From: Limnochorda pilosa
GTDB taxonomy: Bacteria; Bacillota; Limnochordia; Limnochordales; Limnochordaceae
DNA: 64,000 nt
Assembly: GCF_001544015.1 (NCBI RefSeq)
Contig: NZ_AP014924.1
Span: forward strand, 2,232,001 to 2,296,000
Direction of reading: 5' to 3'
Part shown: positions 1 through 64,000 of the stretch, piece after piece
Layout of the letters: each line of letters begins with the position of its first letter
Numbering within the stretch: position 1 is the first letter of the stretch
Notes under the pieces: model-generated
What the model was told of the DNA's origin: nothing
Seen by the model: only the letters and a program-made list of their open reading frames with translations
Databases searched by the model: none
Program-made: the position numbers and the translations under genes

Positions 1-1171
1 CCAGGAGATGGAAACCTGCCAGGTTGAGCTGGCCGCTGGTGCAGATGAGGGCGGGTCGGATGGAAGGGCCGCATCCGGGCTCCGCGCGCCCCAGGTCGCG
101 CCGCGCCCCTTCCAGCCGGTCGAGGATTCGGTCGAGGATCGCCCCGAAGACGCTGGGGTTCTCGACCACGTGGGCCATCCCGGTCTGTGCGGGGAGGAGC
201 TCGGGAAGCCGCTGGACCGTGTAGAGTGGAAGGGCGAGGGGAAGCCCGAGACCCTCGTCCGCTCCGACCACCAGAACGGTCGGGGAGAGGTCGTCCCGGC
301 CAAGGCCGGCCCAGTCCAGCAGCCAGTCGCGGTGGAAGGTTGGGCCGACCTCGTCCGGGTCGGGAGCCTCGCCGCCTGCCAGGTCTGCGAGGGAATGAAG
401 CAGGATCTGCCCCAGCGGCCGGTCGGCGTCCAGTGCGTGGGCGTCTCCCGACACCCGGGTAGAGAAGAGAGGGAGCCGCTCTCGGCTTCCCCGCCACCGG
501 GGTAGTCCCTCGATCACCGTCGACAGCGTACGGAGCATCGCCTGCAGATCCTGCAGCCAGGCCGGCTCACTCCCCCCGAGGGCCCGGCCCGCGTCAACCT
601 CGGAAGCGTGCCGCCGCCACCCTTCCAGAAAGGCGCGCCGGGCACGCTGCAGGGTTCGGGACGGCCCGCCCTTCATCACTCTCACCCAGAAGGCCCGGCT
701 CCGCTCGCCTGGTGCACCGGCCTGAAGCCGATCCAGCAGCACCGCCCAGGTGCGGTCGCGAAGCTCGCGCTCCTCGGCTCTGGTGCGCATCCCGCCGTAT
801 GCCGCGTGCAGGACCGCGTCCAGAGTGGTCTCGAAGCGGCTGCGACGGAGTGCCTGTTCCAGGTGGTCCAGGTTGACGTACAGGCGGTCCCGGCGGCGGC
901 TGAGGCGGCCGCCCATGAGGGCCTCGAGGGCCTCTCGGGCAGGCGCATCGAGCCCCGTCGACCCCAGGGGCAGGAGCCCCGTGAGCCGCCCCCGCTTCCG
1001 GTAGCGCTCCGCGACGGCCTCGAGCAGCGGCGAGAGCCCACGGGCCCGGAGGAGGCCGAGAGCCTCCTGCGCGCCGGCCGGGTTCGGCCCGGACCCCTCT
1101 CCCCGAGGCGCCCGCCCGCCAGCACCCGGCGCCCCGCGACCTGCCTGCGGGTTACCGGTCTCCGGCCCCAT
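1..1171 (-). CDS. jetD: JetD-like Wadjet nuclease subunit, partial (TIGR02679/DUF2399 type)
   Basis: Seen: an open frame from an ATG at 1171 runs 390 codons off the left edge without a stop, so the C-terminus is missing. It starts inside the end of jetC (20-nt overlap) behind a GAGGACGGCG stretch. About 35 low-complexity residues come first, then a helical region, and later the motifs VVENPSVF (about residue 338) and PALICTSGQ (about residue 375). These are typical of TIGR02679/DUF2399 proteins, the fourth member of the TIGR02677-TIGR02680 neighbourhood. Known: JetD subunits carry a Toprim-like nuclease fold and cleave DNA that the JetABC SMC-like complex extrudes, removing circular plasmids. 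Inferred: the same role here. Gene order and motifs make the family call firm; activity cannot be judged because the end is absent. Confidence 0.85.
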   Translation of the reverse strand, partial: MGPETGNPQAGRGAPGAGGRAPRGEGSGPNPAGAQEALGLLRARGLSPLLEAVAERYRKRGRLTGLLPLGSTGLDAPAREALEALMGGRLSRRRDRLYVNLDHLEQALRRSRFETTLDAVLHAAYGGMRTRAEERELRDRTWAVLLDRLQAGAPGERSRAFWVRVMKGGPSRTLQRARRAFLEGWRRHASEVDAGRALGGSEPAWLQDLQAMLRTLSTVIEGLPRWRGSRERLPLFSTRVSGDAHALDADRPLGQILLHSLADLAGGEAPDPDEVGPTFHRDWLLDWAGLGRDDLSPTVLVVGADEGLGLPLALPLYTVQRLPELLPAQTGMAHVVENPSVFGAILDRILDRLEGARRDLGRAEPGCGPSIRPALICTSGQLNLAGFHLL

Positions 1172-4100
1172 CGCCGTCCTCGCCCTCGTCCTCACGCCTG
1201 AGTGCAGCCCCGTTGTCCCCGGCGCGCGTGCGCCGCTCAGGCGAGCCTGTGCCCTCGGCATCTGTCCGCGTTGCTGCAGACCCGTTCCCGCCGGCGCCCG
1301 TGCCCCCGGCCCGGCCCAGCTCCGTCACGGCCCCGTTGCCGGCGGCGTACGCCGGGCCTGCCGCGGCGGCGCCGCCCGCCGATCCCGGCACGCCGGTCAG
1401 TACCATCCGCCGGCCGTCCCAGAGGAACCAGAGGGCCGTCACCACCGTGCCCCGGCGGAGGAGCTCGTAGGTGGAGCAGGCGGGAACGGCCGTCCCCCTG
1501 CCCCAGAGCTTCTCGCTCGTCATCACCCACGAGAACTCGAGGGAGACGAGGAAGCGGTACATCTCCTGGATGTTCGTCTCGTCGACGCCCGCGAAGGCCT
1601 CGTCGAGGCCCACCAGACGCGGCGCGTCCGGGGCGGCCGCCCGGTAGCGGGCGTGGAGGGCGGCCAGGAGGGGGACGAACATGGCGAGGGACTTCTCCGC
1701 ACCGCTGCGGGAGGCGAAACGCAGGTCGGTCAGCGGGCGCCGGGGCTCGTTGGGGAGCCGGCTGTGGAGCGAGAAGACGAACCACTCCCGGTAGTCCAGA
1801 ACCCGGTGGAGTGCCTCGGCGAAGGTGACGCCCTCGCCCAGCGAGCCGGTCCGGTAGCCCTCCCGCACCCGGTTCACCCGCTGGCGGAAGTGGTCGATCA
1901 GCTCCTCCATCTCCGCGTGCGCCAGCGTGTCCGCATCCCGCAGCAGGAGCTCGATCACCCGCCGGTACGAGAGCGCCTCGGCCTCCTGGCTGGCCCGGGG
2001 CAGCCAGGCGATGGAGAGCACCTCGCCGTTCGAGAGCCGCTGGGCCTCCAGGAGCCGGTTGATCTCGTCCCGCCAGCCCTCCGCCAGCCGGATCCGCTGC
2101 CGAATCTCCCCGGCCACCTCGTGGAGGATGACCTGCTCGTACAGCTCCCGCTCCTTCTGCTCCAGGTACCGTTTCTGCAGGTCCCGCTCGCTCTCCAGGC
2201 CCGCGCGCAGGCGGTGGGCTTCCACGGGGGTCCCCCGGTGCCGGAAGGCGACGCGCTCCTCCTGGAGCTCGGGACCGTACTCGGCCAGGGCGGGCCGGTG
2301 GTTGGAGAAGACGATGGTCAGCTCCTGGAGTGCATCCCGGACGGACCTCTCCACGCTCTCCCGAAGCCGGCCGGGAGCCGACCGCCTGAGTCGCAGGAGC
2401 TCCTCCGCCACGCCCTCGGGCCCATCCTCCCACTCGGGGGCCCCGCCGGGCGCCTCGGCCGATTCCTCTGCTGTCTCGGCCTCGGTCGGGGCCGCCGGAC
2501 GCTGCTCGAACCGGCTCAGGAGGGCGGCGAGCGCGGGGTGCGCGGCGAGCCGGCCGCGGAAGGTGGACCGGTGCCGCGCCAGCTCGTCGAGCGCCACCCG
2601 GCTCTCAGCCTGGAGCCGCTCTACCTCCCCCGCCTGCTTCTTCTGGCGCTCCCCCAGCGCTCCGAGCAGGGTGCTACCCTCCTTCTCCTCCCCGCCGACC
2701 TCCTCCAGCCTGGCCTCGATCCTGGAGAGCTCGTCCAGCAGCTCCTCGGCGCTGAGACCCATCTCGTGAAGCTTCTCCTGGGCAGCGCGTCGTCGGCCCT
2801 CGTACTCCTCGAGCCGCTCGGCCGCCTCCCGCACCGCGGCCCGGTCCTTCTCCAGACGCTCGCGGGACTGGGCCACGTCCTGGAGGAGCCGGGCCCACTC
2901 GCCGGCCCATGGGTCCAGGCGTTCGAGGAGGACGCCGAAGAGCTGGAAGCGCTGGAGCACGGCGTCGGTGGCCTCCGCGAGGGAACGGAGCCCGTCGCCG
3001 TCACGTCCCCGGGCTTCGGGCACCGGATCCAGGCTCCGGTGGTACACGGTCCGGGCGGACTGCAACGCCTCCAGGGCCTTGGCCGCCGCCTGCTCCGCCT
3101 CGTCCAGGAGGCGGCGCCGGTCCCGCGACCACCCTTCAGCCTGCTCCACTGCCAGCAGGCGCCCCGGGAGAAGCTCCTGGACCTCGAGCATCCGGAGCTC
3201 CTCCACTTCCGCCTCCATCACTTGGAGCGCCCTCCGCCGCTGGTCCAGGGCCTCTTCCTGGTGCCAGATGGCCTCCTTCAGCTCCTTCAGCCGTGCCTCG
3301 AGCGAGGCGATCCGGCGCAGGCGGGCCGCCTCCCGGGCCTGACGCCCCAGATAGAAGACCCCGGCCTCGGGCCGGGCCAGGCCCGTCCCCGCGAGCCGGC
3401 CGTGCCGCCAGATGCCCGGCGCCACCCAGCTGTCGGGTGCGGCGGACGCCACAACCTCGCTCGGGCCCACCGCGACGAGCGCCCCATCCTCCACCCCATC
3501 CCGCCTCAGCCCGATGGATCCCAGGGCGGCCCGAACAGCCTCGTCCGAAAGCGCGCGGCCCGGAGGCGCCGTGCCCGGAAGCGCCGTGCCCGGAAGCGCC
3601 GTGTCTGGAAGCGCCTCGGCGCGGTCCGGATCCGGCTCGAGCAGGTCCAGCAGGGTCGGCCCCGCCGGAGTCCCCCGGGACGGGTCGATCCAGAGATCCC
3701 CCAGGCCGGCCTCCCGCAGGCGCTCCGCCACCCGGCTCCCGGACCCGGGGTCGACGACGAGGGCATCGAGGAGGCCCGAAGCCTCCAGCGTCGCCTCCAG
3801 GAGCGGGCGATCCGCCTCGGGGATCCCGGCCCTGAAACGGGCGACCCGGTAGAGCGGCGCCGCTGGAACGCCCAGCTCGGCCAGCAGCCGGCGGGCCGCC
3901 TCCTGGTCCGGCCGGCGGGGTGGGACCACCTCCCGTCCTGCCTTCCACTCGGCCAGCTCCTCCTCCAGCGGCTGGAACTCGGCCTGCAACGCGTCGAGCT
4001 TCCGCTGCTCCTCCCGGCGTGCGGCCTCGAGCCCGAGCCGCTGCGACCCAGCCGCCTCCGTCACGGGCCGCACCATCTCTCCCCAACCGGGGCGCCGGTC

Positions 4101-5795
4101 GGGCCCGAAGGAGTCGACGCCGGCCAGGACCTCCTGCCAGGGGGTCGCCTGCACCGAGAGCACGCGCAGCCGGCCCCGCCACACCTCCAGGCCCGCCCGC
4201 ACTTGCTCGCGGGCCGCCTCCAGCTCACCCAGGGCCTCGCGCACCCGCACGTCGGCCGCCTCCAACTCCCGGCGGCGTTCCTCCGCCCGCTCACCCAGGG
4301 CCCGGTACGTCCTCTCCCGGGCCTCCACCTCCAGCAGGGCGCGACGGGCCTCCTCCAGGAGCCTCCGGCGCTCGGCCGCCGCCCCCTGTAGGAGCGTCAG
4401 CGGCACCCGCAGTCCCGGCGCCGTCTTGGGAGGCTCGTCCGGCAGTGAGCGGGCGGCCCCCGCCTGGCGGCCGGCCTCCTCCACCGCCAGGGGCCACTGG
4501 CTCGACGGTGCGCCTTCCTGTAGCTGCTCTGCCGCCTCACCGAGCTCCCGGCGCAGGCGGGCCCACTCCTGGCGCCGCTCCAGGAGCCGGCCCTCGAGCC
4601 GCTCCAGGGCAGCCTCCGAGCTGGCCCGTCCCTCCTCCAGGCGGGCCAGGGCGCGCCTCGCCGCCTCCGCGTCCCGGCGGAGGAGCTCGATCTGCTGGAC
4701 CTCGCGGTAGGCGTCGCCCTGGGTGAGGACGGTCTGGCGCCCCACCAGGCTGCGCCGCTCCTCTGCCAGGCGGTCGAGGTGGGCGCGCACGTCCTCCAGA
4801 TCGGCACCCGTCCGAGCCAGCTCCTCCTCGGCGGTCCGGAGCCGCCCTCGTACCTCCCGGGCCTGCCGGAGGGCCTCCGTGTAGTCGACCGCGGCGAGCT
4901 GGGCCATCTGGTTCGCACAGGCCGCCTCCGCCTGATCGATCGCGGCCACCGCCTGGAGACGGCTTTCCAGGTCCTTGAGGAGGTCCAGGTAGCTGTCGAT
5001 GTCGTCCATGATGCGGGTGACCCGGTTGAGGATCCCCTCCGGCAAGGGAGGGAGCGAGCGGCTCAGCAGGTCGCAGATGGCCGACGGCTTCATGTCCTTG
5101 TTGAGCTTGGGGCTCCGGATCTGGATGAGGAGGTCCAGGAGGAACCGGTACTCGTCCGGGTTCTGGAACTGGAAGAGCTGCCGGTTCACCTCCTCCTGGT
5201 AGTCGCTTGCCCGCGAAAAGACCCGGCCCCCCGCCCCCAGCGTCTCGGCGAGCTGGCGGGCCGCGAGCGGCAGCCGCTGCGCGGTGTAGAGCTGCAGGTC
5301 CCGCCCGATCCGGCGCCCGTCGGTGATCACGAAGCCCCACGAGTCGACGGCGAGGTCCGGGCGGGTGCGGCTCGTGTAGAGGCCCAGGCCGATGGTGAGG
5401 TACTCGGGCCGGTCGCCCCTCTGGAACTCGAGGGCGACGTAGCCGGTGCGCTCGGGGAAGTAGTAGTCGGAGGTCTCGTCGGCGTCGGCGTCGCCCACCA
5501 GGTAATAGGCCACGCCCCGGCCCTGCCCTCCGAAGGTGTCCATCCGCTCCCGGCGCTTCTCCCCGTCCAGGGCGAGGGTGATGGCCGAGACCAGCACCGT
5601 CGACTTGCCGGTGGTGTTGGCCCCCCGCAGCACCAGCCGCCCCTGGGCGAAGTGGAACTCCTGGTACTCGAAGTGCCAATACTGCTGCAGGATGAGCCGG
5701 CTCGGGCGCCACCGACGGGGTCCCCCGCCCAGCGCCGCGTTCACCGCCTCCAGCGCCCGGTCCCAGCCGTCGACGACGAGGTCGTCCCGCTCCAT
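1152..5795 (-). CDS. jetC: JetC-like SMC/MukB-type ATPase of Wadjet system (TIGR02680 type)
   Basis: A 1547-residue SMC-like ATPase, the motor of the Wadjet complex. The ATG at 5795 shares one base with the jetB stop, so translation is coupled; upstream in-frame sequence belongs to jetB. A Walker A motif GANTTGKST lies at residues 58-66. Two long charged coiled-coil stretches (about 320-650 and 900-1250, rich in E, R, A, L) flank a hinge-like insert. An SGAEK signature lies near residue 1350 and Walker B LVGLDE near 1394-1399. The last 75 or so residues are a Gly/Ala-rich then acidic low-complexity tail. TIGR02680 members average about 1400 residues; the excess here lies in the tail and in a repeat-bearing linker near residues 726-745. 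Family and role are firm from motifs and neighbours. Confidence 0.9.
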   Translation of the reverse strand: MERDDLVVDGWDRALEAVNAALGGGPRRWRPSRLILQQYWHFEYQEFHFAQGRLVLRGANTTGKSTVLVSAITLALDGEKRRERMDTFGGQGRGVAYYLVGDADADETSDYYFPERTGYVALEFQRGDRPEYLTIGLGLYTSRTRPDLAVDSWGFVITDGRRIGRDLQLYTAQRLPLAARQLAETLGAGGRVFSRASDYQEEVNRQLFQFQNPDEYRFLLDLLIQIRSPKLNKDMKPSAICDLLSRSLPPLPEGILNRVTRIMDDIDSYLDLLKDLESRLQAVAAIDQAEAACANQMAQLAAVDYTEALRQAREVRGRLRTAEEELARTGADLEDVRAHLDRLAEERRSLVGRQTVLTQGDAYREVQQIELLRRDAEAARRALARLEEGRASSEAALERLEGRLLERRQEWARLRRELGEAAEQLQEGAPSSQWPLAVEEAGRQAGAARSLPDEPPKTAPGLRVPLTLLQGAAAERRRLLEEARRALLEVEARERTYRALGERAEERRRELEAADVRVREALGELEAAREQVRAGLEVWRGRLRVLSVQATPWQEVLAGVDSFGPDRRPGWGEMVRPVTEAAGSQRLGLEAARREEQRKLDALQAEFQPLEEELAEWKAGREVVPPRRPDQEAARRLLAELGVPAAPLYRVARFRAGIPEADRPLLEATLEASGLLDALVVDPGSGSRVAERLREAGLGDLWIDPSRGTPAGPTLLDLLEPDPDRAEALPDTALPGTALPGTAPPGRALSDEAVRAALGSIGLRRDGVEDGALVAVGPSEVVASAAPDSWVAPGIWRHGRLAGTGLARPEAGVFYLGRQAREAARLRRIASLEARLKELKEAIWHQEEALDQRRRALQVMEAEVEELRMLEVQELLPGRLLAVEQAEGWSRDRRRLLDEAEQAAAKALEALQSARTVYHRSLDPVPEARGRDGDGLRSLAEATDAVLQRFQLFGVLLERLDPWAGEWARLLQDVAQSRERLEKDRAAVREAAERLEEYEGRRRAAQEKLHEMGLSAEELLDELSRIEARLEEVGGEEKEGSTLLGALGERQKKQAGEVERLQAESRVALDELARHRSTFRGRLAAHPALAALLSRFEQRPAAPTEAETAEESAEAPGGAPEWEDGPEGVAEELLRLRRSAPGRLRESVERSVRDALQELTIVFSNHRPALAEYGPELQEERVAFRHRGTPVEAHRLRAGLESERDLQKRYLEQKERELYEQVILHEVAGEIRQRIRLAEGWRDEINRLLEAQRLSNGEVLSIAWLPRASQEAEALSYRRVIELLLRDADTLAHAEMEELIDHFRQRVNRVREGYRTGSLGEGVTFAEALHRVLDYREWFVFSLHSRLPNEPRRPLTDLRFASRSGAEKSLAMFVPLLAALHARYRAAAPDAPRLVGLDEAFAGVDETNIQEMYRFLVSLEFSWVMTSEKLWGRGTAVPACSTYELLRRGTVVTALWFLWDGRRMVLTGVPGSAGGAAAAGPAYAAGNGAVTELGRAGGTGAGGNGSAATRTDAEGTGSPERRTRAGDNGAALRREDEGEDGDGAGDR
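3559..3618. repeat. 15-bp tandem repeat inside jetC (4 units)
   Basis: Four head-to-tail 15-bp units (3559-3573, 3574-3588, 3589-3603, 3604-3618), nearly identical in the middle two (CCCGGAAGCGCCGTG on the plus strand). The period keeps the jetC frame and encodes repeated PGTAL-like pentapeptides in the region between the two coiled coils. Such a unit could change copy number by slippage without breaking the gene. Confidence 0.85.
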
Positions 5796-7030
5796 CAGCG
5801 CTGCACCTCCGACTCCATCCCCGGATCGTCCTCGAAGTCCCCGTACTCGGCCTCCTCGCCCTCGTAGACCCCACGGAACCGGGCCGCCAGCGGCAGGAGG
5901 TGGAGGTTGCCGTCCCGGTCGGGGCCGTCCAGGAGCTCCCACGCCCGCAAGGTGTCGATCACCCGCTCCAGGAGCGACCCCAAGCCCTCCCGCTGGATGG
6001 TGAGCCCCCACTGCTCGCCGTGGCGCTCGCGCAAGGCCGCGAGGAGGCTGCTGAGGCGCCGGGGGCTGAGGCGGACCCGATCCGTCTCGTCCGCGTCCAG
6101 CTCGCCCCGCCGGACGAGCGCCCGTACCTCCCCGAAGAGGAGGAGCAGGATGTGGGCCAGCGCCCCCCGGAAGGGAAAGAGCATCTGCTCGGACACCTCC
6201 GAGGCCGAGGGCCGGAGCAGGGCCGCGTAGCTCGGGGTCCACTCCAGGTCCCAGCCGAAGGTCTCCAGGAGGTCCGAGGCGATCTCCTCACGGCGGCTCC
6301 TGTTCTCCAGGAGGGTGAAGGCTTCCGGATCGGCGCAACGGTAGATCGCCGGCGAGAGCAGGAGCGTTCGGTAAAGGCGGACCCGGGGGTCGGTCACGTG
6401 GGGAAGGGGCGCGAGGTGGGAGCCTGCCTCCCCTCCCGGCCCCTCCGAAGGAGCCGCGGAGCCCGGAAGCTCCGACGCGGACCCGATCGTCTCGTGGACC
6501 TCCAGGTAAGGCGCGACGGGCGTGAACTCGTAGAGCGTGTCGCCCTGGCCCGTCTGGACCCAGTCGTCCGTGCTGTCCAGCCGGGTGAGCGCCCCCATGG
6601 CCTCCAGCGCCTTCAGCGACCGCTGGAGGCTGAGACGGTGGGGGTAGAGGTTCCAGTCCACGTGCCCCGGCCCGATCAGCACCTTGGCCCGTGCCTCGAT
6701 CTCCTGCACCAGGTGGCTGAGGAGGAAGGGTCCTTCCGGGTATCGCTCCGCATACCAGAGGGCCCAGGCGAAGAGCTCGTAGTCCAGCGGCATCTGGGCC
6801 CAGGTCTGCCCGTAGCCGAGGCTCGCCGCCGCCGGCACCTTCACCAGCAAGGCGAACTCGCGCCTGAGGATCACCCGCCACCCAGGGCGGGAGGCGAACC
6901 ACTGGCGGAGCCGCTCGACGTGGACGTGCACCCTGCTGTAGGCGAGCGGGTCGTCGGCGGCCCGGATGGCGACCCGGTCGAGGAGGTCAATGAAGGGCCG
7001 CTGCAGATCCTGCACCCGGTACGAGGGCAC
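5795..7030 (-). CDS. jetB: JetB-like Wadjet subunit (TIGR02678/DUF2398 type)
   Basis: A 411-residue protein corresponding to the second gene of the TIGR02677-TIGR02680 set. The GTG start at 7030 lies inside the 3' end of jetA (44-nt overlap) and has a strong site, AAAGGAGG six bases upstream; the stop overlaps the jetC start by one base. Known: in Wadjet complexes JetA and JetB act as the kleisin-like and winged-helix (KITE/MukE-like) partners of the JetC ATPase. The sequence is rich in helices and winged-helix-like segments (for example around residues 100-170) and has no catalytic motif that I can see. The call rests on position, length and general resemblance to DUF2398 proteins. Confidence 0.85.
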   Translation of the reverse strand: MPSYRVQDLQRPFIDLLDRVAIRAADDPLAYSRVHVHVERLRQWFASRPGWRVILRREFALLVKVPAAASLGYGQTWAQMPLDYELFAWALWYAERYPEGPFLLSHLVQEIEARAKVLIGPGHVDWNLYPHRLSLQRSLKALEAMGALTRLDSTDDWVQTGQGDTLYEFTPVAPYLEVHETIGSASELPGSAAPSEGPGGEAGSHLAPLPHVTDPRVRLYRTLLLSPAIYRCADPEAFTLLENRSRREEIASDLLETFGWDLEWTPSYAALLRPSASEVSEQMLFPFRGALAHILLLLFGEVRALVRRGELDADETDRVRLSPRRLSSLLAALRERHGEQWGLTIQREGLGSLLERVIDTLRAWELLDGPDRDGNLHLLPLAARFRGVYEGEEAEYGDFEDDPGMESEVQR

Positions 7031-8591
7031 GCTCCCCCTCCTTTCGCCGCACCATGCGGAAGGCAGGGAGGGCGAGGCTGCCGTCGGGGGCCGAGAGCCA
7101 GCCCACAGCGGGTCGCCGGGGCGGCAGGAGCCGAACGGTCGAGCCGTCGGGAGCCAGGGCGCTCCGGTCCGGCGAGGCGAGGCATGCGCCCAGGAGCGCC
7201 AGGAGGCGGTCGCGAAGGTCCACGTCGTCCAGCGCCAGGGCGCCCAGGTCGAGCTCCCCGGCGGCGAAGAGCCGGTCCCAGACGGACTCCTCCAGCTTCT
7301 GCTCCTCCATGACCTGGCGGAGGATCTCCGCCTCCTCCTGGGAGCGGTCGCGCACGGGGACGGCCCCTTCGTGCCGTCGCCGCCGCCCCCGGGCCACGGG
7401 AAGGAGCTCCACCCGGTACGCCCGCTGCCGCCACGGTGAGTCGTCGGGCCGCATGGCGAAGACCTGGGCCTCGCCGCTCACGTGCCGGGGCTGCATGAGA
7501 CCCAGGCGGGCCCCCGCCAAGCGGTGCGCCTCGCCGGGCGTCCGGCAGGCGGCGAAGGCGACGGCCAGCTCCTCGAGCTGCCTGCGACGGCTGAGGCCGG
7601 CGGGGCGGTCGGTGAGCCGCTGCACCCTCCGCACCACCGACTCCACCGCCTCGTTGGTACGACGCCGGAGCTCCTCCAGGCCGCCCCCCGGCTGGAACCA
7701 GGAGCGGAAGACCCTCCACTCGGCCGCGTGCCCTTCGCGGCAGCTCTCCAGCGCGGGCAGCCGCCCGTCCGCCATGGGCAGATGGTGCGCCTCGTACCGG
7801 GCGCACGCCTCCACCAACTTCTCACCCAGCCCGTCGGACTGCCACCGGTGCAGGACCGCCGCCACCCGGTCGCCCACGTCCATCAGGTGGAGCACGTAGC
7901 TGGCCAGGTACTCCTTGAGGACCTCCTTGTAGGCCAGGAAACCTTCGACGTCGGTAACGTCGTCGCCCTCGCCGTTGCGGGCGAGCTGGGCCAGGTAGTC
8001 GCTCGCCTGCTTGCCGTTCTCGTCGTAGGCGGTGAAGGTCCGATCCCACGCCTGGTAGATGGGGCCGAGGCCCCGCTCCTCGCCATCCTCCAGCCGGTCC
8101 GGAAGCTGGCTGAGGAGGCGGTCCAGCCGGTCGATCCCCTCGAGGACCTGGTCCAGCAGGTCCACGTTGAGGGAGCCCGTGCCCCGCCCCTCCTGCTCCA
8201 GCTCGGAGAGGAGCCGCTCCAGGGCGATGCCGTAGGGCGTGATGCTGTACTTGAGGTGCCGGCGCATGAACTCCTGGATGGTGGTCGCCCGGGAGCGGTC
8301 CTGGGCACCGGTGAGGCTGCCCCACTCCACGAGCTGGGCCAGGTCCTGCTCGCACTGCTCCTCGGTGTACGCAGGGTCGACGGCCGCCTGGATCTCGGCC
8401 CAGACGTCGTGCAGGTCCAGCGCGTACTGGTGCTCCATGTGCCGAAGGTAGAAGAGACGCATGATGGGCCGGTACCGCTCCACGTTGACGGCTACCAGGT
8501 ACGAGGCCTCGGGGAACCTCCTCTGAAGCCTGCGGAGGTTGAGGGACACCAGCACCGACTGCTTCGCCCCTCGTGGCTCGACTTCGCCCAC
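6987..8591 (-). CDS. jetA: JetA-like Wadjet subunit (TIGR02677/DUF2397 type)
   Basis: First gene of the jet operon, 534 residues from a GTG at 8591. This start is chosen because GGGAGGGG precedes it by about eight bases and because the family-like sequence (ASYLVAVNVERYRPIMRLFY) begins about 30 residues later. The frame stays open upstream to 8858, but that stretch is proline/arginine-rich, GC-driven and unlike the family. Known: DUF2397 proteins are the JetA subunit, the kleisin-like component that bridges the ATPase heads. The gene overlaps jetB. The 187 bases between it and the upstream monooxygenase stop hold no clear terminator, so partial readthrough from that gene is possible. Confidence 0.86.
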   Translation of the reverse strand: MGEVEPRGAKQSVLVSLNLRRLQRRFPEASYLVAVNVERYRPIMRLFYLRHMEHQYALDLHDVWAEIQAAVDPAYTEEQCEQDLAQLVEWGSLTGAQDRSRATTIQEFMRRHLKYSITPYGIALERLLSELEQEGRGTGSLNVDLLDQVLEGIDRLDRLLSQLPDRLEDGEERGLGPIYQAWDRTFTAYDENGKQASDYLAQLARNGEGDDVTDVEGFLAYKEVLKEYLASYVLHLMDVGDRVAAVLHRWQSDGLGEKLVEACARYEAHHLPMADGRLPALESCREGHAAEWRVFRSWFQPGGGLEELRRRTNEAVESVVRRVQRLTDRPAGLSRRRQLEELAVAFAACRTPGEAHRLAGARLGLMQPRHVSGEAQVFAMRPDDSPWRQRAYRVELLPVARGRRRRHEGAVPVRDRSQEEAEILRQVMEEQKLEESVWDRLFAAGELDLGALALDDVDLRDRLLALLGACLASPDRSALAPDGSTVRLLPPRRPAVGWLSAPDGSLALPAFRMVRRKEGERALVPGAGSAAALH

Positions 8592-8778
8592 GGCACCGCC
8601 CCTCCCTGGATTCGCGCCACGTGCGGGCGCGCCCGACCCCGCCCTTGCGAACACGGATTCGCCGCTGGGGCCGGAACTCCTGCCGGGTTCGAGAAAGATC
8701 GAGGGAAAGCGTGGGATGAACGGTCTGGCGGCCGAAGCCGGGTTCGGGGACCAGGGGGCGGTGGGAGCCGTCGAGCCA

Positions 8779-9825
<1,047 letters not shown>

Positions 9826-9983
9826 CGGCTGCCTTTGCCTCCTCCACTGCCAGGCATAGCTTCTTCCGCTGGCGCACAACGCATGAGCGGTGAACGGACG
9901 GGCGGGGGGACCGGCGCACACCCGAGAGACAGATGACGAGGGCCGCCTTCTGACCGCTGCCCCATGCGCTTCCCCATGAAAAC

Positions 9984-10011
9984 ATACTACATCGCCTTGG
10001 CAGAGTGGCAA
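9984..10011 (-). promoter_or_regulatory. Candidate sigma-A promoter of the LLM monooxygenase
   Basis: On the minus strand TTGCCA (10006-10011) and TAGTAT (9984-9989) are separated by 16 bases, 5/6 and 4/6 matches to the consensus boxes, about 160 bases before the monooxygenase start. The gap 9826-10244 between the two divergent genes holds no gene that I can support. Confidence 0.45.
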
Positions 10012-10244
10012 GCGCCGGCCGGGCACCCTGGTTGCTCGCGGCTCCGTCCCTGGATGGCATCCGCCGAACGCGTCTACCGGACAGGCCCCTTGCGGCCTGA
10101 CCGAGCGGGAGCCGTGAAGGTCCATGAACCCCCTCCGGCGAAAAGGGAGTGGGTCGGCGCCCCGACAGGGTCGCCTGGGCTGGGCTCCTCAATGCCGGGC
10201 GGTCCGGGTCGAGGTGAGCATGCTTCGAGAGAGGGGTCGTGGAG

Positions 10245-10889
10245 ATGCTGGAAGCGCTCCGCCAGGCGGTCTGGGAGGCGAACGTCCGGCTCCCCCGGGA
10301 GCGACTCGTCACCATGACCAGCGGCAACGCCTCGGGCCGTGATGCAGAGACCGGCCTGGTCGTCATCAAGCCCAGCGGCGTGCTGTACGACGAGCTGCAG
10401 CCCGAAGACCTGGTGGTCGTCGACCTGGACGGGAACGTGGTCGAAGGTCGCCTGAGGCCGTCGGTCGATACATCCACGCACCTCTATATCTACCGCGAAC
10501 GGCCCGACGTGGGCGGCGTCATCCATACCCACTCGCCCTACGCGACCAGCTTCGCGGCATTGGGTGAGCCGATCCCGGTGGTCCTCACCGCGATCGCCGA
10601 CGAATACGGCGGACCCATTCCCTGCGGCCCCTATGCGCCCGTTGGCGGCGACGCGATCGGTCGGGCGGTGGTGGAGCACATCGGCTCATCCCCGGCCATC
10701 CTGCTGAAGAGCCACGGGATCTTCGCCCTCGGCCGCGACGTCCACGCCGCCCTGAAGGCGGCGGTGATGGTGGAGGACGTGGCGAAGACGGTGCATCTGG
10801 CCATGCTGCGAGGCCGGCCGGAGCCGTTGCCCGACGAAGAGGTCGCCCGAGCCCACCGGGCCTACCTGGAGAAGTACGGCCAGCGTTAG
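10245..10889 (+). CDS. araD: L-ribulose-5-phosphate 4-epimerase (class II aldolase family)
   Basis: A 214-residue class II aldolase-fold enzyme closest to AraD, which converts L-ribulose 5-phosphate to D-xylulose 5-phosphate. The ATG at 10245 is preferred (MLEALRQAV resembles AraD N-termini, with AGAGGGG eight bases upstream); a GTG six bases earlier is also possible. Diagnostic parts are SGNASGRD (about residues 25-32), KPSGVLYDEL, the zinc ligands in IHTHSPYAT (about residues 89-97) and the later histidine in SHGIFALG. It is followed 32 bases later by araM. Kinase and isomerase for the same route lie on the opposite strand at 12.3-15.6 kb. Class II aldolases overlap in sequence, so L-fuculose-phosphate aldolase is the main alternative; the AraB neighbour favours AraD. 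Confidence 0.88.
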   Translation: MLEALRQAVWEANVRLPRERLVTMTSGNASGRDAETGLVVIKPSGVLYDELQPEDLVVVDLDGNVVEGRLRPSVDTSTHLYIYRERPDVGGVIHTHSPYATSFAALGEPIPVVLTAIADEYGGPIPCGPYAPVGGDAIGRAVVEHIGSSPAILLKSHGIFALGRDVHAALKAAVMVEDVAKTVHLAMLRGRPEPLPDEEVARAHRAYLEKYGQR

Positions 10890-10921
10890 GGGCAAGCCTC
10901 TTCCGCGAAAGGAAGCCTTCC

Positions 10922-12286
10922 ATGTCCCTGGAACTCTTGCGGCAGGTGACCGGTTGGTCCGATCCAAGCCTCGCGTCGCTGGTGGGCCGGGAGTTCTCCT
11001 GTCCCTGCGGCCGGACGCATGCCCTTCCCATCGACACCCTGGCGACCCATTCCGGATCGCTTCAGGAAGTGGGCGCCTTCCTGAAGCGGCAGGGCGCCTC
11101 GGGGGTCTGGATCATCGCCGACCAGATCACCTACGAGGCGGCGGGGCGGGCGGTGGAGGAAGCATGCCGGGCGAGCGGGCTTGCCGTCGAGCCGACCATC
11201 CTGCCGGGCGACCCAGCCCCCCACGCCGATCGAGAGGCCTTAGGCCGCCTCGCCTTCGACCTCCAGCCTGGCCGGATCCCCCTGGTAGCGGTAGGCTCTG
11301 GAACCGTCTGCGATCTGGCCCGTTTCATGGCCTACCGAACCGGCACCTTCTTCGTCGCCGTCCCCACAGCTCCCAGCGTGGACGGCTTTACCTCCTCGGT
11401 GGCTGCGATGCTCGTCGATGGGGTGCGGATCACCTATCCCGCCGCCCCTCCCCGGGCCATCTTCGCGGACCCCGCCGTCTTCGCCCGGGCACCCCACACT
11501 CTGATCGCTTCCGGTTACGCCGAGATGTTGGGCAAGCTCACCGCCCTCGCGGACTGGCGCCTCGCGACGACGCTGAACGGCGAGTACCACTGCCCCGTGG
11601 CCGAGGAACTGGTCCTGGAAGCGGTGCGCCCCATCCTGTCGGACCCTTCCTCGACCTCGGCGCTGATGGAGGCTCTGCTCTGGGTGGGGCTTGCGATGCT
11701 GTTGGTGGGCAACTCCCGCCCCGCCTCGGGGGCGGAGCACCACCTGGCTCACTACTGGGAGATGCGGGCCCTGTGGGAAGGGCGCGACCCGCTCCTCCAC
11801 GGCCTACGGGTGGGCGTGGCGTCGGTCCTGGTCCAGAGGGTCTACGGGGAGATCCTTCAGCGCCGTCGGGAGATCGTTCCTCGCCTGGCCGGCCACGGGT
11901 CCCGGCGGTCGCCCCACGGCACCGAGGCCGATATCCGCGCCTGGTACGGCCCCGTGGCGGAGCGGCTCCTGGAGGAGCACGCCTCCTGGTCCGGTTCGTC
12001 CTACGGCCCCCGCCCCCTCACCGCCCCCGGGCTCGCCGCCGCCGGGGATGCGGTAGGGCCCTACCTGCTGCCGCTTGAGGCGGCCACGGCTTTCCTGCGG
12101 AAGGTCGGTGCGCCCGCGCTCCCCCATGAGATCGGCGTGGACCCGGATCTGGTTCGGACCAGCCTTCGGGCAGCGAAGGAGGTACGCCACCGCTTCACGA
12201 TCCTCCACCTGGCGAGCGAGCTGGGTCTCCTGGACGAAGTGAGCGAAGCCCTCGCGCAGGAGGCGGGGAGGGAAGTGTCCGCCTAA
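10922..12286 (+). CDS. araM: AraM-like sn-glycerol-1-phosphate dehydrogenase
   Basis: A 454-residue member of the AraM/EgsA family (iron-containing-alcohol-dehydrogenase fold). The ATG has AAAGGAAG upstream. Visible parts are the dinucleotide-binding stretch VAVGSGTVCDLARF (about residues 120-133), VPTAPSVDGFTSSVAAM, and metal-site histidines in SGAEHHLAHYWEM (about 273-285) and LLHGLRVG. Known: Bacillus subtilis AraM reduces dihydroxyacetone phosphate to sn-glycerol 1-phosphate and is encoded in the arabinose operon, although it does not act on arabinose. Here it again follows araD. Its product could feed a heptaprenylglyceryl-type lipid, but no other gene for that is in the window. Confidence 0.87.
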   Translation: MSLELLRQVTGWSDPSLASLVGREFSCPCGRTHALPIDTLATHSGSLQEVGAFLKRQGASGVWIIADQITYEAAGRAVEEACRASGLAVEPTILPGDPAPHADREALGRLAFDLQPGRIPLVAVGSGTVCDLARFMAYRTGTFFVAVPTAPSVDGFTSSVAAMLVDGVRITYPAAPPRAIFADPAVFARAPHTLIASGYAEMLGKLTALADWRLATTLNGEYHCPVAEELVLEAVRPILSDPSSTSALMEALLWVGLAMLLVGNSRPASGAEHHLAHYWEMRALWEGRDPLLHGLRVGVASVLVQRVYGEILQRRREIVPRLAGHGSRRSPHGTEADIRAWYGPVAERLLEEHASWSGSSYGPRPLTAPGLAAAGDAVGPYLLPLEAATAFLRKVGAPALPHEIGVDPDLVRTSLRAAKEVRHRFTILHLASELGLLDEVSEALAQEAGREVSA

Positions 12287-12297
12287 GGTCTCCCCGC

Positions 12298-12320
12298 CCC
12301 GCCTCGCACGATCAGGCGGG
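12298..12320. terminator. Hairpin between convergent genes
   Basis: CCCGCCT (12298-12304) and AGGCGGG (12314-12320) form a perfect 7-bp stem in the 62-base gap between the araM stop and the converging isomerase stop. No U-run follows on either strand, so it may act as a weak, bidirectional or Rho-assisted terminator. Confidence 0.35.
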
Positions 12321-12348
12321 ATCGGACCGTGGCGCCCGGCCCCACCAC

Positions 12349-13761
<1,413 letters not shown>

Positions 13762-13836
13762 GGCCTAGTCCCCTCCTGATGATAGCACCGGTTCGATCTC
13801 CGCCCCGCACCCGAGCCGCCCCTGCCCTGCGGACAG

Positions 13837-15558
13837 CTACCTGCACGCCGGACCGCCGGCGCTGCGCCACCGGGCGCGCATCTCCTTCAGCCGCTTCATC
13901 ACGTCGTTCGCCCCGCGCCCGAAGTAGTCGTGGAGAAGGACGTACTCCCGGTAGAGCGGCTCGTAGAAGGCAGAGGCCTCGGGATCGGGGCGGTAGACCT
14001 CCTCCTTCAGGCCCGCCATCCGGGCGGCTGCGTCCACGATGCTGGCGTAGCCCCCGCCTTCCGGTCCTGCCGCCACCGCTGCGAACATGGCCGATCCCAG
14101 GGCCGGGGTCTGGCTCGAGCGGGCGACGCGGATCGGCCGCTGGGTCACGTCCGCGTAGATCTGCATCAGGAGGCGATTCCGCTCCGGCAGCCCGCCGCAG
14201 GCGTAGAGCTCCTCGATGGCTATCCCCCGCGCCTCGAACGTGTCGATGATCACCCGGGTTCCGAACGCGGTCGCCTCGATCAGCGCCCGGTAGATCTCCT
14301 CAGGGGTGGTGGAGAGCGTCATCCCCAGGACCATCCCCGCCAGGTCCGCGTCCACCAGCACAGACCGGTTCCCATTCCACCAGTCCAGGGCCAGCAGCCC
14401 GCTCTCACCCGGCTGCAGGCGGGCGGCCTTCTCCTCCAGGAGCTCGTGGACGCTGATGCCGCGCCGCCGGGCCTCCTCCCCGTACCCCTCCGGTACCCCC
14501 TGTTCCACGAACCATCCGAAGATGTCCCCCACCGCCGCCTGGCCCGCCTCGTACCCGTAGTAGCCGGGCAGGATGCCGTCCTCCACCACCCCGCACATCC
14601 CCTCCACCTCCACCTGCTCCTTGCCCAGGACCAGGTGGCAGATGGAGGTCCCCATCACCATCACCATCTTGTTGGGGCTCACCACGGTACAGGCGGGAAC
14701 GGCCACGTGCGCGTCGACGTTGGCCACCGCGACGGCGATGCCGGGCCGCAGCCCCAGCTTCTCGGCCCAGACCTGCGTCAGCCCGCCGGCCCGGGCGCCC
14801 TGGGGCAGGATCGAACGGGACATCTTCTCGTCCACGATGCCGGCCAGGCGCGGGTCCAACGCCGCGAAGAACTCCCCATCGGGGAAGCCCTCCCGCTTGC
14901 TCCAGATCGCCTTGTACCCTGCCGTGCAGGCGTTGCGCGTCTCAACCCCCGTCAGCTGCCAGATCACCCAGTCCGCAGCCTCCAGGAGCCGGTCCGCCGC
15001 CTCGTACACCTCCGGCGCCTCATCGAGGATCTGCCACGCCTTGGGGAAGAACCACTCGGACGAGATCTTCCCGCCGTACCGGGCCAGAAACCGCTCGCCC
15101 CGCTCCCGGGCGACGGCGTTCAGCCGGTTGGCGTGGGGCTGGGCGGCGTGGTGCTTCCACAGCTTCACCCAACTGTGCGGGTTGGACCGATACGCCTCCA
15201 GGAAGCAAAGCGGCGTCCCATCGGCCTTGGTGGGCAACATGGTGCACGCGGTGAAGTCGACGCCGATCCCGATCACCTGCTCTGGGGCCACCTGCCCCAG
15301 CTCCAGGACCCGCGGAACGGTCTCCTCCAGCGTCCGCAGGTAATCGGCCGGATCCTGCAACGCCGTATCGGGCGGCAGTGGGATATCGCTCCCCGGAAGC
15401 CGCTCGTCGATGACGCCGTTCGCATACTCGTACACGGCCGTGGCCACCTCCTCCCCGGTGGCCACCTCCACCAGCACGGCACGCCCCGACAGAGTGCCGA
15501 AGTCGATCCCGATGGTGTAGCGGCCGCCGCTCCGATCCAAGGCTCCGTCCCTCCTCAT
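13837..15558 (-). CDS. araB: Ribulokinase
   Basis: A 573-residue FGGY-family kinase, very close to B. subtilis AraB along its whole length. It phosphorylates L-ribulose with ATP. Visible: [18 protein letters not shown] (phosphate loop 1, about residues 14-31), [58 protein letters not shown], and the second FGGY signature around [19 protein letters not shown]. The ATG at 15558 overlaps the permease stop (ATGA). However, AGGAGG lies directly after that ATG and points to a TTG at 15540 with nine-base spacing, so the real N-terminus may be six residues shorter. The neighbours are a ribose-type transporter and the isomerase. Confidence 0.95.
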
Positions 15559-16541
15559 CGGCGCTGCTGGGTGGAGTAGTGGCCGATCAGCACGGCCACG
15601 ATCACCACGAGACCCAGGATCAACTCCTGCAGGTACGCGCTCACCCCCAGCAGGACCAGCCCGTTGCGCACGATGCCCATGATGATCGCGCCCATGAAGC
15701 CGCCCACGATGGAGCCGACACCGCCCATGAGGGAGGCGCCGCCGATGACCGCGCCGGCAATGGCCTGCAGCTCCATGCCCTGGCCTTGCGTCGGGGTCGC
15801 CGAGCCGAGGTAGGAGAGCGAAATGGTCGCCGCGAGCCCCGCGGCGGTGGCCGTGAGGATGAAGCCGATCACCTTCACCCGCCCGGTGTTGATGCCCGCC
15901 AGCCGGGCCGCCTCCCGGTTTCCGCCCACCGCGAAGGCCTTGAAGCCGAAGCCCGTGACGTGGAGCAGGAAGTACGCAGCCACTGCCATGATCACGAACC
16001 AGAGGGCGGGCGCGGGGATCGCTCCCCACAGGCGGGAGCCGGTGATGCTGTAGAAGAACGCAGGCAGGCGCACCGACGCAGGCGATCCGCCCGAGATCAG
16101 GAGCGCCACGCCGCGGTAGACCATCATCATGCCCAGGGTGACAATGAAGGAGGGAATCCCGCCTCGCACGGTGAGGACCCCGTTCACCAACCCCATGGCC
16201 GCGGCCAGGGCCAGTCCCGCGAGGCTCGCCATCCAGATGCTCATCCCACCGTTGAAGAGGGTCGCGACGACGATGCCCACCACCGCGTACATGGAGCCCA
16301 CCGAGAGGTCGAACTCTTGCGAGATGATGAGGATCGTCATCGCCAGCGTGATGATGCCCACCACGGAGACCTGCCGGAGGACGTTGAGCAGGTTGAGGCT
16401 GGTCAGGAAGGTCGACGTGGTGACCGAGAAGAAGAGCACCAAGAGCACCAGGGCGAGGAGCACCCCGGCTTCCCGGCTTCGCAGCCACGCGGGCAGGTTC
16501 CCCGAGCGGCCCACTCCGGCTCCAATAGCCCCTTTCATCAT
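15555..16541 (-). CDS. Sugar ABC transporter permease, RbsC type
   Basis: A 328-residue integral membrane protein with about eight to ten hydrophobic segments, and the family signature [18 protein letters not shown] near residue 75. Later come [19 protein letters not shown] and [20 protein letters not shown]. It is the channel subunit that takes up a pentose, working with the ATPase at 16609-18105 and the binding protein at 18172-19152. The stop overlaps the araB start, so uptake and the first phosphorylation are translationally coupled. Two tandem ATG codons start the gene after a GGGAGAGG site. L-arabinose is the likely substrate because of the downstream kinase. Confidence 0.92.
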
Positions 16542-16608
16542 CCATCCTCTCCCTCACAGGCGTCTGCTCGAGTTGAAGGTCCCAAGGCCGCACAGGCCGC
16601 GGGCAGCG

Positions 16609-18105
16609 CTACTTGGCCGTGGCGAGTGCCATCACTCGCTCTCGCGTCGCCTCGCTGCCGCTGAGCGTGCCGGAGACGCGTCGACGCGACATGACGATGA
16701 CGCGGTCGCTCAGGGCCAGGAGTTCGTCCAGGTCCGACGAGATGAGAATGACGGACACTCCACGCTCTACCAGGCTCCGGATGAGCCGGCGGATCTCGGC
16801 CTTGGACCCGACGTCGATACCCCGCGTCGGTTCGTCCAGGATCAAGATCGAGGGATCCGCGCTCAGCCAGCGGGCCAGGAGGACCTTCTGCTGGTTGCCC
16901 CCGCTCAGGAAGCGGATGCCCTGGTGGAGACCGGCCGTTCGGATGTCCAGACCCTTCACGGCCTCTTCCCCGCGCTCCCGCGCCGCTCTCCGGTCCCACC
17001 GGCCGAAGGCGCGCCTGAGGCGGTCGATGATGACCGCGACGAGGTTCTGCTCCACGTTCATCTCCCAGAAGAGCCCCAGGTTCCGGCGGTCTTCGGTCAG
17101 GTAGCCGATCCCCAGGTCGATCGCCTGCCGGGGCGAGGTGACCCGTACCGGCTGACCCTGCAACCGGATCTCCCCCTCGGTCGCCGGGGTCACACCGAAG
17201 AGGCAGAGGCCCAGCTCGGTGCGACCTGCTCCCTGGATGCCGGCGATACCGAGAACCTCCTGCCGGTGCAGCTCGAAGGAGACGCCGTGCAGGCCCGAGC
17301 GAGCCTCGCCGAGATCCCTCACCTCCAGCACCACGTCCGAGCTGGGCCGGGCATGGGCGGATGGCTGATGCCCGACTCCCATCTCACCCACCATCATCCG
17401 CACCACGTCGGCAGTGGTCAGCTGGGCCGTGGGGGTCGTGGCTACGTGCCGTCCGTTGCGCAGGACCGTCACCCGGTCGGTGATCTCCATGACCTCGCTG
17501 AGGATGTGGCTGACGAAGAGGATGGTGGTTCCCTCCGCCCGCAGCTTGCGGAGCACGTCGAAGAGGGTCTCGACCTCCCCGGGCGTGAGTGCGGCGGTCG
17601 GTTCATCCAGGATGAGCAGGCGGCACTGCTGGGAGAGAGCCTGGACGATGCAGGTCAGTTGCTGCTCGGCCACGCTCAGCCGGCCCACCACCCGCCGTGG
17701 ATCGATGGAGGTCTGGCCGATGAGGCTGAAGAGCTCGGCGGTCCTTCGCTCCATCTCGGCCCAGTCCGCCCTCCCGCCCCGCTTGAGGATCGGGTGGCCC
17801 AGGAAGACGTTCTGAGCCACGGTCAGGTTGGGGCAGAGGGGGATCTCCTGGTGAACCACCGAGATGCCCGACCGCTGCGCCTCGGCAGGGGTGGCGGGCT
17901 GGTGGGTGGCCCCCTGGAAGAGGACCTCCCCCGCGTCTTTCGCGTACACCCCGCCGAGGATCTTGATCAGCGTCGACTTGCCTGCGCCGTTCTCGCCGAC
18001 CAGCCCGTGGATGTGACCCTCCTCGAGGGTGAAGCTCACGTCCTGCAGAGCCTGTACTCCGCCGAAGCGCTTCGAGACCTTCCGTAGCTCCAGGATTGCG
18101 GACAC
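16609..18105 (-). CDS. Sugar ABC transporter ATP-binding protein, RbsA type
   Basis: A 498-residue protein with two nucleotide-binding domains in tandem. The first has Walker A GENGAGKST (about residues 38-46), signature LSVAEQQ and Walker B LLILDEPTAAL. The second has GAGRTELG in place of a full Walker A, then LSGGNQQKVLLARWL and ILILDEPTRGIDVG. This asymmetry is normal for RbsA/XylG/AraG proteins, where the second site lacks a consensus P-loop. The GTG at 18105 is used because the protein begins SAILELRKVSKRFGG there; GGGGGG lies upstream. The extended frame to 18165 crosses a hairpin and is rejected. It energises uptake with the adjacent permease. Confidence 0.93.
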   Translation of the reverse strand: MSAILELRKVSKRFGGVQALQDVSFTLEEGHIHGLVGENGAGKSTLIKILGGVYAKDAGEVLFQGATHQPATPAEAQRSGISVVHQEIPLCPNLTVAQNVFLGHPILKRGGRADWAEMERRTAELFSLIGQTSIDPRRVVGRLSVAEQQLTCIVQALSQQCRLLILDEPTAALTPGEVETLFDVLRKLRAEGTTILFVSHILSEVMEITDRVTVLRNGRHVATTPTAQLTTADVVRMMVGEMGVGHQPSAHARPSSDVVLEVRDLGEARSGLHGVSFELHRQEVLGIAGIQGAGRTELGLCLFGVTPATEGEIRLQGQPVRVTSPRQAIDLGIGYLTEDRRNLGLFWEMNVEQNLVAVIIDRLRRAFGRWDRRAARERGEEAVKGLDIRTAGLHQGIRFLSGGNQQKVLLARWLSADPSILILDEPTRGIDVGSKAEIRRLIRSLVERGVSVILISSDLDELLALSDRVIVMSRRRVSGTLSGSEATRERVMALATAK

Positions 18106-18133
18106 CCGTCTCGCCCCCCAATAGACCGTGCAC

Positions 18134-18163
18134 GGCGGGCCGGACCCATCGGCCCGGCCCGCC
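18134..18163. promoter_or_regulatory. Stem-loop between binding-protein and ATPase genes
   Basis: A perfect 10-bp inverted repeat (18134-18143 with 18154-18163, GGCGGGCCGG/CCGGCCCGCC) lies in the 66 bases between the binding-protein stop and the ATPase start. No U-run follows, so it looks like an intra-operon processing or stability element rather than a terminator. Comparable stem-loops follow three other binding-protein genes here. Confidence 0.7.
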
Positions 18164-18171
18164 ACCCCACC

Positions 18172-19152
18172 TTACCGGTAGCCCTGCTCGGCTAGGGAGA
18201 GCACATCGTTGACGTTGCTCGCATCCACAATGCTGGCGCCCGTGTCGATGTTCGAGGGAGCGATACCGTAGCGCAGGTAGAGGTAGAGGCCCACCACCGG
18301 ATAGTAGCCCTGCAGGTAGGGGTTCTGGTCGACGGTGAACTGAGTGTACCCATCCTGGATGTTCTGGAGGGTGCCGGGGACCAGGTCCCAGCCTCCGGAG
18401 ACGACCCGGCCCTGCAGTCCCAGGTTGCGGATGACGGTGCCCTGTGCCGTGGTACCCGTGGCGTCGACGCTGAAGATGCCCTTGGCGTCGGGATTGGCCA
18501 GCAGGAAGCTCTCGAAGGTGGCGACAGCCTGGGTGAGGTCGGCGGTGGTGTGAAGGACCTCATAGGTGATGTCCGTTTGATCCAGGACCTGCCGCACGCC
18601 CGCCAGCCGATCCTGCAGGGACGGATGCCCCAGGTCCTCCAGGCCGATGGCCACCTTGCCGGAGGTGCCGACTCGCTTGACGATCTCCTCCCCGAGACTC
18701 CGACCGGCCGTGATGTCGTTCTGCCCCACGTACGCCAGCCGCGGATTGTCGCCGGAGGTGTCGTCGGTGTTGGTGGCGACCACCGGGATGCCCCGGTCCA
18801 GCGCCTGCTGAACCGGCGCATCGAAGGCGTTCGGGTCCGGAAGGGTGGCGATGATGCCGTCGACGCCCGACTGGATGGCGTTCTCCATGATGCTCACCTG
18901 CTCCTCGACGTTGAACAGGTGGGGCCCGAGGTGCCGTACGGTGATGTTGACGCCTTCAGCCAGTGAGATCGCCCGGGCGGCATCCTGCGCGCCCTTCACC
19001 AGCGGGACCCAGAAGGAGATGGTCGCGCTGTGGGTGATGACCACGAAATCGTACTGATCCGCCTGGGCCGCGACCGGGACGGTGGTGACGCTTCCGACGA
19101 TCGCGATCGCCAACACGGTCCCAAGGATGAGACAGAACGTTCGATTTCGCAC
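18172..19152 (-). CDS. Periplasmic-type sugar-binding protein of the arabinose ABC transporter
   Basis: A 326-residue substrate-binding protein of the ribose/LacI-like fold (peripla_BP_4). The GTG at 19152 has AAAGGAGG eight bases upstream and gives a clean signal peptide: basic RNR, hydrophobic ILGTVLAIAIVGSVTT, then VPVAAQA. The mature part begins YDFVVITHSATISFWVPLVKGAQDAA and contains GVDGIIATLPDPNAFD, GIPVVATNTDD and GIFSVDATGTTAQG, the usual hinge and ligand contacts. It is the first gene of the minus-strand pentose operon and is followed by the stem-loop and the ATPase gene. Arabinose or a related pentose is inferred from the downstream enzymes. Confidence 0.92.
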   Translation of the reverse strand: MRNRTFCLILGTVLAIAIVGSVTTVPVAAQADQYDFVVITHSATISFWVPLVKGAQDAARAISLAEGVNITVRHLGPHLFNVEEQVSIMENAIQSGVDGIIATLPDPNAFDAPVQQALDRGIPVVATNTDDTSGDNPRLAYVGQNDITAGRSLGEEIVKRVGTSGKVAIGLEDLGHPSLQDRLAGVRQVLDQTDITYEVLHTTADLTQAVATFESFLLANPDAKGIFSVDATGTTAQGTVIRNLGLQGRVVSGGWDLVPGTLQNIQDGYTQFTVDQNPYLQGYYPVVGLYLYLRYGIAPSNIDTGASIVDASNVNDVLSLAEQGYR

Positions 19153-19372
19153 CGTGCTAACCTCCTTTGTTCGACTTTGTCGATGATCCGTCCATGCTCC
19201 GTGGCTGCCCGGCACGGTGCCAGCCGACGCCGCGACGGGCTGCGTGACTCCCCCAAGGCACGTTCATGCCCCGATGCCGACAAAGCCTCGCTGCCAACGA
19301 CTGCTCTGCCCTGACGCATCCCCCCTCTTCCAGCCGTCCCGTCTCCAGGCCCCACCGAGGGGGACGGCACCC

Positions 19373-20374
19373 TCAAACGGAGTCGCGTACGATCAGTTGC
19401 GGGGAGAGGACCACCCGACCCGGCGCGCCGCCGGCGTCCGAGTCGGCCAGCCGGTCGATCAGGATGCGGGCCGCCTCCTGGCCGAGCCGGCGTTTGGCGA
19501 CGCCCACGGTGGTCAGAGGTGTCTCGAGCATGCCGGCGATGTCGATGTCGTCGTACCCCACCACGGAGACATCGTCGGGCACGGAGATGTTCGCCTCCTT
19601 CAGCGCCCGCAGCACGCCGATGGCGACGAAGTCGCTGAAGGCGAAGACGGCATCGAAGTCGACGCCGTCCTCGAGCGCCGTCTTGACGGTGGTATAGGCC
19701 GCATCGGACGTGGGGTTGACCTGGATCACCCGCTCGGGAACGAGAGCCACGCCCTGCCTCTCCAGCGCCTCCGAGTACCCCTTGTAGCGTTCCAGGCTGC
19801 TCCAGTTGGAGAACGGCGCGGTCACGAATAGGATGCGGGAGCGGCCCCGCGAGCAGAGATGCTCCACCGCCAGGTACGCACCCGCCGCGTCGTCGTTGAG
19901 CACGGCCGCGAGCCCCAGGCCAGGGCAATCGCGGGCGATGAGAACGACGGGGATGGGGCCTCCACACAGCTCCGAGACGGCCCTTGCGTCGGTTCGCACC
20001 GGCGTCAGCAGAATCCCCGCAACCCGCTGCTCCACCAGGATGTTCAGCGCTTCGGCCTCGAGCCTCTCGTCCTCGCTGGTGTTGCAGAGGACGATGTTGT
20101 ACCCGCGCTGGCGAGCCTCTGCCTCGATCCCCTGGACGACCGCGGCGAAGAAGGGGTTGACGAAGTCCGGCACCACCACGCCCAGGGTGTGGCTCGTCTG
20201 ACGACGCAGGTTCCGCGCCACCACGTTGGGCCGATACCCGAGACGCGTCGCGGTCCGCAGGACGTGCTGCCGGGTCTCCGGGCTCACGTCCGGTTTCCCG
20301 TTCAACGCCCTCGAAACGGTGTTGATGGAGAGCCCCGTTGCCGATGCAATATCCCGCAGCCGCACCATGCCCAC
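19373..20374 (-). CDS. LacI-family transcriptional regulator
   Basis: A 333-residue regulator. The GTG at 20374 has GAGG eight bases upstream. The N-terminal helix-turn-helix RLRDIASATGLSINTVSRALNG (residues 5-26) and hinge NVVARNLRRQ are canonical. The rest is a periplasmic-binding-protein-like effector domain (HTLGVVVPDFVNPFFAAVVQGIE onward), which likely senses the transported sugar. It sits between xylB and the arabinose operon on the same strand, so it is placed to control the operon that starts about 220 bases downstream. Three GATACC/GGTATC half-sites just upstream of its own start suggest autoregulation. No matching site was seen in front of the binding-protein gene. Confidence 0.92.
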   Translation of the reverse strand: MGMVRLRDIASATGLSINTVSRALNGKPDVSPETRQHVLRTATRLGYRPNVVARNLRRQTSHTLGVVVPDFVNPFFAAVVQGIEAEARQRGYNIVLCNTSEDERLEAEALNILVEQRVAGILLTPVRTDARAVSELCGGPIPVVLIARDCPGLGLAAVLNDDAAGAYLAVEHLCSRGRSRILFVTAPFSNWSSLERYKGYSEALERQGVALVPERVIQVNPTSDAAYTTVKTALEDGVDFDAVFAFSDFVAIGVLRALKEANISVPDDVSVVGYDDIDIAGMLETPLTTVGVAKRRLGQEAARILIDRLADSDAGGAPGRVVLSPQLIVRDSV

Positions 20375-20418
20375 ATCAAGCGCCTCTATTCGGACCGTCG
20401 CGAATCATGGCTCTTATC

Positions 20419-20444
20419 GGTATCGCAACGATACCGGTATCGTT
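20419..20444. promoter_or_regulatory. Candidate LacI-family operator
   Basis: AACGATACCGGTATCGTT (20427-20444) is a perfect 18-bp palindrome with a central CG, typical of LacI-family operators. A third half-site GGTATCG at 20419-20425 forms a second overlapping inverted repeat with 20429-20435. The site lies between the xylB stop and the lacI-type start. Confidence 0.75.
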
Positions 20445-20515
20445 ACCAACCCTTTCGTCATCTCTCGAGGAATTCCTTCCAGGACTCTCGGTTTCGCAAA
20501 CCCAGCTTCCGACGC

Positions 20516-22048
20516 CTACTCTGACCGCCGCGCCGCCTCCCGAAAGAGCGGCCGCAACGCCTGGTACAGGGAGCGGAACATCGCGTACCCCGCCTCGTAG
20601 CGCAACCGGAGGCCTTCCTGAGGCTCCACGCGGTCCGTGACCCGCACCGTCGCGTCGGCCGCCTCCGCGACGTCGGCCCAGACGCCGCTCCCCACCCCGG
20701 CCAGCAGCGCCGCGCCGTAGCCGGGACCTTCGTCCACGTTGAGGCGGGCGATCGGAACCTGCAGGACATCGGCCAGGATCTGGCGCCAGAGAGGACTCCT
20801 CGCCCCTCCCCCCAGCGCCCGCAACGCCTCGATCTCCATCCCCAGGGAGCGGAGGATCTCCAGACTGTCCTTCAGCCCGTAGGCTACTCCTTCCAGAACC
20901 GCCCGGATCAGATCTTCCCGACGGTGCGCGCTGCTGAGCCCGAACCAGACGCCCCGGGCATGAGGGTCCGCGTGGGGCGTCCGCTCCCCGTTCAGGTACG
21001 GCAAGAACCAGAGCCCCCGTGCCCCGGCGGGGCTCCGCTCCGCCTCCCGGGCAAGCAGATCGTAGGCGTCGGCCCCCGTCAGCTCCGCCGCCATCCGCTC
21101 CAGGTGCCCCAGCTCCTCCCGAACCCATCGGAGGCTCAGGCCCGCGGCCAGCATGACCCCCATGAGGTACCAGGCCCCAGGGACCGCGTGGTTGAAGGTG
21201 TGCACCCTCCCACCCTCGTCCCGCCGCGGCTCCGGAGCGTGGCAGAGGACCACACCCGACGTACCGATGCTGACCAGCGCCCTCCCCGCACGGACCACCC
21301 CTGCGCCAACAGCCCCGCAGGCGTTGTCCGCACCGCCGGCCACGACCGGTACGCCCGGCGGGAGCCCCGTCTCCGCCGCGGCAGACTCGGTGAGCCTCCC
21401 TGCCACGTCCGCTGAGCCCAACACCGGGGGCAGTTGATCGTGCCTCAGCCCCACCGACTCCACCAGGTCCGTGGACCAGTCCATGCGCTCGACATCGAAG
21501 AGCCCCGTTCCGGCAGCATCCGAGACCTCGGTGGACTTCTCGCCCGTCAACCGGTAACGAACGTAGTCCTTCGGAAGGAGCAGCACGTCCACCCGCCCAA
21601 AGTTCTCGGGCTCGTACCGGCGCAGCCACAGGACCTTGGGGGAGGTGAAACCCTCCATGGCGGGGCTCCCGGCGAGACGGATCATCCGCTCCCGCCCCAC
21701 GGTCCGGTTCAGCTCGCGCACCTCTTCGGCCGTCCGGGTGTCACACCAGAGCAGGGGAGGCCGCACCACGTCCCCGGACCGATCCAGGAAGACCGAACCG
21801 TGCATCTGCCCGGAGAGGCCGATGCCAGCCACATCCGCCGGTGCCAGGCCCGACTGCCGGATCACCTCGCGCACGCCTTCCACCGCGGCCCGATACCACG
21901 CCGCCGGGTCCTGCTCGGCCCACCCCGGGCGCGGCGTCTCCAGCGGGTACTCCCGGTAGGCCCGGGCGACCACCCGTCCTTCATCATCGACCAGCAGTGT
22001 CTTCGTTCCGCTGGTCCCCACGTCAATGCCGATCAGCCATCGACCCAT
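20516..22048 (-). CDS. xylB: Xylulokinase
   Basis: A 510-residue FGGY kinase that phosphorylates D-xylulose. The ATG at 22048 is preceded by GGGAGGAAGG. Visible: LIGIDVGTSGTKTLLVD (phosphate loop), GWAEQDPAAWY, GIGLSGQMHGSVFLD and LLWCDTRTAEEV, all typical of XylB; then LPKDYVRYRLTGE, VSIGTSGVV, FLPYLNGERTPHADP and the C-terminal GGGARSPLWRQILADVL. It is the last gene of the minus-strand block with GH5, the MalEFG-type transporter and the xylose-isomerase-like protein. Its product joins the AraD product in the pentose phosphate pathway. Confidence 0.93.
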   Translation of the reverse strand: MGRWLIGIDVGTSGTKTLLVDDEGRVVARAYREYPLETPRPGWAEQDPAAWYRAAVEGVREVIRQSGLAPADVAGIGLSGQMHGSVFLDRSGDVVRPPLLWCDTRTAEEVRELNRTVGRERMIRLAGSPAMEGFTSPKVLWLRRYEPENFGRVDVLLLPKDYVRYRLTGEKSTEVSDAAGTGLFDVERMDWSTDLVESVGLRHDQLPPVLGSADVAGRLTESAAAETGLPPGVPVVAGGADNACGAVGAGVVRAGRALVSIGTSGVVLCHAPEPRRDEGGRVHTFNHAVPGAWYLMGVMLAAGLSLRWVREELGHLERMAAELTGADAYDLLAREAERSPAGARGLWFLPYLNGERTPHADPHARGVWFGLSSAHRREDLIRAVLEGVAYGLKDSLEILRSLGMEIEALRALGGGARSPLWRQILADVLQVPIARLNVDEGPGYGAALLAGVGSGVWADVAEAADATVRVTDRVEPQEGLRLRYEAGYAMFRSLYQALRPLFREAARRSE

Positions 22049-22113
22049 GGACACCCTTCCTCCCCTGCCGCGCCCGGCCGTGGGTTGCGAATGGCGGCTT
22101 GGCCTCGTTCGCG

Positions 22114-23511
22114 TCAACTCTTCCAGCTTGCGGACAGAACCTCGATCAGACCCTCGCGCCTCCTGCCGTTCTTCAACTCGAAGGCCTCCCGCTGCATGAC
22201 CGCTATCTCTTCCGGGCTCATGTCGGCGAAGAGCATGGCGTACAGAGGCACGACGGCATTGGCCAAGTCTCCATAGACGACTCGTTCCACCAGGTATTCC
22301 TTCAAGCCGGCCAGATCCAGGCTGAAATCCCAGAGCCGTGACCCGATCTGGTCCACCAGGTGCCGGATCGCCGCCCCGGGCCACCCCAAGTCGCGCGTGG
22401 TCCACTTGTCGAGCCCCAACTCCTGCTTGAGCCGCAGCATCGGACGCAACCGGCGCAGGTACTCGGAATCGGCGCCCGGCACCACCAATCCCTGCGGGCC
22501 CACGTCCTTGTACGTCCAAAGGGTCCAGTGGAAACCGAACTCATCAAAGAGCTCGATCTGATCCTTCAGCGCCGCAAGCCGTGCTTGATCCGACGGAGTT
22601 GGCTCGAGGACGTCTCCGTCGTACAGGGCACCAAACTCTCCGACCCAGTTGGGCAGGTCGCGTTCCAACATCCATCGGTTCGTCTCCTCCAGGTCTCTCC
22701 GAAGCCAGGCGCGGTCACCGTACACCCCTTCTACGGGGCCAGGGTACCGCCTGGCCTTGTGGGTGACGACCGTGTAGTTGTGCGAACTCCAGACCACGTT
22801 CTCGTCCAATGCCTCATCGAGCCCATCGAACCGGCGGGACCAGTCGTTGCCTTCCAGGAAGAGGATGTGCCTCCGATCAACCCGGCGAATGGCCCCCGCC
22901 AGCTCCTTGTACAACCTGTTCAGCACGGACACCGACGGGGCATTGGGCTCGTTGAGGAGGTCGTAGCCCGCCACGGCGGCCGTATCCCTGTAATGGTCCG
23001 CAATGTGAGCCCACAGGTCGCGGGCGCGCGCTTGGAAGTCGCGATGCTGCCAGAAGAGCGACACGCCCGTGGGATTGTCGGCGTGCCAGCCTTCATTCTG
23101 CCAGCCAGGCGCCGCGTGCAGGTCCAGAATGACGTACATCCCGTGCGTTTCGGCAGTCCGCACGATCCTGTCCAGATGAACGAAGCCCTCGTCCTTGTAG
23201 ACGCCCGGTCGATCGTCGTCCTCAAAGAGTCGGTAGTTGAACGGTACCCTGACGACCGTCGCTCCGAGTCCCCTCAAGAACCGGATGTCTTCCTCCGAGA
23301 AGAAGGCCTCGACGAAGCTCGTCATCCATGTCCGATACCGCTCTTCGCCCAACTCCTCGAGCAGTGCGGACCGCAGCCTGGACTCGCAGCCTGGATAGCC
23401 CGTGATGAAGTTCTCCATGTTGAGCCATCCCCCGACCGCCACGCCCCGCAGCCGCACCTCTCGCCCGTCGGTGTCGACGACCTTCTTTCCTTCAGCCCGA
23501 AGGAACTTCAT
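22114..23511 (-). CDS. Glycoside hydrolase family 5-like enzyme, intracellular
   Basis: A 465-residue (beta/alpha)8-barrel glycosidase of GH5 type. The ATG has GGAGGGGAG upstream. The acid/base glutamate is E188 in LLNEPN; the nucleophile is E292 in WVGEFGALYD; VRVPFNYRLF, YVILDLHAAPGWQN and SSHNY are other typical barrel strands. There is no signal peptide, so it acts in the cytoplasm, probably on an oligosaccharide or glycoside brought in by the MalEFG-type transporter immediately upstream in the operon. The last 110 or so residues after the barrel are helical and of unknown role. The exact substrate (beta-glucoside, mannoside or xyloside) cannot be told from sequence. Confidence 0.88.
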   Translation of the reverse strand: MKFLRAEGKKVVDTDGREVRLRGVAVGGWLNMENFITGYPGCESRLRSALLEELGEERYRTWMTSFVEAFFSEEDIRFLRGLGATVVRVPFNYRLFEDDDRPGVYKDEGFVHLDRIVRTAETHGMYVILDLHAAPGWQNEGWHADNPTGVSLFWQHRDFQARARDLWAHIADHYRDTAAVAGYDLLNEPNAPSVSVLNRLYKELAGAIRRVDRRHILFLEGNDWSRRFDGLDEALDENVVWSSHNYTVVTHKARRYPGPVEGVYGDRAWLRRDLEETNRWMLERDLPNWVGEFGALYDGDVLEPTPSDQARLAALKDQIELFDEFGFHWTLWTYKDVGPQGLVVPGADSEYLRRLRPMLRLKQELGLDKWTTRDLGWPGAAIRHLVDQIGSRLWDFSLDLAGLKEYLVERVVYGDLANAVVPLYAMLFADMSPEEIAVMQREAFELKNGRRREGLIEVLSASWKS

Positions 23512-23552
23512 GCTCCAACTCCCCTCCGATCACAGGTACTCTCCCGATCTGC

Positions 23553-24449
23553 CTAAGATCGCAGCGCGCCGGCCGTGAGCCCGCTCACGACGCGTTCTTG
23601 AAACACCACGAAGAAGAGGATGGTCGGCAGGCTTCCAAGAAGCACCGTGGCCATGACCGCCGGTGTATCGATGCCGAACTGGCCGAAGAGCTGGCGCAAC
23701 CCCAGTGGCAAGGTGAACGCCTCGGGTGACTGAAGCAGGACGGAAGCGAAGATGAACTCGTTCCACGCGCCGATGAGGTTGTAGATGGCCACCGTAGCCA
23801 GGGCCGGACCTGCGAGCGGCAGCGTGATCCGATAGAAGGTCTGGAAGTAGGTGCACCCGTCGATCCGGGAAGCATCCTCCAGTTCCTTCGGGATCTGCGA
23901 GAAGAACTCGGTGAGAATGAAAACGGATATGGGCAGGCCGAACCCCACGTAAGGCCCGATCAACGCCACGAGCGTGTCGTATGTCCCCATCCGCTGCGTC
24001 ATGATGTAGATGGGAATGAGGGTGATGTGAATGGGGATCATCATGCCGGCCAGAATCCACAGGAACAAGGGCCGGCGGCCGGGGAACGTCATGCGTGCAA
24101 AGGCATAGGCTGCCAGACTGCTAAGGGCGACGATCAAGAGGACCGAAACAACCGAAACGAACACGCTGTTCGTCAGGTACCTGGGGAAGTCGCTCGCCCA
24201 CACGGATCCGAAGTTGGACAGATTCAGCCGAGAAGGGAGTTCCCAGGGGCTCACCAGAAACTCACGCATGGTCTTGAAGGCCGTGAGTCCCATGAAGAAG
24301 ATGGGGAACGCCGCAACAGCCAGCCAGACGAGGGCGAGAAGATAGGCCCCGGCTTCGTTGAGGCGCCGTTTCCACACGGGCCGACGGCGCGTGCGTACGG
24401 ATGGGCGCTGGATGCTCAGGGCCGCACGGGCGTCCCCCGAAGTCGACAT
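23553..24449 (-). CDS. Carbohydrate ABC transporter permease, MalG type
   Basis: A 298-residue inner-membrane permease with six predicted segments. The ATG has GGGAGG eight bases upstream and lies three bases after the preceding permease stop. The cytoplasmic EAA loop reads LEDASRIDGCTYFQTFYRITLPL (about residues 190-213), which contacts the ATPase. No ATP-binding protein is encoded in this operon, so a shared MsmK/MalK-like ATPase elsewhere in the genome must energise it. It works with the MalF-type permease and the binding protein upstream. Confidence 0.92.
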   Translation of the reverse strand: MSTSGDARAALSIQRPSVRTRRRPVWKRRLNEAGAYLLALVWLAVAAFPIFFMGLTAFKTMREFLVSPWELPSRLNLSNFGSVWASDFPRYLTNSVFVSVVSVLLIVALSSLAAYAFARMTFPGRRPLFLWILAGMMIPIHITLIPIYIMTQRMGTYDTLVALIGPYVGFGLPISVFILTEFFSQIPKELEDASRIDGCTYFQTFYRITLPLAGPALATVAIYNLIGAWNEFIFASVLLQSPEAFTLPLGLRQLFGQFGIDTPAVMATVLLGSLPTILFFVVFQERVVSGLTAGALRS

Positions 24450-24452
24450 TCG

Positions 24453-25388
24453 CTATGCCTCCCGCCGAAACTGAGTGACGTAGAGCAGCAACGCACTTAC
24501 AACGAACGCGATCAGAAAGGAAGCGACGGCAACGCTGCTTCCGTAACCCATCTGGAACTGGTTGAAGGCCGTCTTGAACATATGGGTGGCCATGAGCTCA
24601 CTCGCGTGGTTCGGGCCACCCCCGGTCATGATGTAGATGAGGTCGAAGTACTTGAGCGACCCAACCAGCGAGAGCACGACGGCCGTCCGAATGGTTCCCA
24701 CCAGCAAGGGGAGTGTAACGTACCAGAAAGCCTTGCTTCCCGTGGCACCGTCGATGGCCGCCGCCTCGTGCAGCTCTTGCGGAATCCCAACCAGAGCTGC
24801 TTGGAACAAGATCATGTAGAAGGGAATGAACTGCCAGGCGATGGTCGCGATGACGGCCCACAGGGCGGTACGCTCGTCACCAAGCCAGCCCCGCATCCAG
24901 CCGTGCAGGCCAAGTCGAGCCAGGAGGTCGTTGACGACGCCCATGCTCGGGTCATAGATGAAGATCCACAGGATGCCTATGGCCACAGTAGGCATCATGT
25001 GTGGCACGAAGTAGGCTGTTCGAAAGAAACGCATGCCACGGAGGCCGCGCGTGAGCAGGAGGGCCAGGCCCAGGGCCACCGGGAGCTGCGTAACGAGGGA
25101 TCCAGCCACCAGGCGCAGATTGTTGCCGACCGCGCGCCAGAAGACGGAGTCCTGCAGAAGCCGCCCAAAGTTGCCCGATCCCACGAACGTCCCGGTCCTG
25201 CTGACGCCGGACCAGTCGAAGAGGCTGTAGTACACGGATAGCAGGATCGGTCCAGCCACGAAGGTCCCGTAGACCACCATGGCGGGAAGCAGGAAGGCAT
25301 AGGCCGTCCACATCCGCTTGGTGGCCGCACCCCTCGGAACGGGAACTCCGCGCACCATCGACCGCCCCCCCACGCTCTCAACCCGCAT
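24453..25388 (-). CDS. Carbohydrate ABC transporter permease, MalF type
   Basis: A 311-residue permease with six hydrophobic segments beginning about residue 27 (TAYAFLLPAMVVYGTFVAGP). The EAA loop is LHEAAAIDGATGSKAFWYVTL (about residues 205-225). ATG at 25388 is used; an internal ATG ten codons later is a possible alternative because no strong ribosome site precedes the first. A long perfect hairpin ends 14 bases upstream of this start, between this gene and the binding-protein gene. It forms one transporter with the MalG-type neighbour. Confidence 0.9.
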   Translation of the reverse strand: MRVESVGGRSMVRGVPVPRGAATKRMWTAYAFLLPAMVVYGTFVAGPILLSVYYSLFDWSGVSRTGTFVGSGNFGRLLQDSVFWRAVGNNLRLVAGSLVTQLPVALGLALLLTRGLRGMRFFRTAYFVPHMMPTVAIGILWIFIYDPSMGVVNDLLARLGLHGWMRGWLGDERTALWAVIATIAWQFIPFYMILFQAALVGIPQELHEAAAIDGATGSKAFWYVTLPLLVGTIRTAVVLSLVGSLKYFDLIYIMTGGGPNHASELMATHMFKTAFNQFQMGYGSSVAVASFLIAFVVSALLLYVTQFRREA

Positions 25389-25401
25389 CGGCCCTAACGG
25401 G

Positions 25402-25434
25402 GCCGGGAGAGGCGGCCAAGCCGCCTCTCCCGGC
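25402..25434. promoter_or_regulatory. Stem-loop between binding-protein and first permease genes
   Basis: A perfect 15-bp inverted repeat (25402-25416 with 25420-25434) with a 3-base loop, in the 59-base gap between the binding-protein stop and the MalF-type start. No U-run follows in the direction of transcription. It is well placed to protect the upstream mRNA and lower permease expression relative to the binding protein. Confidence 0.8.
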
Positions 25435-25447
25435 GCTCAGGCGACAC

Positions 25448-26725
25448 TCATCGTCCGAGCAGCTCTTGCGCCTTCCTTTCCATCGCTTGGGCTGCCTCCA
25501 GGGGCGTCATCGACAGCCCGAAGATGGCTTGCGTCGTATCCTTGTGCAGCTCGCCGAGCTCCGGCGGCAGGAACTGGTCATAGTAGAGCTGGAGGTGCGC
25601 TGCCTCCTCGAGCAGCTTCATGAGTTCGGCGGTCATCGGATCCTCCACGGGGACATTGACCACGGCTGGGAGACGACCGGTGGCCCTCGTCCAATCCACA
25701 GCCGTCTCGTACGCCGTGAGGTAGCGAGCGAGAGCAACGGCCTCCTCCGGGTAGTCGGTGGTGCTGGCTACCGAAAACAAGTCCCCGCCAGCCACTACTT
25801 CCGTCGGGTCGCCCTTGCCGTCTTCAAGCCGAGGGAAGGGGAACCACCCGAGACGGCGAGCGAACTCGGGATCTTCCTCTCGAGCCTGGCCGGGGAACCA
25901 GGAGCCCATGAGGTGCATCGCGGCCCGTCCGGAGTACATGAGCGCGCTCGCCTGGCCGACGTCGTGGTCCAACCCGTTGAAGCCCACCGGGAACGCACCC
26001 GCCCGAACGAGCTCCTGGATCCGCTCACCGGCTTCAACGAACGCCGGGTGGTCGAAGCCGTAGCCGGGTTCGCGGTTGTAGGCCTTCTCGAAGACCTCGG
26101 CTCCACCGACCCGATGGGCCAGATAGATCAGGTAGAATGCGCCGGGCCATTTCGTCTTGTTGGCGATGGATATGGGAATGATGCCCTCATTCCGCATCGC
26201 GTCCACCAGAGTCAGCAGTTCGGACCACGTCTCGGGCGTCTCCCATCCGTGCTCTTCGAAGATCGCCTGGTTGTAGAAGAAGACGACCACCGCGAGCGTC
26301 AGCGGAACCGCGTAGTAGTCCTCCCCGTACTTCGCGAGGCCCAGAGACGCCGGTACGAACGTCTCGCCCCATCGGTCCCGTTCGAGAGCACCCGTAAGCG
26401 GCAGCACCATGCCCGCGTCCACATACTCCTCGAGCCAGCCGCCTCCCCACGAGTGGAAGACGTCAGGAGGCGAACCGGCCGCCATGGCAACCTGCAGCTT
26501 CGTCTTATAGGTGTCGTTGTCCGTGACCGTCACTTTGACGTCGACGTCGGGATAGACGGCCCGGAAGCGCTCCACCGCCTCGTCCAGGACAGCCTGCTCG
26601 TTCTCGTTGGTGAAGATGTGCCAGAGTTCGATGGTCTTCTGTGCCTGCGCGGAGCCTGCCGCAAGGCCCAGGACCAGCACGAGAAACGCCACCGTAAGAC
26701 CAGCCGTTACCCTCGAGATTCTCAC
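25448..26725 (-). CDS. Extracellular sugar-binding protein, MalE-like (SBP_bac_1)
   Basis: A 425-residue binding protein. The GTG at 26725 has GGGAGG about ten bases upstream and gives a signal peptide (RISR, then VTAGLTVAFLVLVLGLAAG, then SAQAQ). The mature start KTIELWHIFTNENEQAVLDEAVERF is typical of family 1 solute-binding proteins, as are PPDVFHSWGGGWLEEYV and the later MHLMGSWFPGQ. There is no lipobox cysteine, so it is probably secreted or wall-associated rather than a lipoprotein. It delivers an oligosaccharide to the two permeases that follow; the GH5 enzyme downstream suggests a beta-linked glycoside. Confidence 0.92.
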   Translation of the reverse strand: MRISRVTAGLTVAFLVLVLGLAAGSAQAQKTIELWHIFTNENEQAVLDEAVERFRAVYPDVDVKVTVTDNDTYKTKLQVAMAAGSPPDVFHSWGGGWLEEYVDAGMVLPLTGALERDRWGETFVPASLGLAKYGEDYYAVPLTLAVVVFFYNQAIFEEHGWETPETWSELLTLVDAMRNEGIIPISIANKTKWPGAFYLIYLAHRVGGAEVFEKAYNREPGYGFDHPAFVEAGERIQELVRAGAFPVGFNGLDHDVGQASALMYSGRAAMHLMGSWFPGQAREEDPEFARRLGWFPFPRLEDGKGDPTEVVAGGDLFSVASTTDYPEEAVALARYLTAYETAVDWTRATGRLPAVVNVPVEDPMTAELMKLLEEAAHLQLYYDQFLPPELGELHKDTTQAIFGLSMTPLEAAQAMERKAQELLGR

Positions 26726-26889
26726 TCTTTCTAACCTCCCTTCCCATAGTTCCGACTCCGGATGCACCACCAGCCAGTCCTGCGCCCTCCGCTCTCGCTA
26801 GACAACCTTCGTGGCACCAGCCCCTTTCGACGACCCACTCCTCGGGATACGTCGGTGAAGCCTGGGCCCTCTGGCCCTCGGGTTACCCT

Positions 26890-28038
26890 CTAGCCCATGT
26901 CGCCTGGCCGGGGCAGAGCCGCCAGCCTCTCCGGGTGCAGCGCCCGCGTCCGAATCAGGTACCGCTCGATCCACCCGCGAGCCCTGTCGGGGTGCTCCGC
27001 GGCCCATACGATGCTTTCGTGATCGAGGTCGTTGATGCGGTCTAGAGCGGTGCGGATCGCTTCGATGGACACACGAACGGCCTCTTCCGGCGCCATCCGC
27101 TCCGGGTTAAGGTCGAGCCCGAAGTGCTCCCCGTAGCCGTGCGTCTTGAGGGCGTACAGGCCTGCCTCCAGTTGCTCCGGCGCGACCATACCCACGGGCA
27201 GATCCAGGTCGTACCCGCCGAGCGGCTGCGCATTCCAGTGGGTGTGCGCCAGACGCCCCGCTTCCAAGACCATGCTGAAGCTGTACGCCAGATCTTCGTA
27301 CGCCATCAGCATGTGGCCCACCTCGGGGTTAAGGCAGACCAGCGCGTGACCCTCGTCCAGGAGTCGTCGGTTCTCAGCGTTCTGAAGCCTCGACTCGACC
27401 TCGCGGGCAAGCAGGAGCCCTTCCGCAGTGGTCCCGAACAGGGTCCGCCCGCGCGGCTCGTACGGCTTGGGCTCGAAGGCGACGCGCACGCCTGGAACCG
27501 TCTCCAACGCCTCCACGAGGCCGTCGACGAAGCGACGACGAGCATCGGCAAAGTTGGCACCGAACGGTTGCTCGTAGCCGTCAATGCCCGGCCAGAGAAC
27601 GGCGAAGTCCGTCCCCAGCTCCTTGTTGAGCTGCAGCGTGCGGATGGTCCGGTCGAGGGCCTTCTTGCGCGCGGGTGCAAGCGGCGACGACAGGGCTCCG
27701 AACTCGAAGTCGGCGTCCCAGAAGAGCATAGGGATCACCGTCAGGACGCGGATGCCGCTCTGACGGGCGAACTGCCTCCAGAGATCCAGGTTCGCTTCGT
27801 TGATCTCGTTGGGGTAGTGCGCTTCGACCCCCACCACGCCTAGCGGTGCCAGACGCGCGATCCGCTCGAGCCGCTCCTCGATCGAGGCAACCGGCTGATA
27901 CCGATCGTGGAAGCGGTTGCCGGCGGGCGAGAAGTACCAGACCCCCACGGAGAACCGTGGCTGAAGCTGGTAATCTCGCAGGAAGGCCACGAGTTCGTCG
28001 CCTCGCCGTACCACCGACTGGGCCCGAAGATCTCTCAT
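26890..28038 (-). CDS. Xylose-isomerase-like TIM-barrel protein with altered metal site
   Basis: A 382-residue AP-endonuclease-2/xylose-isomerase fold protein. Motifs of class I xylose isomerases are visible: EPKPYEPRG (E189, K191), NPEVGH (E239, H242), YDLDL (D277, D279) and LDLNP (D309). But the segment equal to HIDLN reads HTHWN, so the metal-1 aspartate is replaced by H267. In the segment equal to HDDD (here HYPN, residues 74-77) the catalytic aspartate becomes N77. It is thus a relative of XylA that may isomerise or epimerise another sugar. ATG at 28038 is chosen (AGGAGG 13 bases upstream); a GTG at 28065 is possible. It heads the GH5/transporter/xylB block, opposite the ROK regulator. 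Confidence 0.75.
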   Translation of the reverse strand: MRDLRAQSVVRRGDELVAFLRDYQLQPRFSVGVWYFSPAGNRFHDRYQPVASIEERLERIARLAPLGVVGVEAHYPNEINEANLDLWRQFARQSGIRVLTVIPMLFWDADFEFGALSSPLAPARKKALDRTIRTLQLNKELGTDFAVLWPGIDGYEQPFGANFADARRRFVDGLVEALETVPGVRVAFEPKPYEPRGRTLFGTTAEGLLLAREVESRLQNAENRRLLDEGHALVCLNPEVGHMLMAYEDLAYSFSMVLEAGRLAHTHWNAQPLGGYDLDLPVGMVAPEQLEAGLYALKTHGYGEHFGLDLNPERMAPEEAVRVSIEAIRTALDRINDLDHESIVWAAEHPDRARGWIERYLIRTRALHPERLAALPRPGDMG

Positions 28039-28056
28039 CGCCGCGAAGGCACCTCC

Positions 28057-28073
28057 TTGGTCCACCCAACCAA
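28057..28073. promoter_or_regulatory. Short inverted repeat in the 28-kb divergent region
   Basis: TTGGT (28057-28061) and ACCAA (28069-28073), seven bases apart, sit just in front of the xylose-isomerase-like gene. It could be an operator for the divergent ROK regulator, but the arms are short and no second copy was seen. Confidence 0.25.
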
Positions 28074-28131
28074 CTATGTTACGCTATACGACGTGGGGTG
28101 CCCCTTTCCTGCAGGCTCCCTCATTCTTTCC

Positions 28132-28160
28132 TTGCGCGGGGGTTGACGAGGCGGTAGAAT
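28132..28160 (+). promoter_or_regulatory. Candidate promoter of the ROK regulator
   Basis: TTGCGC (28132-28137) and TAGAAT (28155-28160) with a 17-base spacer; the -10 box matches 5/6, the -35 box only 3/6. It lies about 110 bases before the ROK gene. Confidence 0.4.
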
Positions 28161-28270
28161 AGCGATTGCACACGGCTTTGGGGAGCTTGCTCCCCCTGCG
28201 CGCAGGGCAGGTACCTGCTCTTCGCTTCGGTCGAGTAAGTTGACGCGCTAGACGTTTTGGAGGTGGCAGG

Positions 28271-29572
28271 ATGGGCCCTTACGCATCCACCGCGGATCAG
28301 TTCCTCGTCAAGGCTTTCAATCAAGGCATCGTCCTCCACCTCCTGCGCGTGCAGGGCCCTCTCTCCCGCGCCGACATCGCCAAGGTAACCGGCCTGAACA
28401 AGACCACCGTATCGGTGCTGGTGGAGGAGCTGATTCACCGGCACCTGGTCCAAGAAGTAGGCATGGGAGCGTCCAGCGGCGGCCGGCGCCCGATGCTCCT
28501 CACCCTCAACGCGCGCGCGGGCTTCGTGGTCGGCGCCGACCTCGGAGTCGATTACTTCCTGGTGGTGGTCTTGGACCTTCAGGCACAGCCCATCTGGAAG
28601 CGAAGGGTCCACCGGGTTCCGGGCACCGACCCCTCCACGGACGTACGCCAACTGGCCGACCTGATCGCGGACGGCGTGGCCGCCGTCTCCCCCACCCCAC
28701 TGGGGCTGCTGGGCATCGGTGTCGGCGTTCACGGCCCCGTCGAGCATCCTGGGGGGAGGTTGCTCTTCGCCCCCAATCTGGGGTGGACCGACGTGCCCGT
28801 AGGGGAGCTGCTGCGAGAGCGGTTTCAGGTGCCCATCGTGGTCGACAACGAGGCGAACGCCGGAGCCCTCTCCGAGCTCTGGTACGCCGCGCAGGACGCG
28901 GACACACTGTTCTACTTCAGCGTCGGCATGGGCCTCGGCACCGGAATCGTCATCAACGGAGAGATCTACCGGGGTGCGGCCGGCACCGCAGGCGAGTTCG
29001 GCCATACCACCATCGACCCATCGGGGCCGCCGTGCACGTGCGGCAACCGCGGCTGTCTCGAGACCTTCGTCTCCGAGCGGGCGCTCATGAGGTACCTGCA
29101 GGGCTCGGGCGCCGAGAAGGTTGCCACGACCCAAGAGGTGTTCCAGGCGGCGGACGCGGGCGAGGCGCGGGCCATCTCTGCGCTGGCCCAGCTCGGTGGG
29201 TACCTTGGCATCGGCGTGGCCAACGCCATCAACACGTTCAATCCCCAACTGGTCGTCATCGGTGGCCCCATCGGTAGCGGGGGTCACCACGTGCTCAATT
29301 CCGTCCGACGGGTGGTCGAACGACGCGCGCTCCCCTTCCCCCTGAGCAGGGCTCGCATCGTCGTCTCCGCCCTCGGTGAAGAAGCATGCGCCATCGGTGC
29401 AGGCATCATGATCTTGCAGGAGTTCTTCCGGATCCCCCAGGTGAAGACCGCAGGAGAACGAACGCCGGAAGCGGTTCTCGGTGGGCTCAAGGGTGGTCGC
29501 GGCCAGCAGGACCCCATGGCCTGGCCTGGGCCGGATGGCGCCCACTACTCCACGGTGAAGTCGTCCTCCTGA
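28271..29572 (+). CDS. ROK-family transcriptional regulator (XylR/NagC type)
   Basis: A 433-residue repressor with an N-terminal winged helix (NQGIVLHLLRVQGPLSRADIAKVTGLNKTTVSVLVEEL in two helices, about residues 17-50) and a ROK sugar-kinase-like domain. The ROK part shows GADLGVDYFLVVVLDL, the GELLRERFQVPIVVDNEANAG segment, and the zinc motif CTCGNRGCLE (about residues 256-265). ATG at 28271 has TTGGAGG seven bases upstream. It is transcribed away from the xylose-isomerase-like/GH5/transporter/xylB block and probably represses it until a sugar such as xylose or glucose binds. The C-terminal 45 residues after the ROK domain are longer than usual and low in complexity. Confidence 0.92.
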   Translation: MGPYASTADQFLVKAFNQGIVLHLLRVQGPLSRADIAKVTGLNKTTVSVLVEELIHRHLVQEVGMGASSGGRRPMLLTLNARAGFVVGADLGVDYFLVVVLDLQAQPIWKRRVHRVPGTDPSTDVRQLADLIADGVAAVSPTPLGLLGIGVGVHGPVEHPGGRLLFAPNLGWTDVPVGELLRERFQVPIVVDNEANAGALSELWYAAQDADTLFYFSVGMGLGTGIVINGEIYRGAAGTAGEFGHTTIDPSGPPCTCGNRGCLETFVSERALMRYLQGSGAEKVATTQEVFQAADAGEARAISALAQLGGYLGIGVANAINTFNPQLVVIGGPIGSGGHHVLNSVRRVVERRALPFPLSRARIVVSALGEEACAIGAGIMILQEFFRIPQVKTAGERTPEAVLGGLKGGRGQQDPMAWPGPDGAHYSTVKSSS

Positions 29573-29611
29573 GCGGGGCATCCACTCGAGGAGAAGCGGC
29601 GTGACACACCC

Positions 29612-30400
29612 CTACTCAAACCTCGCGCTCGCGATCTCCTGGGCGCTCGCCCCCACCCTGTAGTGCTCGTCGGCCTCGAAGACGGGCAGGACCAGCTTCT
29701 CCGCCAGGCGGTTGGCCAGAGCCAGAGAGGCAGGGGTGCCGGCGTCGGTCCACCAGCCCTGGAGGATGTCGTAGTGGAGCATCCCCAGGCGGATGTAGGC
29801 GTTGTTCACGTCGGTGATCTCGAGCTCGCCCCGGCGGGAGGGGCGCAGGGTCTTGACGATGTCGAAGACCCGGGCGTCGTACATGTAGACGCCGGTGACG
29901 GAGTAGGCGCTCTTGGGCCGGCGGGGTTTCTCCTCGATGCCCGCGATCCGCTCGCCTTCGATCTCAGCCACGCCGTAGCGCTCGGGGTCCGGAACCTCCT
30001 TGAGCAGGATCCGGGCGCCCTCCTCCTGGGCAGCGAAGCGCTCCACGTAGGGGGCGATGCTTTCCTCGAAGATGTTGTCGCCCAGGATCACCACGCAGCG
30101 ATCCTCTCCCACGAAGCCCTCGGCCAGCCCCAGGGCCTGGGCGATGCCGCCCGCCTCGTCCTGCACCCGGTAGGTGAACTCCATCCCCAGCGCCCGGCCC
30201 GAGCCCAGGAGGCCCACCACGTCCCCCATGTGCTCGGTGCCCGTCACCACCAGCACGTCGTGGACGCCCGCCTCGGCAAGCTTGGCGATGGGATGGTAGA
30301 TCATGGGGTAGCGCCCCACGGGGAGCAGGTGCTTGTTGGTCACCTTGGTGAGCGGGAAGAGCCGGGAGCCGGTACCTCCGGCCAGGATGACGCCCTTCAC
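29612..30400 (-). CDS. rmlA: Glucose-1-phosphate thymidylyltransferase
   Basis: A 262-residue nucleotidyltransferase that makes dTDP-glucose from dTTP and glucose 1-phosphate. The GTG at 30400 has AGGAGG eight bases upstream. The pyrophosphorylase signature VKGVILAGGTGSRLFPLT opens the protein; VILGDNIFEE (about residues 107-116) supplies the metal-binding aspartate; GIEEKPRRPKS and the late WWTDAGTP follow. It is the short form of RmlA, as in StrD-like and archaeal enzymes. It is the last gene of the rmlB-rmlD-rmlC-rmlA set, 14 bases after rmlC. Confidence 0.93.
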   Translation of the reverse strand: MKGVILAGGTGSRLFPLTKVTNKHLLPVGRYPMIYHPIAKLAEAGVHDVLVVTGTEHMGDVVGLLGSGRALGMEFTYRVQDEAGGIAQALGLAEGFVGEDRCVVILGDNIFEESIAPYVERFAAQEEGARILLKEVPDPERYGVAEIEGERIAGIEEKPRRPKSAYSVTGVYMYDARVFDIVKTLRPSRRGELEITDVNNAYIRLGMLHYDILQGWWTDAGTPASLALANRLAEKLVLPVFEADEHYRVGASAQEIASARFE

Positions 30401-30414
30401 GTGCGTGGCCTCCT

Positions 30415-30879
30415 CTACCGCATCTTGGTCGTCCAGTCGAAGCCGATGGACGGGTCGTCGTAGGGGATGCGCTTCTCGTCGGGGTCGTTCGGGTTGTACG
30501 ACTCGGTGGTGAAGTAGATGATGAAGGCCGGCTTCTCCCCCAGGGTGCGGTACCCGTGGGCGACCCCCACCGGGATCAGGAGCAGGATGGGGTTCTCCTC
30601 GCCCATGTAGAAGACGTTGGTCTCCCCCCGGGTGGGCGAGCCCTCCCGCAGGTCGTGGAGCACCACCTGGGCGTTCCCCACGGGGAAGAACCAGAGGTCG
30701 TCCTGCCGCTCGTGGTAGTGGAAGGCCTTGATGACGCCGGGGTACGTCTTGGACATGGAGGCCTGGCCGAAGCGGCGCAAGAGCCCGTCGTCGTCCCGGA
30801 GGATCTCCTGAAAGAAACCCCGGTCGTCGGGGTGGCGGACGAGCTGCTTGACCCGGACGCCGTCGATCACGCGGACCAT
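30415..30879 (-). CDS. rmlC: dTDP-4-dehydrorhamnose 3,5-epimerase-like cupin
   Basis: A 154-residue cupin, slightly shorter than classical RmlC (about 180). Catalytic-type elements are visible: DDRGFFQEILR (residues 18-28), KAFHYHERQDDLWFFPVG (the base histidine region) and NPILLLIPVGVAHGYRTLG. It converts dTDP-4-keto-6-deoxyglucose to the L-lyxo epimer in dTDP-L-rhamnose synthesis. ATG at 30879 lies only two bases after GGAGGGG; a GTG nine bases further in (30870) has better spacing and may be the true start. Gene order with rmlB, rmlD and rmlA supports the call. Confidence 0.88.
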   Translation of the reverse strand: MVRVIDGVRVKQLVRHPDDRGFFQEILRDDDGLLRRFGQASMSKTYPGVIKAFHYHERQDDLWFFPVGNAQVVLHDLREGSPTRGETNVFYMGEENPILLLIPVGVAHGYRTLGEKPAFIIYFTTESYNPNDPDEKRIPYDDPSIGFDWTTKMR

Positions 30880-31273
30880 CCCCTCCGATGCGAAGTGAAT
30901 CGGTGCGAGGCCAGCCGAGCAGAGCGACCCCGGTGAAGCCCAAGGGCCTGACGATCCGTTCTTCAGGGGAAGCGGTCCGGTTCCTGCCGGCGAAGCGCCA
31001 CCCTTGACGACGGTTGGCCGATCGACGTCACAGGCCCGCCCGCGCCGCGGCGATGATGGCCTGGGCCTCCTCGTCGCTCCGCGCATACGGATCTCTCAGT
31101 TCGGGTCCACGAGCCCCACCCGCCAGCTCTCCCCACTCGAAGTCGATCTTCTGCCGGTGGACCGCTCCTACGTACGCACGTTCGTAAGCCCCGGGCAGCC
31201 TACCACGAGGAACCTCCGCGCCGCAACAGGTCAAACCGTCAGCAGGAGCGAGACAGATCGCGCCAGGCGCTCC
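30880..31273. other. Gap between rmlD and rmlC, part of a duplicated segment
   Basis: A 394-base gap inside the rml gene set. No gene can be supported. A 68-codon open frame (31028-31234, minus) exists, but its first part lies in sequence shared with 57563-57640, and the rest resembles nothing I know. The segment 31160-31273 continues the rmlD-end duplication described below. Confidence 0.5.
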
Positions 31274-31345
31274 TCACGGGAAGAGTTCCGGCTCCCTTGC
31301 CCGTAGCTCCTCCAGGAACCGGCCCAGCGCCTCCTGCCAAGGCCG
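31160..31345. repeat. Copy 1 of duplicated rmlD-end segment (other copy 57563-57745)
   Basis: By eye, the last 70 or so bases of rmlD plus about 110 bases downstream align with 57563-57745 at roughly 70 percent identity with small indels. Shared blocks include TACCACGAGGAA, GCGCAACA, GCGCCAG and GGCTCCCT, in the same order and orientation. Confidence 0.75.
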
Positions 31346-32329
31346 CATGCGAATCCCGGATGCCTCCAGCCGCTGGAGGCTCAGCACCGAGTAGGCGGGC
31401 CTGGGCGCCGGCCGGCCGAGCTCGGCGCTGGTGAGGGGTTCCACGGGCACGTCCCATCCTGCCTGGCGGAGGATCTCCCGGGCGAAGGCGTACCAGGAGC
31501 ACTGGCCGGCGTTGGCCACGTGGTAGGTGCCGGAGGAAGGCGAGAAGGTGGGAGCAGGCCCACCGCGCCCGGAGACCTCCCACCGGTGCTCCGGAGGCTG
31601 CCCGCCGGGCTCTGGAGCCTCCTTGCCCAGCCCCACCAGCTGGAGCACCGCCTGCGCCAGGTCGCCTGCGTGGGTCGGCGAGCCGACCTGGTCGTCCACC
31701 ACCCGCAGGGGACCGCTGGCTTCGCCGTGACGGCGTGCAGCCGCGGCCCGGAGGATGCTCTTGGGGAAGTTCCGCCCGAAGACGCTGTAGACCCACGAGG
31801 TGCGAGCGATGGCAAAGGGCCCGCCGGCCTGGCGGACGGCCTCCTCCCCTTCGTACTTGCTCTGGCCGTAGGCACTGAGGGGGTTCGGAGGATCGTCGGG
31901 TTCGTAGGGGGTGCGCTTCGTCCCGTCGAAGACGAAGTCAGTGCTCAGGTAAACGAGGAAGGTGCCCCGCTCGGCGCACAGGCGGGCAAGGCGTGCGGTC
32001 GCGTCGGCGTTCACCCGCCGGGCCCGGTCCGGGTCCCGCTCGCAGCCGTCCACGTCGGTCCAGGCCGCGGCGTGGATGACGATGCCCGCCTCGGAGAGGA
32101 AGCGGCGCACCTGGCCCGCGTCGGTGACGTCCAGCTCACTGTGGCCTGGAGCGTCGCAGGGGATGGAGCGCTGGCGGAGGAGGCGCTGGAGCTCCTGGCC
32201 CACCTGGCCCTCGCCGCCGGTCACCAGCACCCTGGGCGGGTGAGGGTGGGGGCTCGGGTGATGGTGACGGATGGGGTGACGGCGGGGACTCGGGTGATCG
32301 TGGCGGCTCCGGCGCCCCCCGGTGGTCAC
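31274..32329 (-). CDS. rmlD: dTDP-4-dehydrorhamnose reductase
   Basis: A 351-residue short-chain-dehydrogenase-type reductase giving dTDP-L-rhamnose. The Rossmann motif VLVTGGEGQVGQEL starts only at about residue 33. The chosen GTG (32329) overlaps the rmlB stop as GTGA, and no ribosome site precedes the internal GTG at VLVTGG. The first 32 residues are a histidine/proline-rich stretch encoded by an imperfect repeat, unusual for the family. The catalytic YxxxK is YGQSK (about residues 127-131), with STDFVFDG and ARTSWVYS as expected. A Gly/Pro-rich insert (around residues 225-250) also enlarges the protein. The 3' end is duplicated near 57.7 kb. Confidence 0.9.
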   Translation of the reverse strand: MTTGGRRSRHDHPSPRRHPIRHHHPSPHPHPPRVLVTGGEGQVGQELQRLLRQRSIPCDAPGHSELDVTDAGQVRRFLSEAGIVIHAAAWTDVDGCERDPDRARRVNADATARLARLCAERGTFLVYLSTDFVFDGTKRTPYEPDDPPNPLSAYGQSKYEGEEAVRQAGGPFAIARTSWVYSVFGRNFPKSILRAAAARRHGEASGPLRVVDDQVGSPTHAGDLAQAVLQLVGLGKEAPEPGGQPPEHRWEVSGRGGPAPTFSPSSGTYHVANAGQCSWYAFAREILRQAGWDVPVEPLTSAELGRPAPRPAYSVLSLQRLEASGIRMRPWQEALGRFLEELRAREPELFP

Positions 32330-33390
32330 GACTCCTTCCCCCGAAGCGCGTCGAGCCAGTCCTCCCGCCGGTCGTACATGCGAGTATAGTACTCCCGGTA
32401 CGCCCCGGAGCGGACCCGTTCGAGCCAGTCTTGGTGGGACAGATACCAGTTCACCGTGGACTCCAGGCCCTCCTCGAAGGTCCAGCGGGGCCGCCAGCCC
32501 AGCTCCCGCTCGGACTTGGACGAGTCCATCGCGTAGCGCCGGTCGTGGCCGGGGCGGTCCGGAACGAAGCGGATCAGGTTCTCCGGCCGATCCAGGATCC
32601 GCAGGAGCGTGCGCACCACCTCCAGGTTGGGCCGCTCCGCGTGGCCCCCGAAGTTGTAGACCTCCCCGGGCCGCCCCCGGCGGAGGGTCAGGTCGATCCC
32701 CCGGCAGTGGTCCTCCACGTGGATCCAGTCCCGCACGTTCTGCCCGTCCCCGTAGACCGGAAGGGGCTTCCCCTCCAGGGCGTTGGCGATCATGAGGGGG
32801 ATGAGCTTCTCGGGGAACTGGTAGGGGCCGTAGTTGTTCGAGCAGCGGGTGATGAGGGCGGGGAAGCCGTGGGTCTTCCAGGCGGCCCGCACCATCAGGT
32901 CCGCCGCCGCCTTGCTGGCCGCATAGGGGCTGTTCGGGGCTATGGGGCTCTCCTCGGTGAAGGCACCCATTCGCGTGAGGGAGCCGTAGACCTCGTCGGT
33001 GGAGACCTGGACGAACCGCTCCACCCCGTGGCGCCGGGCGGCTTCCAGGAGCACCTGGGTGCCGATGACGTTGGTCCGGAGGAAGGCCGACGCGTCCTCG
33101 ATGCTCCGGTCCACGTGGGACTCGGCGGCGAAGTGGACCACCGCATCCACCGGGCTCCCCCAGGCCTCCTCCGCCGCGGCGAAGGCCCGCTCCACGCCTT
33201 CGGGATCGGCCACGTCGCTCTGGACGAAGCGGTACCGCTCGTTCCCCTCCACTTCGGTGAGGTTCTCCAGGTTCCCCGCGTAGGTGAGAAGGTCCAGGTT
33301 GACCAGCTTGTCCTCGGGGTGCTCCCGCAGGAGGTGGTGGACGAAGTTGCTGCCGATGAAGCCGGCTCCGCCGGTGATGAGGATGATCAT
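32326..33390 (-). CDS. rmlB: dTDP-glucose 4,6-dehydratase
   Basis: A 354-residue extended SDR enzyme that converts dTDP-glucose to dTDP-4-keto-6-deoxyglucose with bound NAD. ATG at 33390 (GGAGG 12 bases upstream) gives MIILITGGAGFIGSNFVHHLL at once. Other signs are VHFAAESHVDRSIEDA, QVSTDEVYGSL (catalytic T-D-E), SPYAASKAAAD (YxxxK), TRCSNNYGPYQFPEKLIPL and RRYAMDSSKSERELGW. It is the first gene of the minus-strand rml set and its stop overlaps the rmlD start. The product supports a rhamnose-containing surface polymer. Confidence 0.96.
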   Translation of the reverse strand: MIILITGGAGFIGSNFVHHLLREHPEDKLVNLDLLTYAGNLENLTEVEGNERYRFVQSDVADPEGVERAFAAAEEAWGSPVDAVVHFAAESHVDRSIEDASAFLRTNVIGTQVLLEAARRHGVERFVQVSTDEVYGSLTRMGAFTEESPIAPNSPYAASKAAADLMVRAAWKTHGFPALITRCSNNYGPYQFPEKLIPLMIANALEGKPLPVYGDGQNVRDWIHVEDHCRGIDLTLRRGRPGEVYNFGGHAERPNLEVVRTLLRILDRPENLIRFVPDRPGHDRRYAMDSSKSERELGWRPRWTFEEGLESTVNWYLSHQDWLERVRSGAYREYYTRMYDRREDWLDALRGKES

Positions 33391-33445
33391 GGGTTCGCTT
33401 CGCCTCCAGGTCCACGCTGCCACGTCAGCCGCTTCGGGCGCGCGG

Positions 33446-33523
33446 TCATCCCACCAGGCTCAAGTCCACCTTCCTCAGGCCCTTGAAGCGGCTGATGTGA
33501 ACCTGCCTGAGCTTCACTGCCAT
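33446..33523 (-). pseudogene. N-terminal remnant of an OLD/RecF-like ATPase
   Basis: ATG at 33523, with GGTGAGGG directly upstream, opens a 25-residue frame whose sequence (KLRQVHISRFKGLRKVDLSL) matches the first strand of AAA ATPases of the OLD/RecF/SMC-like group. A TGA at 33446 ends it before the P-loop. It looks like the surviving 5' end of a lost gene. The rest of the gap 33391-33685 shows no gene; the rml promoter should lie here but no clear boxes were seen. Confidence 0.55.
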
Positions 33524-33685
33524 CCCTCACCTGTTGGTGCGCAACGTACTTCAAAGGTTTACCGGAAAGCACGCATCTCCTTCCCTTGGTGACGCTCGCC
33601 CGGTTCTCCCCGATAAGGGCGCAGATCGAGGCTCGGCTGACCACCCTGCTTCTCCTGGTGCACGCACTTCTCGCAGCGTCGCCTG

Positions 33686-35152
33686 CTACAGCGCCCGCAT
33701 CACCGCCAGCAGCGCGCCGTACTGCACCTGCACCAGGTCCCGGATCGGAATGACCGTGTAGGGCAGGTGCGCCTCGAGCTCGGCGATCCACCGATCCAGG
33801 TGCCCCTCCAGCTCCTCATCCGCCCTGCGAATCAGGGCCGAAGCCTCCTTCGCCGAGAACTCGGCCACCGATCCCGTCGACCCCGGAGATGCCGTCCCCG
33901 AGGGTCCCTGCACGGACGCCCGGATCACTCCCTGCTGGTGTTCGAACGCCCGACGCAGCATGCTGGCCACCAGCACCCGGTAGAAGAGACCCACGTGCAC
34001 CGCGTCGACCTCCTGAGCCACCGTGGCGGGCTGATCCATCCCTTCGGCCTCCGACGCCCACCGGGTCTGGCTCTCAAGCGTCTTCAGACCCATCTCGGTG
34101 AAGGACGAGACCGCCCGCAAGAAGCGGGTCTCCGCCGTCATCACGGGACGGGTCTGCTCCAGGAGGCGGTCGAGCACCTGGAGGACCTCCCGGGCCCGGT
34201 CCACCCCCGCCAGGATCACGTCCCGCCGGCTCCTGGCCACCCGCGTCGTATCGGCGATCTTGGGCGATTGAAAGTAGGGAACCTCGGTCACCAGCGACAC
34301 CGGGGCGCTGATCCGCTCGGCGTACTCGAAACTCGAGGCGCCGCCCGTGATGTGATCGGCCGGGTCGCCCGATCCGAACCTCTCGTAGTAGTCGTAGGCA
34401 TCGGTGCTCCTCGGGACGGCGTAGACGGCCGGGTGGTACGCCACCGCCCACGGCATCTCCGGCTCGCCCAAGGAGAGCGGCAGGTTCCGTTCGGCGGGGA
34501 CCCGGTGCAGGTCCTCGTAGGCGCCCTTCAGGTCACGGGAGAGGTAGTAGAAGACGCCCCCGAAGCCGGCATTGTGGAGCGAGTAGAGGACGTTGGGGCG
34601 CCCCCGCTCGATCGCGGCCATCAACGCTCGCGTCTCGGGCATGGGTCGATCGAAGCGGAAGGTCTTGTAGGTGACGGGGAAGGTCCACTCCACCTGCTCC
34701 TCGCTGCGGGGGCGGTAGAAGTGCCGGGCGTAGTTGCGCAGCGTGAAGGGGCCATGGAACCATCCCTCGTTCAGGCGGACCGCATCGGGGTCCACACACG
34801 GGAGCAGGGACCAGGTCCGGCCCTCCCGGAGCGGCCGGTTCTCCACCAGCTCGTCCATCAGGAAGCGCACCAGCATCGCCCCAACGGGTTCGTTCGGGTG
34901 CGGGCAGGCCACCAGCATCACGTGTTGCGGGCCGTCGCCGATGGTCAGCATCGGTATCGGCTGCCCATCGGTCGAGGTTCCCAGCTCCGTGTAGGTGGCG
35001 ATCCCTGGGCATCGCTCGGCCACCCGGCGCGCCGCCTCGTAAAGCTCATCGACCGTCAAGAAGCGCTCGTAGCCGGGCACCCTTCCGAGGAGGGCGTCGA
35101 GGTCCCCGGGGTCGAGGCGTCCCGCATCGAACCCGCCTGTCGATTCCTGCAC
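33686..35152 (-). CDS. M14-family zinc carboxypeptidase
   Basis: A 488-residue metallocarboxypeptidase. Zinc ligands H85 and E88 lie in ACPHPNEP, the third ligand in LYSLHN (about residue 193), and the likely catalytic glutamate in VTEVPYF (about residue 291). After the catalytic domain comes a helical C-terminal part of about 170 residues. No signal peptide is visible, so it probably trims imported peptides in the cytoplasm. The GTG at 35152 follows the permease stop by six bases, and GGAAGG lies upstream. It is the last gene of the Dpp-type operon (35.2-38.8 kb). A murein-peptide or D,L-peptidase role is an alternative. Confidence 0.87.
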   Translation of the reverse strand: MQESTGGFDAGRLDPGDLDALLGRVPGYERFLTVDELYEAARRVAERCPGIATYTELGTSTDGQPIPMLTIGDGPQHVMLVACPHPNEPVGAMLVRFLMDELVENRPLREGRTWSLLPCVDPDAVRLNEGWFHGPFTLRNYARHFYRPRSEEQVEWTFPVTYKTFRFDRPMPETRALMAAIERGRPNVLYSLHNAGFGGVFYYLSRDLKGAYEDLHRVPAERNLPLSLGEPEMPWAVAYHPAVYAVPRSTDAYDYYERFGSGDPADHITGGASSFEYAERISAPVSLVTEVPYFQSPKIADTTRVARSRRDVILAGVDRAREVLQVLDRLLEQTRPVMTAETRFLRAVSSFTEMGLKTLESQTRWASEAEGMDQPATVAQEVDAVHVGLFYRVLVASMLRRAFEHQQGVIRASVQGPSGTASPGSTGSVAEFSAKEASALIRRADEELEGHLDRWIAELEAHLPYTVIPIRDLVQVQYGALLAVMRAL

Positions 35153-35158
35153 CTAAGG

Positions 35159-36073
35159 TCATCCTTCCACCTTGGTTTGCCCCTGAATTCGGGGATTGAG
35201 CGCGTCCCGCAACGCGTCGCCCGCCAGGTTGAAGCTGAGCATGACGGCGGCGATGCAGACGCCCGGCCCGGTTATGAGCCAGGGCGAGCGCAACATGAAG
35301 TCCTTGCCCTCGGCCACCATCATCCCCCACTCAGGGGTCGGCGGGCGGACGCCGAGCCCCAGGAACCCCAGGGATGCAGACGCCAGGATCGCCTCGGGGA
35401 TACCCAGGGCCGCCGTGACGATGACAGGGGTCAAGCTGTTGGGGAGGATGTGGCGGAACATGATGCGCAGGTCGCCCGCCCCCGCCGCCCGGGCCGACTC
35501 CACGAACTCCTGGGTCCGCAGGGCGAGCACCGTAGCCCGAACCAGGCGGGCGTAGAGCGGCCAGCTCACCAGTCCCAGGACCCACATCACATTGAAGATG
35601 CTCGGCCCGAGGATCGCCATCACGGCGATGGCCAGGATCAGGAACGGGAACGCGTAGAAGACCTCCACGAGCCGCATGACAAGCTGGTCGACCCAGCCGC
35701 CGTAGTAGCCGGCGAGGAGCCCGAGCACGCTCCCCACCAACGCGGCGATGGACACCACCACGACGCCGATCAGGAGCGAGATGCGGGCGCCGAAGATGAG
35801 CCGGGAGAGGATGTCCCGTCCGAAGTTGTCGGTGCCCAGGAGGTGGTCGGGCGAGCCGACGGGCAGGAAGGTAGCGCCCAGGTGCATCGTGTACGGGTCG
35901 TGTGGCGCCACGTAGGGCGCGAAGACCGCGGCGGCGATGAAGACCAGGAGCACCAGCACGGCCCCTATGGCCGCAGGGTTCCGCAGGAACGCCCGCGCCG
36001 GGCGGCTGAACTGCGAGCGACTCCGCTCCTCCGCCGCACTCTTCTCACCGGTTACCGTCGCCGTAGCTTGCAT
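35159..36073 (-). CDS. Peptide/nickel-type ABC transporter permease, DppC type
   Basis: A 304-residue permease with an N-terminal cytoplasmic tail of about 30 residues, then six hydrophobic segments. Family signs are LGTDNFGRDILSRLIFGAR (about residues 78-96) and the EAA loop EFVESARAAGAGDLRIMFRHILPN (about 188-211). It pairs with the DppB-type gene 30 bases upstream and is followed six bases later by the M14 peptidase. No ATPase gene is in the operon, so one must act in trans. Peptides are the likely cargo because of the carboxypeptidase. Confidence 0.92.
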   Translation of the reverse strand: MQATATVTGEKSAAEERSRSQFSRPARAFLRNPAAIGAVLVLLVFIAAAVFAPYVAPHDPYTMHLGATFLPVGSPDHLLGTDNFGRDILSRLIFGARISLLIGVVVVSIAALVGSVLGLLAGYYGGWVDQLVMRLVEVFYAFPFLILAIAVMAILGPSIFNVMWVLGLVSWPLYARLVRATVLALRTQEFVESARAAGAGDLRIMFRHILPNSLTPVIVTAALGIPEAILASASLGFLGLGVRPPTPEWGMMVAEGKDFMLRSPWLITGPGVCIAAVMLSFNLAGDALRDALNPRIQGQTKVEG

Positions 36074-36103
36074 GCCTCTACACCCACCCCTGCATTGAGG
36101 ACC

Positions 36104-37063
36104 TCATTCGTAGCGAATCCTGGGATTGATCAGCGCGTAGACCAGGTCGGTCGCCAGCGTCACCACCATGAAGCTGAGGGCGAAGACCAGCACCGTTCCC
36201 TGGATGACCGGCAGGTCCCGTTGCTTGATGGCGTTGACGGCCAGCATGCCCATCCCGGGCCAGGAGAAGATGGTCTCGGTGATGACCGCGCCCCCCAGCA
36301 GCGCGCCGAATTGCATGCCGAACGTGGTCACCACCGGAAGCAACGCGTTGCGCAGCGCGTGCTTGAAGAGCACCAGGCGCCCCGGCACTCCCTTGGCCCG
36401 GGAGGTTCGGATGAAGTCCTCCCCCAGCACGTCGAGGACCGACGACCGAGTCAAGCGGGTGAGCAGCGCCGCCAGCGCGGCCCCCAGCGTGATCGAGGGC
36501 AGGATCAGGTGGCTGACGAAGCTCCACACCCCGGTGCTCAGATCCCCGATTCCCCGGATCGGCAGCCATCGGAGCCGTAGACCGAAGAAGAGCAGCAGCA
36601 TCAATCCCAGCCAGAAGTTGGGGAGCGAGACGCCGAGCATCGCCCCGGTCGTGGAGGCGTAGTCAACGACCGTGTTCCGCCGGGAAGCCGCCAGGACGCC
36701 GAGCGGGAGGCCGATGATCAGTGCGAACAGGCTCGCCGAGACAGCCAGAAGCAGCGTGTTGGGGAAGCGTTGCGCGATCTGGTCCGCTACCGGGCGCCCG
36801 TACGTGATCGATCGCCCCAGGTCTCCATGGAGAAGGCGGTTCATGTAGTTCGCGTACTGGACGTACCAGGGCAGGTCCAGGCCCAGCTCCTCCCGGAGAC
36901 GCTCCACGTTGGCCGGATTCGCGCTCTCGGAGCCGAGCATCAGGCTGATCGCGTCCCCGGGAGCGAAGGTCACCATGGCGAAGACGATGAACGTGATGCC
37001 CAGCAGCACGGGCACCGCCAGCAGAAGTCGCCGCGAGACGTATCGGAGCACGACGGTCGCCAC
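36104..37063 (-). CDS. Peptide-type ABC transporter permease, DppB type
   Basis: A 319-residue permease with the N-terminal signature YVSRRLLLAVPVLLGITFIVF, the conserved FAPGDAI loop and EAA loop DVLGEDFIRTSRAKGVPGRLVLFKHALRN split around residues 220-247. GTG at 37063 has no good ribosome site, and a strong hairpin ends 13 bases upstream, which could lower its translation. It forms the channel with the DppC-type protein that follows. Confidence 0.92.
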   Translation of the reverse strand: MATVVLRYVSRRLLLAVPVLLGITFIVFAMVTFAPGDAISLMLGSESANPANVERLREELGLDLPWYVQYANYMNRLLHGDLGRSITYGRPVADQIAQRFPNTLLLAVSASLFALIIGLPLGVLAASRRNTVVDYASTTGAMLGVSLPNFWLGLMLLLFFGLRLRWLPIRGIGDLSTGVWSFVSHLILPSITLGAALAALLTRLTRSSVLDVLGEDFIRTSRAKGVPGRLVLFKHALRNALLPVVTTFGMQFGALLGGAVITETIFSWPGMGMLAVNAIKQRDLPVIQGTVLVFALSFMVVTLATDLVYALINPRIRYE

Positions 37064-37076
37064 CCACGTAGGCGAA

Positions 37077-37122
37077 GAGGCCCCGGACCGGCCCGGAGGT
37101 CGTGCACGCGGTCCGGGGCCTC
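37077..37122. promoter_or_regulatory. Stem-loop between binding-protein and DppB-type genes
   Basis: A perfect 14-bp inverted repeat (37077-37090 with 37109-37122; GAGGCCCCGGACCG and its complement) with an 18-base loop, in the 117-base gap between the binding-protein stop and the DppB-type start. No U-run follows. It parallels the stem-loops at 18134, 25402 and 50126. Confidence 0.8.
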
Positions 37123-37180
37123 CTCAGATTGCTTGCCAGCACTTCATCCGTGCGTCGCCTTGAGCCGTGCGGCTTCGGTC

Positions 37181-38788
37181 TCAGTCCTCGATCCGGACGT
37201 TGTTTTCCAACGAGACCAGGTAGAGCCCGCCCCACGGGACCACCCAGTCCTTCACCCGCTTGTTCACCGCCGAGAAACCCAGCTCGAAGTAGAGCGGGAT
37301 GGCCGCCCGATCCTCCATGATCAGGCGCTGAGCCTGCTTCCACAGGCGATCACGCTCCGAGTGATCGAGGGTGCGGCTGGCCTCGTCCAGCAGGGCGTCC
37401 ACCTCGGGGTTGGAGTAGAAGTGCGTGTTGGTCCTCCCGATGGCGCTGCTGTGGAAGAGCGCGTGGAGTCCCGTGGTCCCGGCGAAGCTGTAGTCGAAGA
37501 AGACCTCGCTGTTGCCGGTTTGCAGGTCCGCAGCCCAGACCGCCGTGTCCAGTGGCACCACGCTGGCCTGAATGCCCAGTTCCCTCAACTGGGTGGCAAG
37601 GATGGTGAGCACCCGCGTCTGGGACCCCGCGATGGTCTTGATGTCCACGCGCAAGGGCTTGCCGTCACGGTCCAGGAAGCCGTCGCCATCGGTATCGGCG
37701 AAGCCGGCCGCCGCCAGTTGGGCTTTCGCGCCCTCCGGGTCGTAGGGCCGGAGGTCGGCGAGGCTGGGATCGTACCCGAAGCCTACCCACGGCGGTACCT
37801 GACCGTAGGCCCGTTCGCCGAACTCCTCTCCGACCACCGCCCTGAAGGCCCCGGTGATGTCCATCGCCCGGGCCACGGCGTCGCGCACTTCCCATTCGTC
37901 GAATGGGGGCTTCTGAACGTTGAAGCCGATTCCCCGATAGGACCCACCCCGGCCGTACAGCTCAATGTCCGGGTTCTGCGCGAGCTGCTGCGCCGTGTCG
38001 ATGTTGAAGACGTAGGGCAGCACGTCCACCTCTCCGACCTCCAGGGCGATGTTCTGCACCGTGGGATCGGGGATGAAGACGAACTCCACCCGGTCGACGC
38101 CGGGCGTGAGCCAGTAGTCCTCGTTGCGGGCGAAGACCACCTGCTCGTCCGGGACGAAGGTGCGAAGCTCGAAGGGACCTGATCCGATAGGATTCTGCGC
38201 GAAACCGTCCTCACCCAACTGCTCTACGGCCTCGTGCGGGACGACCACCACCCGTGCCAGCCTGTTCGGATCCACGATGAGGAACGGATCCGGGTACTTG
38301 GTCTTGATCTGAACGGTGTAGCGGTCAAGGGCCTCCACCGACTCGATCTCACCCAGCGTGAAGGCGGTGCTCACCTTCATGAACCGATCGATCGAGTAGA
38401 CGACGTCGGCGGCGGTGACCTCCCGCCCCTCGCCCTCGGGGAAGACCTCGTTGCCGTCCTGGAAGTGGACGCCCTGCCGGAGGTGGAAGATCCACGTCGT
38501 GTCGTCGGGGTTCTCCCAGCTTTCGGCCAGATGGGGAGCAGGCCGGAAGTCGTCCTTGCTGAGGATGATGAGCGGGTCGAAGACGAGGCTGAAGGCGTGG
38601 ATCTCGTCGTTGCTTGCCGACTTGTAGGGGTCCAGCTGCTGAATCGCCGCGGCGGCGATGCGAAGGGTGCTCGCACCCCGTTGTGCCTGGAGCGGCCCGA
38701 ACGCAAGAACGCTGGCGACGAGCAACACGACAACTGTCCCGGTGATGCCGAAGGCCCACCGACCTACGGGAACGGGTCCCTGCTTCAT
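37181..38788 (-). CDS. Peptide-binding protein, SBP_bac_5 family
   Basis: A 535-residue DppA/OppA-like solute-binding protein. ATG at 38788 has GAAGGGAAGG upstream. The signal peptide is long (basic start, hydrophobic FGITGTVVVLLVASVLAFG, then LQAQRGA). The mature part has STLRIAAAAIQQLDPYKSA, APHLAESWENPDDTTWIFHLRQGV (split across about residues 85-108), the family motif GSGPFELRTF and DYSFAGTTG. It lacks a lipobox. It is the first gene of the operon with dppB, dppC and the M14 peptidase, and the hairpin follows its stop. Confidence 0.92.
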   Translation of the reverse strand: MKQGPVPVGRWAFGITGTVVVLLVASVLAFGPLQAQRGASTLRIAAAAIQQLDPYKSASNDEIHAFSLVFDPLIILSKDDFRPAPHLAESWENPDDTTWIFHLRQGVHFQDGNEVFPEGEGREVTAADVVYSIDRFMKVSTAFTLGEIESVEALDRYTVQIKTKYPDPFLIVDPNRLARVVVVPHEAVEQLGEDGFAQNPIGSGPFELRTFVPDEQVVFARNEDYWLTPGVDRVEFVFIPDPTVQNIALEVGEVDVLPYVFNIDTAQQLAQNPDIELYGRGGSYRGIGFNVQKPPFDEWEVRDAVARAMDITGAFRAVVGEEFGERAYGQVPPWVGFGYDPSLADLRPYDPEGAKAQLAAAGFADTDGDGFLDRDGKPLRVDIKTIAGSQTRVLTILATQLRELGIQASVVPLDTAVWAADLQTGNSEVFFDYSFAGTTGLHALFHSSAIGRTNTHFYSNPEVDALLDEASRTLDHSERDRLWKQAQRLIMEDRAAIPLYFELGFSAVNKRVKDWVVPWGGLYLVSLENNVRIED

Positions 38789-39191
38789 TCGCTACCTTCC
38801 CTTCGGGCAGACTGTTTAGAGCGGCTACTTCGTCGCCCAACCCGGGCTACCCTTCAACGTGGGCCGGATTCGGTGCGAAACCGCACACTGCTAGGCCGTG
38901 CTTCAAACGCAATTCTCACACCAGGATCGGATATTGGTTGAGAAGCGGAAGATTCCGAGGGAGGCATTCGCCGCGTCCCGTCGTAGACCCACGATCGATA
39001 TGCCGGACCAAGCCATGTCTGGCAGGGTATGACGTCCTGTCTGGCCGTCGAAGGGCTCTAGGAGAGAGGATGCGACGCTCTTCCCGAGGATGTCGTCGCC
39101 CGGGCCGGGATCACTCCGCAGCGAACCTGCCCCGCGAAGCCCAGGGCCAGGCCGCTTCGCTCCCGAGCCGCCGCTCAAAGCCCGCAGACAC
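38789..39191. other. Intergenic region with direct repeat and hairpin
   Basis: A 403-base gap without a gene that I can support. It holds TGTCTGGC twice (39016-39023 and 39038-39045, period 22), a possible regulator site, and a GCGAAGC/GCTTCGC stem (39134-39140 with 39154-39160) that could end transcription from the upstream operon. The promoter of the peptide-binding protein must lie here, but no convincing boxes were found. Confidence 0.4.
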
Positions 39192-39428
39192 TTACAGTCC
39201 GTCATGTGCCTCCGGCGGAACGTCGGGGACTTTGGCGAGCGCGCGCTCGAACTTGGCTCGGCTGCCCCGCCGGGCACGCGCTTCCAGGTAATCTACCGTC
39301 ATAAGTGCGGAGATCTTTTCCGCCAGGGCGGTGGTGATAACCTGGTTCATCGACACGCCCTCGCGCTCCGCCAGTTCCCGTATCTGTTTGTGAACGGACT
39401 CCGGAAGTCGCACGCTCAAGGTCTTCAT
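39192..39428 (-). CDS. Ribbon-helix-helix (HicB/Arc-like) protein, own start inside fused frame
   Basis: A 78-residue domain from an ATG at 39428, preceded by GGGGGAG five bases upstream, so it can be made alone. The N-terminal strand MKTLSVRLPESVHKQIRELA followed by EGVSMNQVITTALAEKISAL is a classic ribbon-helix-helix of the HicB/Arc type; the tail ends with FERALAKVPDVPPEAHDGL. Such 80-residue proteins usually stand alone as DNA-binding antitoxins or regulators. No toxin gene lies next to it. The reading frame continues upstream into the permease without a stop, so a fused form is also possible. Confidence 0.8.
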   Translation of the reverse strand: MKTLSVRLPESVHKQIRELAEREGVSMNQVITTALAEKISALMTVDYLEARARRGSRAKFERALAKVPDVPPEAHDGL

Positions 39429-40223
39429 GAGATCTCCCCCACCTCCAGCCACCCTCCGCGCCCTCGGATCCAGCGCGTCCCTCAACCCGTCGCCCAGCAG
39501 GTTGAACCCCATGGCCGTCACCAGGATGGCCGCGCCCGGGAAGCTAGGGTACCACCACTGGTCCAGGAGGAAGGTGCGGCCGCTGTTGACCATGGCGCCC
39601 CATTCGGCGGCCGGGGCCCGCACACCGAGGCCGAGGAAGCTCAGGGTCGCCGCGAGCAGCATGGCACTCCCTACGTCCAGCGTCGCCTGGACCACCACGG
39701 GCCCGAGGCTGTTGGGGATCAGGTGGCGGGCGAGGATCCGCCCGACCGGCGCTCCCGCCGCCACCGCCGCCTCCACGAACTCCCGCTCGCGCAGGGAGAG
39801 CACCTGGGCCCGCACCAGCCGCACGTAGACCGGCACCCGCACGAAGGCCACGGCCAGGACCGTGCTCTGCAGTCCGGGCCCCAGCGCGGCCGCCACCGCC
39901 ATGGCCAGGACGAGCGCCGGGAAGGCGAGGATCACGTCCATCACCCGCATCAGCACCAGGTCCACCTTGCCGCCGAACCAGCCGCTGAGGCCGCCCAGCA
40001 CCAGCCCCGCCGTGAGCGCGAAGAGCACCACCGCCACCCCTGCGCCGATGGACCGCCGGCCCCCGTCCAGCACCCGGGAGAAGAGGTCCCGGCCCACCTC
40101 GTCGGTGCCGAACCAGTGCGCCGCCGAGGGGGGCAAAAGACGCGCCGTCAGCTCCACCCGGTTGGGCTCGTGGGGCGCCACCCAGGGTGCAAGCAGGGAG
40201 CCCAGGACGGCCGCGGCCACCAC
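39192..40223 (-). CDS. DppC-type permease with in-frame C-terminal ribbon-helix-helix extension
   Basis: The permease part (about residues 1-262) has the family signs FGTDEVGRDLFSRVLDGGRRS, the EAA loop EFVEAAVAAGAPVGRILARHLIPN (split around 130-155) and the usual end LLGDGLRDALDPR. Instead of stopping, the frame runs through RRVAGGGGDL into the 78-residue ribbon-helix-helix domain. The GTG at 40223 gives only a few residues before the first membrane segment; homologues have 20-30 more, and in-frame sequence upstream (VATARRHPLALAGAL) fits the family but lacks a normal start, so the N-terminus is unresolved. It pairs with the DppB-type gene upstream. Whether the stop codon was truly lost needs comparison with relatives. 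Confidence 0.8.
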   Translation of the reverse strand: MVAAAVLGSLLAPWVAPHEPNRVELTARLLPPSAAHWFGTDEVGRDLFSRVLDGGRRSIGAGVAVVLFALTAGLVLGGLSGWFGGKVDLVLMRVMDVILAFPALVLAMAVAAALGPGLQSTVLAVAFVRVPVYVRLVRAQVLSLREREFVEAAVAAGAPVGRILARHLIPNSLGPVVVQATLDVGSAMLLAATLSFLGLGVRAPAAEWGAMVNSGRTFLLDQWWYPSFPGAAILVTAMGFNLLGDGLRDALDPRARRVAGGGGDLMKTLSVRLPESVHKQIRELAEREGVSMNQVITTALAEKISALMTVDYLEARARRGSRAKFERALAKVPDVPPEAHDGL

Positions 40224-40264
40224 CAGCGCTCCGGCCAGGGCGAGCGGATGGCGCCGGGCCGTGG

Positions 40265-41305
40265 CTACCCCATGGCCCGAATCCTCGGATCCAGCAGGAT
40301 GGTCACGATGTCGACCGCCAGGTTGATGAGGGTGTACCCGAGGGCCACCACCAGCGTGAAGCCCATGATGGCCGGGAAGTCCAGGAAGGCGATGGAGTCG
40401 ACCACGTAGCTTCCCATGCCCGGCCAGGCGAAGATGCTCTCAGTCACCACCGCACCCGCCAGCAGGTCGCCCAGGGCGAGCCCGACGACGGTGAGCGTGG
40501 GGATGAAGGCGTTCCGCAGGGCGTGGCGGTAGAGCACCCGCCGGGGCGGCAGGCCGTAGGCCCGGGCCGTGCGGATGTAGTCCTGGTCCAGCACCTCGAG
40601 GAGGCTCCCCCGCACCTGGCGGGCCACGATCCCCAGGTGCACGAAGGCGAGACAGCCCGCCGGCAGCACCAGGTGCCGCAGGGCATCGGCCAGGGCCGCG
40701 CCGTCCCGGGCCAGGGCTGCATCCAGCACCAGGATGCCCGTGATCGGCGGGGGCGGCAGCCCGTAGGGCGAAAGGCGCCCTCCCCCCGGCAGGATCCCCA
40801 GCCGCCCGTAGAAGAGGACGAGCACCACCACCCCCAGCCAGAAGAGGGGCACGGAAACCCCCGCCACGGAGACGGTGCGGTTCAGGTGATCCACCCACGA
40901 GTTCCGCCGGGCGGCGGAGATCACCCCCAGCGGGATGCCGGCCGCCACGGCCAGCAACAAGGCCGTGGCCACCAGCTCCAGGGTGGCCGGGAAGAAGCGG
41001 GCCAGGTCCTCGGCCACGGGCCGCCCCGTGCGGATCGACCGGCCCAGGTCGCCCCGCAGCAGCCCGCCCATGTACCGTACGTACTGGACCGCCAGCGGCC
41101 GGTCCAGGCCGTAGGTGGTCCGGATCTGGGCCAGCACCTGCTCCGACGCCCGCTGCCCGGCCAGGAGGCGGGCCGGGTCCCCGGGGATGGCCTGCGAGAT
41201 GAGAAAGGTGAGCACGCTCACCCCCGCCAGGACCAGCACCAGCAGGCCGAGGCGGCGGAGGATCACCTGACCCAGGGAGACCGTCGCCCCCGCCTGCCGG
41301 TCCAT
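40265..41305 (-). CDS. Peptide-type ABC transporter permease, DppB type
   Basis: A 346-residue permease with VILRRLGLLVLVLAGVSVLTF at residues 14-34, AIPGDPARLL, and EAA loop VLDQDYIRTARAYGLPPRRVLYRHALRN split around 235-262. A periplasmic loop around residues 170-195 is rich in glycine and proline and longer than in most relatives. ATG at 41305 has GGTGAGGA upstream and lies ten bases after the binding-protein stop. It forms one transporter with the genes on either side. Substrate unknown. Confidence 0.92.
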   Translation of the reverse strand: MDRQAGATVSLGQVILRRLGLLVLVLAGVSVLTFLISQAIPGDPARLLAGQRASEQVLAQIRTTYGLDRPLAVQYVRYMGGLLRGDLGRSIRTGRPVAEDLARFFPATLELVATALLLAVAAGIPLGVISAARRNSWVDHLNRTVSVAGVSVPLFWLGVVVLVLFYGRLGILPGGGRLSPYGLPPPPITGILVLDAALARDGAALADALRHLVLPAGCLAFVHLGIVARQVRGSLLEVLDQDYIRTARAYGLPPRRVLYRHALRNAFIPTLTVVGLALGDLLAGAVVTESIFAWPGMGSYVVDSIAFLDFPAIMGFTLVVALGYTLINLAVDIVTILLDPRIRAMG

Positions 41306-41315
41306 CGCCGGGTCC

Positions 41316-42863
41316 TCACCGCTTGCTCATCGTGTCGATGTTGTAGATGTCGAGCAGCATGGGGTTGAAGACGTAGCCCTGCACCGCCTCCCGCATCGCC
41401 ACCTGGTACCGCTGCTGGTAGAGGTAGACGTAGGCCGCCTCCTCCACCGCGATCCGCTGCGCCTCCCGGTAGAGGCGCGTCCGCTCCTGCACGTCCGTCT
41501 CCACGGCCGCCTGCCGGACCAGCCGGTCCACCCGCGCGTCGCTGAAGAAGGACCGGTTCCCCGCGAGGCCGCCGTTGGCCGAGTCGAACCAGTAGTTCAT
41601 GAACATGTAGGGATCGGCGAAGTCGGGCGTCCAGTTGCCGACGGCGATGTCGAACTCGCCCTCGTCGAGCCGGGCCCGCATGGTCGCGTACGCGAGCGGC
41701 TCCAGCTCCATCCGGATCCCCAGCTCGGCAAGCTGCGCCTGCAGGGCCAGCCCGATCTGCTCCCACTCGGGGTAGACGGGGGTGTACAGGTAGCCCAGGG
41801 TGAGCCCGCCCCCGAGCCCCGCCCCCTCCAGGAGCGCCCGGGCCCGGTCCATGTCCCGCGTGTACTGGAAGAGCTCCGGGTCGTGGGACCACATGCCCTG
41901 GGGCACCGGGCCCCGCATCTGCACGGCGTTGCCCAGCATCACCCCGTCGATGAGCCCCTGGTAGTCCACCGCATAGGAGATCGCCTGCCGGACCCGGACG
42001 TCGTCCAGCGGCGGGCGCAGGTTGTTGAGGTACAGGTAAGTCACCCGGAAGCTCGGATGCTCCTCCACCCGAACCCCCGCGGCCCCCTTGAGCCGATCGA
42101 GCTGGTCCAGGGGCAGGGCCTCGGCGATGTCGATGTCTCCCCGCTCAAGCTGCAGCCTGCGGGCCGACGGGTCCTGGATCACCTGAAAGAGCACCAGGTC
42201 GAAGGCCGGCTTGGGGCCGTCGTAGTACGGGTTGGGGACCAGGCGCAGCTGCTGGTCCTTCTGCCACCGCTCGAGCTGGTAGGGCCCGCTGCCCAGGGTG
42301 TGCTCGGCCAGGTAGCCCCGGGCCAGGTCGCCGTCCTGCTCGTGCTCGGCCGCCTTGGGATGCACGATGCTCGCGCCGTTGTTGGCAAGGGTGAAGAGGA
42401 AGGGGGCGAAGGGATCGCTCAGGGTGAACCGGACCGTCCAGTCGTCGAGCGCCTCCACCTTCTCCAGGGTGGGAAAGGCGTCGGCCGGCCCCTGCCCCAC
42501 GGCCAGGAGCCGCTGGAAGCGGTACGCGACCGCCCCGGCATCCACAGGCGTGCCGTCGGCAAAGCGGGCATTCTGTCGCAAGATGAAGGTCCAGACGCGC
42601 CCGTCTTCCGACACGTCCCAGCCGGTGGCCAGGTCCCCCTCCACCTCGGTGGTTCCCACACCGTTCTCCACCCTGTACCGCACCAGCCGCCGGTACGCCG
42701 GGTAGGTCACCGCCCAGGACCGATTGGTCATGGTGACGGCCGGGTCCAGGTTGTCCACGTCGCCGGCGATCCCGATGACCAGCACGTTCGGTGGCGTCGC
42801 GGCCCGCCCGAGGTTCAGCCTCCTGGCCGAGGGGCTGGGCGAGATGGCCGATCCGCTGGCCAA
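41316..42863 (-). CDS. SBP_bac_5 substrate-binding protein lacking a signal peptide
   Basis: A 515-residue DppA-like binding protein: VLVIGIAGDVDNLDPAVTMTN, LATGWDVSEDGRVWTFILRQNA (split), the GSGPYQLERW motif and FADPYMFMNYWF are all present. The first 26 residues contain no hydrophobic core and no cysteine, so there is no export signal, which is odd for this family. The start is a TTG at 42863 without a ribosome site, and the frame opens directly after the stop codon of the alcohol dehydrogenase gene, in the same frame. This suggests the 5' end was lost and replaced. It may be a recent pseudogene, be translated from readthrough, or act in the cytoplasm. Confidence 0.8.
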   Translation of the reverse strand: MASGSAISPSPSARRLNLGRAATPPNVLVIGIAGDVDNLDPAVTMTNRSWAVTYPAYRRLVRYRVENGVGTTEVEGDLATGWDVSEDGRVWTFILRQNARFADGTPVDAGAVAYRFQRLLAVGQGPADAFPTLEKVEALDDWTVRFTLSDPFAPFLFTLANNGASIVHPKAAEHEQDGDLARGYLAEHTLGSGPYQLERWQKDQQLRLVPNPYYDGPKPAFDLVLFQVIQDPSARRLQLERGDIDIAEALPLDQLDRLKGAAGVRVEEHPSFRVTYLYLNNLRPPLDDVRVRQAISYAVDYQGLIDGVMLGNAVQMRGPVPQGMWSHDPELFQYTRDMDRARALLEGAGLGGGLTLGYLYTPVYPEWEQIGLALQAQLAELGIRMELEPLAYATMRARLDEGEFDIAVGNWTPDFADPYMFMNYWFDSANGGLAGNRSFFSDARVDRLVRQAAVETDVQERTRLYREAQRIAVEEAAYVYLYQQRYQVAMREAVQGYVFNPMLLDIYNIDTMSKR

Positions 42864-42890
42864 GCCGTCGACGTGACAGGACCCCAGACC

Positions 42891-43937
42891 TCACACGTCG
42901 ACCACCGCCTTCAGGATCCGGCGCTCTTTCATGGCCGAGATGGCCTGGGGGATCTCATCGAGGGAGACGGTGTGCCCCAGCAGCGGGTCGAGTCGACGGC
43001 CGAGGGACTGGATCAGGGCACCGGCTCGCTGGAAGTGCGACACGTCGAAGCCGAAGGTTCCGGTCAGGCCGACCTCGCGGTAGTGAACGTGGTAGGGGTC
43101 AATGGCGGTCCGAATGTCCCTGGCCATCCCGGCGAAGAGGTTCACGGTTCCCCCCGGCCGCACGACGGCGAGCAGCTCCGGCACGAGGTCCGCGGCCTCG
43201 ACAGACAGAATGGCCGCGTCGACCCCCGCTCCACCCGTCGCCTCCGCGACCGCCCGAGCCAGGGACGTCGCGCCGGCCGCCATCGGCAGGCCGCCCATGC
43301 TCGCCGCCAGCTCGAGCCGTTCCGGCACCAGGTCGGTCACGAGCACCGCCGCGCCGCCCATCTGCAGCGACGCCAGCACATGGAGCAGGCCCATGGGGCC
43401 CGCCCCCACCACGAGCAGGCGGCTCCCGGGCCCTGCGCCCACCTTCTCCAGAGAGTGGACCACGCACGCCATGGGTTCGGTGAGCACGTAGGCCCGAACG
43501 GATGCGAGCGCGTGGGGGTCGCCGTCGTTGGACCTGAGGCGGAAGATTCCCCGCTCCACGATCTCCCGGGGAAGCGCGACGTACTCGGCGAACGCCCCGT
43601 TGCTGGGAACCGACTTGCGGGAGCAGAGCTGCCCCAGGCCATGGCGACAGGCGGGGCAGGAGCCGCATCCCACGTACGGTGCTGCAGCCACCCGGTCGCC
43701 GACCCGCAGCCCGCTCTCCTCGGCCCCGGCGCCGACCGCCACCACTTCCCCCACGAACTCGTGGCCGAGGATGACCGGAGGCTGGAAGAGCGGATGACCC
43801 CGGAGGTAGGTCTTCACGTCCGTGCCGCAGACCGCCGCCCCCAGAGTCCGCACCAGCACCCCACCCGGCGGCGGTTGGGGTGTCGGAACCTCTTCCACGG
43901 CAAGCTGCAGGGGCCCGCGAAAGATGGCTGCTCTCAC
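42891..43937 (-). CDS. Zinc-dependent alcohol/polyol dehydrogenase (MDR family)
   Basis: A 348-residue medium-chain dehydrogenase. GTG at 43937 overlaps the aldolase stop (GTGA) and follows GAGG by seven bases. Catalytic zinc ligands appear in AAVCGTDVKT (C36 region) and LGHEFVGEV (GHE motif, about residues 58-66). The structural zinc cysteines are in YVGCGSCPACRHGLGQLCS (about 92-110). The NAD-binding motif is LLVVGAGPMGLL (about 170-181). It resembles sorbitol/threonine-type dehydrogenases. With the aldolase and NAD-kinase-like genes it may oxidise a polyol or hydroxy acid. Substrate not identifiable. Confidence 0.9.
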   Translation of the reverse strand: MRAAIFRGPLQLAVEEVPTPQPPPGGVLVRTLGAAVCGTDVKTYLRGHPLFQPPVILGHEFVGEVVAVGAGAEESGLRVGDRVAAAPYVGCGSCPACRHGLGQLCSRKSVPSNGAFAEYVALPREIVERGIFRLRSNDGDPHALASVRAYVLTEPMACVVHSLEKVGAGPGSRLLVVGAGPMGLLHVLASLQMGGAAVLVTDLVPERLELAASMGGLPMAAGATSLARAVAEATGGAGVDAAILSVEAADLVPELLAVVRPGGTVNLFAGMARDIRTAIDPYHVHYREVGLTGTFGFDVSHFQRAGALIQSLGRRLDPLLGHTVSLDEIPQAISAMKERRILKAVVDV

Positions 43938-44698
43938 TGGTCCACCTCTCCCTCCGATGCCCCGTGCACGGCCCTGCACAGTCGGGCGACGAATCCTTCC
44001 GGTTCCGGATGTCCCCAGGCGTTGCGGCCGAAGGCCACTCCGACCGCTCCTGCGCCCATGGCACGCGCGACCTGCTGCAGCAGGCTCGCCTCGTCGGGCA
44101 CCTTGGGGCCGCCGGCCAGAACAACGGGTCGCGGGCAACCCTCGATGAGCTCGCGCAGCTCGCCTGCGTCGTCCGGGTAAGCGGCCTTCACCACGTCGGC
44201 TCCCAACTCGGCCGCGATCCGGCATGCGTCCACCAGCGACGGCACGGAGGACGGAAGGCACTCTACAATAACCGGAAGCCCCAGGCCGTGCGCGCGATCG
44301 ATCAGGAGACCGAGTCGCTCCAACGCCGCCGGCTCTTCCGACGCGCGGCCCCAGCCGAAAGGTGCCATGGCCAGGAGCGCGTCGGCCCCCAGGCGGCACG
44401 CGCCTTCGGGGGTGATCACAGGACGAGGCACGGCATCACGGGGGTCGGCATGGCCCACAGCCATGTCCACCCGCACCACAAGAGGGGCGCCGCGCATATG
44501 ATCGGCTGCTGCCACCGCTCCCCCCGGCGAGAGGATGAGCGCGTCCGCGCCGGCAGCGAGCATGCGGCCGGCCAGCTCTGGAAGAGCGGCGGGGCCTCCA
44601 CGGGCACCCATGAAGAGCCCGTGGTCCAGGGCCACCATCACCGTCCGGCCGCGCGGGAAGAGGCGGTCCAGCCGCAGGCGAAGGCCGGCGTCGTTCAT
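43934..44698 (-). CDS. DhnA/LsrF-type class I aldolase
   Basis: A 254-residue TIM-barrel aldolase related to DhnA fructose-bisphosphate aldolase and LsrF. MVALDHGLFMGARGG opens the barrel (about residues 21-35). The Schiff-base lysine is in GADVVKAAYPDD (about residue 165). VLAGGPKVPDEASLLQQV and GAVGVAFGRNAWGHPEP form the phosphate-binding end. ATG at 44698 has GGGGAG ten bases upstream; a GTG one codon earlier is also possible. It follows the NAD-kinase-like gene by 19 bases and overlaps the dehydrogenase. An AI-2-like or deoxysugar phosphate substrate, phosphorylated by an unknown kinase, is possible. Confidence 0.87.
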   Translation of the reverse strand: MNDAGLRLRLDRLFPRGRTVMVALDHGLFMGARGGPAALPELAGRMLAAGADALILSPGGAVAAADHMRGAPLVVRVDMAVGHADPRDAVPRPVITPEGACRLGADALLAMAPFGWGRASEEPAALERLGLLIDRAHGLGLPVIVECLPSSVPSLVDACRIAAELGADVVKAAYPDDAGELRELIEGCPRPVVLAGGPKVPDEASLLQQVARAMGAGAVGVAFGRNAWGHPEPEGFVARLCRAVHGASEGEVDQ

Positions 44699-44717
44699 CA
44701 CGGAAACACTCCCCTTT

Positions 44718-45809
44718 TCAAGACATGCGGTCAAACCAGGCGTGCAGCGCTGCCTGCCGGAGGACCCGGATCCGAACCTCCCGGTCAGGGCCGAGCAGGA
44801 CGAGCGGGTTGCCATCCACACAGAGCGCAGCTTCCGGACGCATGCCCCGCACGACCACCCGATCCTCCTCACGAAGGCCCGCGAACCGGCTCACCAGGGG
44901 CTCCATGTCCTGTAGCCGCCAGAGGTCGACCTCGGCGGAAACGATGGGCCGTTCGGTCACCAGAACCGCTCCTGGGAGGCCCAAGGGCTCCGCCAGGCAG
45001 AGCCCCCCTACCAGGGCTCTTCCCCGGAAGGATCCGGCGATGGGAGCGACGATCACCTGGCCCACTTCCGTACCCCGAGCGACGACCCGGCGTCTCCCTC
45101 GCGCAGCGACCGGCGTCCGTCGGGCCCCGGCCGGTGCCTGCTGCCCCCGGCGCCCATCGGGGGACTCCACCACCACCTCCGCGGCGGCCGTGCCCACGGA
45201 ACGAGACGTGGCCGGCACGCTCCTGCCCGTGAGCTTGGCCGCCGCGTCCACGTCCCGGGCCTGACCGTGTACGGTAGCCAAGACGGTGGTACCCACGACG
45301 GCGTCGTTGAACCCTATCCCCAGGAGCCGGCCTTCGAGGAAGGCCTCCACACCGGCTACGCTGTGCACGCGTAGCATGGACGGATCCGAGGGGAGGACGG
45401 CGGGCAGGGAGGTCACCTCGGAAGCACGCAGAGAGACCATGGCACCGGCGTTGGTGGTTCCACATCCCACCCCGAGGATCGGCACCCGCAAGCCTTCCCG
45501 GTGCAAGGCCAAAGCGGCGTCGGCCAGGGTTCCGTCGCCCCCGAAGACCACCAGGACGTCCAGATCGTGCCGGCAAAGGGCGGAGACCGCGGCCATGGCG
45601 GCCGCCCGCCCGCCGCCGGGGGCGCCTTCGGGGAGCTCTACCACATGGAGGGTCGGGCGCAGCGACGAGGGCGCGCACTCCGCCCCCAGCGGACCGGGCG
45701 GCGCCGCCCAGAACCAGGCCCGCGCCCGCTGCAGGAAGCCTTCCACCGCGTCTCGCCATGAGGGGAAGCCCGCCCCGGCCGCGGGGTTCACCACCAGTCC
45801 GGCGCGCAT
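44718..45809 (-). CDS. ATP-NAD kinase-like protein (AcoX-like)
   Basis: A 363-residue member of the NAD/diacylglycerol kinase superfamily. The hallmark VVFGGDGTLADAA lies at about residues 90-102, with GVGCGTTNAG following, as in AcoX-type proteins of acetoin and polyol operons. The N-terminal AGLVVNPAAGAGF fits the same group. A basic segment around residues 222-245 looks like a low-complexity insert. ATG at 45809 overlaps the stop of the SorC-type gene by one base. The second substrate is unknown; it could phosphorylate NAD or a small polyol intermediate for the aldolase that follows. Confidence 0.82.
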   Translation of the reverse strand: MRAGLVVNPAAGAGFPSWRDAVEGFLQRARAWFWAAPPGPLGAECAPSSLRPTLHVVELPEGAPGGGRAAAMAAVSALCRHDLDVLVVFGGDGTLADAALALHREGLRVPILGVGCGTTNAGAMVSLRASEVTSLPAVLPSDPSMLRVHSVAGVEAFLEGRLLGIGFNDAVVGTTVLATVHGQARDVDAAAKLTGRSVPATSRSVGTAAAEVVVESPDGRRGQQAPAGARRTPVAARGRRRVVARGTEVGQVIVAPIAGSFRGRALVGGLCLAEPLGLPGAVLVTERPIVSAEVDLWRLQDMEPLVSRFAGLREEDRVVVRGMRPEAALCVDGNPLVLLGPDREVRIRVLRQAALHAWFDRMS

Positions 45810-46888
45810 CAGGCGTCCCCTCCGGGGGTAGACGGAGCCGGATCCATCGGTTCGCCATCGGGCTCTGCCAGGAGCGCCTCAGCGGTCCGCAGGTCGGTGA
45901 CGAGACCGTTCACGTACCCATGCACCAAGGCGGTGCGGATGGCGGCCACCTTCTCCGGACCGCCTGCGACGCCGATGACCAGGGGCAGTCCCCGGAGGAC
46001 GTCCAGCGGGATGCCCACGAAGCGCCGACCGGCTTCCAGACTGCACGGCCGGCCGTTGATGTCGAAGAAGTGGGTGCAGACGTCACCGGCGGCCTTCTGG
46101 CGCAGAAGCTCGAGGAGGGCCTCCTCCGTGAAGCCTCCCACCTCGAGCACGGGAGAGTGGTACACGGACGGGCCGATGCCGACCAGCGCCACGTCCAGGG
46201 CTCTCCAGAGCTCCGCAACCTGAACCGCCTGACGCTGCCTCAGGATCTCCACGGCCGCCTTCTCGGTGTCGGTGTACGCCGGGGCGTGCAGGTACATCGC
46301 GGCACCGCCGAAGGCCTGCGCGAAGCGGAAGGCCAGGTCGTTCACCTGGTAGCGGGGGTCGGCCTGGCCCACGCTGCCCAGGAGGGGTACCACCGTGATG
46401 GACCGGCGCACGTCCTGCCCCAAGCTGTTCACCGTCTCGTAGAGGGTGGTCCCCCACGAGAGCCCCACCAGTTGGCCGTCGCGGAGCGTCTCCTGCAGGT
46501 AGCGGGCCGCCGCCTGGCCGATGCGCCGGCGCAGGAGGCTTGCATCCCCGGCTGCAGGCGCCTCCGCCACCACGCAGCACTTGAGCCCGAAGCGGTGCGC
46601 CAGCTCCCGGGCCGCAGCCTGCGACGCTCCCGCATGCGGGTACCGGATGCGGACCTCGACGATGCCCGCCTCCCATGCCTCCTGCAGGAGCCGGGAGACT
46701 CGGGAGCGGGAGACCCCCAGACGGACGGCGATCTGTGCCTGGCTCTGGCGCTCCAGGTAGTAGAGCCGTGCGGCCTGGTAGAGGCGCTCCATGCGAGCCG
46801 CGGCCCGAGCGCCGGCGAGCGTGGTTCGTTCCTCGGCCGTGGGAACCCCTCCTCTCCCGTGTGTCCACCGGGGCGCTGGAAGGCTCAC
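45809..46888 (-). CDS. SorC/DeoR-family sugar-binding transcriptional regulator
   Basis: A 359-residue regulator. The helix-turn-helix is AARLYYLERQSQAQIAVRLGVSRSRVSRLL (about residues 38-67). The rest is a SorC effector domain with a sugar-phosphate isomerase-like fold (GQLVGLSWGTTLYETVNSL, VVPLLGSVGQ, VALVGIGPSV, FDINGRPC, GVAGGPEKVAAIRTAL). The GTG at 46888 lacks a ribosome site; an ATG 33 codons later (RMERLYQAARLYY) fits relatives well and may be the real start. It is the first gene of the NAD-kinase/aldolase/dehydrogenase/ABC series and probably controls it in response to a phosphorylated sugar. A direct repeat lies just upstream. Confidence 0.9.
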   Translation of the reverse strand: MSLPAPRWTHGRGGVPTAEERTTLAGARAAARMERLYQAARLYYLERQSQAQIAVRLGVSRSRVSRLLQEAWEAGIVEVRIRYPHAGASQAAARELAHRFGLKCCVVAEAPAAGDASLLRRRIGQAAARYLQETLRDGQLVGLSWGTTLYETVNSLGQDVRRSITVVPLLGSVGQADPRYQVNDLAFRFAQAFGGAAMYLHAPAYTDTEKAAVEILRQRQAVQVAELWRALDVALVGIGPSVYHSPVLEVGGFTEEALLELLRQKAAGDVCTHFFDINGRPCSLEAGRRFVGIPLDVLRGLPLVIGVAGGPEKVAAIRTALVHGYVNGLVTDLRTAEALLAEPDGEPMDPAPSTPGGDA

Positions 46889-46889
46889 G

Positions 46890-46909
46890 TATGTGCATCA
46901 CTTATGTGC
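46890..46909. promoter_or_regulatory. Direct repeat upstream of SorC-type gene
   Basis: TATGTGC occurs at 46890-46896 and again at 46903-46909 (period 13), immediately upstream of the SorC-type gene. It is a possible binding site for that regulator. Confidence 0.35.
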
Positions 46910-47027
46910 TAGATGGATCTTCGCCGTCCGTCGAGCCATTCCTGCGCGGAATGGGAAAGGAAACGACGCCGCCGGGGTGAAGCACCACCCTGCTCGTCTT
47001 TGCCTTCTTTGGTTCCCCTCTCCGATC

Positions 47028-47056
47028 TTGACAATCCTGCCCTCGCATGGTAACGT
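47028..47056 (+). promoter_or_regulatory. Promoter of the GntR-ARH/ABC locus
   Basis: A perfect -35 box TTGACA (47028-47033), a 17-base spacer and TAACGT (47051-47056, 3/6) place a start of transcription near 47063. The gap from the divergent SorC-type gene is otherwise empty. Confidence 0.65.
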
Positions 47057-47063
47057 CGCGCGC

Positions 47064-47086
47064 GAGAACATATCAGACAAGTTCTC
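47064..47086. promoter_or_regulatory. Candidate GntR operator overlapping the transcription start
   Basis: GAGAAC (47064-47069) and GTTCTC (47081-47086) are perfect 6-bp arms 11 bases apart. They sit just after the -10 box and before the ribosome site, a position suited to repression by the GntR-ARH protein itself. Confidence 0.6.
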
Positions 47087-47106
47087 CTCCGGAGGTCCGG
47101 GGTGCG

Positions 47107-48696
47107 ATGGAGTCCATGCGCAGGGAAGCCTTACCGACCGTGATCGCGGAAGAGGTCCAGCGCTTCATCGTTGACCGCGGCCTGCAGCCCGGGGACGCGT
47201 TGCCTTCCGAGCGGGAGCTGCTGACCCTCCTGGGCGTGGGACGCTCCTCCCTTCGGGAGGCCCTGACGGCCCTGGAGCTCATGGGCTGGCTGAGGAGCTC
47301 ACGCGGCCGGCGGCGCGTGGTCGGTACACCCCGGCACTTCGTGGCGAGCCTGAGCCATGAGCGGCTGGTGGAGCTGGTGAGGCTCGAGGCCGCACAGGCC
47401 TCCCAGGAGGGCAGGGACGTGGAGGGTCTCCGACTTGGTCTGGAGAGCCTGCGCCACGCACCCGACGAGGAGCTGGAGACCCTCCTGGCCAAGGTCGCCC
47501 ACGCCCCCCGCAGGCGGGGTTTCGCCTACGTGGAGCCCGACGACCTCCCCGCAATTCTGGCAGAGTCGCCGGGGGGTGAGGCGCCGGATCAGGCGCCGGA
47601 TGAGGCGCCAGTGCCTGCGAGGGGCGGCCTCGTCAACCGGCTGGCGGGGGCCTGGTACGGTCGGATCGCGGGGTGCATGCTCGGGCGGCCGGTGGAGTGC
47701 TGGACGTCCGACGCGATCGAGGCCTACCTGAAACGAGCCGAGGCGTGGCCGCTCGCGGACTACGTCCCGTACGTGCCCGAGGCTGCCAGCCCCGACTTCT
47801 CGATCCCGCCCGCGGTCCGCGGTGCGTGTCGGGGGCACCTGACCCGTGCCATCCGCGACGACGACCTGGATTTCACCGTGCTCAACCTCACGCTCCTGGA
47901 GCGACACGGCGCGCGCTTCACCACCGCGCGCGTCGCGGACCAGTGGCTCCACACGCTTCCCTACCGAAGGGTGTATACCGCCGAGGAGGCGACCTACCGA
48001 AACCTGGTGATGGGCGTGCCCGCAGAGGCTGCCGGGGCGTATCGCAACCCCTTCCGGGAGTGGGTGGGAGCCCGGATCCGAGCGGACACCTTCGGTTATG
48101 CAAACCCCGGCAAGCCTCGCGAGGCGGCCCGAATGGCCTTCAGGGACGCGGTGCTCTCGCACCGGAAGAACGGCGTCTACTCCGCCATGGCTGCTGCCGC
48201 CATGGTCTCCGAGGCCCTGGTGGCAAGCGACCTCCACCAGGTCCTGAGCGCCGGTCGTTCGGTGCTTCCCGCCCGGTCACGCCTCTTCGAGGCCGTGAGC
48301 ATGGTGCAGGGGCTGGTTGACCAGGGCGCGAGCTGGCAGGACACCCTGGCGGCCGTGGAGCAGCGCTACGGCGGCTATGCCCATGTCCACGCGATACCCA
48401 ACGACGCCATCGTGTGGCTCGCCCTGATCTACGGTGCGGGGGACTACAGCGCGTCCATCACCCTGGCGGCCGCGTGCGGCAAGGACACCGACTGCAACGC
48501 CGCCACGGTGGGCTCCATCGTGGGCGCGCTGGTGGGGTTCGCGGCGCTGCCCGGAAGATGGACGGAGCCGCTCAACGACACGCTGGAGGTTGCTCTGGCG
48601 GGCGTGGGGACCCTCCGGATCTCCGACCTGGTGGAGCGGACATGGCGCCTGGCCCGGGGCGCATCGGGCGAGACGCGGCGGGAGGAACCGGCATGA
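47107..48696 (+). CDS. GntR-type helix-turn-helix fused to ADP-ribosylglycohydrolase domain
   Basis: A 529-residue fusion. Residues 8-75 form a GntR winged helix (AEEVQRFIVDRGLQPGDALP, then SERELLTLLGVGRSSLREALTAL). Residues 80-170 are a helical linker ending in a short Asp/Pro/Ala repeat. Residues 175-520 are an ADP-ribosylglycohydrolase (ARH, DraG-like) domain: start NRLAGAWYGRIAGCMLGRPVE, metal-site segment IRDDDLDFT (D251-D255), and C-terminal motif GKDTDCN (D460, D462). Known: ARH enzymes use a two-magnesium centre to cleave ADP-ribosyl or related N/O-ribosyl bonds. Inferred: the ARH part senses, or also cleaves, the compound imported by the transporter that follows. ATG at 47107 has GGAGG upstream; an earlier ATG at 47047 overlaps the promoter and is rejected. 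Confidence 0.88.
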   Translation: MESMRREALPTVIAEEVQRFIVDRGLQPGDALPSERELLTLLGVGRSSLREALTALELMGWLRSSRGRRRVVGTPRHFVASLSHERLVELVRLEAAQASQEGRDVEGLRLGLESLRHAPDEELETLLAKVAHAPRRRGFAYVEPDDLPAILAESPGGEAPDQAPDEAPVPARGGLVNRLAGAWYGRIAGCMLGRPVECWTSDAIEAYLKRAEAWPLADYVPYVPEAASPDFSIPPAVRGACRGHLTRAIRDDDLDFTVLNLTLLERHGARFTTARVADQWLHTLPYRRVYTAEEATYRNLVMGVPAEAAGAYRNPFREWVGARIRADTFGYANPGKPREAARMAFRDAVLSHRKNGVYSAMAAAAMVSEALVASDLHQVLSAGRSVLPARSRLFEAVSMVQGLVDQGASWQDTLAAVEQRYGGYAHVHAIPNDAIVWLALIYGAGDYSASITLAAACGKDTDCNAATVGSIVGALVGFAALPGRWTEPLNDTLEVALAGVGTLRISDLVERTWRLARGASGETRREEPA

Positions 48697-48778
48697 CCTC
48701 GAGCCCGCACGGCTTTCCCCGTCGCCCCCGAAGGGACCAGGCGCACCAACGCAAGGACATGACGAGGAGGTGGATGAA

Positions 48779-50092
48779 GTGCGCACTCTGAGGACCCTGC
48801 TGTTGGCTGCCGCGGTGGTGGCGATGCTCGCCCCGGCCGCCCGCGCGGCCGAACGCGTGACGTGGTGGTATGAGAACGCCACACCGGAGCAAGAGCGCAT
48901 CCTGCGCGCCGACTTCGTCGACCGGTTCAACGCGTCCCAGTCCCAGTACGTCCTGGATCTGCGCTTCGACCCCAATCTCGACTCGAGCCTCCGTACGGCC
49001 CTGCTGGCCGGGAGCGGCCCCGACATCGTCTTCACCCACGGGGTCGCGTACGCCTTGCCCTACATCAAGAACGGCCAGCTCATGCCGCTGGACGACTACG
49101 CCAAGCGGTACGGCTGGTATGACCGGTTCCTGCCCGTCATGATCAGCCTGGGCTCGCATCAGGGTCATCTCTACGCACTGCCCAAGTCGTACGAGTCCAT
49201 GGTGCTCTTCTACAACAAGACCCTCTTCCAGAAGAACGGCTGGAAGGTGCCCTCCAACCGCGAGGAGCTCGAGGCGCTCGCTCGTACCATGCAGGCCAAG
49301 GGCATCGTTCCCTTCGCGCAGGGCAATGCCGGCTTCCGCTTCGCGAACGAGCACTACGTGGGCGTCTTCCTGAACCACTACGCTGGAGCGGAGAACATAC
49401 ACAAGGCTCTGACGGGCAAGGTTCCCTGGAACGCGCCCGTCTTCGTGGACGCGATCGCCTTGCTCAACGATTACTACCAGAAGGGCTGGCTGGGCAAGGA
49501 CTACTTCTCGCTCACCTACGAGGACTACATGACCCTCCTCTCCACCGGCCGGGCCGCCATGACCATGAACGGCACGTGGGCCTTCCAGTGGATGCCCGCC
49601 TTCTTCGGCCAGACCGGGCAGGAGTGGGACTGGGCACCGCTGCCGGCCCTCTCCGACCAGGCATCGTACCCGCTCTTCGACCTGGGCATCGGCGCCACGC
49701 TCTCCATCAACGCGGCGGCCAAGAACGCCGACGGCGCTGCGGCCGTGCTGGACAGGCTCAGCGGCGACAAGCAGGTCATCACCGACCTGAACCGGGACTG
49801 GCCGGGTGAGTGGAACCTACCGGTGACCACCCTCGACGCGAGCGACTTCGGGGACAAGGTCGACCCGCGCTACGCTCGGCACGCCGACGAAGTGGCCGAG
49901 GCGGTCGCCCGAGGCAACTACGGATACACCGTGTGGACCTTCTGGCCGCCCAAGACGGAGAGCTACATCGTGGAGGGGATCGAGCAGGTCTGGCTGGGCG
50001 AGGTGACGCCTCAGCAGTTCATGGACCGCGTGAACGAGCTGTTCCAGCAGGAGCTGGCGGAGGGATCCGTTCCGCCCACTCCGGCCCGATAG
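48779..50092 (+). CDS. Extracellular sugar-binding protein (SBP_bac_1) of the ARH locus
   Basis: A 437-residue binding protein. GTG at 48779 has GGAGG eight bases upstream and begins a clear signal peptide (RTLRT, hydrophobic LLLAAAVVAMLAPA, ARAAE). The mature start RVTWWYENATPEQERIL and later GSGPDIVFTHG, LYALPKSYESMVLFYNKTLFQ and MTMNGTWAFQW are typical of family 1 carbohydrate-binding proteins. It lies 82 bases after the GntR-ARH gene and is followed by a stem-loop and two permease genes. The aromatic-rich mature sequence fits a glycoside ligand. A ribosylated compound is possible because of the two ARH genes, but not shown. Confidence 0.93.
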   Translation: MRTLRTLLLAAAVVAMLAPAARAAERVTWWYENATPEQERILRADFVDRFNASQSQYVLDLRFDPNLDSSLRTALLAGSGPDIVFTHGVAYALPYIKNGQLMPLDDYAKRYGWYDRFLPVMISLGSHQGHLYALPKSYESMVLFYNKTLFQKNGWKVPSNREELEALARTMQAKGIVPFAQGNAGFRFANEHYVGVFLNHYAGAENIHKALTGKVPWNAPVFVDAIALLNDYYQKGWLGKDYFSLTYEDYMTLLSTGRAAMTMNGTWAFQWMPAFFGQTGQEWDWAPLPALSDQASYPLFDLGIGATLSINAAAKNADGAAAVLDRLSGDKQVITDLNRDWPGEWNLPVTTLDASDFGDKVDPRYARHADEVAEAVARGNYGYTVWTFWPPKTESYIVEGIEQVWLGEVTPQQFMDRVNELFQQELAEGSVPPTPAR

Positions 50093-50125
50093 ACCGACGC
50101 GGGCGAGCGAGCAAGCTCAAGGGCA

Positions 50126-50163
50126 GCCTGGAGTACGGTTCCATTGCGAGCCGCACTCCAGGC
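50126..50163. promoter_or_regulatory. Stem-loop between binding-protein and first permease genes of the ARH locus
   Basis: Arms 50126-50138 and 50151-50163 (GCCTGGAGTACGG against CCGCACTCCAGGC) pair with one mismatch around a 12-base loop, in the 94-base gap after the binding-protein stop. A ribosome site AGGAGG follows. No U-run. It is the same arrangement as at 18134, 25402 and 37077. Confidence 0.75.
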
Positions 50164-50186
50164 CCCCGACCCCAGGAGGTGTAGCG

Positions 50187-51113
50187 GTGGGCGCGCGAGC
50201 AGCCGACATGCCGGCCCGAACCGCGCAGGCGGTCCGAAAGCCCCGGGATCGAGGCGAGATCGCAGGGTGGCTCTTCCTCACACCCGCGCTCCTGCTGAAC
50301 GTCTTCGTCATCCTGGTGCCCGCAACCCTGACGGCCGTGCTCGCCTTCACCGACTGGGACGGGGTGGGACCCCTGCGCTACACGGGCCTCGCCAACTTCC
50401 GGTCGCTGTCTGCCGATCCCGTCTTCTGGGGTGCCCTGGCGAACAACGCGAAGTGGATGCTCATCTTCCTGACGGTACCCATCGTGATGGGTCTGGTCGT
50501 CGCGAGCATGCTGCTGACGGTGCGGCGTGGGCGGAACCTCTTCCAAACGGTCTACTTCGTCCCCATGGTGGTTGCCACCGTGATCAGCGCCCGGGTGTGG
50601 CAGCAGATGGTCTTTCACCCCCTGAGCGGTGTCCTGGGCTGGCTCTCCCTCCACGGGGTGAACCCCTTCGGCGGCAACCCGCTGACGGATCCTTCGACCG
50701 CCCTCTATGCCGTGGCCTTCGTGGACAACTGGCACTGGTGGGGGTTCGTGACGGTGGTCTTCTTCGCCGCCCTGCGGCAGATCGACCCATCCCTGCTGGA
50801 GGCTGCGGGCATCGAGGGTGCGGGCTTCTGGCAGCGGCTGCGGCACGTGAGCCTGCCGCTCATCCGGCCCACCATCCTGTTCATGATGATCATGACGGTG
50901 ATCTGGTCCTTCCTGGTCTTCGACTTCATCTACGTGATCACCCAGGGCGGCCCGGGGTACTCCACCGAGGTGCTGGCCACCCTGACCTACAAGCGTGCGT
51001 TCCACACCTTCCAGGCGGGGCAGGCCTCCGCCGTCGCTCTGGTGATGAGCGCGCTGGGCGGCGTGGCGATCGCCGTCTATGTCTGGCTGCAGCGCAGGGG
51101 GTGGGAGGTGTGA
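50187..51113 (+). CDS. Carbohydrate ABC transporter permease, MalF type
   Basis: A 308-residue permease; GTG at 50187 has AGGAGG seven bases upstream. Six hydrophobic segments begin near residue 26 (IAGWLFLTPALLLNVFVILV). The ATPase-contact loop is LLEAAGIEGAGFWQRLRHVSL (about residues 203-223), and YVITQGGPGYSTEVL follows. It works with the overlapping MalG-type gene. No ATPase is encoded in the locus, so a shared one must energise uptake. Confidence 0.93.
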   Translation: MGARAADMPARTAQAVRKPRDRGEIAGWLFLTPALLLNVFVILVPATLTAVLAFTDWDGVGPLRYTGLANFRSLSADPVFWGALANNAKWMLIFLTVPIVMGLVVASMLLTVRRGRNLFQTVYFVPMVVATVISARVWQQMVFHPLSGVLGWLSLHGVNPFGGNPLTDPSTALYAVAFVDNWHWWGFVTVVFFAALRQIDPSLLEAAGIEGAGFWQRLRHVSLPLIRPTILFMMIMTVIWSFLVFDFIYVITQGGPGYSTEVLATLTYKRAFHTFQAGQASAVALVMSALGGVAIAVYVWLQRRGWEV

Positions 51114-51949
51114 CGACGCTCACGCGATCGTCGCGCCCGTCGTCGGGCCTCGTGTATGCGGTTCTGTCAGCACTGGCTCTCTTCTCGCTGGCTCCGCTGC
51201 TGCTCATGCTGCTCAACTCGCTTCGCTCCCGCATGGAGATCAGCATGGATCCTCTCGGCCTACCGAGGCAGTTCCTCTGGGGAAACTACCTCGCGGCCTG
51301 GCAGGAAGGCGCCCTGGGAGCCGCCCTCACCAACAGCCTCGTCGTGAGCGGCCTTACCGTGCTCCTTACCTGCGTGGTGGCGTCCATGGCCGCCTACTCC
51401 CTGGCCCGCCGCCGGATCCGGGCCTGGGCAGCCGTCAGCGTCTACCTGCTGGTGTGCACCACCATCCCGGTGCAGCTTTTCTTGATCCCGCTCTTCTTCA
51501 TCTTTCAGCACCTTCACCTGGTGAACAGCCGCCCGGCGCTGGCGCTGATCTACACGGCGCTCTACACGCCCTTTTCCATCTTCCTGCTCCGGGCCTACTT
51601 CCTCGCGATCCCGGTGGAGCTGGAGGAGGCTGCTCGGGTGGACGGCGCCAGCGACTGGCAGGTGTTCGCCCGGGTGCTGGTGCCCATGATCGCCCCTGGC
51701 CTCATGACCGTGGCGCTGGTGGTGGGGCTCTGGAGCTGGAACGAGTTCCTCCTGGCCGTGACCTTCCTGCAGGATGAGTCGCTCTACACGGCCACGGTGC
51801 GTTTCTACGGCTTCAGCGGGCGCTTCGTCACCGAGTGGGGGAAGATGATGGCCTCCGCGGTGATCCTGGTCGTACCGGTCATCGCCGCCTTCGCGGCACT
51901 GCAGCGCAAGTTCATCGAGGGCATGACGGCGGGGGGCATCAAGGGTTGA
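51110..51949 (+). CDS. Carbohydrate ABC transporter permease, MalG type
   Basis: A 279-residue permease. GTG at 51110 overlaps the MalF-type stop (GTGA). Six segments are visible, with the N-terminal GLVYAVLSALALFSLAPLLL, and the EAA loop LEEAARVDGASDWQVFARVL at about residues 180-199. Its stop in turn overlaps a TTG that opens the second ARH gene (TTGA), so transporter and enzyme are translationally coupled. Confidence 0.93.
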   Translation: MTTLTRSSRPSSGLVYAVLSALALFSLAPLLLMLLNSLRSRMEISMDPLGLPRQFLWGNYLAAWQEGALGAALTNSLVVSGLTVLLTCVVASMAAYSLARRRIRAWAAVSVYLLVCTTIPVQLFLIPLFFIFQHLHLVNSRPALALIYTALYTPFSIFLLRAYFLAIPVELEEAARVDGASDWQVFARVLVPMIAPGLMTVALVVGLWSWNEFLLAVTFLQDESLYTATVRFYGFSGRFVTEWGKMMASAVILVVPVIAAFAALQRKFIEGMTAGGIKG

Positions 51950-54285
51950 ACGGGAGCGGTCAGGGCGGCCAGACTCTGCGGGACGGGGCCGTAGCGGAGC
52001 AGATCCCGGACGTGGAACGGCGGATCTACGGAGGATGGCTCGGAAAGGCCGTGGGCGTCGCCTACGGCTCCCCGGTGGAGGGCTGGACGTACGAGCAGAT
52101 CCAGGCGGCGCACGGTGACCTGGTGGAGCAGCGGGACCGCTTCTACCTCGTGCCCATGGACCGCCTCTTCGGCGCGGACGACGACACGAGCCATCCGGTC
52201 CTGATGCTGCAGGCCGTGGCCGAGACCCTGCGCGGGAACCCGGCCGCCAGCATGCCCGGCCCCCGCGAGTTGGGGCAGTGGTGGCTCAACCTCATTCCCG
52301 AGGACCACGGCGTCATCTGGCGCGGAGGCTACGCCGTGTCGACCGAGCACACCGCGTTCCTCAACCTGCTGGCGGGGGTGGAGGCGCCGCACTCCGGCTC
52401 TGCGGCACTGAACGGCCCGGTGGTGAGCCAGCAGATAGGAGGCCAGATCTTCAGCGACGTGTGGGGCCTGCTGGCGCCAGGTCGGCCGGAGCTGGCCGCC
52501 GCCTGGGCCGATGCGGCGGCCAGCGTCTCCCACGACCTGGACGGGCGGGTGGGTGCCCGGTTCTTGGCGGCCATGGTGAGTCTTGCCTTCCGGTCGTCCA
52601 CGGTGGAGGACGTGGTTCGCCAGGCCCTGGAGCTGCTTCCCGCCGGAGCGCGCTACACGCAGGTGGTGCACGACGTCCACCGCTTCTGGCGTGAGCACCC
52701 CGACGACTGGCACCAGGCCCGAGCGTACATCGCGGCCACCCACGGGTACGACCGCTACCCCGGCATCTGCCACATCATCCCGAACGCCGCAGTCGTAGCC
52801 ATGGCTTTGCTCTACGGAAGAGGAGACTTCGACCGCACGCTGCGCGTGGCGAATGCTGCCGGCTGGGACACAGACTGTAACGTGGGCAACGCGGCTGCCG
52901 TGGTGGGCGTGCTGGTGGGACCCGAGGGGATCCCAAGGCCGTGGCGGGAGCCGCTTCAGGACCGCGTGGTGGGCTCCGGCGTGCTGGGGGCCCGGAACCT
53001 GTGGTCCATCGCCGCCCTGGCCCGGCTGACGGCCGCAGCGGGAAAGCGGCTGGAGGATCCCACGGAGCCGCCGACGCCGGATCTGATCGAGGCGGCCGCG
53101 CATCGGGCCTCCTTCGACTGGCCCGGCTCCACAGAAAGCATGCGGGGCGAGCGCTCGTCCGAACAGGCGGCACAGACCGTGAGCCAGACGGACGAGCGGG
53201 CGGCCGCCGGAGCCGGCTCACTGAAGGTCGTGGTGAAAGGCCTGAGCCTCCACCGCCCTGCCCGGGTGGTCCTCGACCTGCTTCCGACACCGTCGGACCT
53301 TACCCACACGGCGTACGATCCGGGGTTCTCCCCTTCCCTGCTGCCCGGCCAGCGGGTGGCCGCGCACATGTGGATCCCGGGTGACGGAGGCGGGCTCCGG
53401 GGAAGTGCACCGGAAGGGGAGCGGGGCCCGGCTCCGGTCTCAGGCCTGGTGGCGGGCTTCTTCGTCGACGTGCTCGAAGCCGCCGAGAGTGGATCCCGCC
53501 GCCGGCGGATTCATGCGGAGGCCTTCACACCCCTGGAACCTGAGCGCTGGGCTCGCGTGGCGTGGCAGGTGCCCGCGCTGGACGGGTTTGTCGAGCGCCT
53601 GGGAATCGAGGTGCGCTGCACCCGACCCGCCCAGACCTACGACGGATCGCTCTTCCTCGACGAGCTGACCTGGGGCGGGCCCGCCCGCTTCGGCCTCCGC
53701 TTCCGGGGATGGCCGGCCGCGTTCGGGGCGGCGGCGGGCTGGACGTACAGCAAGGGGTCCTGGCGGGTGGAGGACGGGGCGTACGTGGGGAGCTGCTCGG
53801 ACCACGGCGAGAGCTTCACGGGTTCCCCCGACTGGACTGACGCCAGCGTGGAGGCCGAGATCGCACCGGAACACGGAGGGTGGCACCTGGTCCTCGTAAG
53901 GGCGCAGGGCGCCCGGCGCTGGTATGCGGCAGGCCTGGCCCCCGACGGCCAGCTGGTGATCGTGAGGCAGCGAGACGGCCTCCTCGACCGGCTGGCCGCT
54001 GCCCCCTTCCCGTGGGAACCCGGTGCGTGGTACCGGGTGACGGTGGCGGCCCGGGGCGCGGAGATCGTGGCGGAGGCCGCGAGGGCGGCGGTTGGGAGGC
54101 CGGAGAGGGACACGGAAGGGCATGAAGACGCCGGGCCCCGTTCCGTTCGCCTTCGCTGGCGCGAGTCGTCCCCCGACATCTGGAACCGCGGATGCGTGGG
54201 CCTGGCGGTCCGTGAAGGCAGCCGTATGGCATGCCGGCGGATGCGCGTGGAGGGAGAGACTCGCCGGCGGTTCTGGCGGGCCTAG
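51946..54285 (+). CDS. ADP-ribosylglycohydrolase with C-terminal beta-sandwich domains
   Basis: A 779-residue protein. TTG at 51946 overlaps the permease stop and follows GGGGGG by nine bases. Residues 22-390 are an ARH domain: RRIYGGWLGKAVGVAYGSPVEG at the N-terminus, metal-site GADDDTSHP (D78-T81), HIIPNAAVVAMALLYGRGDFD, and AAGWDTDCNVGN (D308, D310). Both metal motifs are intact. Residues about 430-779 look like two beta-sandwich (jelly-roll or laminin-G-like) domains, suggesting glycan or ligand binding. There is no signal peptide, so it acts in the cytoplasm on what the transporter imports. The stop codon lies in sequence belonging to a DUF433 gene fragment, so the extreme C-terminus may have been changed by recombination. 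Confidence 0.88.
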   Translation: MNGSGQGGQTLRDGAVAEQIPDVERRIYGGWLGKAVGVAYGSPVEGWTYEQIQAAHGDLVEQRDRFYLVPMDRLFGADDDTSHPVLMLQAVAETLRGNPAASMPGPRELGQWWLNLIPEDHGVIWRGGYAVSTEHTAFLNLLAGVEAPHSGSAALNGPVVSQQIGGQIFSDVWGLLAPGRPELAAAWADAAASVSHDLDGRVGARFLAAMVSLAFRSSTVEDVVRQALELLPAGARYTQVVHDVHRFWREHPDDWHQARAYIAATHGYDRYPGICHIIPNAAVVAMALLYGRGDFDRTLRVANAAGWDTDCNVGNAAAVVGVLVGPEGIPRPWREPLQDRVVGSGVLGARNLWSIAALARLTAAAGKRLEDPTEPPTPDLIEAAAHRASFDWPGSTESMRGERSSEQAAQTVSQTDERAAAGAGSLKVVVKGLSLHRPARVVLDLLPTPSDLTHTAYDPGFSPSLLPGQRVAAHMWIPGDGGGLRGSAPEGERGPAPVSGLVAGFFVDVLEAAESGSRRRRIHAEAFTPLEPERWARVAWQVPALDGFVERLGIEVRCTRPAQTYDGSLFLDELTWGGPARFGLRFRGWPAAFGAAAGWTYSKGSWRVEDGAYVGSCSDHGESFTGSPDWTDASVEAEIAPEHGGWHLVLVRAQGARRWYAAGLAPDGQLVIVRQRDGLLDRLAAAPFPWEPGAWYRVTVAARGAEIVAEAARAAVGRPERDTEGHEDAGPRSVRLRWRESSPDIWNRGCVGLAVREGSRMACRRMRVEGETRRRFWRA

Positions 54286-54422
54286 CGGAAGGATCGTCCG
54301 TTGAAGACATCCTTCGTTCCTTCCCATCACTCACGGAAGAGGACGTTCGGGCCGTGATCGCGTTCGCGGCAGCCTCTGCCGAAGAGGACTTGCCGGTTTC
54401 CGGCCTTCCTGCGGGGCTATGA
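54283..54422 (+). pseudogene. DUF433 antitoxin fragment, 5' end lost
   Basis: The frame encodes [20 protein letters not shown] followed by [12 protein letters not shown], the C-terminal helix-turn-helix part of DUF433 antitoxins. The conserved N-terminal half (with the GTRI motif) is missing and replaced by the end of the ARH gene. It overlaps the DUF5615 start (ATGA), as in intact toxin-antitoxin pairs. Confidence 0.75.
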
Positions 54423-54597
54423 GGATTAAGATCGACGAGAACCTCCCCACCGACCTGGCTCGCGAGTTGGCGGGGCTTGGACATGATGTCGACACCGTAC
54501 GAGACGAGGCGGCGTCCGGCAAGCCCGATGGGGAAGTATGGGACGTGACTCGGCGCGGGGGTCGCTTCTTCATCGCGCAGGATCTTGACTTCTTCCA
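54419..54597 (+). pseudogene. DUF5615 PIN-like toxin fragment, 3' end lost
   Basis: ATG at 54419 opens [20 protein letters not shown] and continues through [13 protein letters not shown] to [11 protein letters not shown], the N-terminal half of a DUF5615 PIN-like nuclease with its acidic residues. After about 54597 the homology stops and the sequence becomes the reverse complement of a transposase gene. The partner of the DUF433 fragment upstream; neither can be functional. Confidence 0.8.
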
Positions 54598-54752
54598 CGA
54601 AGGCGGCAAGCACGAGGGCGAGCGTGGCCACGTACGCAAGGGCTTCCACACGGCGCGTGCTCTTGAGAAAGATGCCCTCGGCCAGGATCGGGTGCTTGTA
54701 CACCCGAAAGCCCTGTTCCACCTTGGTGTGGCCCGTGTACTCCTCCAAGAGG
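54594..54752 (-). mobile_element. IS1634-type transposase remnant
   Basis: The minus strand encodes [20 protein letters not shown], then [24 protein letters not shown], matching the conserved C-terminal part of IS1634/IS4-like transposases. Both ends are missing: it is cut on one side by the DUF5615 fragment and on the other by the capD-like remnant. No terminal inverted repeats were seen. Confidence 0.75.
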
Positions 54753-54764
54753 GCGGTATCGCTC

Positions 54765-54829
54765 CACTCCTATCTCCGGGTTGACGGTTTACACACTCCG
54801 CCTCCCCGGCCCCTTGCCGCTTGGCCCAC
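54765..54829. repeat. Short repeat shared with 58005-58069
   Basis: The two stretches, in the same orientation, share blocks such as CTCCTATCT, CACTCCGCC and TGCCGCTTGGCC over about 65 bases. On the minus strand this is the end of the capD-like remnant and the start of the following sequence. Confidence 0.65.
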
Positions 54830-55572
54830 AAGGCCGCCATCTCCCCCTCCCTCACCGGCACCCTCAGCACCTCCAACCCATGCTCCAGCCATGCCGGATC
54901 CACCTCCTGGTCATGGATACGGACGATGTCGGGGTGGCTCGTCCGCTCCACGTTCTCGCCGTCGGTGCGGAGCTCCTCGAAGAGCCGCTCGCCCGGGTGG
55001 GTGCCGGTGACAGGCCCGCCGGCGGCGATCTGGCGCTTGAAGGTGGGGATCACGCTCCCCCGGCTCCCCAGGACGTTCCCGAAGCGGACGGCCACGAAGC
55101 GGGTCCGGCTCCTCCGGTCCATGGTCTGCACGACCATCTCGGCCACCCGCTTGGAGGCCCCCATCGCGTTGTGCGGTTGACCGCCTTGTCGGTGCTCGCC
55201 ATCACGAAGCGCTCGGTGCCGAATCGGTCCGCCGTCAGGCAAAGTTTGAGGGTTCCGAGGACGTTGTTGGTCGCCGCCTCGTCGGGGTGGGCCTCCTTGA
55301 GGGGCACGTGCTTGTGGGCCGCAGCGTGGAAGACCACCGCCGGCCGGTGCGCGGCGAAGACGGCCTCCACCTTCCGCTCGTCCCGCATGTCGGCGATGGC
55401 GGTGACCAGAGGGATCTGCGGATGGGCCGTCCGGAGCTCCTCCAGGGTCTCGAAGATGCTATTCTCGCCGTGCCCCAGGAGGATGAGGTGCCCGGGGGCG
55501 CAGCGGGCCACCTGCCGGCAGAGCTCCGAGCCGATGGATCCACGCCCTTGGTAACCTGCTCCACCCTCCATG
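54790..55572 (-). pseudogene. CapD/FlaA1-like polysaccharide biosynthesis gene, decayed
   Basis: Minus-strand remnant of a nucleotide-sugar 4,6-dehydratase. It begins at the Rossmann motif GRGSIGSELCRQVA without the membrane N-terminus. It continues through [22 protein letters not shown] and ASTDKAVN, then loses one base near 55178 and shifts frame into [13 protein letters not shown] and [18 protein letters not shown]. Near 54998 about 80 codons are deleted: VTGTHP jumps to [13 protein letters not shown]. The end ([13 protein letters not shown]) fits the family. Three independent lesions make it a pseudogene. Its presence suggests an old surface-polysaccharide locus related to the rml genes. 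Confidence 0.88.
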
Positions 55573-55599
55573 CCTTGTCCGATGTGCGCGCACGCGATT

Positions 55600-56148
55600 C
55601 TACTGTCCGGCCCCAAGCGCCGCCTCCAGCTCCGCCAGCTCGCGAAGGGCCACCCCCACCTCCGCTTCGTTGAAATGCGGCTTGAGAGCCAGCACCGCCT
55701 CCACCGTGCTCGGCTCATCTCTTTCTTTCCCATCCAGCCCCTTCTGAAGGTAGTACGTAGTGGCCAGAAGTTCCAGGTCCCGCACATGCCGCTGCCCCAG
55801 GTGTCCCACAGCCCTGTGAATGACCTGGCGGTGCTCATCCGATATCTCAGGTCCGCCGCCGGGGAACGCCGCTCCCACCTGGTAGTGGACGCCGTAGCCG
55901 CCTGGATCCGGCTCCACCTTGACCAGCCCCTGCCAACGCATGATGGCCAGCTCTTCCTCGAGATCAAAGCTGTACGGTCCGTAGTGATAGATCACGAAGG
56001 AGTAGCCCATAGGTAGCCCACAGAGGTGCTGGATGAAAAACGAGCACTTCTGTACATGCGTACTGCCACTCCAGCTCCCTCCGTCGTTCAGCTCCTGAAT
56101 CAGAGCCACAACGAACGACCGTCGTTCCTGCACCAGGCCCGCCACCAT
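55600..56148 (-). CDS. YwgA-like protein (partner of HD-domain gene)
   Basis: A 182-residue protein. It resembles B. subtilis YwgA and, more loosely, the DUF4065-like fold: VQKCSFFIQHLCGLPMGYSF, then YHYGPYSFDLEEELAIMRWQGL (residues about 32-75). ATG at 56148 follows a G-rich stretch; the gene begins 33 bases after the HD-domain gene stop on the same strand. In B. subtilis ywfO (HD protein) and ywgA are also neighbours. No catalytic motif is visible. DUF4065-like (Panacea) proteins act as antitoxins, so a toxin-neutralising or regulatory role toward the HD enzyme is possible but unproven. Confidence 0.7.
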   Translation of the reverse strand: MVAGLVQERRSFVVALIQELNDGGSWSGSTHVQKCSFFIQHLCGLPMGYSFVIYHYGPYSFDLEEELAIMRWQGLVKVEPDPGGYGVHYQVGAAFPGGGPEISDEHRQVIHRAVGHLGQRHVRDLELLATTYYLQKGLDGKERDEPSTVEAVLALKPHFNEAEVGVALRELAELEAALGAGQ

Positions 56149-56181
56149 GCTTGCTGCCCCCCCGGTAGCTGATGAAGCACC

Positions 56182-57438
56182 TCACCCAACAAATCTGCTC
56201 AATGCGTTTCGAACATCCTTGATCAGATCGTCGCGTCGATCTGCGTAGACCCTGAGGAACGCCAGCGGAGGTAGGACCCCGAAGATTCTCGACTCAGTGA
56301 CCCAGGAAGACAAGCCTTGGCGACCCAGAATCCTGACGTTCAGCTCTCGGTCACGGACGAGGGGTCGGTTTTGGCTGTCGACGTACACTTCCTCCCCGAA
56401 CCTTTCGGCCAGTAGAGCGCTGAGGTCGGAGTGTTGATCCAGATACCTCTGAATGTCACCCTCGGGTGCCTCGAACACCAGCTTGAAATGAAGCCTGTTC
56501 GCAAGGATGCTCGCCCATCGCGAACCGCCGGCCGAAGCTTCGTGGAAGATGGCCGCTTCGACGCGACTGTCATCCCACGCCACATACTCATCGGGTGCCA
56601 ACGGCCACTGCCCGTCTGGCAGCAGATCACGAAGGGCTTGCCTCAGATGCTGGTCGTACATGCGCCTGACGTGATGATGGTACACCTGTTGAAACATGAA
56701 GTACCGCGCCAGGATCAGGCCCTCGGCGGCGTGCACTCCCCCCACCTCCAGGGCCACGAACGGGTCCTGAGTCTTCGGATCTTGAACGAAGGTCAGCGTG
56801 TGGATCAGTCGGTGGAGATCGAACTGGCCGTACTTCACCCCGGTGTGCAGGCTGTCTCTGAGGAGATAGTCCATCCGGTCCGCTCCGAACACCCCCGTGA
56901 TCAGCTCCGAGAGAAACTGGTGCACGGCCGTCAAGCGCGCGTTGGAGTGCTTGACACCGACCGCCACCGGGATGATGTCTTCCTCCACACGAATCCCTGC
57001 CCGGTAGTGCTGATCCTCGATGATGGCCCGAATCTCCGCCTCCCTGATCAGCTTGGCGCTCATGGCTTCGTGCCCTCCGGGAAGCAGCCCTTCCTCCGGC
57101 GCGTGCGAAAACGGCGGGTGGCCGACATCGTGGAGCAGGGCCGCAAGACGGAGGACCCTGCGCAGTCTTTCCCGCTCGCCCTCCCTTCGGATACCCAGCG
57201 CCCGAAGAAGCTCATGCCCGCCTTTCTGCATCATGGTGTCGAACAGTTGGCTCGCCACCTCCATGACGCCCAATGAGTGCTCGAACCGCGTGTGCACCGC
57301 CCCTGGATACACCATGTGGGTGAGGGCCAGCTGTTTGACCCGCCGCAACCTCTGGAAAGGCTTGGAGTTGATCAGGTCCCTCTCGAGCTCATCATAGACG
57401 ATGAAACCATGAACAGGGTCGCGTACCTCGTACAGCAC
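56182..57438 (-). CDS. HD-domain phosphohydrolase, YwfO-like
   Basis: A 418-residue HD-superfamily enzyme of the dGTPase-like group. Metal ligands are the histidine of TRFEHSLGVMEVA (about residue 47), the HD pair of LLHDVGHPPFSHAPEEG (about 101-102) and the aspartate of GADRMDYLLRDS. The opening YEVRDPVHGFIVYDELE and QRLRRVKQLALTHMVYPGA are typical of YwfO. GTG at 57438 is preferred: AGGAG lies nine bases upstream but directly touches an ATG at 57447. It likely hydrolyses nucleotides or nucleic-acid phosphoesters. It is followed by the YwgA-like gene, and its upstream region carries the duplicated rmlD end. Confidence 0.88.
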   Translation of the reverse strand: MLYEVRDPVHGFIVYDELERDLINSKPFQRLRRVKQLALTHMVYPGAVHTRFEHSLGVMEVASQLFDTMMQKGGHELLRALGIRREGERERLRRVLRLAALLHDVGHPPFSHAPEEGLLPGGHEAMSAKLIREAEIRAIIEDQHYRAGIRVEEDIIPVAVGVKHSNARLTAVHQFLSELITGVFGADRMDYLLRDSLHTGVKYGQFDLHRLIHTLTFVQDPKTQDPFVALEVGGVHAAEGLILARYFMFQQVYHHHVRRMYDQHLRQALRDLLPDGQWPLAPDEYVAWDDSRVEAAIFHEASAGGSRWASILANRLHFKLVFEAPEGDIQRYLDQHSDLSALLAERFGEEVYVDSQNRPLVRDRELNVRILGRQGLSSWVTESRIFGVLPPLAFLRVYADRRDDLIKDVRNALSRFVG

Positions 57439-57562
57439 GGATCTCATCTCCTGGGCGATCCCGCGTTCGTCCGAGCCTGCTCCATCCTTGTGACCCCGAG
57501 CTCGCAAGGACTCACCCAACGGATCCGCTCGCTCGGGCACAAAGCCGGGACCCTGCCTGTCG

Positions 57563-57745
57563 CCTCTCATCCATGCGTACATCCGTTCGTGACCACGCCG
57601 GCAGGATACCACGAGGAAAGCGCGCGGCGCAACAAGTGGAATGACCAGCGGCGGCGAGAAAGATAGCGCCAGATGATCCTATTGGAAGAATTCAGGCTCC
57701 CTCGCCCGCAGATCTTCCAAAGAACGATGGAGCGCCTCTCTTGCT
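57563..57745. repeat. Copy 2 of duplicated rmlD-end segment
   Basis: Matches 31160-31345 in order and orientation at roughly 70 percent identity. On the minus strand it includes a stop codon at 57679 preceded by a frame ending LRAREPEFFQ, against LRAREPELFP in rmlD. The frame (57679 to about 57804) has no start and is a gene-end fragment. The gap 57448-58613 otherwise holds only the fragments listed. Confidence 0.75.
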
Positions 57746-57903
57746 GCCGAATGCTTGACGTAGCCCACCCGCCTGGCGCGGGCCCCATACCACTCATATC
57801 TCCTTCCCACCCCCTCCTCCCACCCCGCGTGCCCCCGGACCTAACGCATCCCAATAGCTGATTCGCTCCCTCGACTTCCTTGCAGAGGCGCGCTCCTCCG
57901 GGC

Positions 57904-57999
57904 TCAGCTGTTCGAGGGCGGCCTCGACGGTACGGTCCTCAGCCATGAACCGCAAGCACACGTGGTCTGAGACGTTCTGTTTATATTCTTGATCTTCAT
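57904..57999 (-). pseudogene. Fragment of a small CGSWL-motif protein
   Basis: ATG at 57999 with AGGAGGGAG upstream encodes MKIKNINRTSQTTCACGSWL, which resembles the N-terminus of a widespread small cysteine-containing (HNH-like) protein. After the CGSWL motif the match stops and the frame ends 11 codons later. Recognition is from memory of the motif only. Confidence 0.4.
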
Positions 58000-58004
58000 G
58001 CTTC

Positions 58005-58069
58005 TCCCTCCTATCTTCAGCTTGGCGGTTCACTCACTCCGCCCCCACCGTCCCCTGCCGCTTGGCCAG
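58005..58069. repeat. Second copy of the 54765-54829 repeat
   Basis: Same orientation, about 65 bases. On the minus strand both copies contain an AKRQG-coding stretch and a GATAGGAG site, so they may be a shared gene end plus the ribosome site of the next gene. Confidence 0.65.
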
Positions 58070-58558
58070 CCTCACCACCTTGCCCGCCACCTGCCCGCCA
58101 AGCTGTGTCTTGCCGACCCCTTCCGTGCCCGGCTGGACCGTGTCCCGCTGGCTCGTGCCCACCTCTTGCCGGTCCTCCCCCGCCGCCACCTCAGCGACCC
58201 CTGCTGCCTCGTTCGGCACCCTCCCCTGCCCCGGCGCGACCAGCGCGGCCCCCCGCCCGCAAGCGTGCGGGCATCGAGATGGCCGTGGCGGCCGCGTGCT
58301 CCTTGCCCCGGCGCCGCAACAGCGCTGGCACCGAGATGGCTCTGGTGCCCGCGTGCTCCTTCCCCCAACCCCCGCAGCAGCACCGGCCTGGGGGCGCCGG
58401 CGTAGCCTCGGCCGTACGAATCCCGGAACCATCCCGGCCACCCTTCACCGTTTAGCGCAAGGACCCCATCCACGTCCGCCGTCCTTCTGAAAACACGTCG
58501 CCCCACGCGGGAGGAAATCGCTTCCCCCCGTCGTATATGCACGGTCAATACGCAGGAT
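58070..58558. other. Unassigned region with imperfect 57-bp repeat
   Basis: No gene can be assigned. Three overlapping open frames exist on the minus strand but none resembles a known family or has a ribosome site. About 58270-58385 holds two imperfect copies of a roughly 57-base unit (each with GAGATGG and GCGTGCTCCTT). Confidence 0.45.
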
Positions 58559-58571
58559 CAAACAGTGTTTG
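58559..58571. promoter_or_regulatory. Candidate IclR operator
   Basis: CAAACAGTGTTTG is a perfect 6-bp inverted repeat around one base, 43 bases before the iclR-type start, in an otherwise AT-richer stretch where the promoter should lie. Confidence 0.5.
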
Positions 58572-58613
58572 CTTCTGCATAACATCCTCGCCGATCCTGG
58601 CGATGGCTGGTAG

Positions 58614-59438
58614 GTGCAGCGTGTGAGCAGCGATCGAAGCCCTCGGTCCTACATCGTGCAGAGCGTGGACAAGGCCGCCCGCCTCCTCCACGCGCTGGCC
58701 GCGGAGGACGTGGAGCATCTGGGCGTGACGGAACTGGCCGGCCGCCTCGGCTTCAGCAAGAACCAGGTCTTCCGCCTGCTCAAGACCCTGGAGCGCCGGG
58801 GCCTGGTGGAGCAGGACCCCCAGACCGAGCGGTACCACCTGGGCACCACCGTCCTCTTCCTCGCCGGACACGTCCAGCGGGGCATGGGGCTGGTGCGAGC
58901 GGCCGCCCCCATCCTCGACCGGCTCGCCCTGGAGACCGGCGAGACGATCCACCTGGTGGCCCGGCGTGGGCTCGAGGGGGTGATGGTCGACTTCCGTGAG
59001 AGCCCCCAACCCGTCCGCCTCACCGCCCGGCTGGGCGGGCACTACCCGCTCCACGCAGGCGCCTGCCCCGTGGCGATCCTGGCCGCTCTGCCGCCCGATT
59101 GGCAGCAGAAGGTGATCGACGACCTCCCCATGCTACCCCGTTACACCGAGCGGACCGTCGCCGACCCCGTCCGCCTGCGGGAGGCGATCGAGCAGGTACA
59201 GGCCTTGGGATACTCCCTGAGCGACGAGGACGTCGATGCAGATGGTCGAGCGGTGGGGGCGGCGATCCTCGACCGGGCCGGCTGGCCGGTCGGGGCCGTG
59301 AGTGTGGCGGGTCCCTCCTCCCGCCTGACCCAGGAACGCCTTCACCAGTACGGCCAGAAGGTCCACGCCGCCGCAGCCGAGATCGGCGCCCGGCTGAGCC
59401 TCGTGGTCGGACGCATCGAGCAGGAGGCAACCCTATGA
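58614..59438 (+). CDS. IclR-family transcriptional regulator
   Basis: A 274-residue regulator with the IclR winged helix at about residues 14-75 (SVDKAARLLHALAAEDVEHLG, VTELAGRLGFSKNQVFRLLKTL) and an IclR effector domain (ETGETIHLVARRG, HYPLHAGACPVAILAAL, GYSLSDEDVDADGRAVGAAI, GAVSVAGPSSRL). GTG at 58614 is taken; a second GTG three codons later is equally possible. Its stop overlaps the DppB-type start (ATGA), so it is the first gene of the peptide transporter operon and likely its controller. The CAAACA/TGTTTG palindrome upstream is the obvious site. Confidence 0.92.
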   Translation: MQRVSSDRSPRSYIVQSVDKAARLLHALAAEDVEHLGVTELAGRLGFSKNQVFRLLKTLERRGLVEQDPQTERYHLGTTVLFLAGHVQRGMGLVRAAAPILDRLALETGETIHLVARRGLEGVMVDFRESPQPVRLTARLGGHYPLHAGACPVAILAALPPDWQQKVIDDLPMLPRYTERTVADPVRLREAIEQVQALGYSLSDEDVDADGRAVGAAILDRAGWPVGAVSVAGPSSRLTQERLHQYGQKVHAAAAEIGARLSLVVGRIEQEATL

Positions 59439-60385
59439 GCCGGTACGTCCTGCGGCGGATCCTGATCATGCTCCCTGTCGTGATCGGGATCACCTTCGCC
59501 AACTACGCCATCATCAACCTGGCGCCGGGCGACCCCGTCGACCTCATGATCGACCCCAACGTGACCGAGGCCGACCGGCAGGCGCGCCGGGAGGCCCTGG
59601 GGCTCGACGACCCCTTCCTCGTCCGCTACGTCCGCTGGATGGGCGAGCTGCTCCAGGGGAACCTGGGGTACTCGTACACCACCTACCAGCCCGTGACCGA
59701 GCGGTTGGGCGAGCGCGTCGGCCCCACCCTGCTCCTGATGGGGACCGCCCTCGTGGGCGCCTACGTGATCGCCCTTCCTCTGGGTGTGGCCTCGGCGGTG
59801 AGACCGTACTCCTGGGTGGACTACTCTACGGGGTTCGTGGGCCTCCTGGGCGTCTCCTTGCCCACCTTCTTCACGGGGCTCGTCTTCATCTACGTCTTCA
59901 GCCTCAACCTGGACTGGCTCCCCTCGGGCGGAATGGTCAGCCTGGGCGGGGCCGAGAGGTGGCTCGACCGGATCAGCCACCTGATCCTGCCCGCATCGGT
60001 CCTCGCACTGGCCAACCTCGGCCTCATGCTCCGCCTGGTCCGCTCCAGCACCCTCGAGGTGCTGCGCCAGGACTTCGTGCGCACGGCGCGGGCCAAGGGA
60101 CTGGCCCCCATGCAGGTGCTCTTCCGGCACGTGATGCGGAACACCCTCATCCCCGTGATCACCATGGCCGGGCTCCAGATCCCGGCGTTGATCGCCGGCT
60201 CCATCATCACCGAGCAGGTCTTCCAGTGGCCCGGCATGGGCTGGCTCACGGTCCAGGCCATCCTCGGGCGCGACTACCCCACCCTCATGGCCCTCAACCT
60301 GCTGGCGGCGGTGATGGTCCTGGCCGGGAACCTGGTCGCGGACATCCTTTACGGGGTCGCAGACCCCCGTATCCGGTACGAGTAG
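59435..60385 (+). CDS. Peptide-type ABC transporter permease, DppB type
   Basis: A 316-residue permease; ATG at 59435 overlaps the iclR stop and follows AGGAGG. YVLRRILIMLPVVIGITFANY, NLAPGDPVDLM and the EAA loop EVLRQDFVRTARAKGLAPMQ (about residues 207-226) are typical of the family. It is the first transport gene after the regulator, followed 13 bases later by the DppC-type gene. Confidence 0.93.
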   Translation: MSRYVLRRILIMLPVVIGITFANYAIINLAPGDPVDLMIDPNVTEADRQARREALGLDDPFLVRYVRWMGELLQGNLGYSYTTYQPVTERLGERVGPTLLLMGTALVGAYVIALPLGVASAVRPYSWVDYSTGFVGLLGVSLPTFFTGLVFIYVFSLNLDWLPSGGMVSLGGAERWLDRISHLILPASVLALANLGLMLRLVRSSTLEVLRQDFVRTARAKGLAPMQVLFRHVMRNTLIPVITMAGLQIPALIAGSIITEQVFQWPGMGWLTVQAILGRDYPTLMALNLLAAVMVLAGNLVADILYGVADPRIRYE

Positions 60386-60398
60386 AAGGTGAGTGACG

Positions 60399-61307
60399 AT
60401 GGCGTTGGGATCCATCGCGAAGGATAACCCGACCGAGTCCTGGACCGGTCCGAGGCCGACGTCGGACAGCTACTGGGCCATGGTGGTCCGGCGCTTCCTC
60501 CGGCACCGGCTGGCGGTGACCGGTCTGGCGGTCCTGGCCCTCGTGGCCCTATCGGCCCTCCTGGCCCCCTGGATCGCGCCCCACGATCCCCATGCGATGG
60601 ACGTGATGGCCTTTTCGGCCCCGCCATCTGGGCGCCACCTTCTGGGCACCGACGCCGTGGGCCGGGACGTCCTCAGCCGTCTCCTGTACGCGGCCCGGGT
60701 CTCGCTCTCGGTGGGTGCGGGGGCGGTGCTCCTCAACGTGCTGGTGGGGATCGTCCTGGGAGGGCTCGCCGGATACCTGGGCGGCCGGGTCGACAGCGCC
60801 ATCATGCGCTTCACCGACATGGTCCTCTCCTTCCCCCCGCTCATGATCATCCTGGTCTTGGTGAGCGTCCTGGGGCCGAGCCTCACCAACGTGATCCTGG
60901 TCCTCGGCCTCCTGGGCTGGCCCCAGATCTGCCGCCTGGTACGGGCCGAGATCCTGCGCCTCAGGGAGCAGGAGTACATCGTGGCCGCCCGCGCCTTGGG
61001 GATTCCCGACCGGCGGATCCTCCTTCGCCACCTGGTGCCGAACTCGTTCCCCCCGGTCCTGGTGGCGGCCACCTTCGGGGCGGCGCAGGCCATCATCCAG
61101 GAGGCCTCCCTCAGCTTCCTGGGCATGGGGGTCCAACCGCCGACCGCGAGCTGGGGGAACATGCTGACCGACGCCCAGTCCATGGGCGTGCTCGGTTCGA
61201 TGCCGTGGCTGTGGCTCCCCCCTGGGATGATGATCGTCGTCGCCGTCCTCTCCATCAACTTCGTCGGCGACGGCCTTCGCGACGCCCTCGATCCACGGCT
61301 GAACTGA
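60399..61307 (+). CDS. Peptide-type ABC transporter permease, DppC type
   Basis: A 302-residue permease. ATG at 60399 has AGAAGGTG seven bases upstream (a GTG two codons earlier is an alternative). Signs are LGTDAVGRDVLSRLLYAAR, an EAA loop EYIVAARALGIPDRRILLRH (about residues 193-212), and the family end GDGLRDALDPRLN. It stops normally here, unlike the permease at 39.2-40.2 kb. It pairs with the preceding DppB-type protein. Confidence 0.93.
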   Translation: MALGSIAKDNPTESWTGPRPTSDSYWAMVVRRFLRHRLAVTGLAVLALVALSALLAPWIAPHDPHAMDVMAFSAPPSGRHLLGTDAVGRDVLSRLLYAARVSLSVGAGAVLLNVLVGIVLGGLAGYLGGRVDSAIMRFTDMVLSFPPLMIILVLVSVLGPSLTNVILVLGLLGWPQICRLVRAEILRLREQEYIVAARALGIPDRRILLRHLVPNSFPPVLVAATFGAAQAIIQEASLSFLGMGVQPPTASWGNMLTDAQSMGVLGSMPWLWLPPGMMIVVAVLSINFVGDGLRDALDPRLN

Positions 61308-61337
61308 GGGAGCGATCCAGAAAGAGGAGGTCAACCG

Positions 61338-62942
61338 ATGAACCGCACCGCACGTCTGGTGGCAACGGCCTTCATCGTCCTGTCGCTGGCCCTGGTGGGG
61401 GCGGCGCCCTCCCGGGCGCAGGCGGAGAAGGTGATCCGGGTGGGCATGTGGAGCCCGCCCGGAAACGTGAGCGCCATCAATGCCGACTCGAGCTACGGGT
61501 ACTTCATCGTCCGCTTCGTCTTCGACACCATGGTGAACCTGGAGCCTGACTTCAGCTTCTCGCCGCGGCTTGCCGACGCGTGGGAGATCTCACGGGACGG
61601 GCGGACCTACACCTTCCACCTGAACCCCAACGCCACCTGGCACGACGGCAAGCCCATCACCGCCGCCGACGTCCTCTTCACCATCGAGACGGTGGCCACG
61701 CCCGGCGTCCAGACCAACCGGGGAAGCGCCCTGCGGGCCATCGAAGGGCTCGACGCCAACGGGAAGATGACCGGCGAGACCATCTCGGGCGTTCGGGTGG
61801 TCGACGCGCACACCATCGCCATCACCACCAAGAGCGCCGTCGACCCAGCTCGCTTCCTGGAGCAGTTCGGAACGGGCCTCTACGTGATCCCCAAGCACCT
61901 GCTGGAAGGGCTCTCCCCCGACGAGCTGGCCCGGAGCGACGTACTCCTCAACCCCACCGTCGGCAGCGGTCCCTTCCGCTTCGTCCGCTACGTGACCGAT
62001 CAGTACGTCGAGCTGGAGCGGTACGATGCCTACCACCGCGGCCCGGCCAAGGTGGACCGCATCTTCGTGCGAATCGTACCCGCCCCCTCCGTCGCCACCC
62101 AGCTCATCCGGGGCGAGATCGACGTGGTGGCCGGCCCCGGCATCGGTGAGATCCCGCTGGAGGATTGGCCCCTCGTTCAGAAGGCGGAGAACCTGCGGAC
62201 CGTGACCGAACCCGCCCTCGGCTACCAGTTCATGGCCATCAACAGCGCCCAGCCCTACTTCCAGGACGCCCGGGTCCGAAAGGCCCTCGCCCTGGCCATC
62301 AACCGGAAACTGATGGTGGACCAGCTCTATCAAGGCGAGGCCGCTCTGGCCGTCGGGCCCTTCTCGCCCATCACACCCTACGCCAACGAGAACCTCGACC
62401 CCATCCCCAACGACCCCCAGCAGGCTCGCCAGCTCCTGACCGAAGCCGGGTGGGACTTCGGGCGAACCGTGGAGCTCCTGGTCCCCACCGGCAACGTGCT
62501 GCGGGAGCGCTCCGCCAGCATCATCCAGGCGAACCTCCAGGCTGTCGGGATGCAGGTCCGCATCCAGCGGCTCGACTTCCCCTCGGTCCTCTCGCGGGTC
62601 TTCGCCGACGACTTCGACCTGACCCTCCTGGGCTGGACCGACACCTTCGACCCCGACCACGTCAGCTCCACCTTCCAGACGGGCGGCCAGTACAACCTGG
62701 GCAACTTCTCGGATCCCGAGGCGGACCGGCTCATCGAGGCGGCGGGCTCCCAGCGCGATCCGGCCCGGCGGAAGGTGCTCTACGACCAGCTCCAGGTCCT
62801 CTTCCAGGAGAAGGTGCCCGCGGTCTTCCTCTACTACCCCAACATGCTGACCGCGGTCAGCAAGCGGCTGGTCGACGCGGACCCGAGCGTCTTCCCCTTC
62901 GAGAACTGGGCGGCCGGGTGGGACATCCAGGAGGCGAAGTGA
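61338..62942 (+). CDS. Peptide-binding protein, SBP_bac_5 family
   Basis: A 534-residue DppA-like protein. ATG at 61338 follows GAGGAGG. The signal peptide is clear (NRTAR, hydrophobic FIVLSLALVGAA, PSRAQA). The mature part has LADAWEISRDGRTYTFHLNP, the motif VGSGPFRFVRYV and LLGWTDTFDPDHV. In this operon the binding protein comes after the permeases and no stem-loop follows it; the M20 gene starts three bases after its stop. Peptides or acylated amino acids are the likely ligands. Confidence 0.92.
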   Translation: MNRTARLVATAFIVLSLALVGAAPSRAQAEKVIRVGMWSPPGNVSAINADSSYGYFIVRFVFDTMVNLEPDFSFSPRLADAWEISRDGRTYTFHLNPNATWHDGKPITAADVLFTIETVATPGVQTNRGSALRAIEGLDANGKMTGETISGVRVVDAHTIAITTKSAVDPARFLEQFGTGLYVIPKHLLEGLSPDELARSDVLLNPTVGSGPFRFVRYVTDQYVELERYDAYHRGPAKVDRIFVRIVPAPSVATQLIRGEIDVVAGPGIGEIPLEDWPLVQKAENLRTVTEPALGYQFMAINSAQPYFQDARVRKALALAINRKLMVDQLYQGEAALAVGPFSPITPYANENLDPIPNDPQQARQLLTEAGWDFGRTVELLVPTGNVLRERSASIIQANLQAVGMQVRIQRLDFPSVLSRVFADDFDLTLLGWTDTFDPDHVSSTFQTGGQYNLGNFSDPEADRLIEAAGSQRDPARRKVLYDQLQVLFQEKVPAVFLYYPNMLTAVSKRLVDADPSVFPFENWAAGWDIQEAK

Positions 62943-62945
62943 TCG

Positions 62946-64000
62946 ATGAGCCACGAAGCGCCTGAGACGCTCCGACCGGTGATCCGGCGGATCCGCGACG
63001 CCTTCGACGAGGACCTGGAACGGGTGCGGGGCTTCCTCCGCACCCCCAGCATCAGCTACACGGGCGAAGGGATCCAGGAGACGGCGGAGCAGGTCGCAGG
63101 CTTCATCCGGGAGCTGGGGGGCGAAGCCCGGGTGGTGCCGACCGAAGGCCACCCCATCGTCTCCGGCCGGCTGGACCAGGGCGCCCCGAAGTCGGTGCTG
63201 GTCTACGGCATGTACGACGTGATGCCGGCCGACGAGCCCAACTGGTCCTCGGACCCCTGGGGCGCCGAGATCCGGGATCTGCCCAAGCTGGGCCGTTCCA
63301 TCATCGGCCGGGGTGCCGTCAACACCAAGGGGCCGCTGGCCGCCTTCTTCCGGGCCGTCGCCCGGTACCAGGAGGCGGCCGGGCGGCTGCCGGTCAACCT
63401 GCTCTTCGCCATCGAGGGCGAGGAGGAGATGGGTAGCCGCCACTTCGTTCCCTTCGTCGAGGACCACCTGGAGGAGCTGAAGGAGGCCGACGCCGTCCTC
63501 TTCCCCTTCTTCTCCGAGGACGAGGAGGGCGTCCCCTCCCTGACCCTCGGCACCAAGGGGATCCTCTACTTCGAACTGGAGGCGCGCGGCGGCGACTGGG
63601 GCGGCCCCACCGAGCGGGGGATCCACGGCTCCTACAACGCGTGGGTGGCCAACCCCGCCTGGCGGCTGGTGAAGGCCCTGGGAACCCTGGTGGACGCCGA
63701 CGAGAAGATCCTGGTGGACGGCTTCTTCGAAGGCCAGGAACCCCTGCCCCCCAGGGAGCTGGAGGTGCTGCGCCGGCAGGTCGAGAGCGGGCTCCTGGAC
63801 GAGCGACCCTTCATGGAGTTCGACCACGTCCGCCGCTTCAAGGGCGGCCTGCGGGGCTTCGAGCTCTGGAAGCGGCTCTTCAGCCAGCCCCAGCTCAACA
63901 TCGACGGGATCGTGGGCGGCTACGTGGGCGAGGGGACCAAGACCCTCCTCCCCCACCGCGCGCTGGCCAAGGTGGACGTGCGGACCGTCCCCCGCATGGA
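62946..64000 (+). CDS. M20-family peptidase-like protein, partial, with altered metal ligands
   Basis: An open frame from ATG 62946 to the right edge, 351 codons, C-terminus missing. The fold is M20 (ArgE/DapE/CPG2): catalytic glutamates in AIEGEEEMGS (about residues 155-164), and a dimerisation-domain end LLPHRALAKVDVRTVP. But the first metal motif, normally G-H-x-D, reads YGMYDVMP (M89 in place of the histidine, D91 kept), and the bridging aspartate of GRGxxDxKG is asparagine (N126 in GRGAVNTKG). It may bind metal differently or act as a non-classical hydrolase. It follows the peptide-binding protein by three bases, so it should act on the imported compound. Confidence 0.85.
   Translation, partial: MSHEAPETLRPVIRRIRDAFDEDLERVRGFLRTPSISYTGEGIQETAEQVAGFIRELGGEARVVPTEGHPIVSGRLDQGAPKSVLVYGMYDVMPADEPNWSSDPWGAEIRDLPKLGRSIIGRGAVNTKGPLAAFFRAVARYQEAAGRLPVNLLFAIEGEEEMGSRHFVPFVEDHLEELKEADAVLFPFFSEDEEGVPSLTLGTKGILYFELEARGGDWGGPTERGIHGSYNAWVANPAWRLVKALGTLVDADEKILVDGFFEGQEPLPPRELEVLRRQVESGLLDERPFMEFDHVRRFKGGLRGFELWKRLFSQPQLNIDGIVGGYVGEGTKTLLPHRALAKVDVRTVPRM

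Follow-up and report, generated by a model that had tools for sequence, protein, structure and literature searches.

The window analysed here is a stretch of 64,000 nucleotides from the Limnochorda pilosa genome (NZ_AP014924.1, positions 2,232,001 to 2,296,000). An ORF on its minus strand, at positions 26890-28038 including the stop codon (26893-28038 without it), starts with the ATG at 28038 and encodes a protein of 382 aa, which is predicted from the ORF, family searches, alignment and tree to be a D-xylose isomerase of a His-type family; an upstream GTG start would give 391 aa. From the isomerase gene onward, the same strand carries genes for an ABC transporter sugar-binding protein (25448-26770; SBP_bac_1 by Pfam, best NCBIfam model NgcE with 111.5 bits, under the 399.65 cut-off), two ABC transporter permeases recognized by eye (24453-25388 and 23553-24449), a GH5 glycoside hydrolase (22114-23511; Pfam Cellulase, 111.7 bits), the xylulokinase XylB (20516-22039; TIGR01312, 574.8 bits for a cut-off of 380.25), which lies 4.4 kb downstream of the isomerase gene, and a LacI-family regulator (19373-20374; Pfam) that may serve the arabinose cluster beyond. 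Both permeases have a relative in the same place in L043, one of the 90 loci compared below. The GH5 enzyme is a probable beta-xylosidase, as its best match among solved structures is 9ku5_A, a "putative beta-xylosidase GE32" (E 1.6e-103, near full length; the next entry is at 2.8e-23). A literature search found no paper on GE32, and none of the other 89 loci encodes a relative of this GH5 enzyme at E up to 1e-5. The initial annotation had placed the isomerase gene with xylB, GH5 and a transporter, and all of these were found in the window.

Divergent from the isomerase gene, a ROK-family regulator (28271-29572, plus strand; Pfam ROK, 228.1 bits) is a candidate XylR-like repressor. The same ROK arrangement occurs in L043, and Thermus pVV8 has the order ROK-xylA-xylB. 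A 14-bp palindrome, CCCTGCGCGCAGGG (28194-28207), lies between the isomerase and ROK genes and is a putative operator. A promoter search found no sigma-70-like site, and a terminator search gave matches no more frequent than in shuffled sequence. Beyond the ROK gene, positions 29612-33423 hold what by eye is a set resembling dTDP-rhamnose synthesis genes (nucleotidyltransferase, epimerase, dehydratase and reductase).

The motifs HTHWN and HYPN, which had been reported in place of the XylA motifs, are indeed present in this ORF, at residues 265-269 and 74-77, respectively. The protein matched PF01261, the TIM-barrel domain of xylose isomerase-like proteins (57.7 bits for a cut-off of 31.1), its sole Pfam match at E up to 0.001, and did not match the FucI-family domain PF02952 at that threshold. 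It scored below the cut-off of the class I XylA model TIGR02631 (80.9 bits for 447), of the RhaI_grampos model TIGR02635 (45.7 for 531.35) and of L_rham_iso_rhiz (23.7 for 646.75) in NCBIfam, as well as of the class II XylA model TIGR02630 in a search of its own genome (16.6 for 533.25). The top sequence match among solved structures was 3ktc (E 2.1e-22), followed by class I XylA entries from 3e-20. Within the own genome, the sole other protein matched at E up to 10 was L002 (E 2.4e-10), a RhaI with 64% identity to an annotated Deinococcus RhaI. An AlphaFold model computed with 48 sequences had a pLDDT of 88.7 and a pTM of 0.89, with pLDDT under 50 at residues 36-38 and 274-279; the latter loop holds two metal-2 ligands. 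The model superimposed on 3ktc with a Z score of 34.0 (320 residues), on class I XylA with a Z of about 33 (about 320 residues, rmsd 2.5) and on the RhaI of P. stutzeri with a Z of 30.8 (318 residues, rmsd 2.7). The predicted fold thus fails to discriminate XylA from RhaI.

To place the active-site residues, we aligned the window family with annotated class I XylA (Thermus, Streptomyces and Deinococcus), class II XylA called by TIGR02630, RhaI (Deinococcus, Rhizobium and own genome) and distant relatives, 18 of the 20 distant loci fetched. The metal ligands, His54 and Asp57 of XylA are numbered as in the S. rubiginosus enzyme, following PMC11194214, which also names Lys182 of the S. olivochromogenes enzyme. 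In the alignment, it is His267 itself that falls on the metal-1 ligand position, Asp245; the histidine reported at this position is thus confirmed by comparison with both XylA classes, RhaI and the relatives. The other metal ligands E189, E239, H242, D277, D279 and D309 correspond to XylA E181, E217, H220, D255, D257 and D287, and H74 and N77 correspond to H54 and D57. All of these ligands, together with H74 and K191, are shared with XylA, and the metal-1 Asp245 is not. Further pairs are W34 with W16, F43 with F26, F106 with F94, W149 with W137, K191 with K183, N269 with N247 and N311 with K289. We then compared 89 family sequences, namely, the window protein, the best 80 of 258 relatives from a scan of a genome-contig collection and 8 of 9 long genome-search loci, a split copy from genome G013 being dropped. 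H267 was found in 89/89 of them, so the residue is neither chance nor a sequencing slip, and H74, E78, E189, K191, E239, H242, H265, D277, D279 and D309 were likewise invariant. N77, at the position of Asp57, and N311, where XylA rows have Lys or His, were each found in 85/89 sequences. Judging from the residues, the replacement of the ring-opening acid Asp57 by N77 and that of Lys289 by N311 could alter specificity.

The residues at positions 239 and 267 distinguished the groups in the alignment. XylA of classes I and II has Glu at 239 and Asp at 267, the three RhaI rows and 18/18 aligned distant relatives have Asp and His, and the window family has Glu and His. Its metal site is therefore a hybrid, combining the bridging Glu of XylA with the His of RhaI. 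In the structure of the L-rhamnose isomerase LrL-RhI (PMC10908623), Mn1 is held by Glu228, Asp261, His288 and Asp328 and Mn2 by His264, Asp296 and Asp298. The likeness to L-rhamnose isomerase that had been noted for the metal-position histidine thus stands, both in the RhaI rows and in His288 of LrL-RhI. However, the RhaI metal-1 set of Glu, Asp, His and Asp is not matched in full: the window His fits, and the second ligand is Glu239 instead of Asp. Three proteins on the XylA side of the tree (L133, L134 and L135, labeled "int") also combine Glu and His, with SVHLN or GIHLN at the Asp245 position, yet carry His and Asp where XylA has His54 and Asp57; they score 193 to 207 bits against TIGR02631. 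At position 267, Asp is found in both 3ktc and a Pantoea protein (L155). The initial annotation spoke of an Asp to His change. That a His occupies the Asp site of XylA is correct, but the data do not show a direction of change, which is in doubt because His also occurs in the RhaI rows, the distant relatives and the three-row group on the XylA side.

A tree of 63 rows and 380 columns was built with IQ-TREE under LG+C20+F+G4, the two trait columns being named for exclusion. The 28 sampled family members fell on one branch (support, 100/99). Another branch (100/99) separated XylA I, XylA II and the "int" rows from the remaining rows, and a third (100/97) lay between the window family and a set made up of RhaI, the Pantoea row and the distant relatives. 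Branches with 100/99 support lie between the window family and class I XylA, and the two did not group. The 239/267 trait requires three changes on the tree. The program warned of long branches meeting at several of these joins, and the tree is not rooted; it therefore fixes neither how the three blocks are ordered nor which way Asp and His changed. The window family nonetheless forms a supported group distinct from both XylA and the kin of RhaI; the phylogenetic comparison proposed earlier against XylA and RhaI puts the family outside XylA and outside the RhaI block.

These data bear on two alternative identities. An otherwise normal class I XylA carrying a substitution of one metal ligand would explain the residue pattern, the near-class I length and the Z score of about 33; we rejected it as hardly credible, given a score of 80.9 bits against a cut-off of 447, the separate 28-row group and the presence of His in 89/89 sequences. 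An enzyme similar to L-rhamnose isomerase or to ketose 3-epimerases, acting on rare sugars such as D-allulose, as the initial annotation had led one to consider, would share His267 with RhaI, and both the 45.7 bits against TIGR02635 and the fold match to the P. stutzeri enzyme go in its direction. Yet the family lies across a 100/97 branch from the RhaI block and has a bridging Glu where RhaI has Asp, the genome has its own RhaI (L002), and the kinase of the cluster is a XylB that scores only about 70 bits against rhamnulokinase models. We consider this second identity quite improbable, and identity with RhaI itself was rejected on score, bridging residue and gene context.

In a sample of the window phylum, 33 of 398 genomes had a match to the isomerase at E up to 1e-20, 10 of them to the close family (about 43 to 80% identity, lowest in G160) and 23 to distant relatives (about 25 to 35%). 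The contig-collection scan yielded 258 relatives, and the best 80, with 57 to 80% identity, were fetched. Going by their record titles, these 80, mostly metagenome assembled, come from Chloroflexota, Planctomycetota, Rhodothermota, Acidobacteriota, Armatimonadota, Ignavibacteriota, Calditrichota, WOR-3, KSB1 and others. Two family copies, sharing 80% (L043) and 75% (L044) identity with the window protein, occur in different neighborhoods of a single metagenome-assembled genome, ZC3RG07. In G013 (L040, 8793-9934), the family gene is split between two frames; the adjoining xylB is whole, and the LacI gene beyond is also in two pieces. Among the open-licence PMC papers listed in literature searches, no title or abstract opening mentioned the His-type family. 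The "alternative xylose isomerase" of P. syringae, a 278-aa gene beside rhizopine genes, was set apart from the family by length and context only.

We then compared the neighborhoods of 90 loci, comprising the window, the best 80 of the 258 contig-collection relatives and 9 loci from phylum-sample genomes; at least 1 kb of downstream sequence was present in 80 of the 90, and some contigs are short (33 bp in L044). A xylB-like gene belonging to one BLAST cluster was found in 45/90 loci; it shared the strand of the isomerase gene and lay no more than 3 kb away in 41/90, and it was on that strand with its start at most 250 bp downstream in 21/90; a same-strand xylB within 3 kb was absent from 49/90 loci, Rhodothermales among them. 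In L032, whose isomerase is 80% identical to the window protein, the adjoining GH3 enzyme has a beta-xylosidase, 7zb3, as its best solved match (E 2.7e-260). Other hydrolases near family members are GH3 in L084 and L111 as well as in L032, GH31 in L034 and L038, and galactosidase-like domains in L067; the GH31 gene of L038 follows xylB and is nearest to alpha-glucosidases and YicI. As these hydrolases are mixed, not all of them indicate xylose. A 460-aa gene of L043 considered as a GH5 candidate matched methyltransferase models instead.

Ten transporter proteins near family genes were scored against NCBIfam cut-offs. In L033 (genome G098), XylF was over its cut-off (539.3 for 504; TIGR02634, 480 for 389.55), and XylG was over one (799.1 for 699) but under that of TIGR02633 (680.6 for 723.65); the best model for the permease was GguB, below its cut-off. 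XylF of L045 was barely over TIGR02634 (392.7 for 389.55), and no xylB was found within the 21 kb of this locus. XylF (297.8) and the ATPase (670.9) of L057 were below the xylose cut-offs, and the ATPases of L047, L035 and L058 were over no cut-off among the 25 models listed, that of L058 being nearest to ribose. The suggestion that the activity may differ from that of xylose isomerase is not favored by these contexts, in which the family is tied to xylulokinase and some loci have D-xylose ABC transporters or beta-xylosidase-like hydrolases. Nor is it favored by the window genome, which has a separate RhaI but no canonical XylA over cut-off. The pathway context suggests instead the same activity as xylose isomerase.

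We next examined whether the family stands in for XylA, using 56 family-bearing genomes, 46 behind the 80 contig-collection loci (completeness unstated) and 10 from the phylum sample. Class II XylA was over its cut-off in 0/56 and class I XylA in 1/56, G411 (L057), which holds both the family gene and class I XylA; no family member in these searches passed the cut-off of either XylA model. In the phylum sample, with at most 4 class II, 4 class I and 3 XylB first-look candidates scored per genome, class II XylA was over cut-off in 38/396 genomes, class I in 2/396 and XylB in 98/396, and all 40 genomes with canonical XylA also had XylB. XylB was present in 9/10 family-bearing genomes of this sample, the exception being G160 (P = 2e-5, kinship ignored). 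Among genomes with xylB, canonical XylA was found in 0/9 with the family versus 40/89 without it (P = 0.0098, kinship ignored), a difference that was not significant when the xylB condition was dropped (0/10 versus 40/386; P = 0.61). For these Fisher tests, N was taken as 396 and kinship was left uncorrected. Another 49 genomes had xylB with neither canonical XylA nor the window family, and 12 of the 49 have a distant relative.

A known alternative xylose isomerase, XylA-II of C. acetobutylicum, belongs to the FucI family (PMC2873477). A similar FucI-family protein might isomerize xylose in L. pilosa and leave the window protein an accessory role, and two genes of the window genome do pass the Pfam cut-off for the FucI family, one of them within the window at 12352-13761. 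That gene, however, lies with a ribulokinase (13840-15480; TIGR01234, 720.5 bits over 583.25), an L-ribulose-5-phosphate 4-epimerase (10239-10886; 320.8 bits over 251) and a glycerol-1-phosphate dehydrogenase-like gene (10922-12283), at the place expected for AraA (best NCBIfam model 81 bits, cut-off 700). We rejected it as a XylA-II because it is part of this likely L-arabinose cluster, which spans 10239-19215 and includes a ribose-type ABC transporter. Moreover, 5 of the 10 family-bearing genomes of the phylum sample (G098, G013, G012, G153 and G160) had no PF02952 match at E up to 1e-5; FucI-family genes are present in the other five (G000, G353, G204, G237 and G371). A FucI-type xylose isomerase with the window protein as accessory is, in our judgment, very improbable.

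Of these genomes, G012 (96% complete) and G153 (85%) have XylB, with neither a canonical XylA over cut-off nor a FucI-family gene, and no second isomerase relative was found in them at E up to 1e-20. By elimination, the family gene is the sole isomerase candidate of a known kind found there. The same pattern is seen in G098 (99% complete), where XylF, XylG and XylB adjoin the family gene, except that this genome has a distant relative elsewhere (31% identity, 493650-494543). In genus g137, G204 has the window family but lacks a canonical XylA that passes a cut-off, and its six sampled congeners have class II XylA. We rejected an in-place displacement, as the family gene of G204 lies elsewhere than the xylA of its congeners, with no shared neighbor (3 of 6 fetched, L160 to L162). 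Because of this different place, and because the two FucI-family genes of G204 have apparent equivalents in the congeners by length and score, genus g137 is weak evidence.

A second His-type subfamily (motif GH[QHN]H[AG]NSGW; L163 to L167), with about 30% identity to the window protein, is encoded immediately upstream of xylB in L164 to L167; in L163, the two genes are separated by a canonical class II xylA. These five loci were selected since their coordinates placed the subfamily gene near xylB, and elsewhere the distance is about 7 kb (G049 and G180) or the genes are on separate contigs (G385). The co-occurrence in L163 of a canonical xylA with a His-type gene near xylB indicates that such His-type enzymes need not duplicate XylA. 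It favors a reading in which the window protein isomerizes another pentose feeding XylB, for example, D-lyxose to D-xylulose, or is a broad aldose isomerase whose substrates include D-xylose, and an L-rhamnose isomerase with the same metal-1 His takes several aldoses (PMC10908623). We regard this reading as unlikely in view of the XylF and XylG that pass their cut-offs in L033, the XylF that does so in L045, the beta-xylosidase-like enzymes in the window and L032, and the lack in G012 and G153 of the known kinds of xylose isomerase.

Together, these results make it likely that the window protein belongs to a D-xylose isomerase lineage distinct from XylA classes I and II. Residues, phylogeny, gene context and the lack of other known isomerases in some genomes were computed, and from them we infer substrate, metals and chemistry. 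By analogy with XylA and RhaI, His74 would help to open the sugar ring, and Lys191 with two divalent metals would carry out a 1,2-hydride shift. Metal 1 would be held by E189, E239, H267 and D309 and metal 2 by E239, H242, D277 and D279. Since His267 gives metal 1 a ligand shell resembling the one in L-rhamnose isomerase, Mn or Co may be preferred over Mg; LrL-RhI works best with Co, with 37.7% for Mn and values near zero for other metals (PMC10908623). On balance, we lean toward a broader proposal, that the family is a third TIM-barrel class of D-xylose isomerase (the fourth xylose isomerase if the FucI-type XylA-II is counted), with a hybrid Glu/His metal-1 site, standing in for XylA across many mostly uncultured phyla, and that the second His-type subfamily beside xylB would represent another, separate origin of a XylB-linked isomerase, this time on the RhaI side. 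As the two XylA models miss the His-type genes, xylose use in many uncultured bacteria would read as incomplete. Few enzymes are used in industry as widely as xylose isomerase. A Glu/His site between those of XylA and RhaI would allow direct testing of how the metal-1 ligand affects metal choice and sugar specificity.

Compared with class I XylA (TIGR02631; Thermus and Streptomyces), the window protein shares the fold, the length, a C-terminal part that aligns up to residue 369, every metal ligand except one, and a context with xylB and sugar transporters. It differs in having His for Asp245 and Asn for both Asp57 and Lys289, in an identity of 22 to 25% over structural alignments, in a score far below the cut-off and in its separate tree group. 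With RhaI (TIGR02635 and TIGR02629), it has in common the metal-1 His, the fold and a two-metal site, whereas it has Glu in place of the bridging Asp, lies outside the RhaI group and occurs in a xylulokinase context. Like XylA-II of C. acetobutylicum (PMC2873477), it would by hypothesis replace XylA beside xylB, but XylA-II is of the PF02952 family and the window protein matches only PF01261. Finally, the putative sugar isomerase 3ktc from Erwinia carotovora atroseptica, whose record titles give no function, is the top sequence match and has the top fold score, with its Z of 34.0 tied with XylA, and it has Asp where the window protein has His.

Follow-up and report, generated by a model that had tools for sequence, protein, structure and literature searches.

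What does a bacterium gain by joining a glycohydrolase of the ARH fold to a GntR-type DNA-binding domain, and is the enzyme part of such a protein still an enzyme? The question is raised by a gene of Limnochorda pilosa that lies in the window, the 64,000-nucleotide stretch of DNA analysed here, which belongs to a genome assembled as a single contig of 3.82 Mb.

The fusion gene and its domains

The gene is one uninterrupted open reading frame of 529 aa and is composed as follows.

47107-48696, + strand: GntR-ARH fusion gene, a single open reading frame with Pfam matches to GntR and ADP_ribosyl_GH and with an AlphaFold2 (AF2) model
47143-47313, + strand: GntR winged helix-turn-helix (wHTH), aa 13-69 (PF00392, 48.3 bits, cut-off 27)
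47332-47601, + strand: linker or N-terminal extension, aa 76-165; homologues align from about aa 83-90
47647-48555, + strand: ARH domain, aa 181-483 (PF03747, ADP_ribosyl_GH, 160.7 bits, cut-off 26.2)

The frame, its coordinates and its motifs DDDLDF and DTDC are as given in a preliminary description of this DNA, and Pfam places both domains in the single 529-aa frame. At E<=1 these were the only two Pfam matches, with none to Nudix, and among the NCBIfam regulator models the HTH alone was matched, far below cut-off. By its PF00392 winged helix the protein has the DNA-binding domain of the GntR superfamily, and by PF03747 and its fold it belongs to the ARH superfamily; none of the effector domains of the described GntR subfamilies (FadR/FCD, HutC/UTRA, MocR, YtrA, AraR, PlmA) was found in it. 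The winged helix carries a FadR-type recognition helix with R36, R46 and R50. The linker region, in which E143 and P144 are near-invariant, is also found in stand-alone members of the ARH subfamily to which the fusion belongs. In the AlphaFold2 model (30 sequences; mean pLDDT 90.8, pTM 0.86), the N-terminal part superimposes on the GntR regulator 3bwg (Z 12.7, rmsd 0.9 A, 65 residues; VIA-align) and the ARH domain on ARH3 6g1q (Z 33.0, rmsd 2.8 A, 305 residues; VIA-align), and the C-terminal part as a whole matches ARH3, MJ1187 and DraG (Z 33 to 30, rmsd 2.7-3.0 A, 287-305 residues). As modelled, the ARH fold and the GntR winged helix are both complete.

GntR-ARH proteins are present in four species: L. 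pilosa, G001, G003, whose genome is likewise a single contig, and the source of a MAG contig, CALAIW010000003 (L039). Pfam finds both domains in all four. Overall identity to the window protein is 71% for G001, 46% for G003 and 41% for L039. In the same order, it is 77/49/48% for the winged helix, 72/49/45% for the ARH domain and 59/29/26% for the linker. The winged helix and the ARH domain are thus equally conserved and the linker less so, which means that selection acts on both domains. All four proteins have R46 and R50 in their recognition helix, and two of them R36 as well. A maximum-likelihood tree of 78 rows groups the G001 and G003 proteins with that of the window in a supported clade (100/95); the position of the L039 protein relative to this clade was not resolved. 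Of 42 plasmid records, the 15 best contained no match to the HTH part.

GntR-ARH is a rare combination and mostly restricted to one lineage. Among 398 sampled genomes of the phylum, 31 were matched by the family profile at E<=1e-60, and GntR-ARH itself occurs in two, the window genome and G003. Such rarity could speak for an artefact of assembly or gene prediction. However, the fusion occupies one frame, followed by the same downstream genes, in two single-contig genomes and two independent assemblies. Being conserved in this way, it is not an assembly accident, and the chance of an artefact is practically negligible.

The metal site of the ARH domain

The metal-site positions of the fusion were assigned by sequence alignment, with the following result.

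47695-47697, + strand: E197, at the position of E41, the gating glutamate of ARH3; the same residue in every fusion and in each of 92 stand-alone homologues
47857-47865, + strand: putative metal-ligand triad D251-D252-D253, at the positions of T76-D77-D78 of ARH3, from alignment with canonical TDDT members
48484-48495, + strand: DTDC, aa 460-463, with D460, D462 and C463 aligned to D314, D316 and T317 of ARH3

In human ARH3, one set of metal-holding residues consists of T76, D77, D78 and D316, and the other of D314, D316 and T317 (PMC8141533). The preliminary description had suggested that the effector domain of the fusion kept part of a catalytic centre, and it had regarded the DDDT of the second ARH protein in the locus as more classical than DDDLDF (aa 251-256, 47857-47874). 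Neither view is supported by the alignment with canonical TDDT members, in which every ligand position of ARH3 is filled. The six binuclear metal-ligand positions of the ARH superfamily are occupied by D251, D252, D253, D460, D462 and C463, and that of E41 by E197, as in the stand-alone enzymes. Thr76 of ARH3 is replaced by Asp and Thr317 by Cys; both substitutions are common, being found in most of the subfamily, and the DDD and DTDC motifs are common to its stand-alone members. DDDLDF and DDDT alike have Asp in place of the first Thr, and the difference between Leu and Thr lies after the ligands, at a position where L, I or M is found in most of the family. The possibility that the metal site has decayed was rejected, since DDDLDF is the norm of the subfamily.

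Conservation of at least 95% among the 92 stand-alone homologues is seen in 63 columns, and the four GntR fusions deviate at 8 of them (aa 194, 285, 320, 365, 427, 455, 467 and 509), always conservatively (K/R, P/A, I/V, A/G, V/I, V/A/T, T/S and A/V). No metal-ligand, glutamate, histidine or asparagine column is lost. The subfamily as a whole has its own conserved set, N314, R317, E318, H428 and N432, in place of many canonical ARH columns. The C-terminal domain resembles ARH3, DraG and ARH1 in its fold and its binuclear metal-site positions, and the fusion differs from them in the first ligand (Thr to Asp), the last (Thr to Cys), this conserved set and the HTH. Judging from these residues, the ARH domain of the fusion is probably still catalytic.

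Candidate operator, transport cassette and related fusions

The surroundings of the gene contain a possible control region and a sugar transporter.

45809-46888, - strand: divergent SorC/DeoR-type regulator (family models), heading an operon
47028-47056, + strand: promoter-like TTGACA - 17 nt - TAACGT; the -35 box is kept in G001 (DNA alignment), the -10 is weak
47064-47086, + strand: candidate operator, palindrome GAGAACATATCAGACAAGTTCTC, with a 13-nt core ATATCAGACAAGT that is conserved upstream of the G001 orthologue
48770-50092, + strand: CUT1 solute-binding protein (SBP; SBP_bac_1, 102.7 bits)
50187-51113, + strand: ABC sugar permease 1 (PF00528)
51110-51949, + strand: ABC sugar permease 2 (PF00528)
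51919-54285, + strand: second ARH protein, 788 aa (PF03747, 167.9 bits)

The palindrome is located 3′ of the TTGACA box and the weak -10-like box and 5′ of the start codon of the fusion; a consensus promoter scan reported none in this region. By itself the palindrome was rejected as evidence: its 6-bp arms alone are expected 0.86 times by chance in the intergenic stretch, which is not significant, and therefore only its conservation counts. In G001 the core is unchanged (13/13) along with the TTGACA box, and the flanking DNA has diverged. Matches to the core at similar distances are found in G003 (10/13, shuffle p 0.01) and L039 (10/13, p 0.03), and the window genome holds no second copy within three mismatches. 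The FadR-type operator consensus is TKGT-N3-ACMA (PMC4494728), and the other strand of the palindrome, TTGTCTGATAT, partly fits it. Positions 47064-47086 could plausibly serve as an operator; their sequence is conserved in the sister species, and more weakly in the two others. Given the conserved core in G001, the weaker matches in G003 and L039, the uniqueness in the genome and the partial FadR-type fit, autoregulation by the fusion appears likely.

Alternatively, the protein could be an ordinary enzyme whose HTH is decorative or merely oligomerising, another regulator being in control, for example the divergent SorC/DeoR protein, which shares the intergenic region. Many close homologues indeed function without an HTH. 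However, we consider this improbable: the winged helix is as conserved as the enzyme domain, R46 and R50 are kept in all four proteins, the palindrome upstream is conserved, and three unrelated HTH types were gained at the same position, as described below.

The divergent operon (42891-46888, - strand) encodes the SorC/DeoR-type regulator, a DAGK/NAD-kinase-like protein, a DeoC/LacD-type aldolase and a Zn-dehydrogenase, and is possibly the catabolic half of the pathway served by the operon of the fusion. In each of the four species with GntR-ARH, the genes directly downstream are orthologues of the window SBP, permease 1 and permease 2, the SBP orthologues of the other three scoring 345-790 bits to that of the window. 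The second ARH protein has the motifs GADDDTSHP and GWDTDCN, and its ARH domain is followed by a C-terminal part of about 410-440 aa (53041-54285, + strand) that has no match in Pfam and reaches pLDDT 33 in an AF2 model made without alignment. A second ARH is present in the cassettes of the window, G001 and G363. The DNA fetched around the G003 and L039 fusions showed none, and in those two species the fused domain would have to carry out whatever ARH catalysis takes place locally. A reading of the locus as a defence system was rejected, PADLOC giving no match.

ARH domains are fused to other DNA-binding domains as well. An XRE-type HTH precedes an ARH domain in three species, G363 (548 aa), G072 and G004 (L168:12408-14054, L200:4234-5886 and L199:9811-11511, all on the - strand), this ARH domain being from another subfamily than that of the window. 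Two of the three species have CUT1 transport genes downstream of this fusion gene; in the third, it is divergently oriented from a weakly SBP-like gene. A LacI-type HTH is joined to an ARH domain of the window's subfamily in G045 (L120:1141-2760, - strand). This case counts less, since it comes from a single metagenome bin in which the neighbours (permease and ARH open reading frames) are fragmentary. All HTH and ARH matches in these proteins are above the Pfam cut-offs, and their metal-ligand positions are filled too (N/D-D-D and D-D-C). The tree shows the fusions dispersed between stand-alone enzymes. The involvement of three unrelated DNA-binding domains indicates at least three independent joinings.

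Comparison of related cassettes provides the strongest argument for a regulatory role of HTH-ARH proteins. In the cassette of G363, an XRE-ARH gene comes first, then the same transporter (its SBP scoring 565 bits to that of the window), then a stand-alone ARH. G043 has this transporter as well, with a full-length LacI regulator as the first gene of the operon and a stand-alone ARH as the last. Thus, one and the same transporter cassette can have GntR-ARH, XRE-ARH, or an ordinary regulator together with a separate ARH. This exchange of the DNA-binding part at one cassette suggests that the HTH-ARH proteins are local regulators, and that their ARH part recognises something from the import pathway.

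What is recognised may also be judged from the neighbourhood. Genes near relatives encode kinases of the PfkB and FGGY families, a DeoC/LacD aldolase, a GH4 enzyme and a GH78 rhamnosidase. These catabolic and sugar-import neighbours suggest glycosides or sugars rather than ADP-ribosylated protein. A regulator linked to ADP-ribose, either sensing it or stripping DNA or a DNA-bound protein of ADP-ribosyl groups, would be in line with the best solved ARH-fold relatives, which act on ADP-ribosyl substrates. Nevertheless, it seems very improbable beside CUT1 transporters, an aldolase, kinases and glycosidases, and in a subfamily that has its own conserved set instead of many canonical ARH columns. 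ADP-ribose is a possible effector for which these neighbourhoods do not speak, and an imported glycoside or its product is the more likely ligand.

An ARH enzyme as a proposed sensor: mechanism and precedents

Taking these observations together, we give somewhat more than an even chance to the following explanation: the fusion is an autoregulatory one-component transcription factor of its own glycoside-import operon, its sensor being a complete ARH-fold glycohydrolase of the trigger-enzyme type. The operon regulated would comprise GntR-ARH, the SBP, the two permeases and the second ARH. We infer that the GntR winged helix binds the palindrome just 3′ of its own promoter and thereby represses the operon, with a dimer, presumably formed through the linker or the ARH domains, sitting on the operator. 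Once the transporter imports the glycoside, the ARH domain would bind it or its product at the two-metal site. The winged helices may then move, releasing the operator and turning transcription on. Theoretically, the ARH domain would also hydrolyse the ligand, as the intact metal site suggests, and in this case the signal would reset itself.

Several known systems show parallelisms with this proposal. In E. coli, GgaR (YegW) is a GntR-type single-target repressor of yegTUV, which encodes a transporter, the ARH protein YegU and a sugar kinase, and its reported effector is ADP-glucose (PMC10819704). As in the operon of the fusion, a GntR-type regulator is combined with a transporter and an ARH protein, whereas regulator and ARH are separate proteins in E. 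coli. NrtR and BtAraR consist of a wHTH and a Nudix-fold effector domain with an impaired signature, their ligands being ADP-ribose or L-arabinose and their genes those of sugars or cofactors (PMC4666351). BzdR has an N-terminal HTH and, as effector, a shikimate kinase domain whose enzymatic activity is lost (PMC3602430). Like the fusion, these regulators join an HTH to an enzyme domain; unlike it, they use Nudix or another enzyme family in place of ARH, and show an impaired signature or lost activity where the fusion has a complete set of ligands. The MocR/PdxR and AraR subfamilies of GntR also combine the GntR winged helix with a domain of foreign origin, in their case an aminotransferase or a LacI-type sugar-binding domain. 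Trigger enzymes such as PutA, BirA and NadR unite an active enzyme and a DNA-binding regulator in one chain. They are unrelated enzymes, and their dual activity is proven, whereas that of the fusion is proposed.

Since the best studied enzyme-derived regulators are inactive or have an impaired signature, the conserved residues of the ARH domain could serve metal-assisted binding only. The fusion would then be a pure sensor, binding its ligand through the metal site without hydrolysis, like NrtR, AraR (Nudix) and BzdR, and catalysis in the cassettes of the window, G001 and G363 could be left to the second ARH. We regard this as rather unlikely. First, the impaired or lost sites of the precedents contrast with the four GntR fusions, in which no catalytic column is lost. 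Second, the XRE-ARH and LacI-ARH proteins keep their metal-ligand positions as well. Third, a second ARH was not detected in the DNA fetched around the G003 and L039 fusions.

The preliminary description had further proposed that an ARH domain as the effector of a GntR regulator would be a new type. The outcome that it named as refuting this, placement of the fusion in a known regulator family, was looked for and did not turn up, and the proposal gains in strength from the independent XRE-ARH and LacI-ARH fusions. Neither Pfam nor NCBIfam holds a curated family model spanning HTH and ARH, and a full-text search of the open-access literature found no description of HTH-ARH regulators. These data point to HTH-ARH as an undescribed type of bacterial regulator, in which an enzyme domain senses, and perhaps consumes, the ligand. 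Enzyme-fold one-component regulators as such are already known, usually with lost activity in the enzyme-derived effector domain; the ARH fold was not found reported among them, and its catalytic site is apparently complete here. A recurrent, apparently intact ARH enzyme-regulator would, if confirmed, represent a new class of one-component regulators in which sensing and removal of the substrate are compactly coupled, and it would open a way to learn what the large non-DraG ARH subfamilies in sugar-import operons act on. In its broader form, to which we assign a little less than an even chance, the proposal is that ARH glycohydrolases were repeatedly (GntR, XRE, LacI) turned into catalytically active one-component transcription factors, which detect an imported glycoside and also break it down; this would imply a carbohydrate-catabolic role of ARH proteins outside ADP-ribosylation.

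A few further observations concern the company of ARH genes. A GH78 alpha-L-rhamnosidase (L039:11336-13557, + strand) lies directly 3′ of the transporter cassette of the L039 fusion and gives a clue to the glycoside that this species imports. Elsewhere in the genome of the window (L122:4209-7344, - strand), there is a tandem of three different ARH paralogues together with CUT1 permeases and a LacI regulator. In Actinomycetota, similar multi-ARH clusters adjoin stand-alone members of the subfamily.
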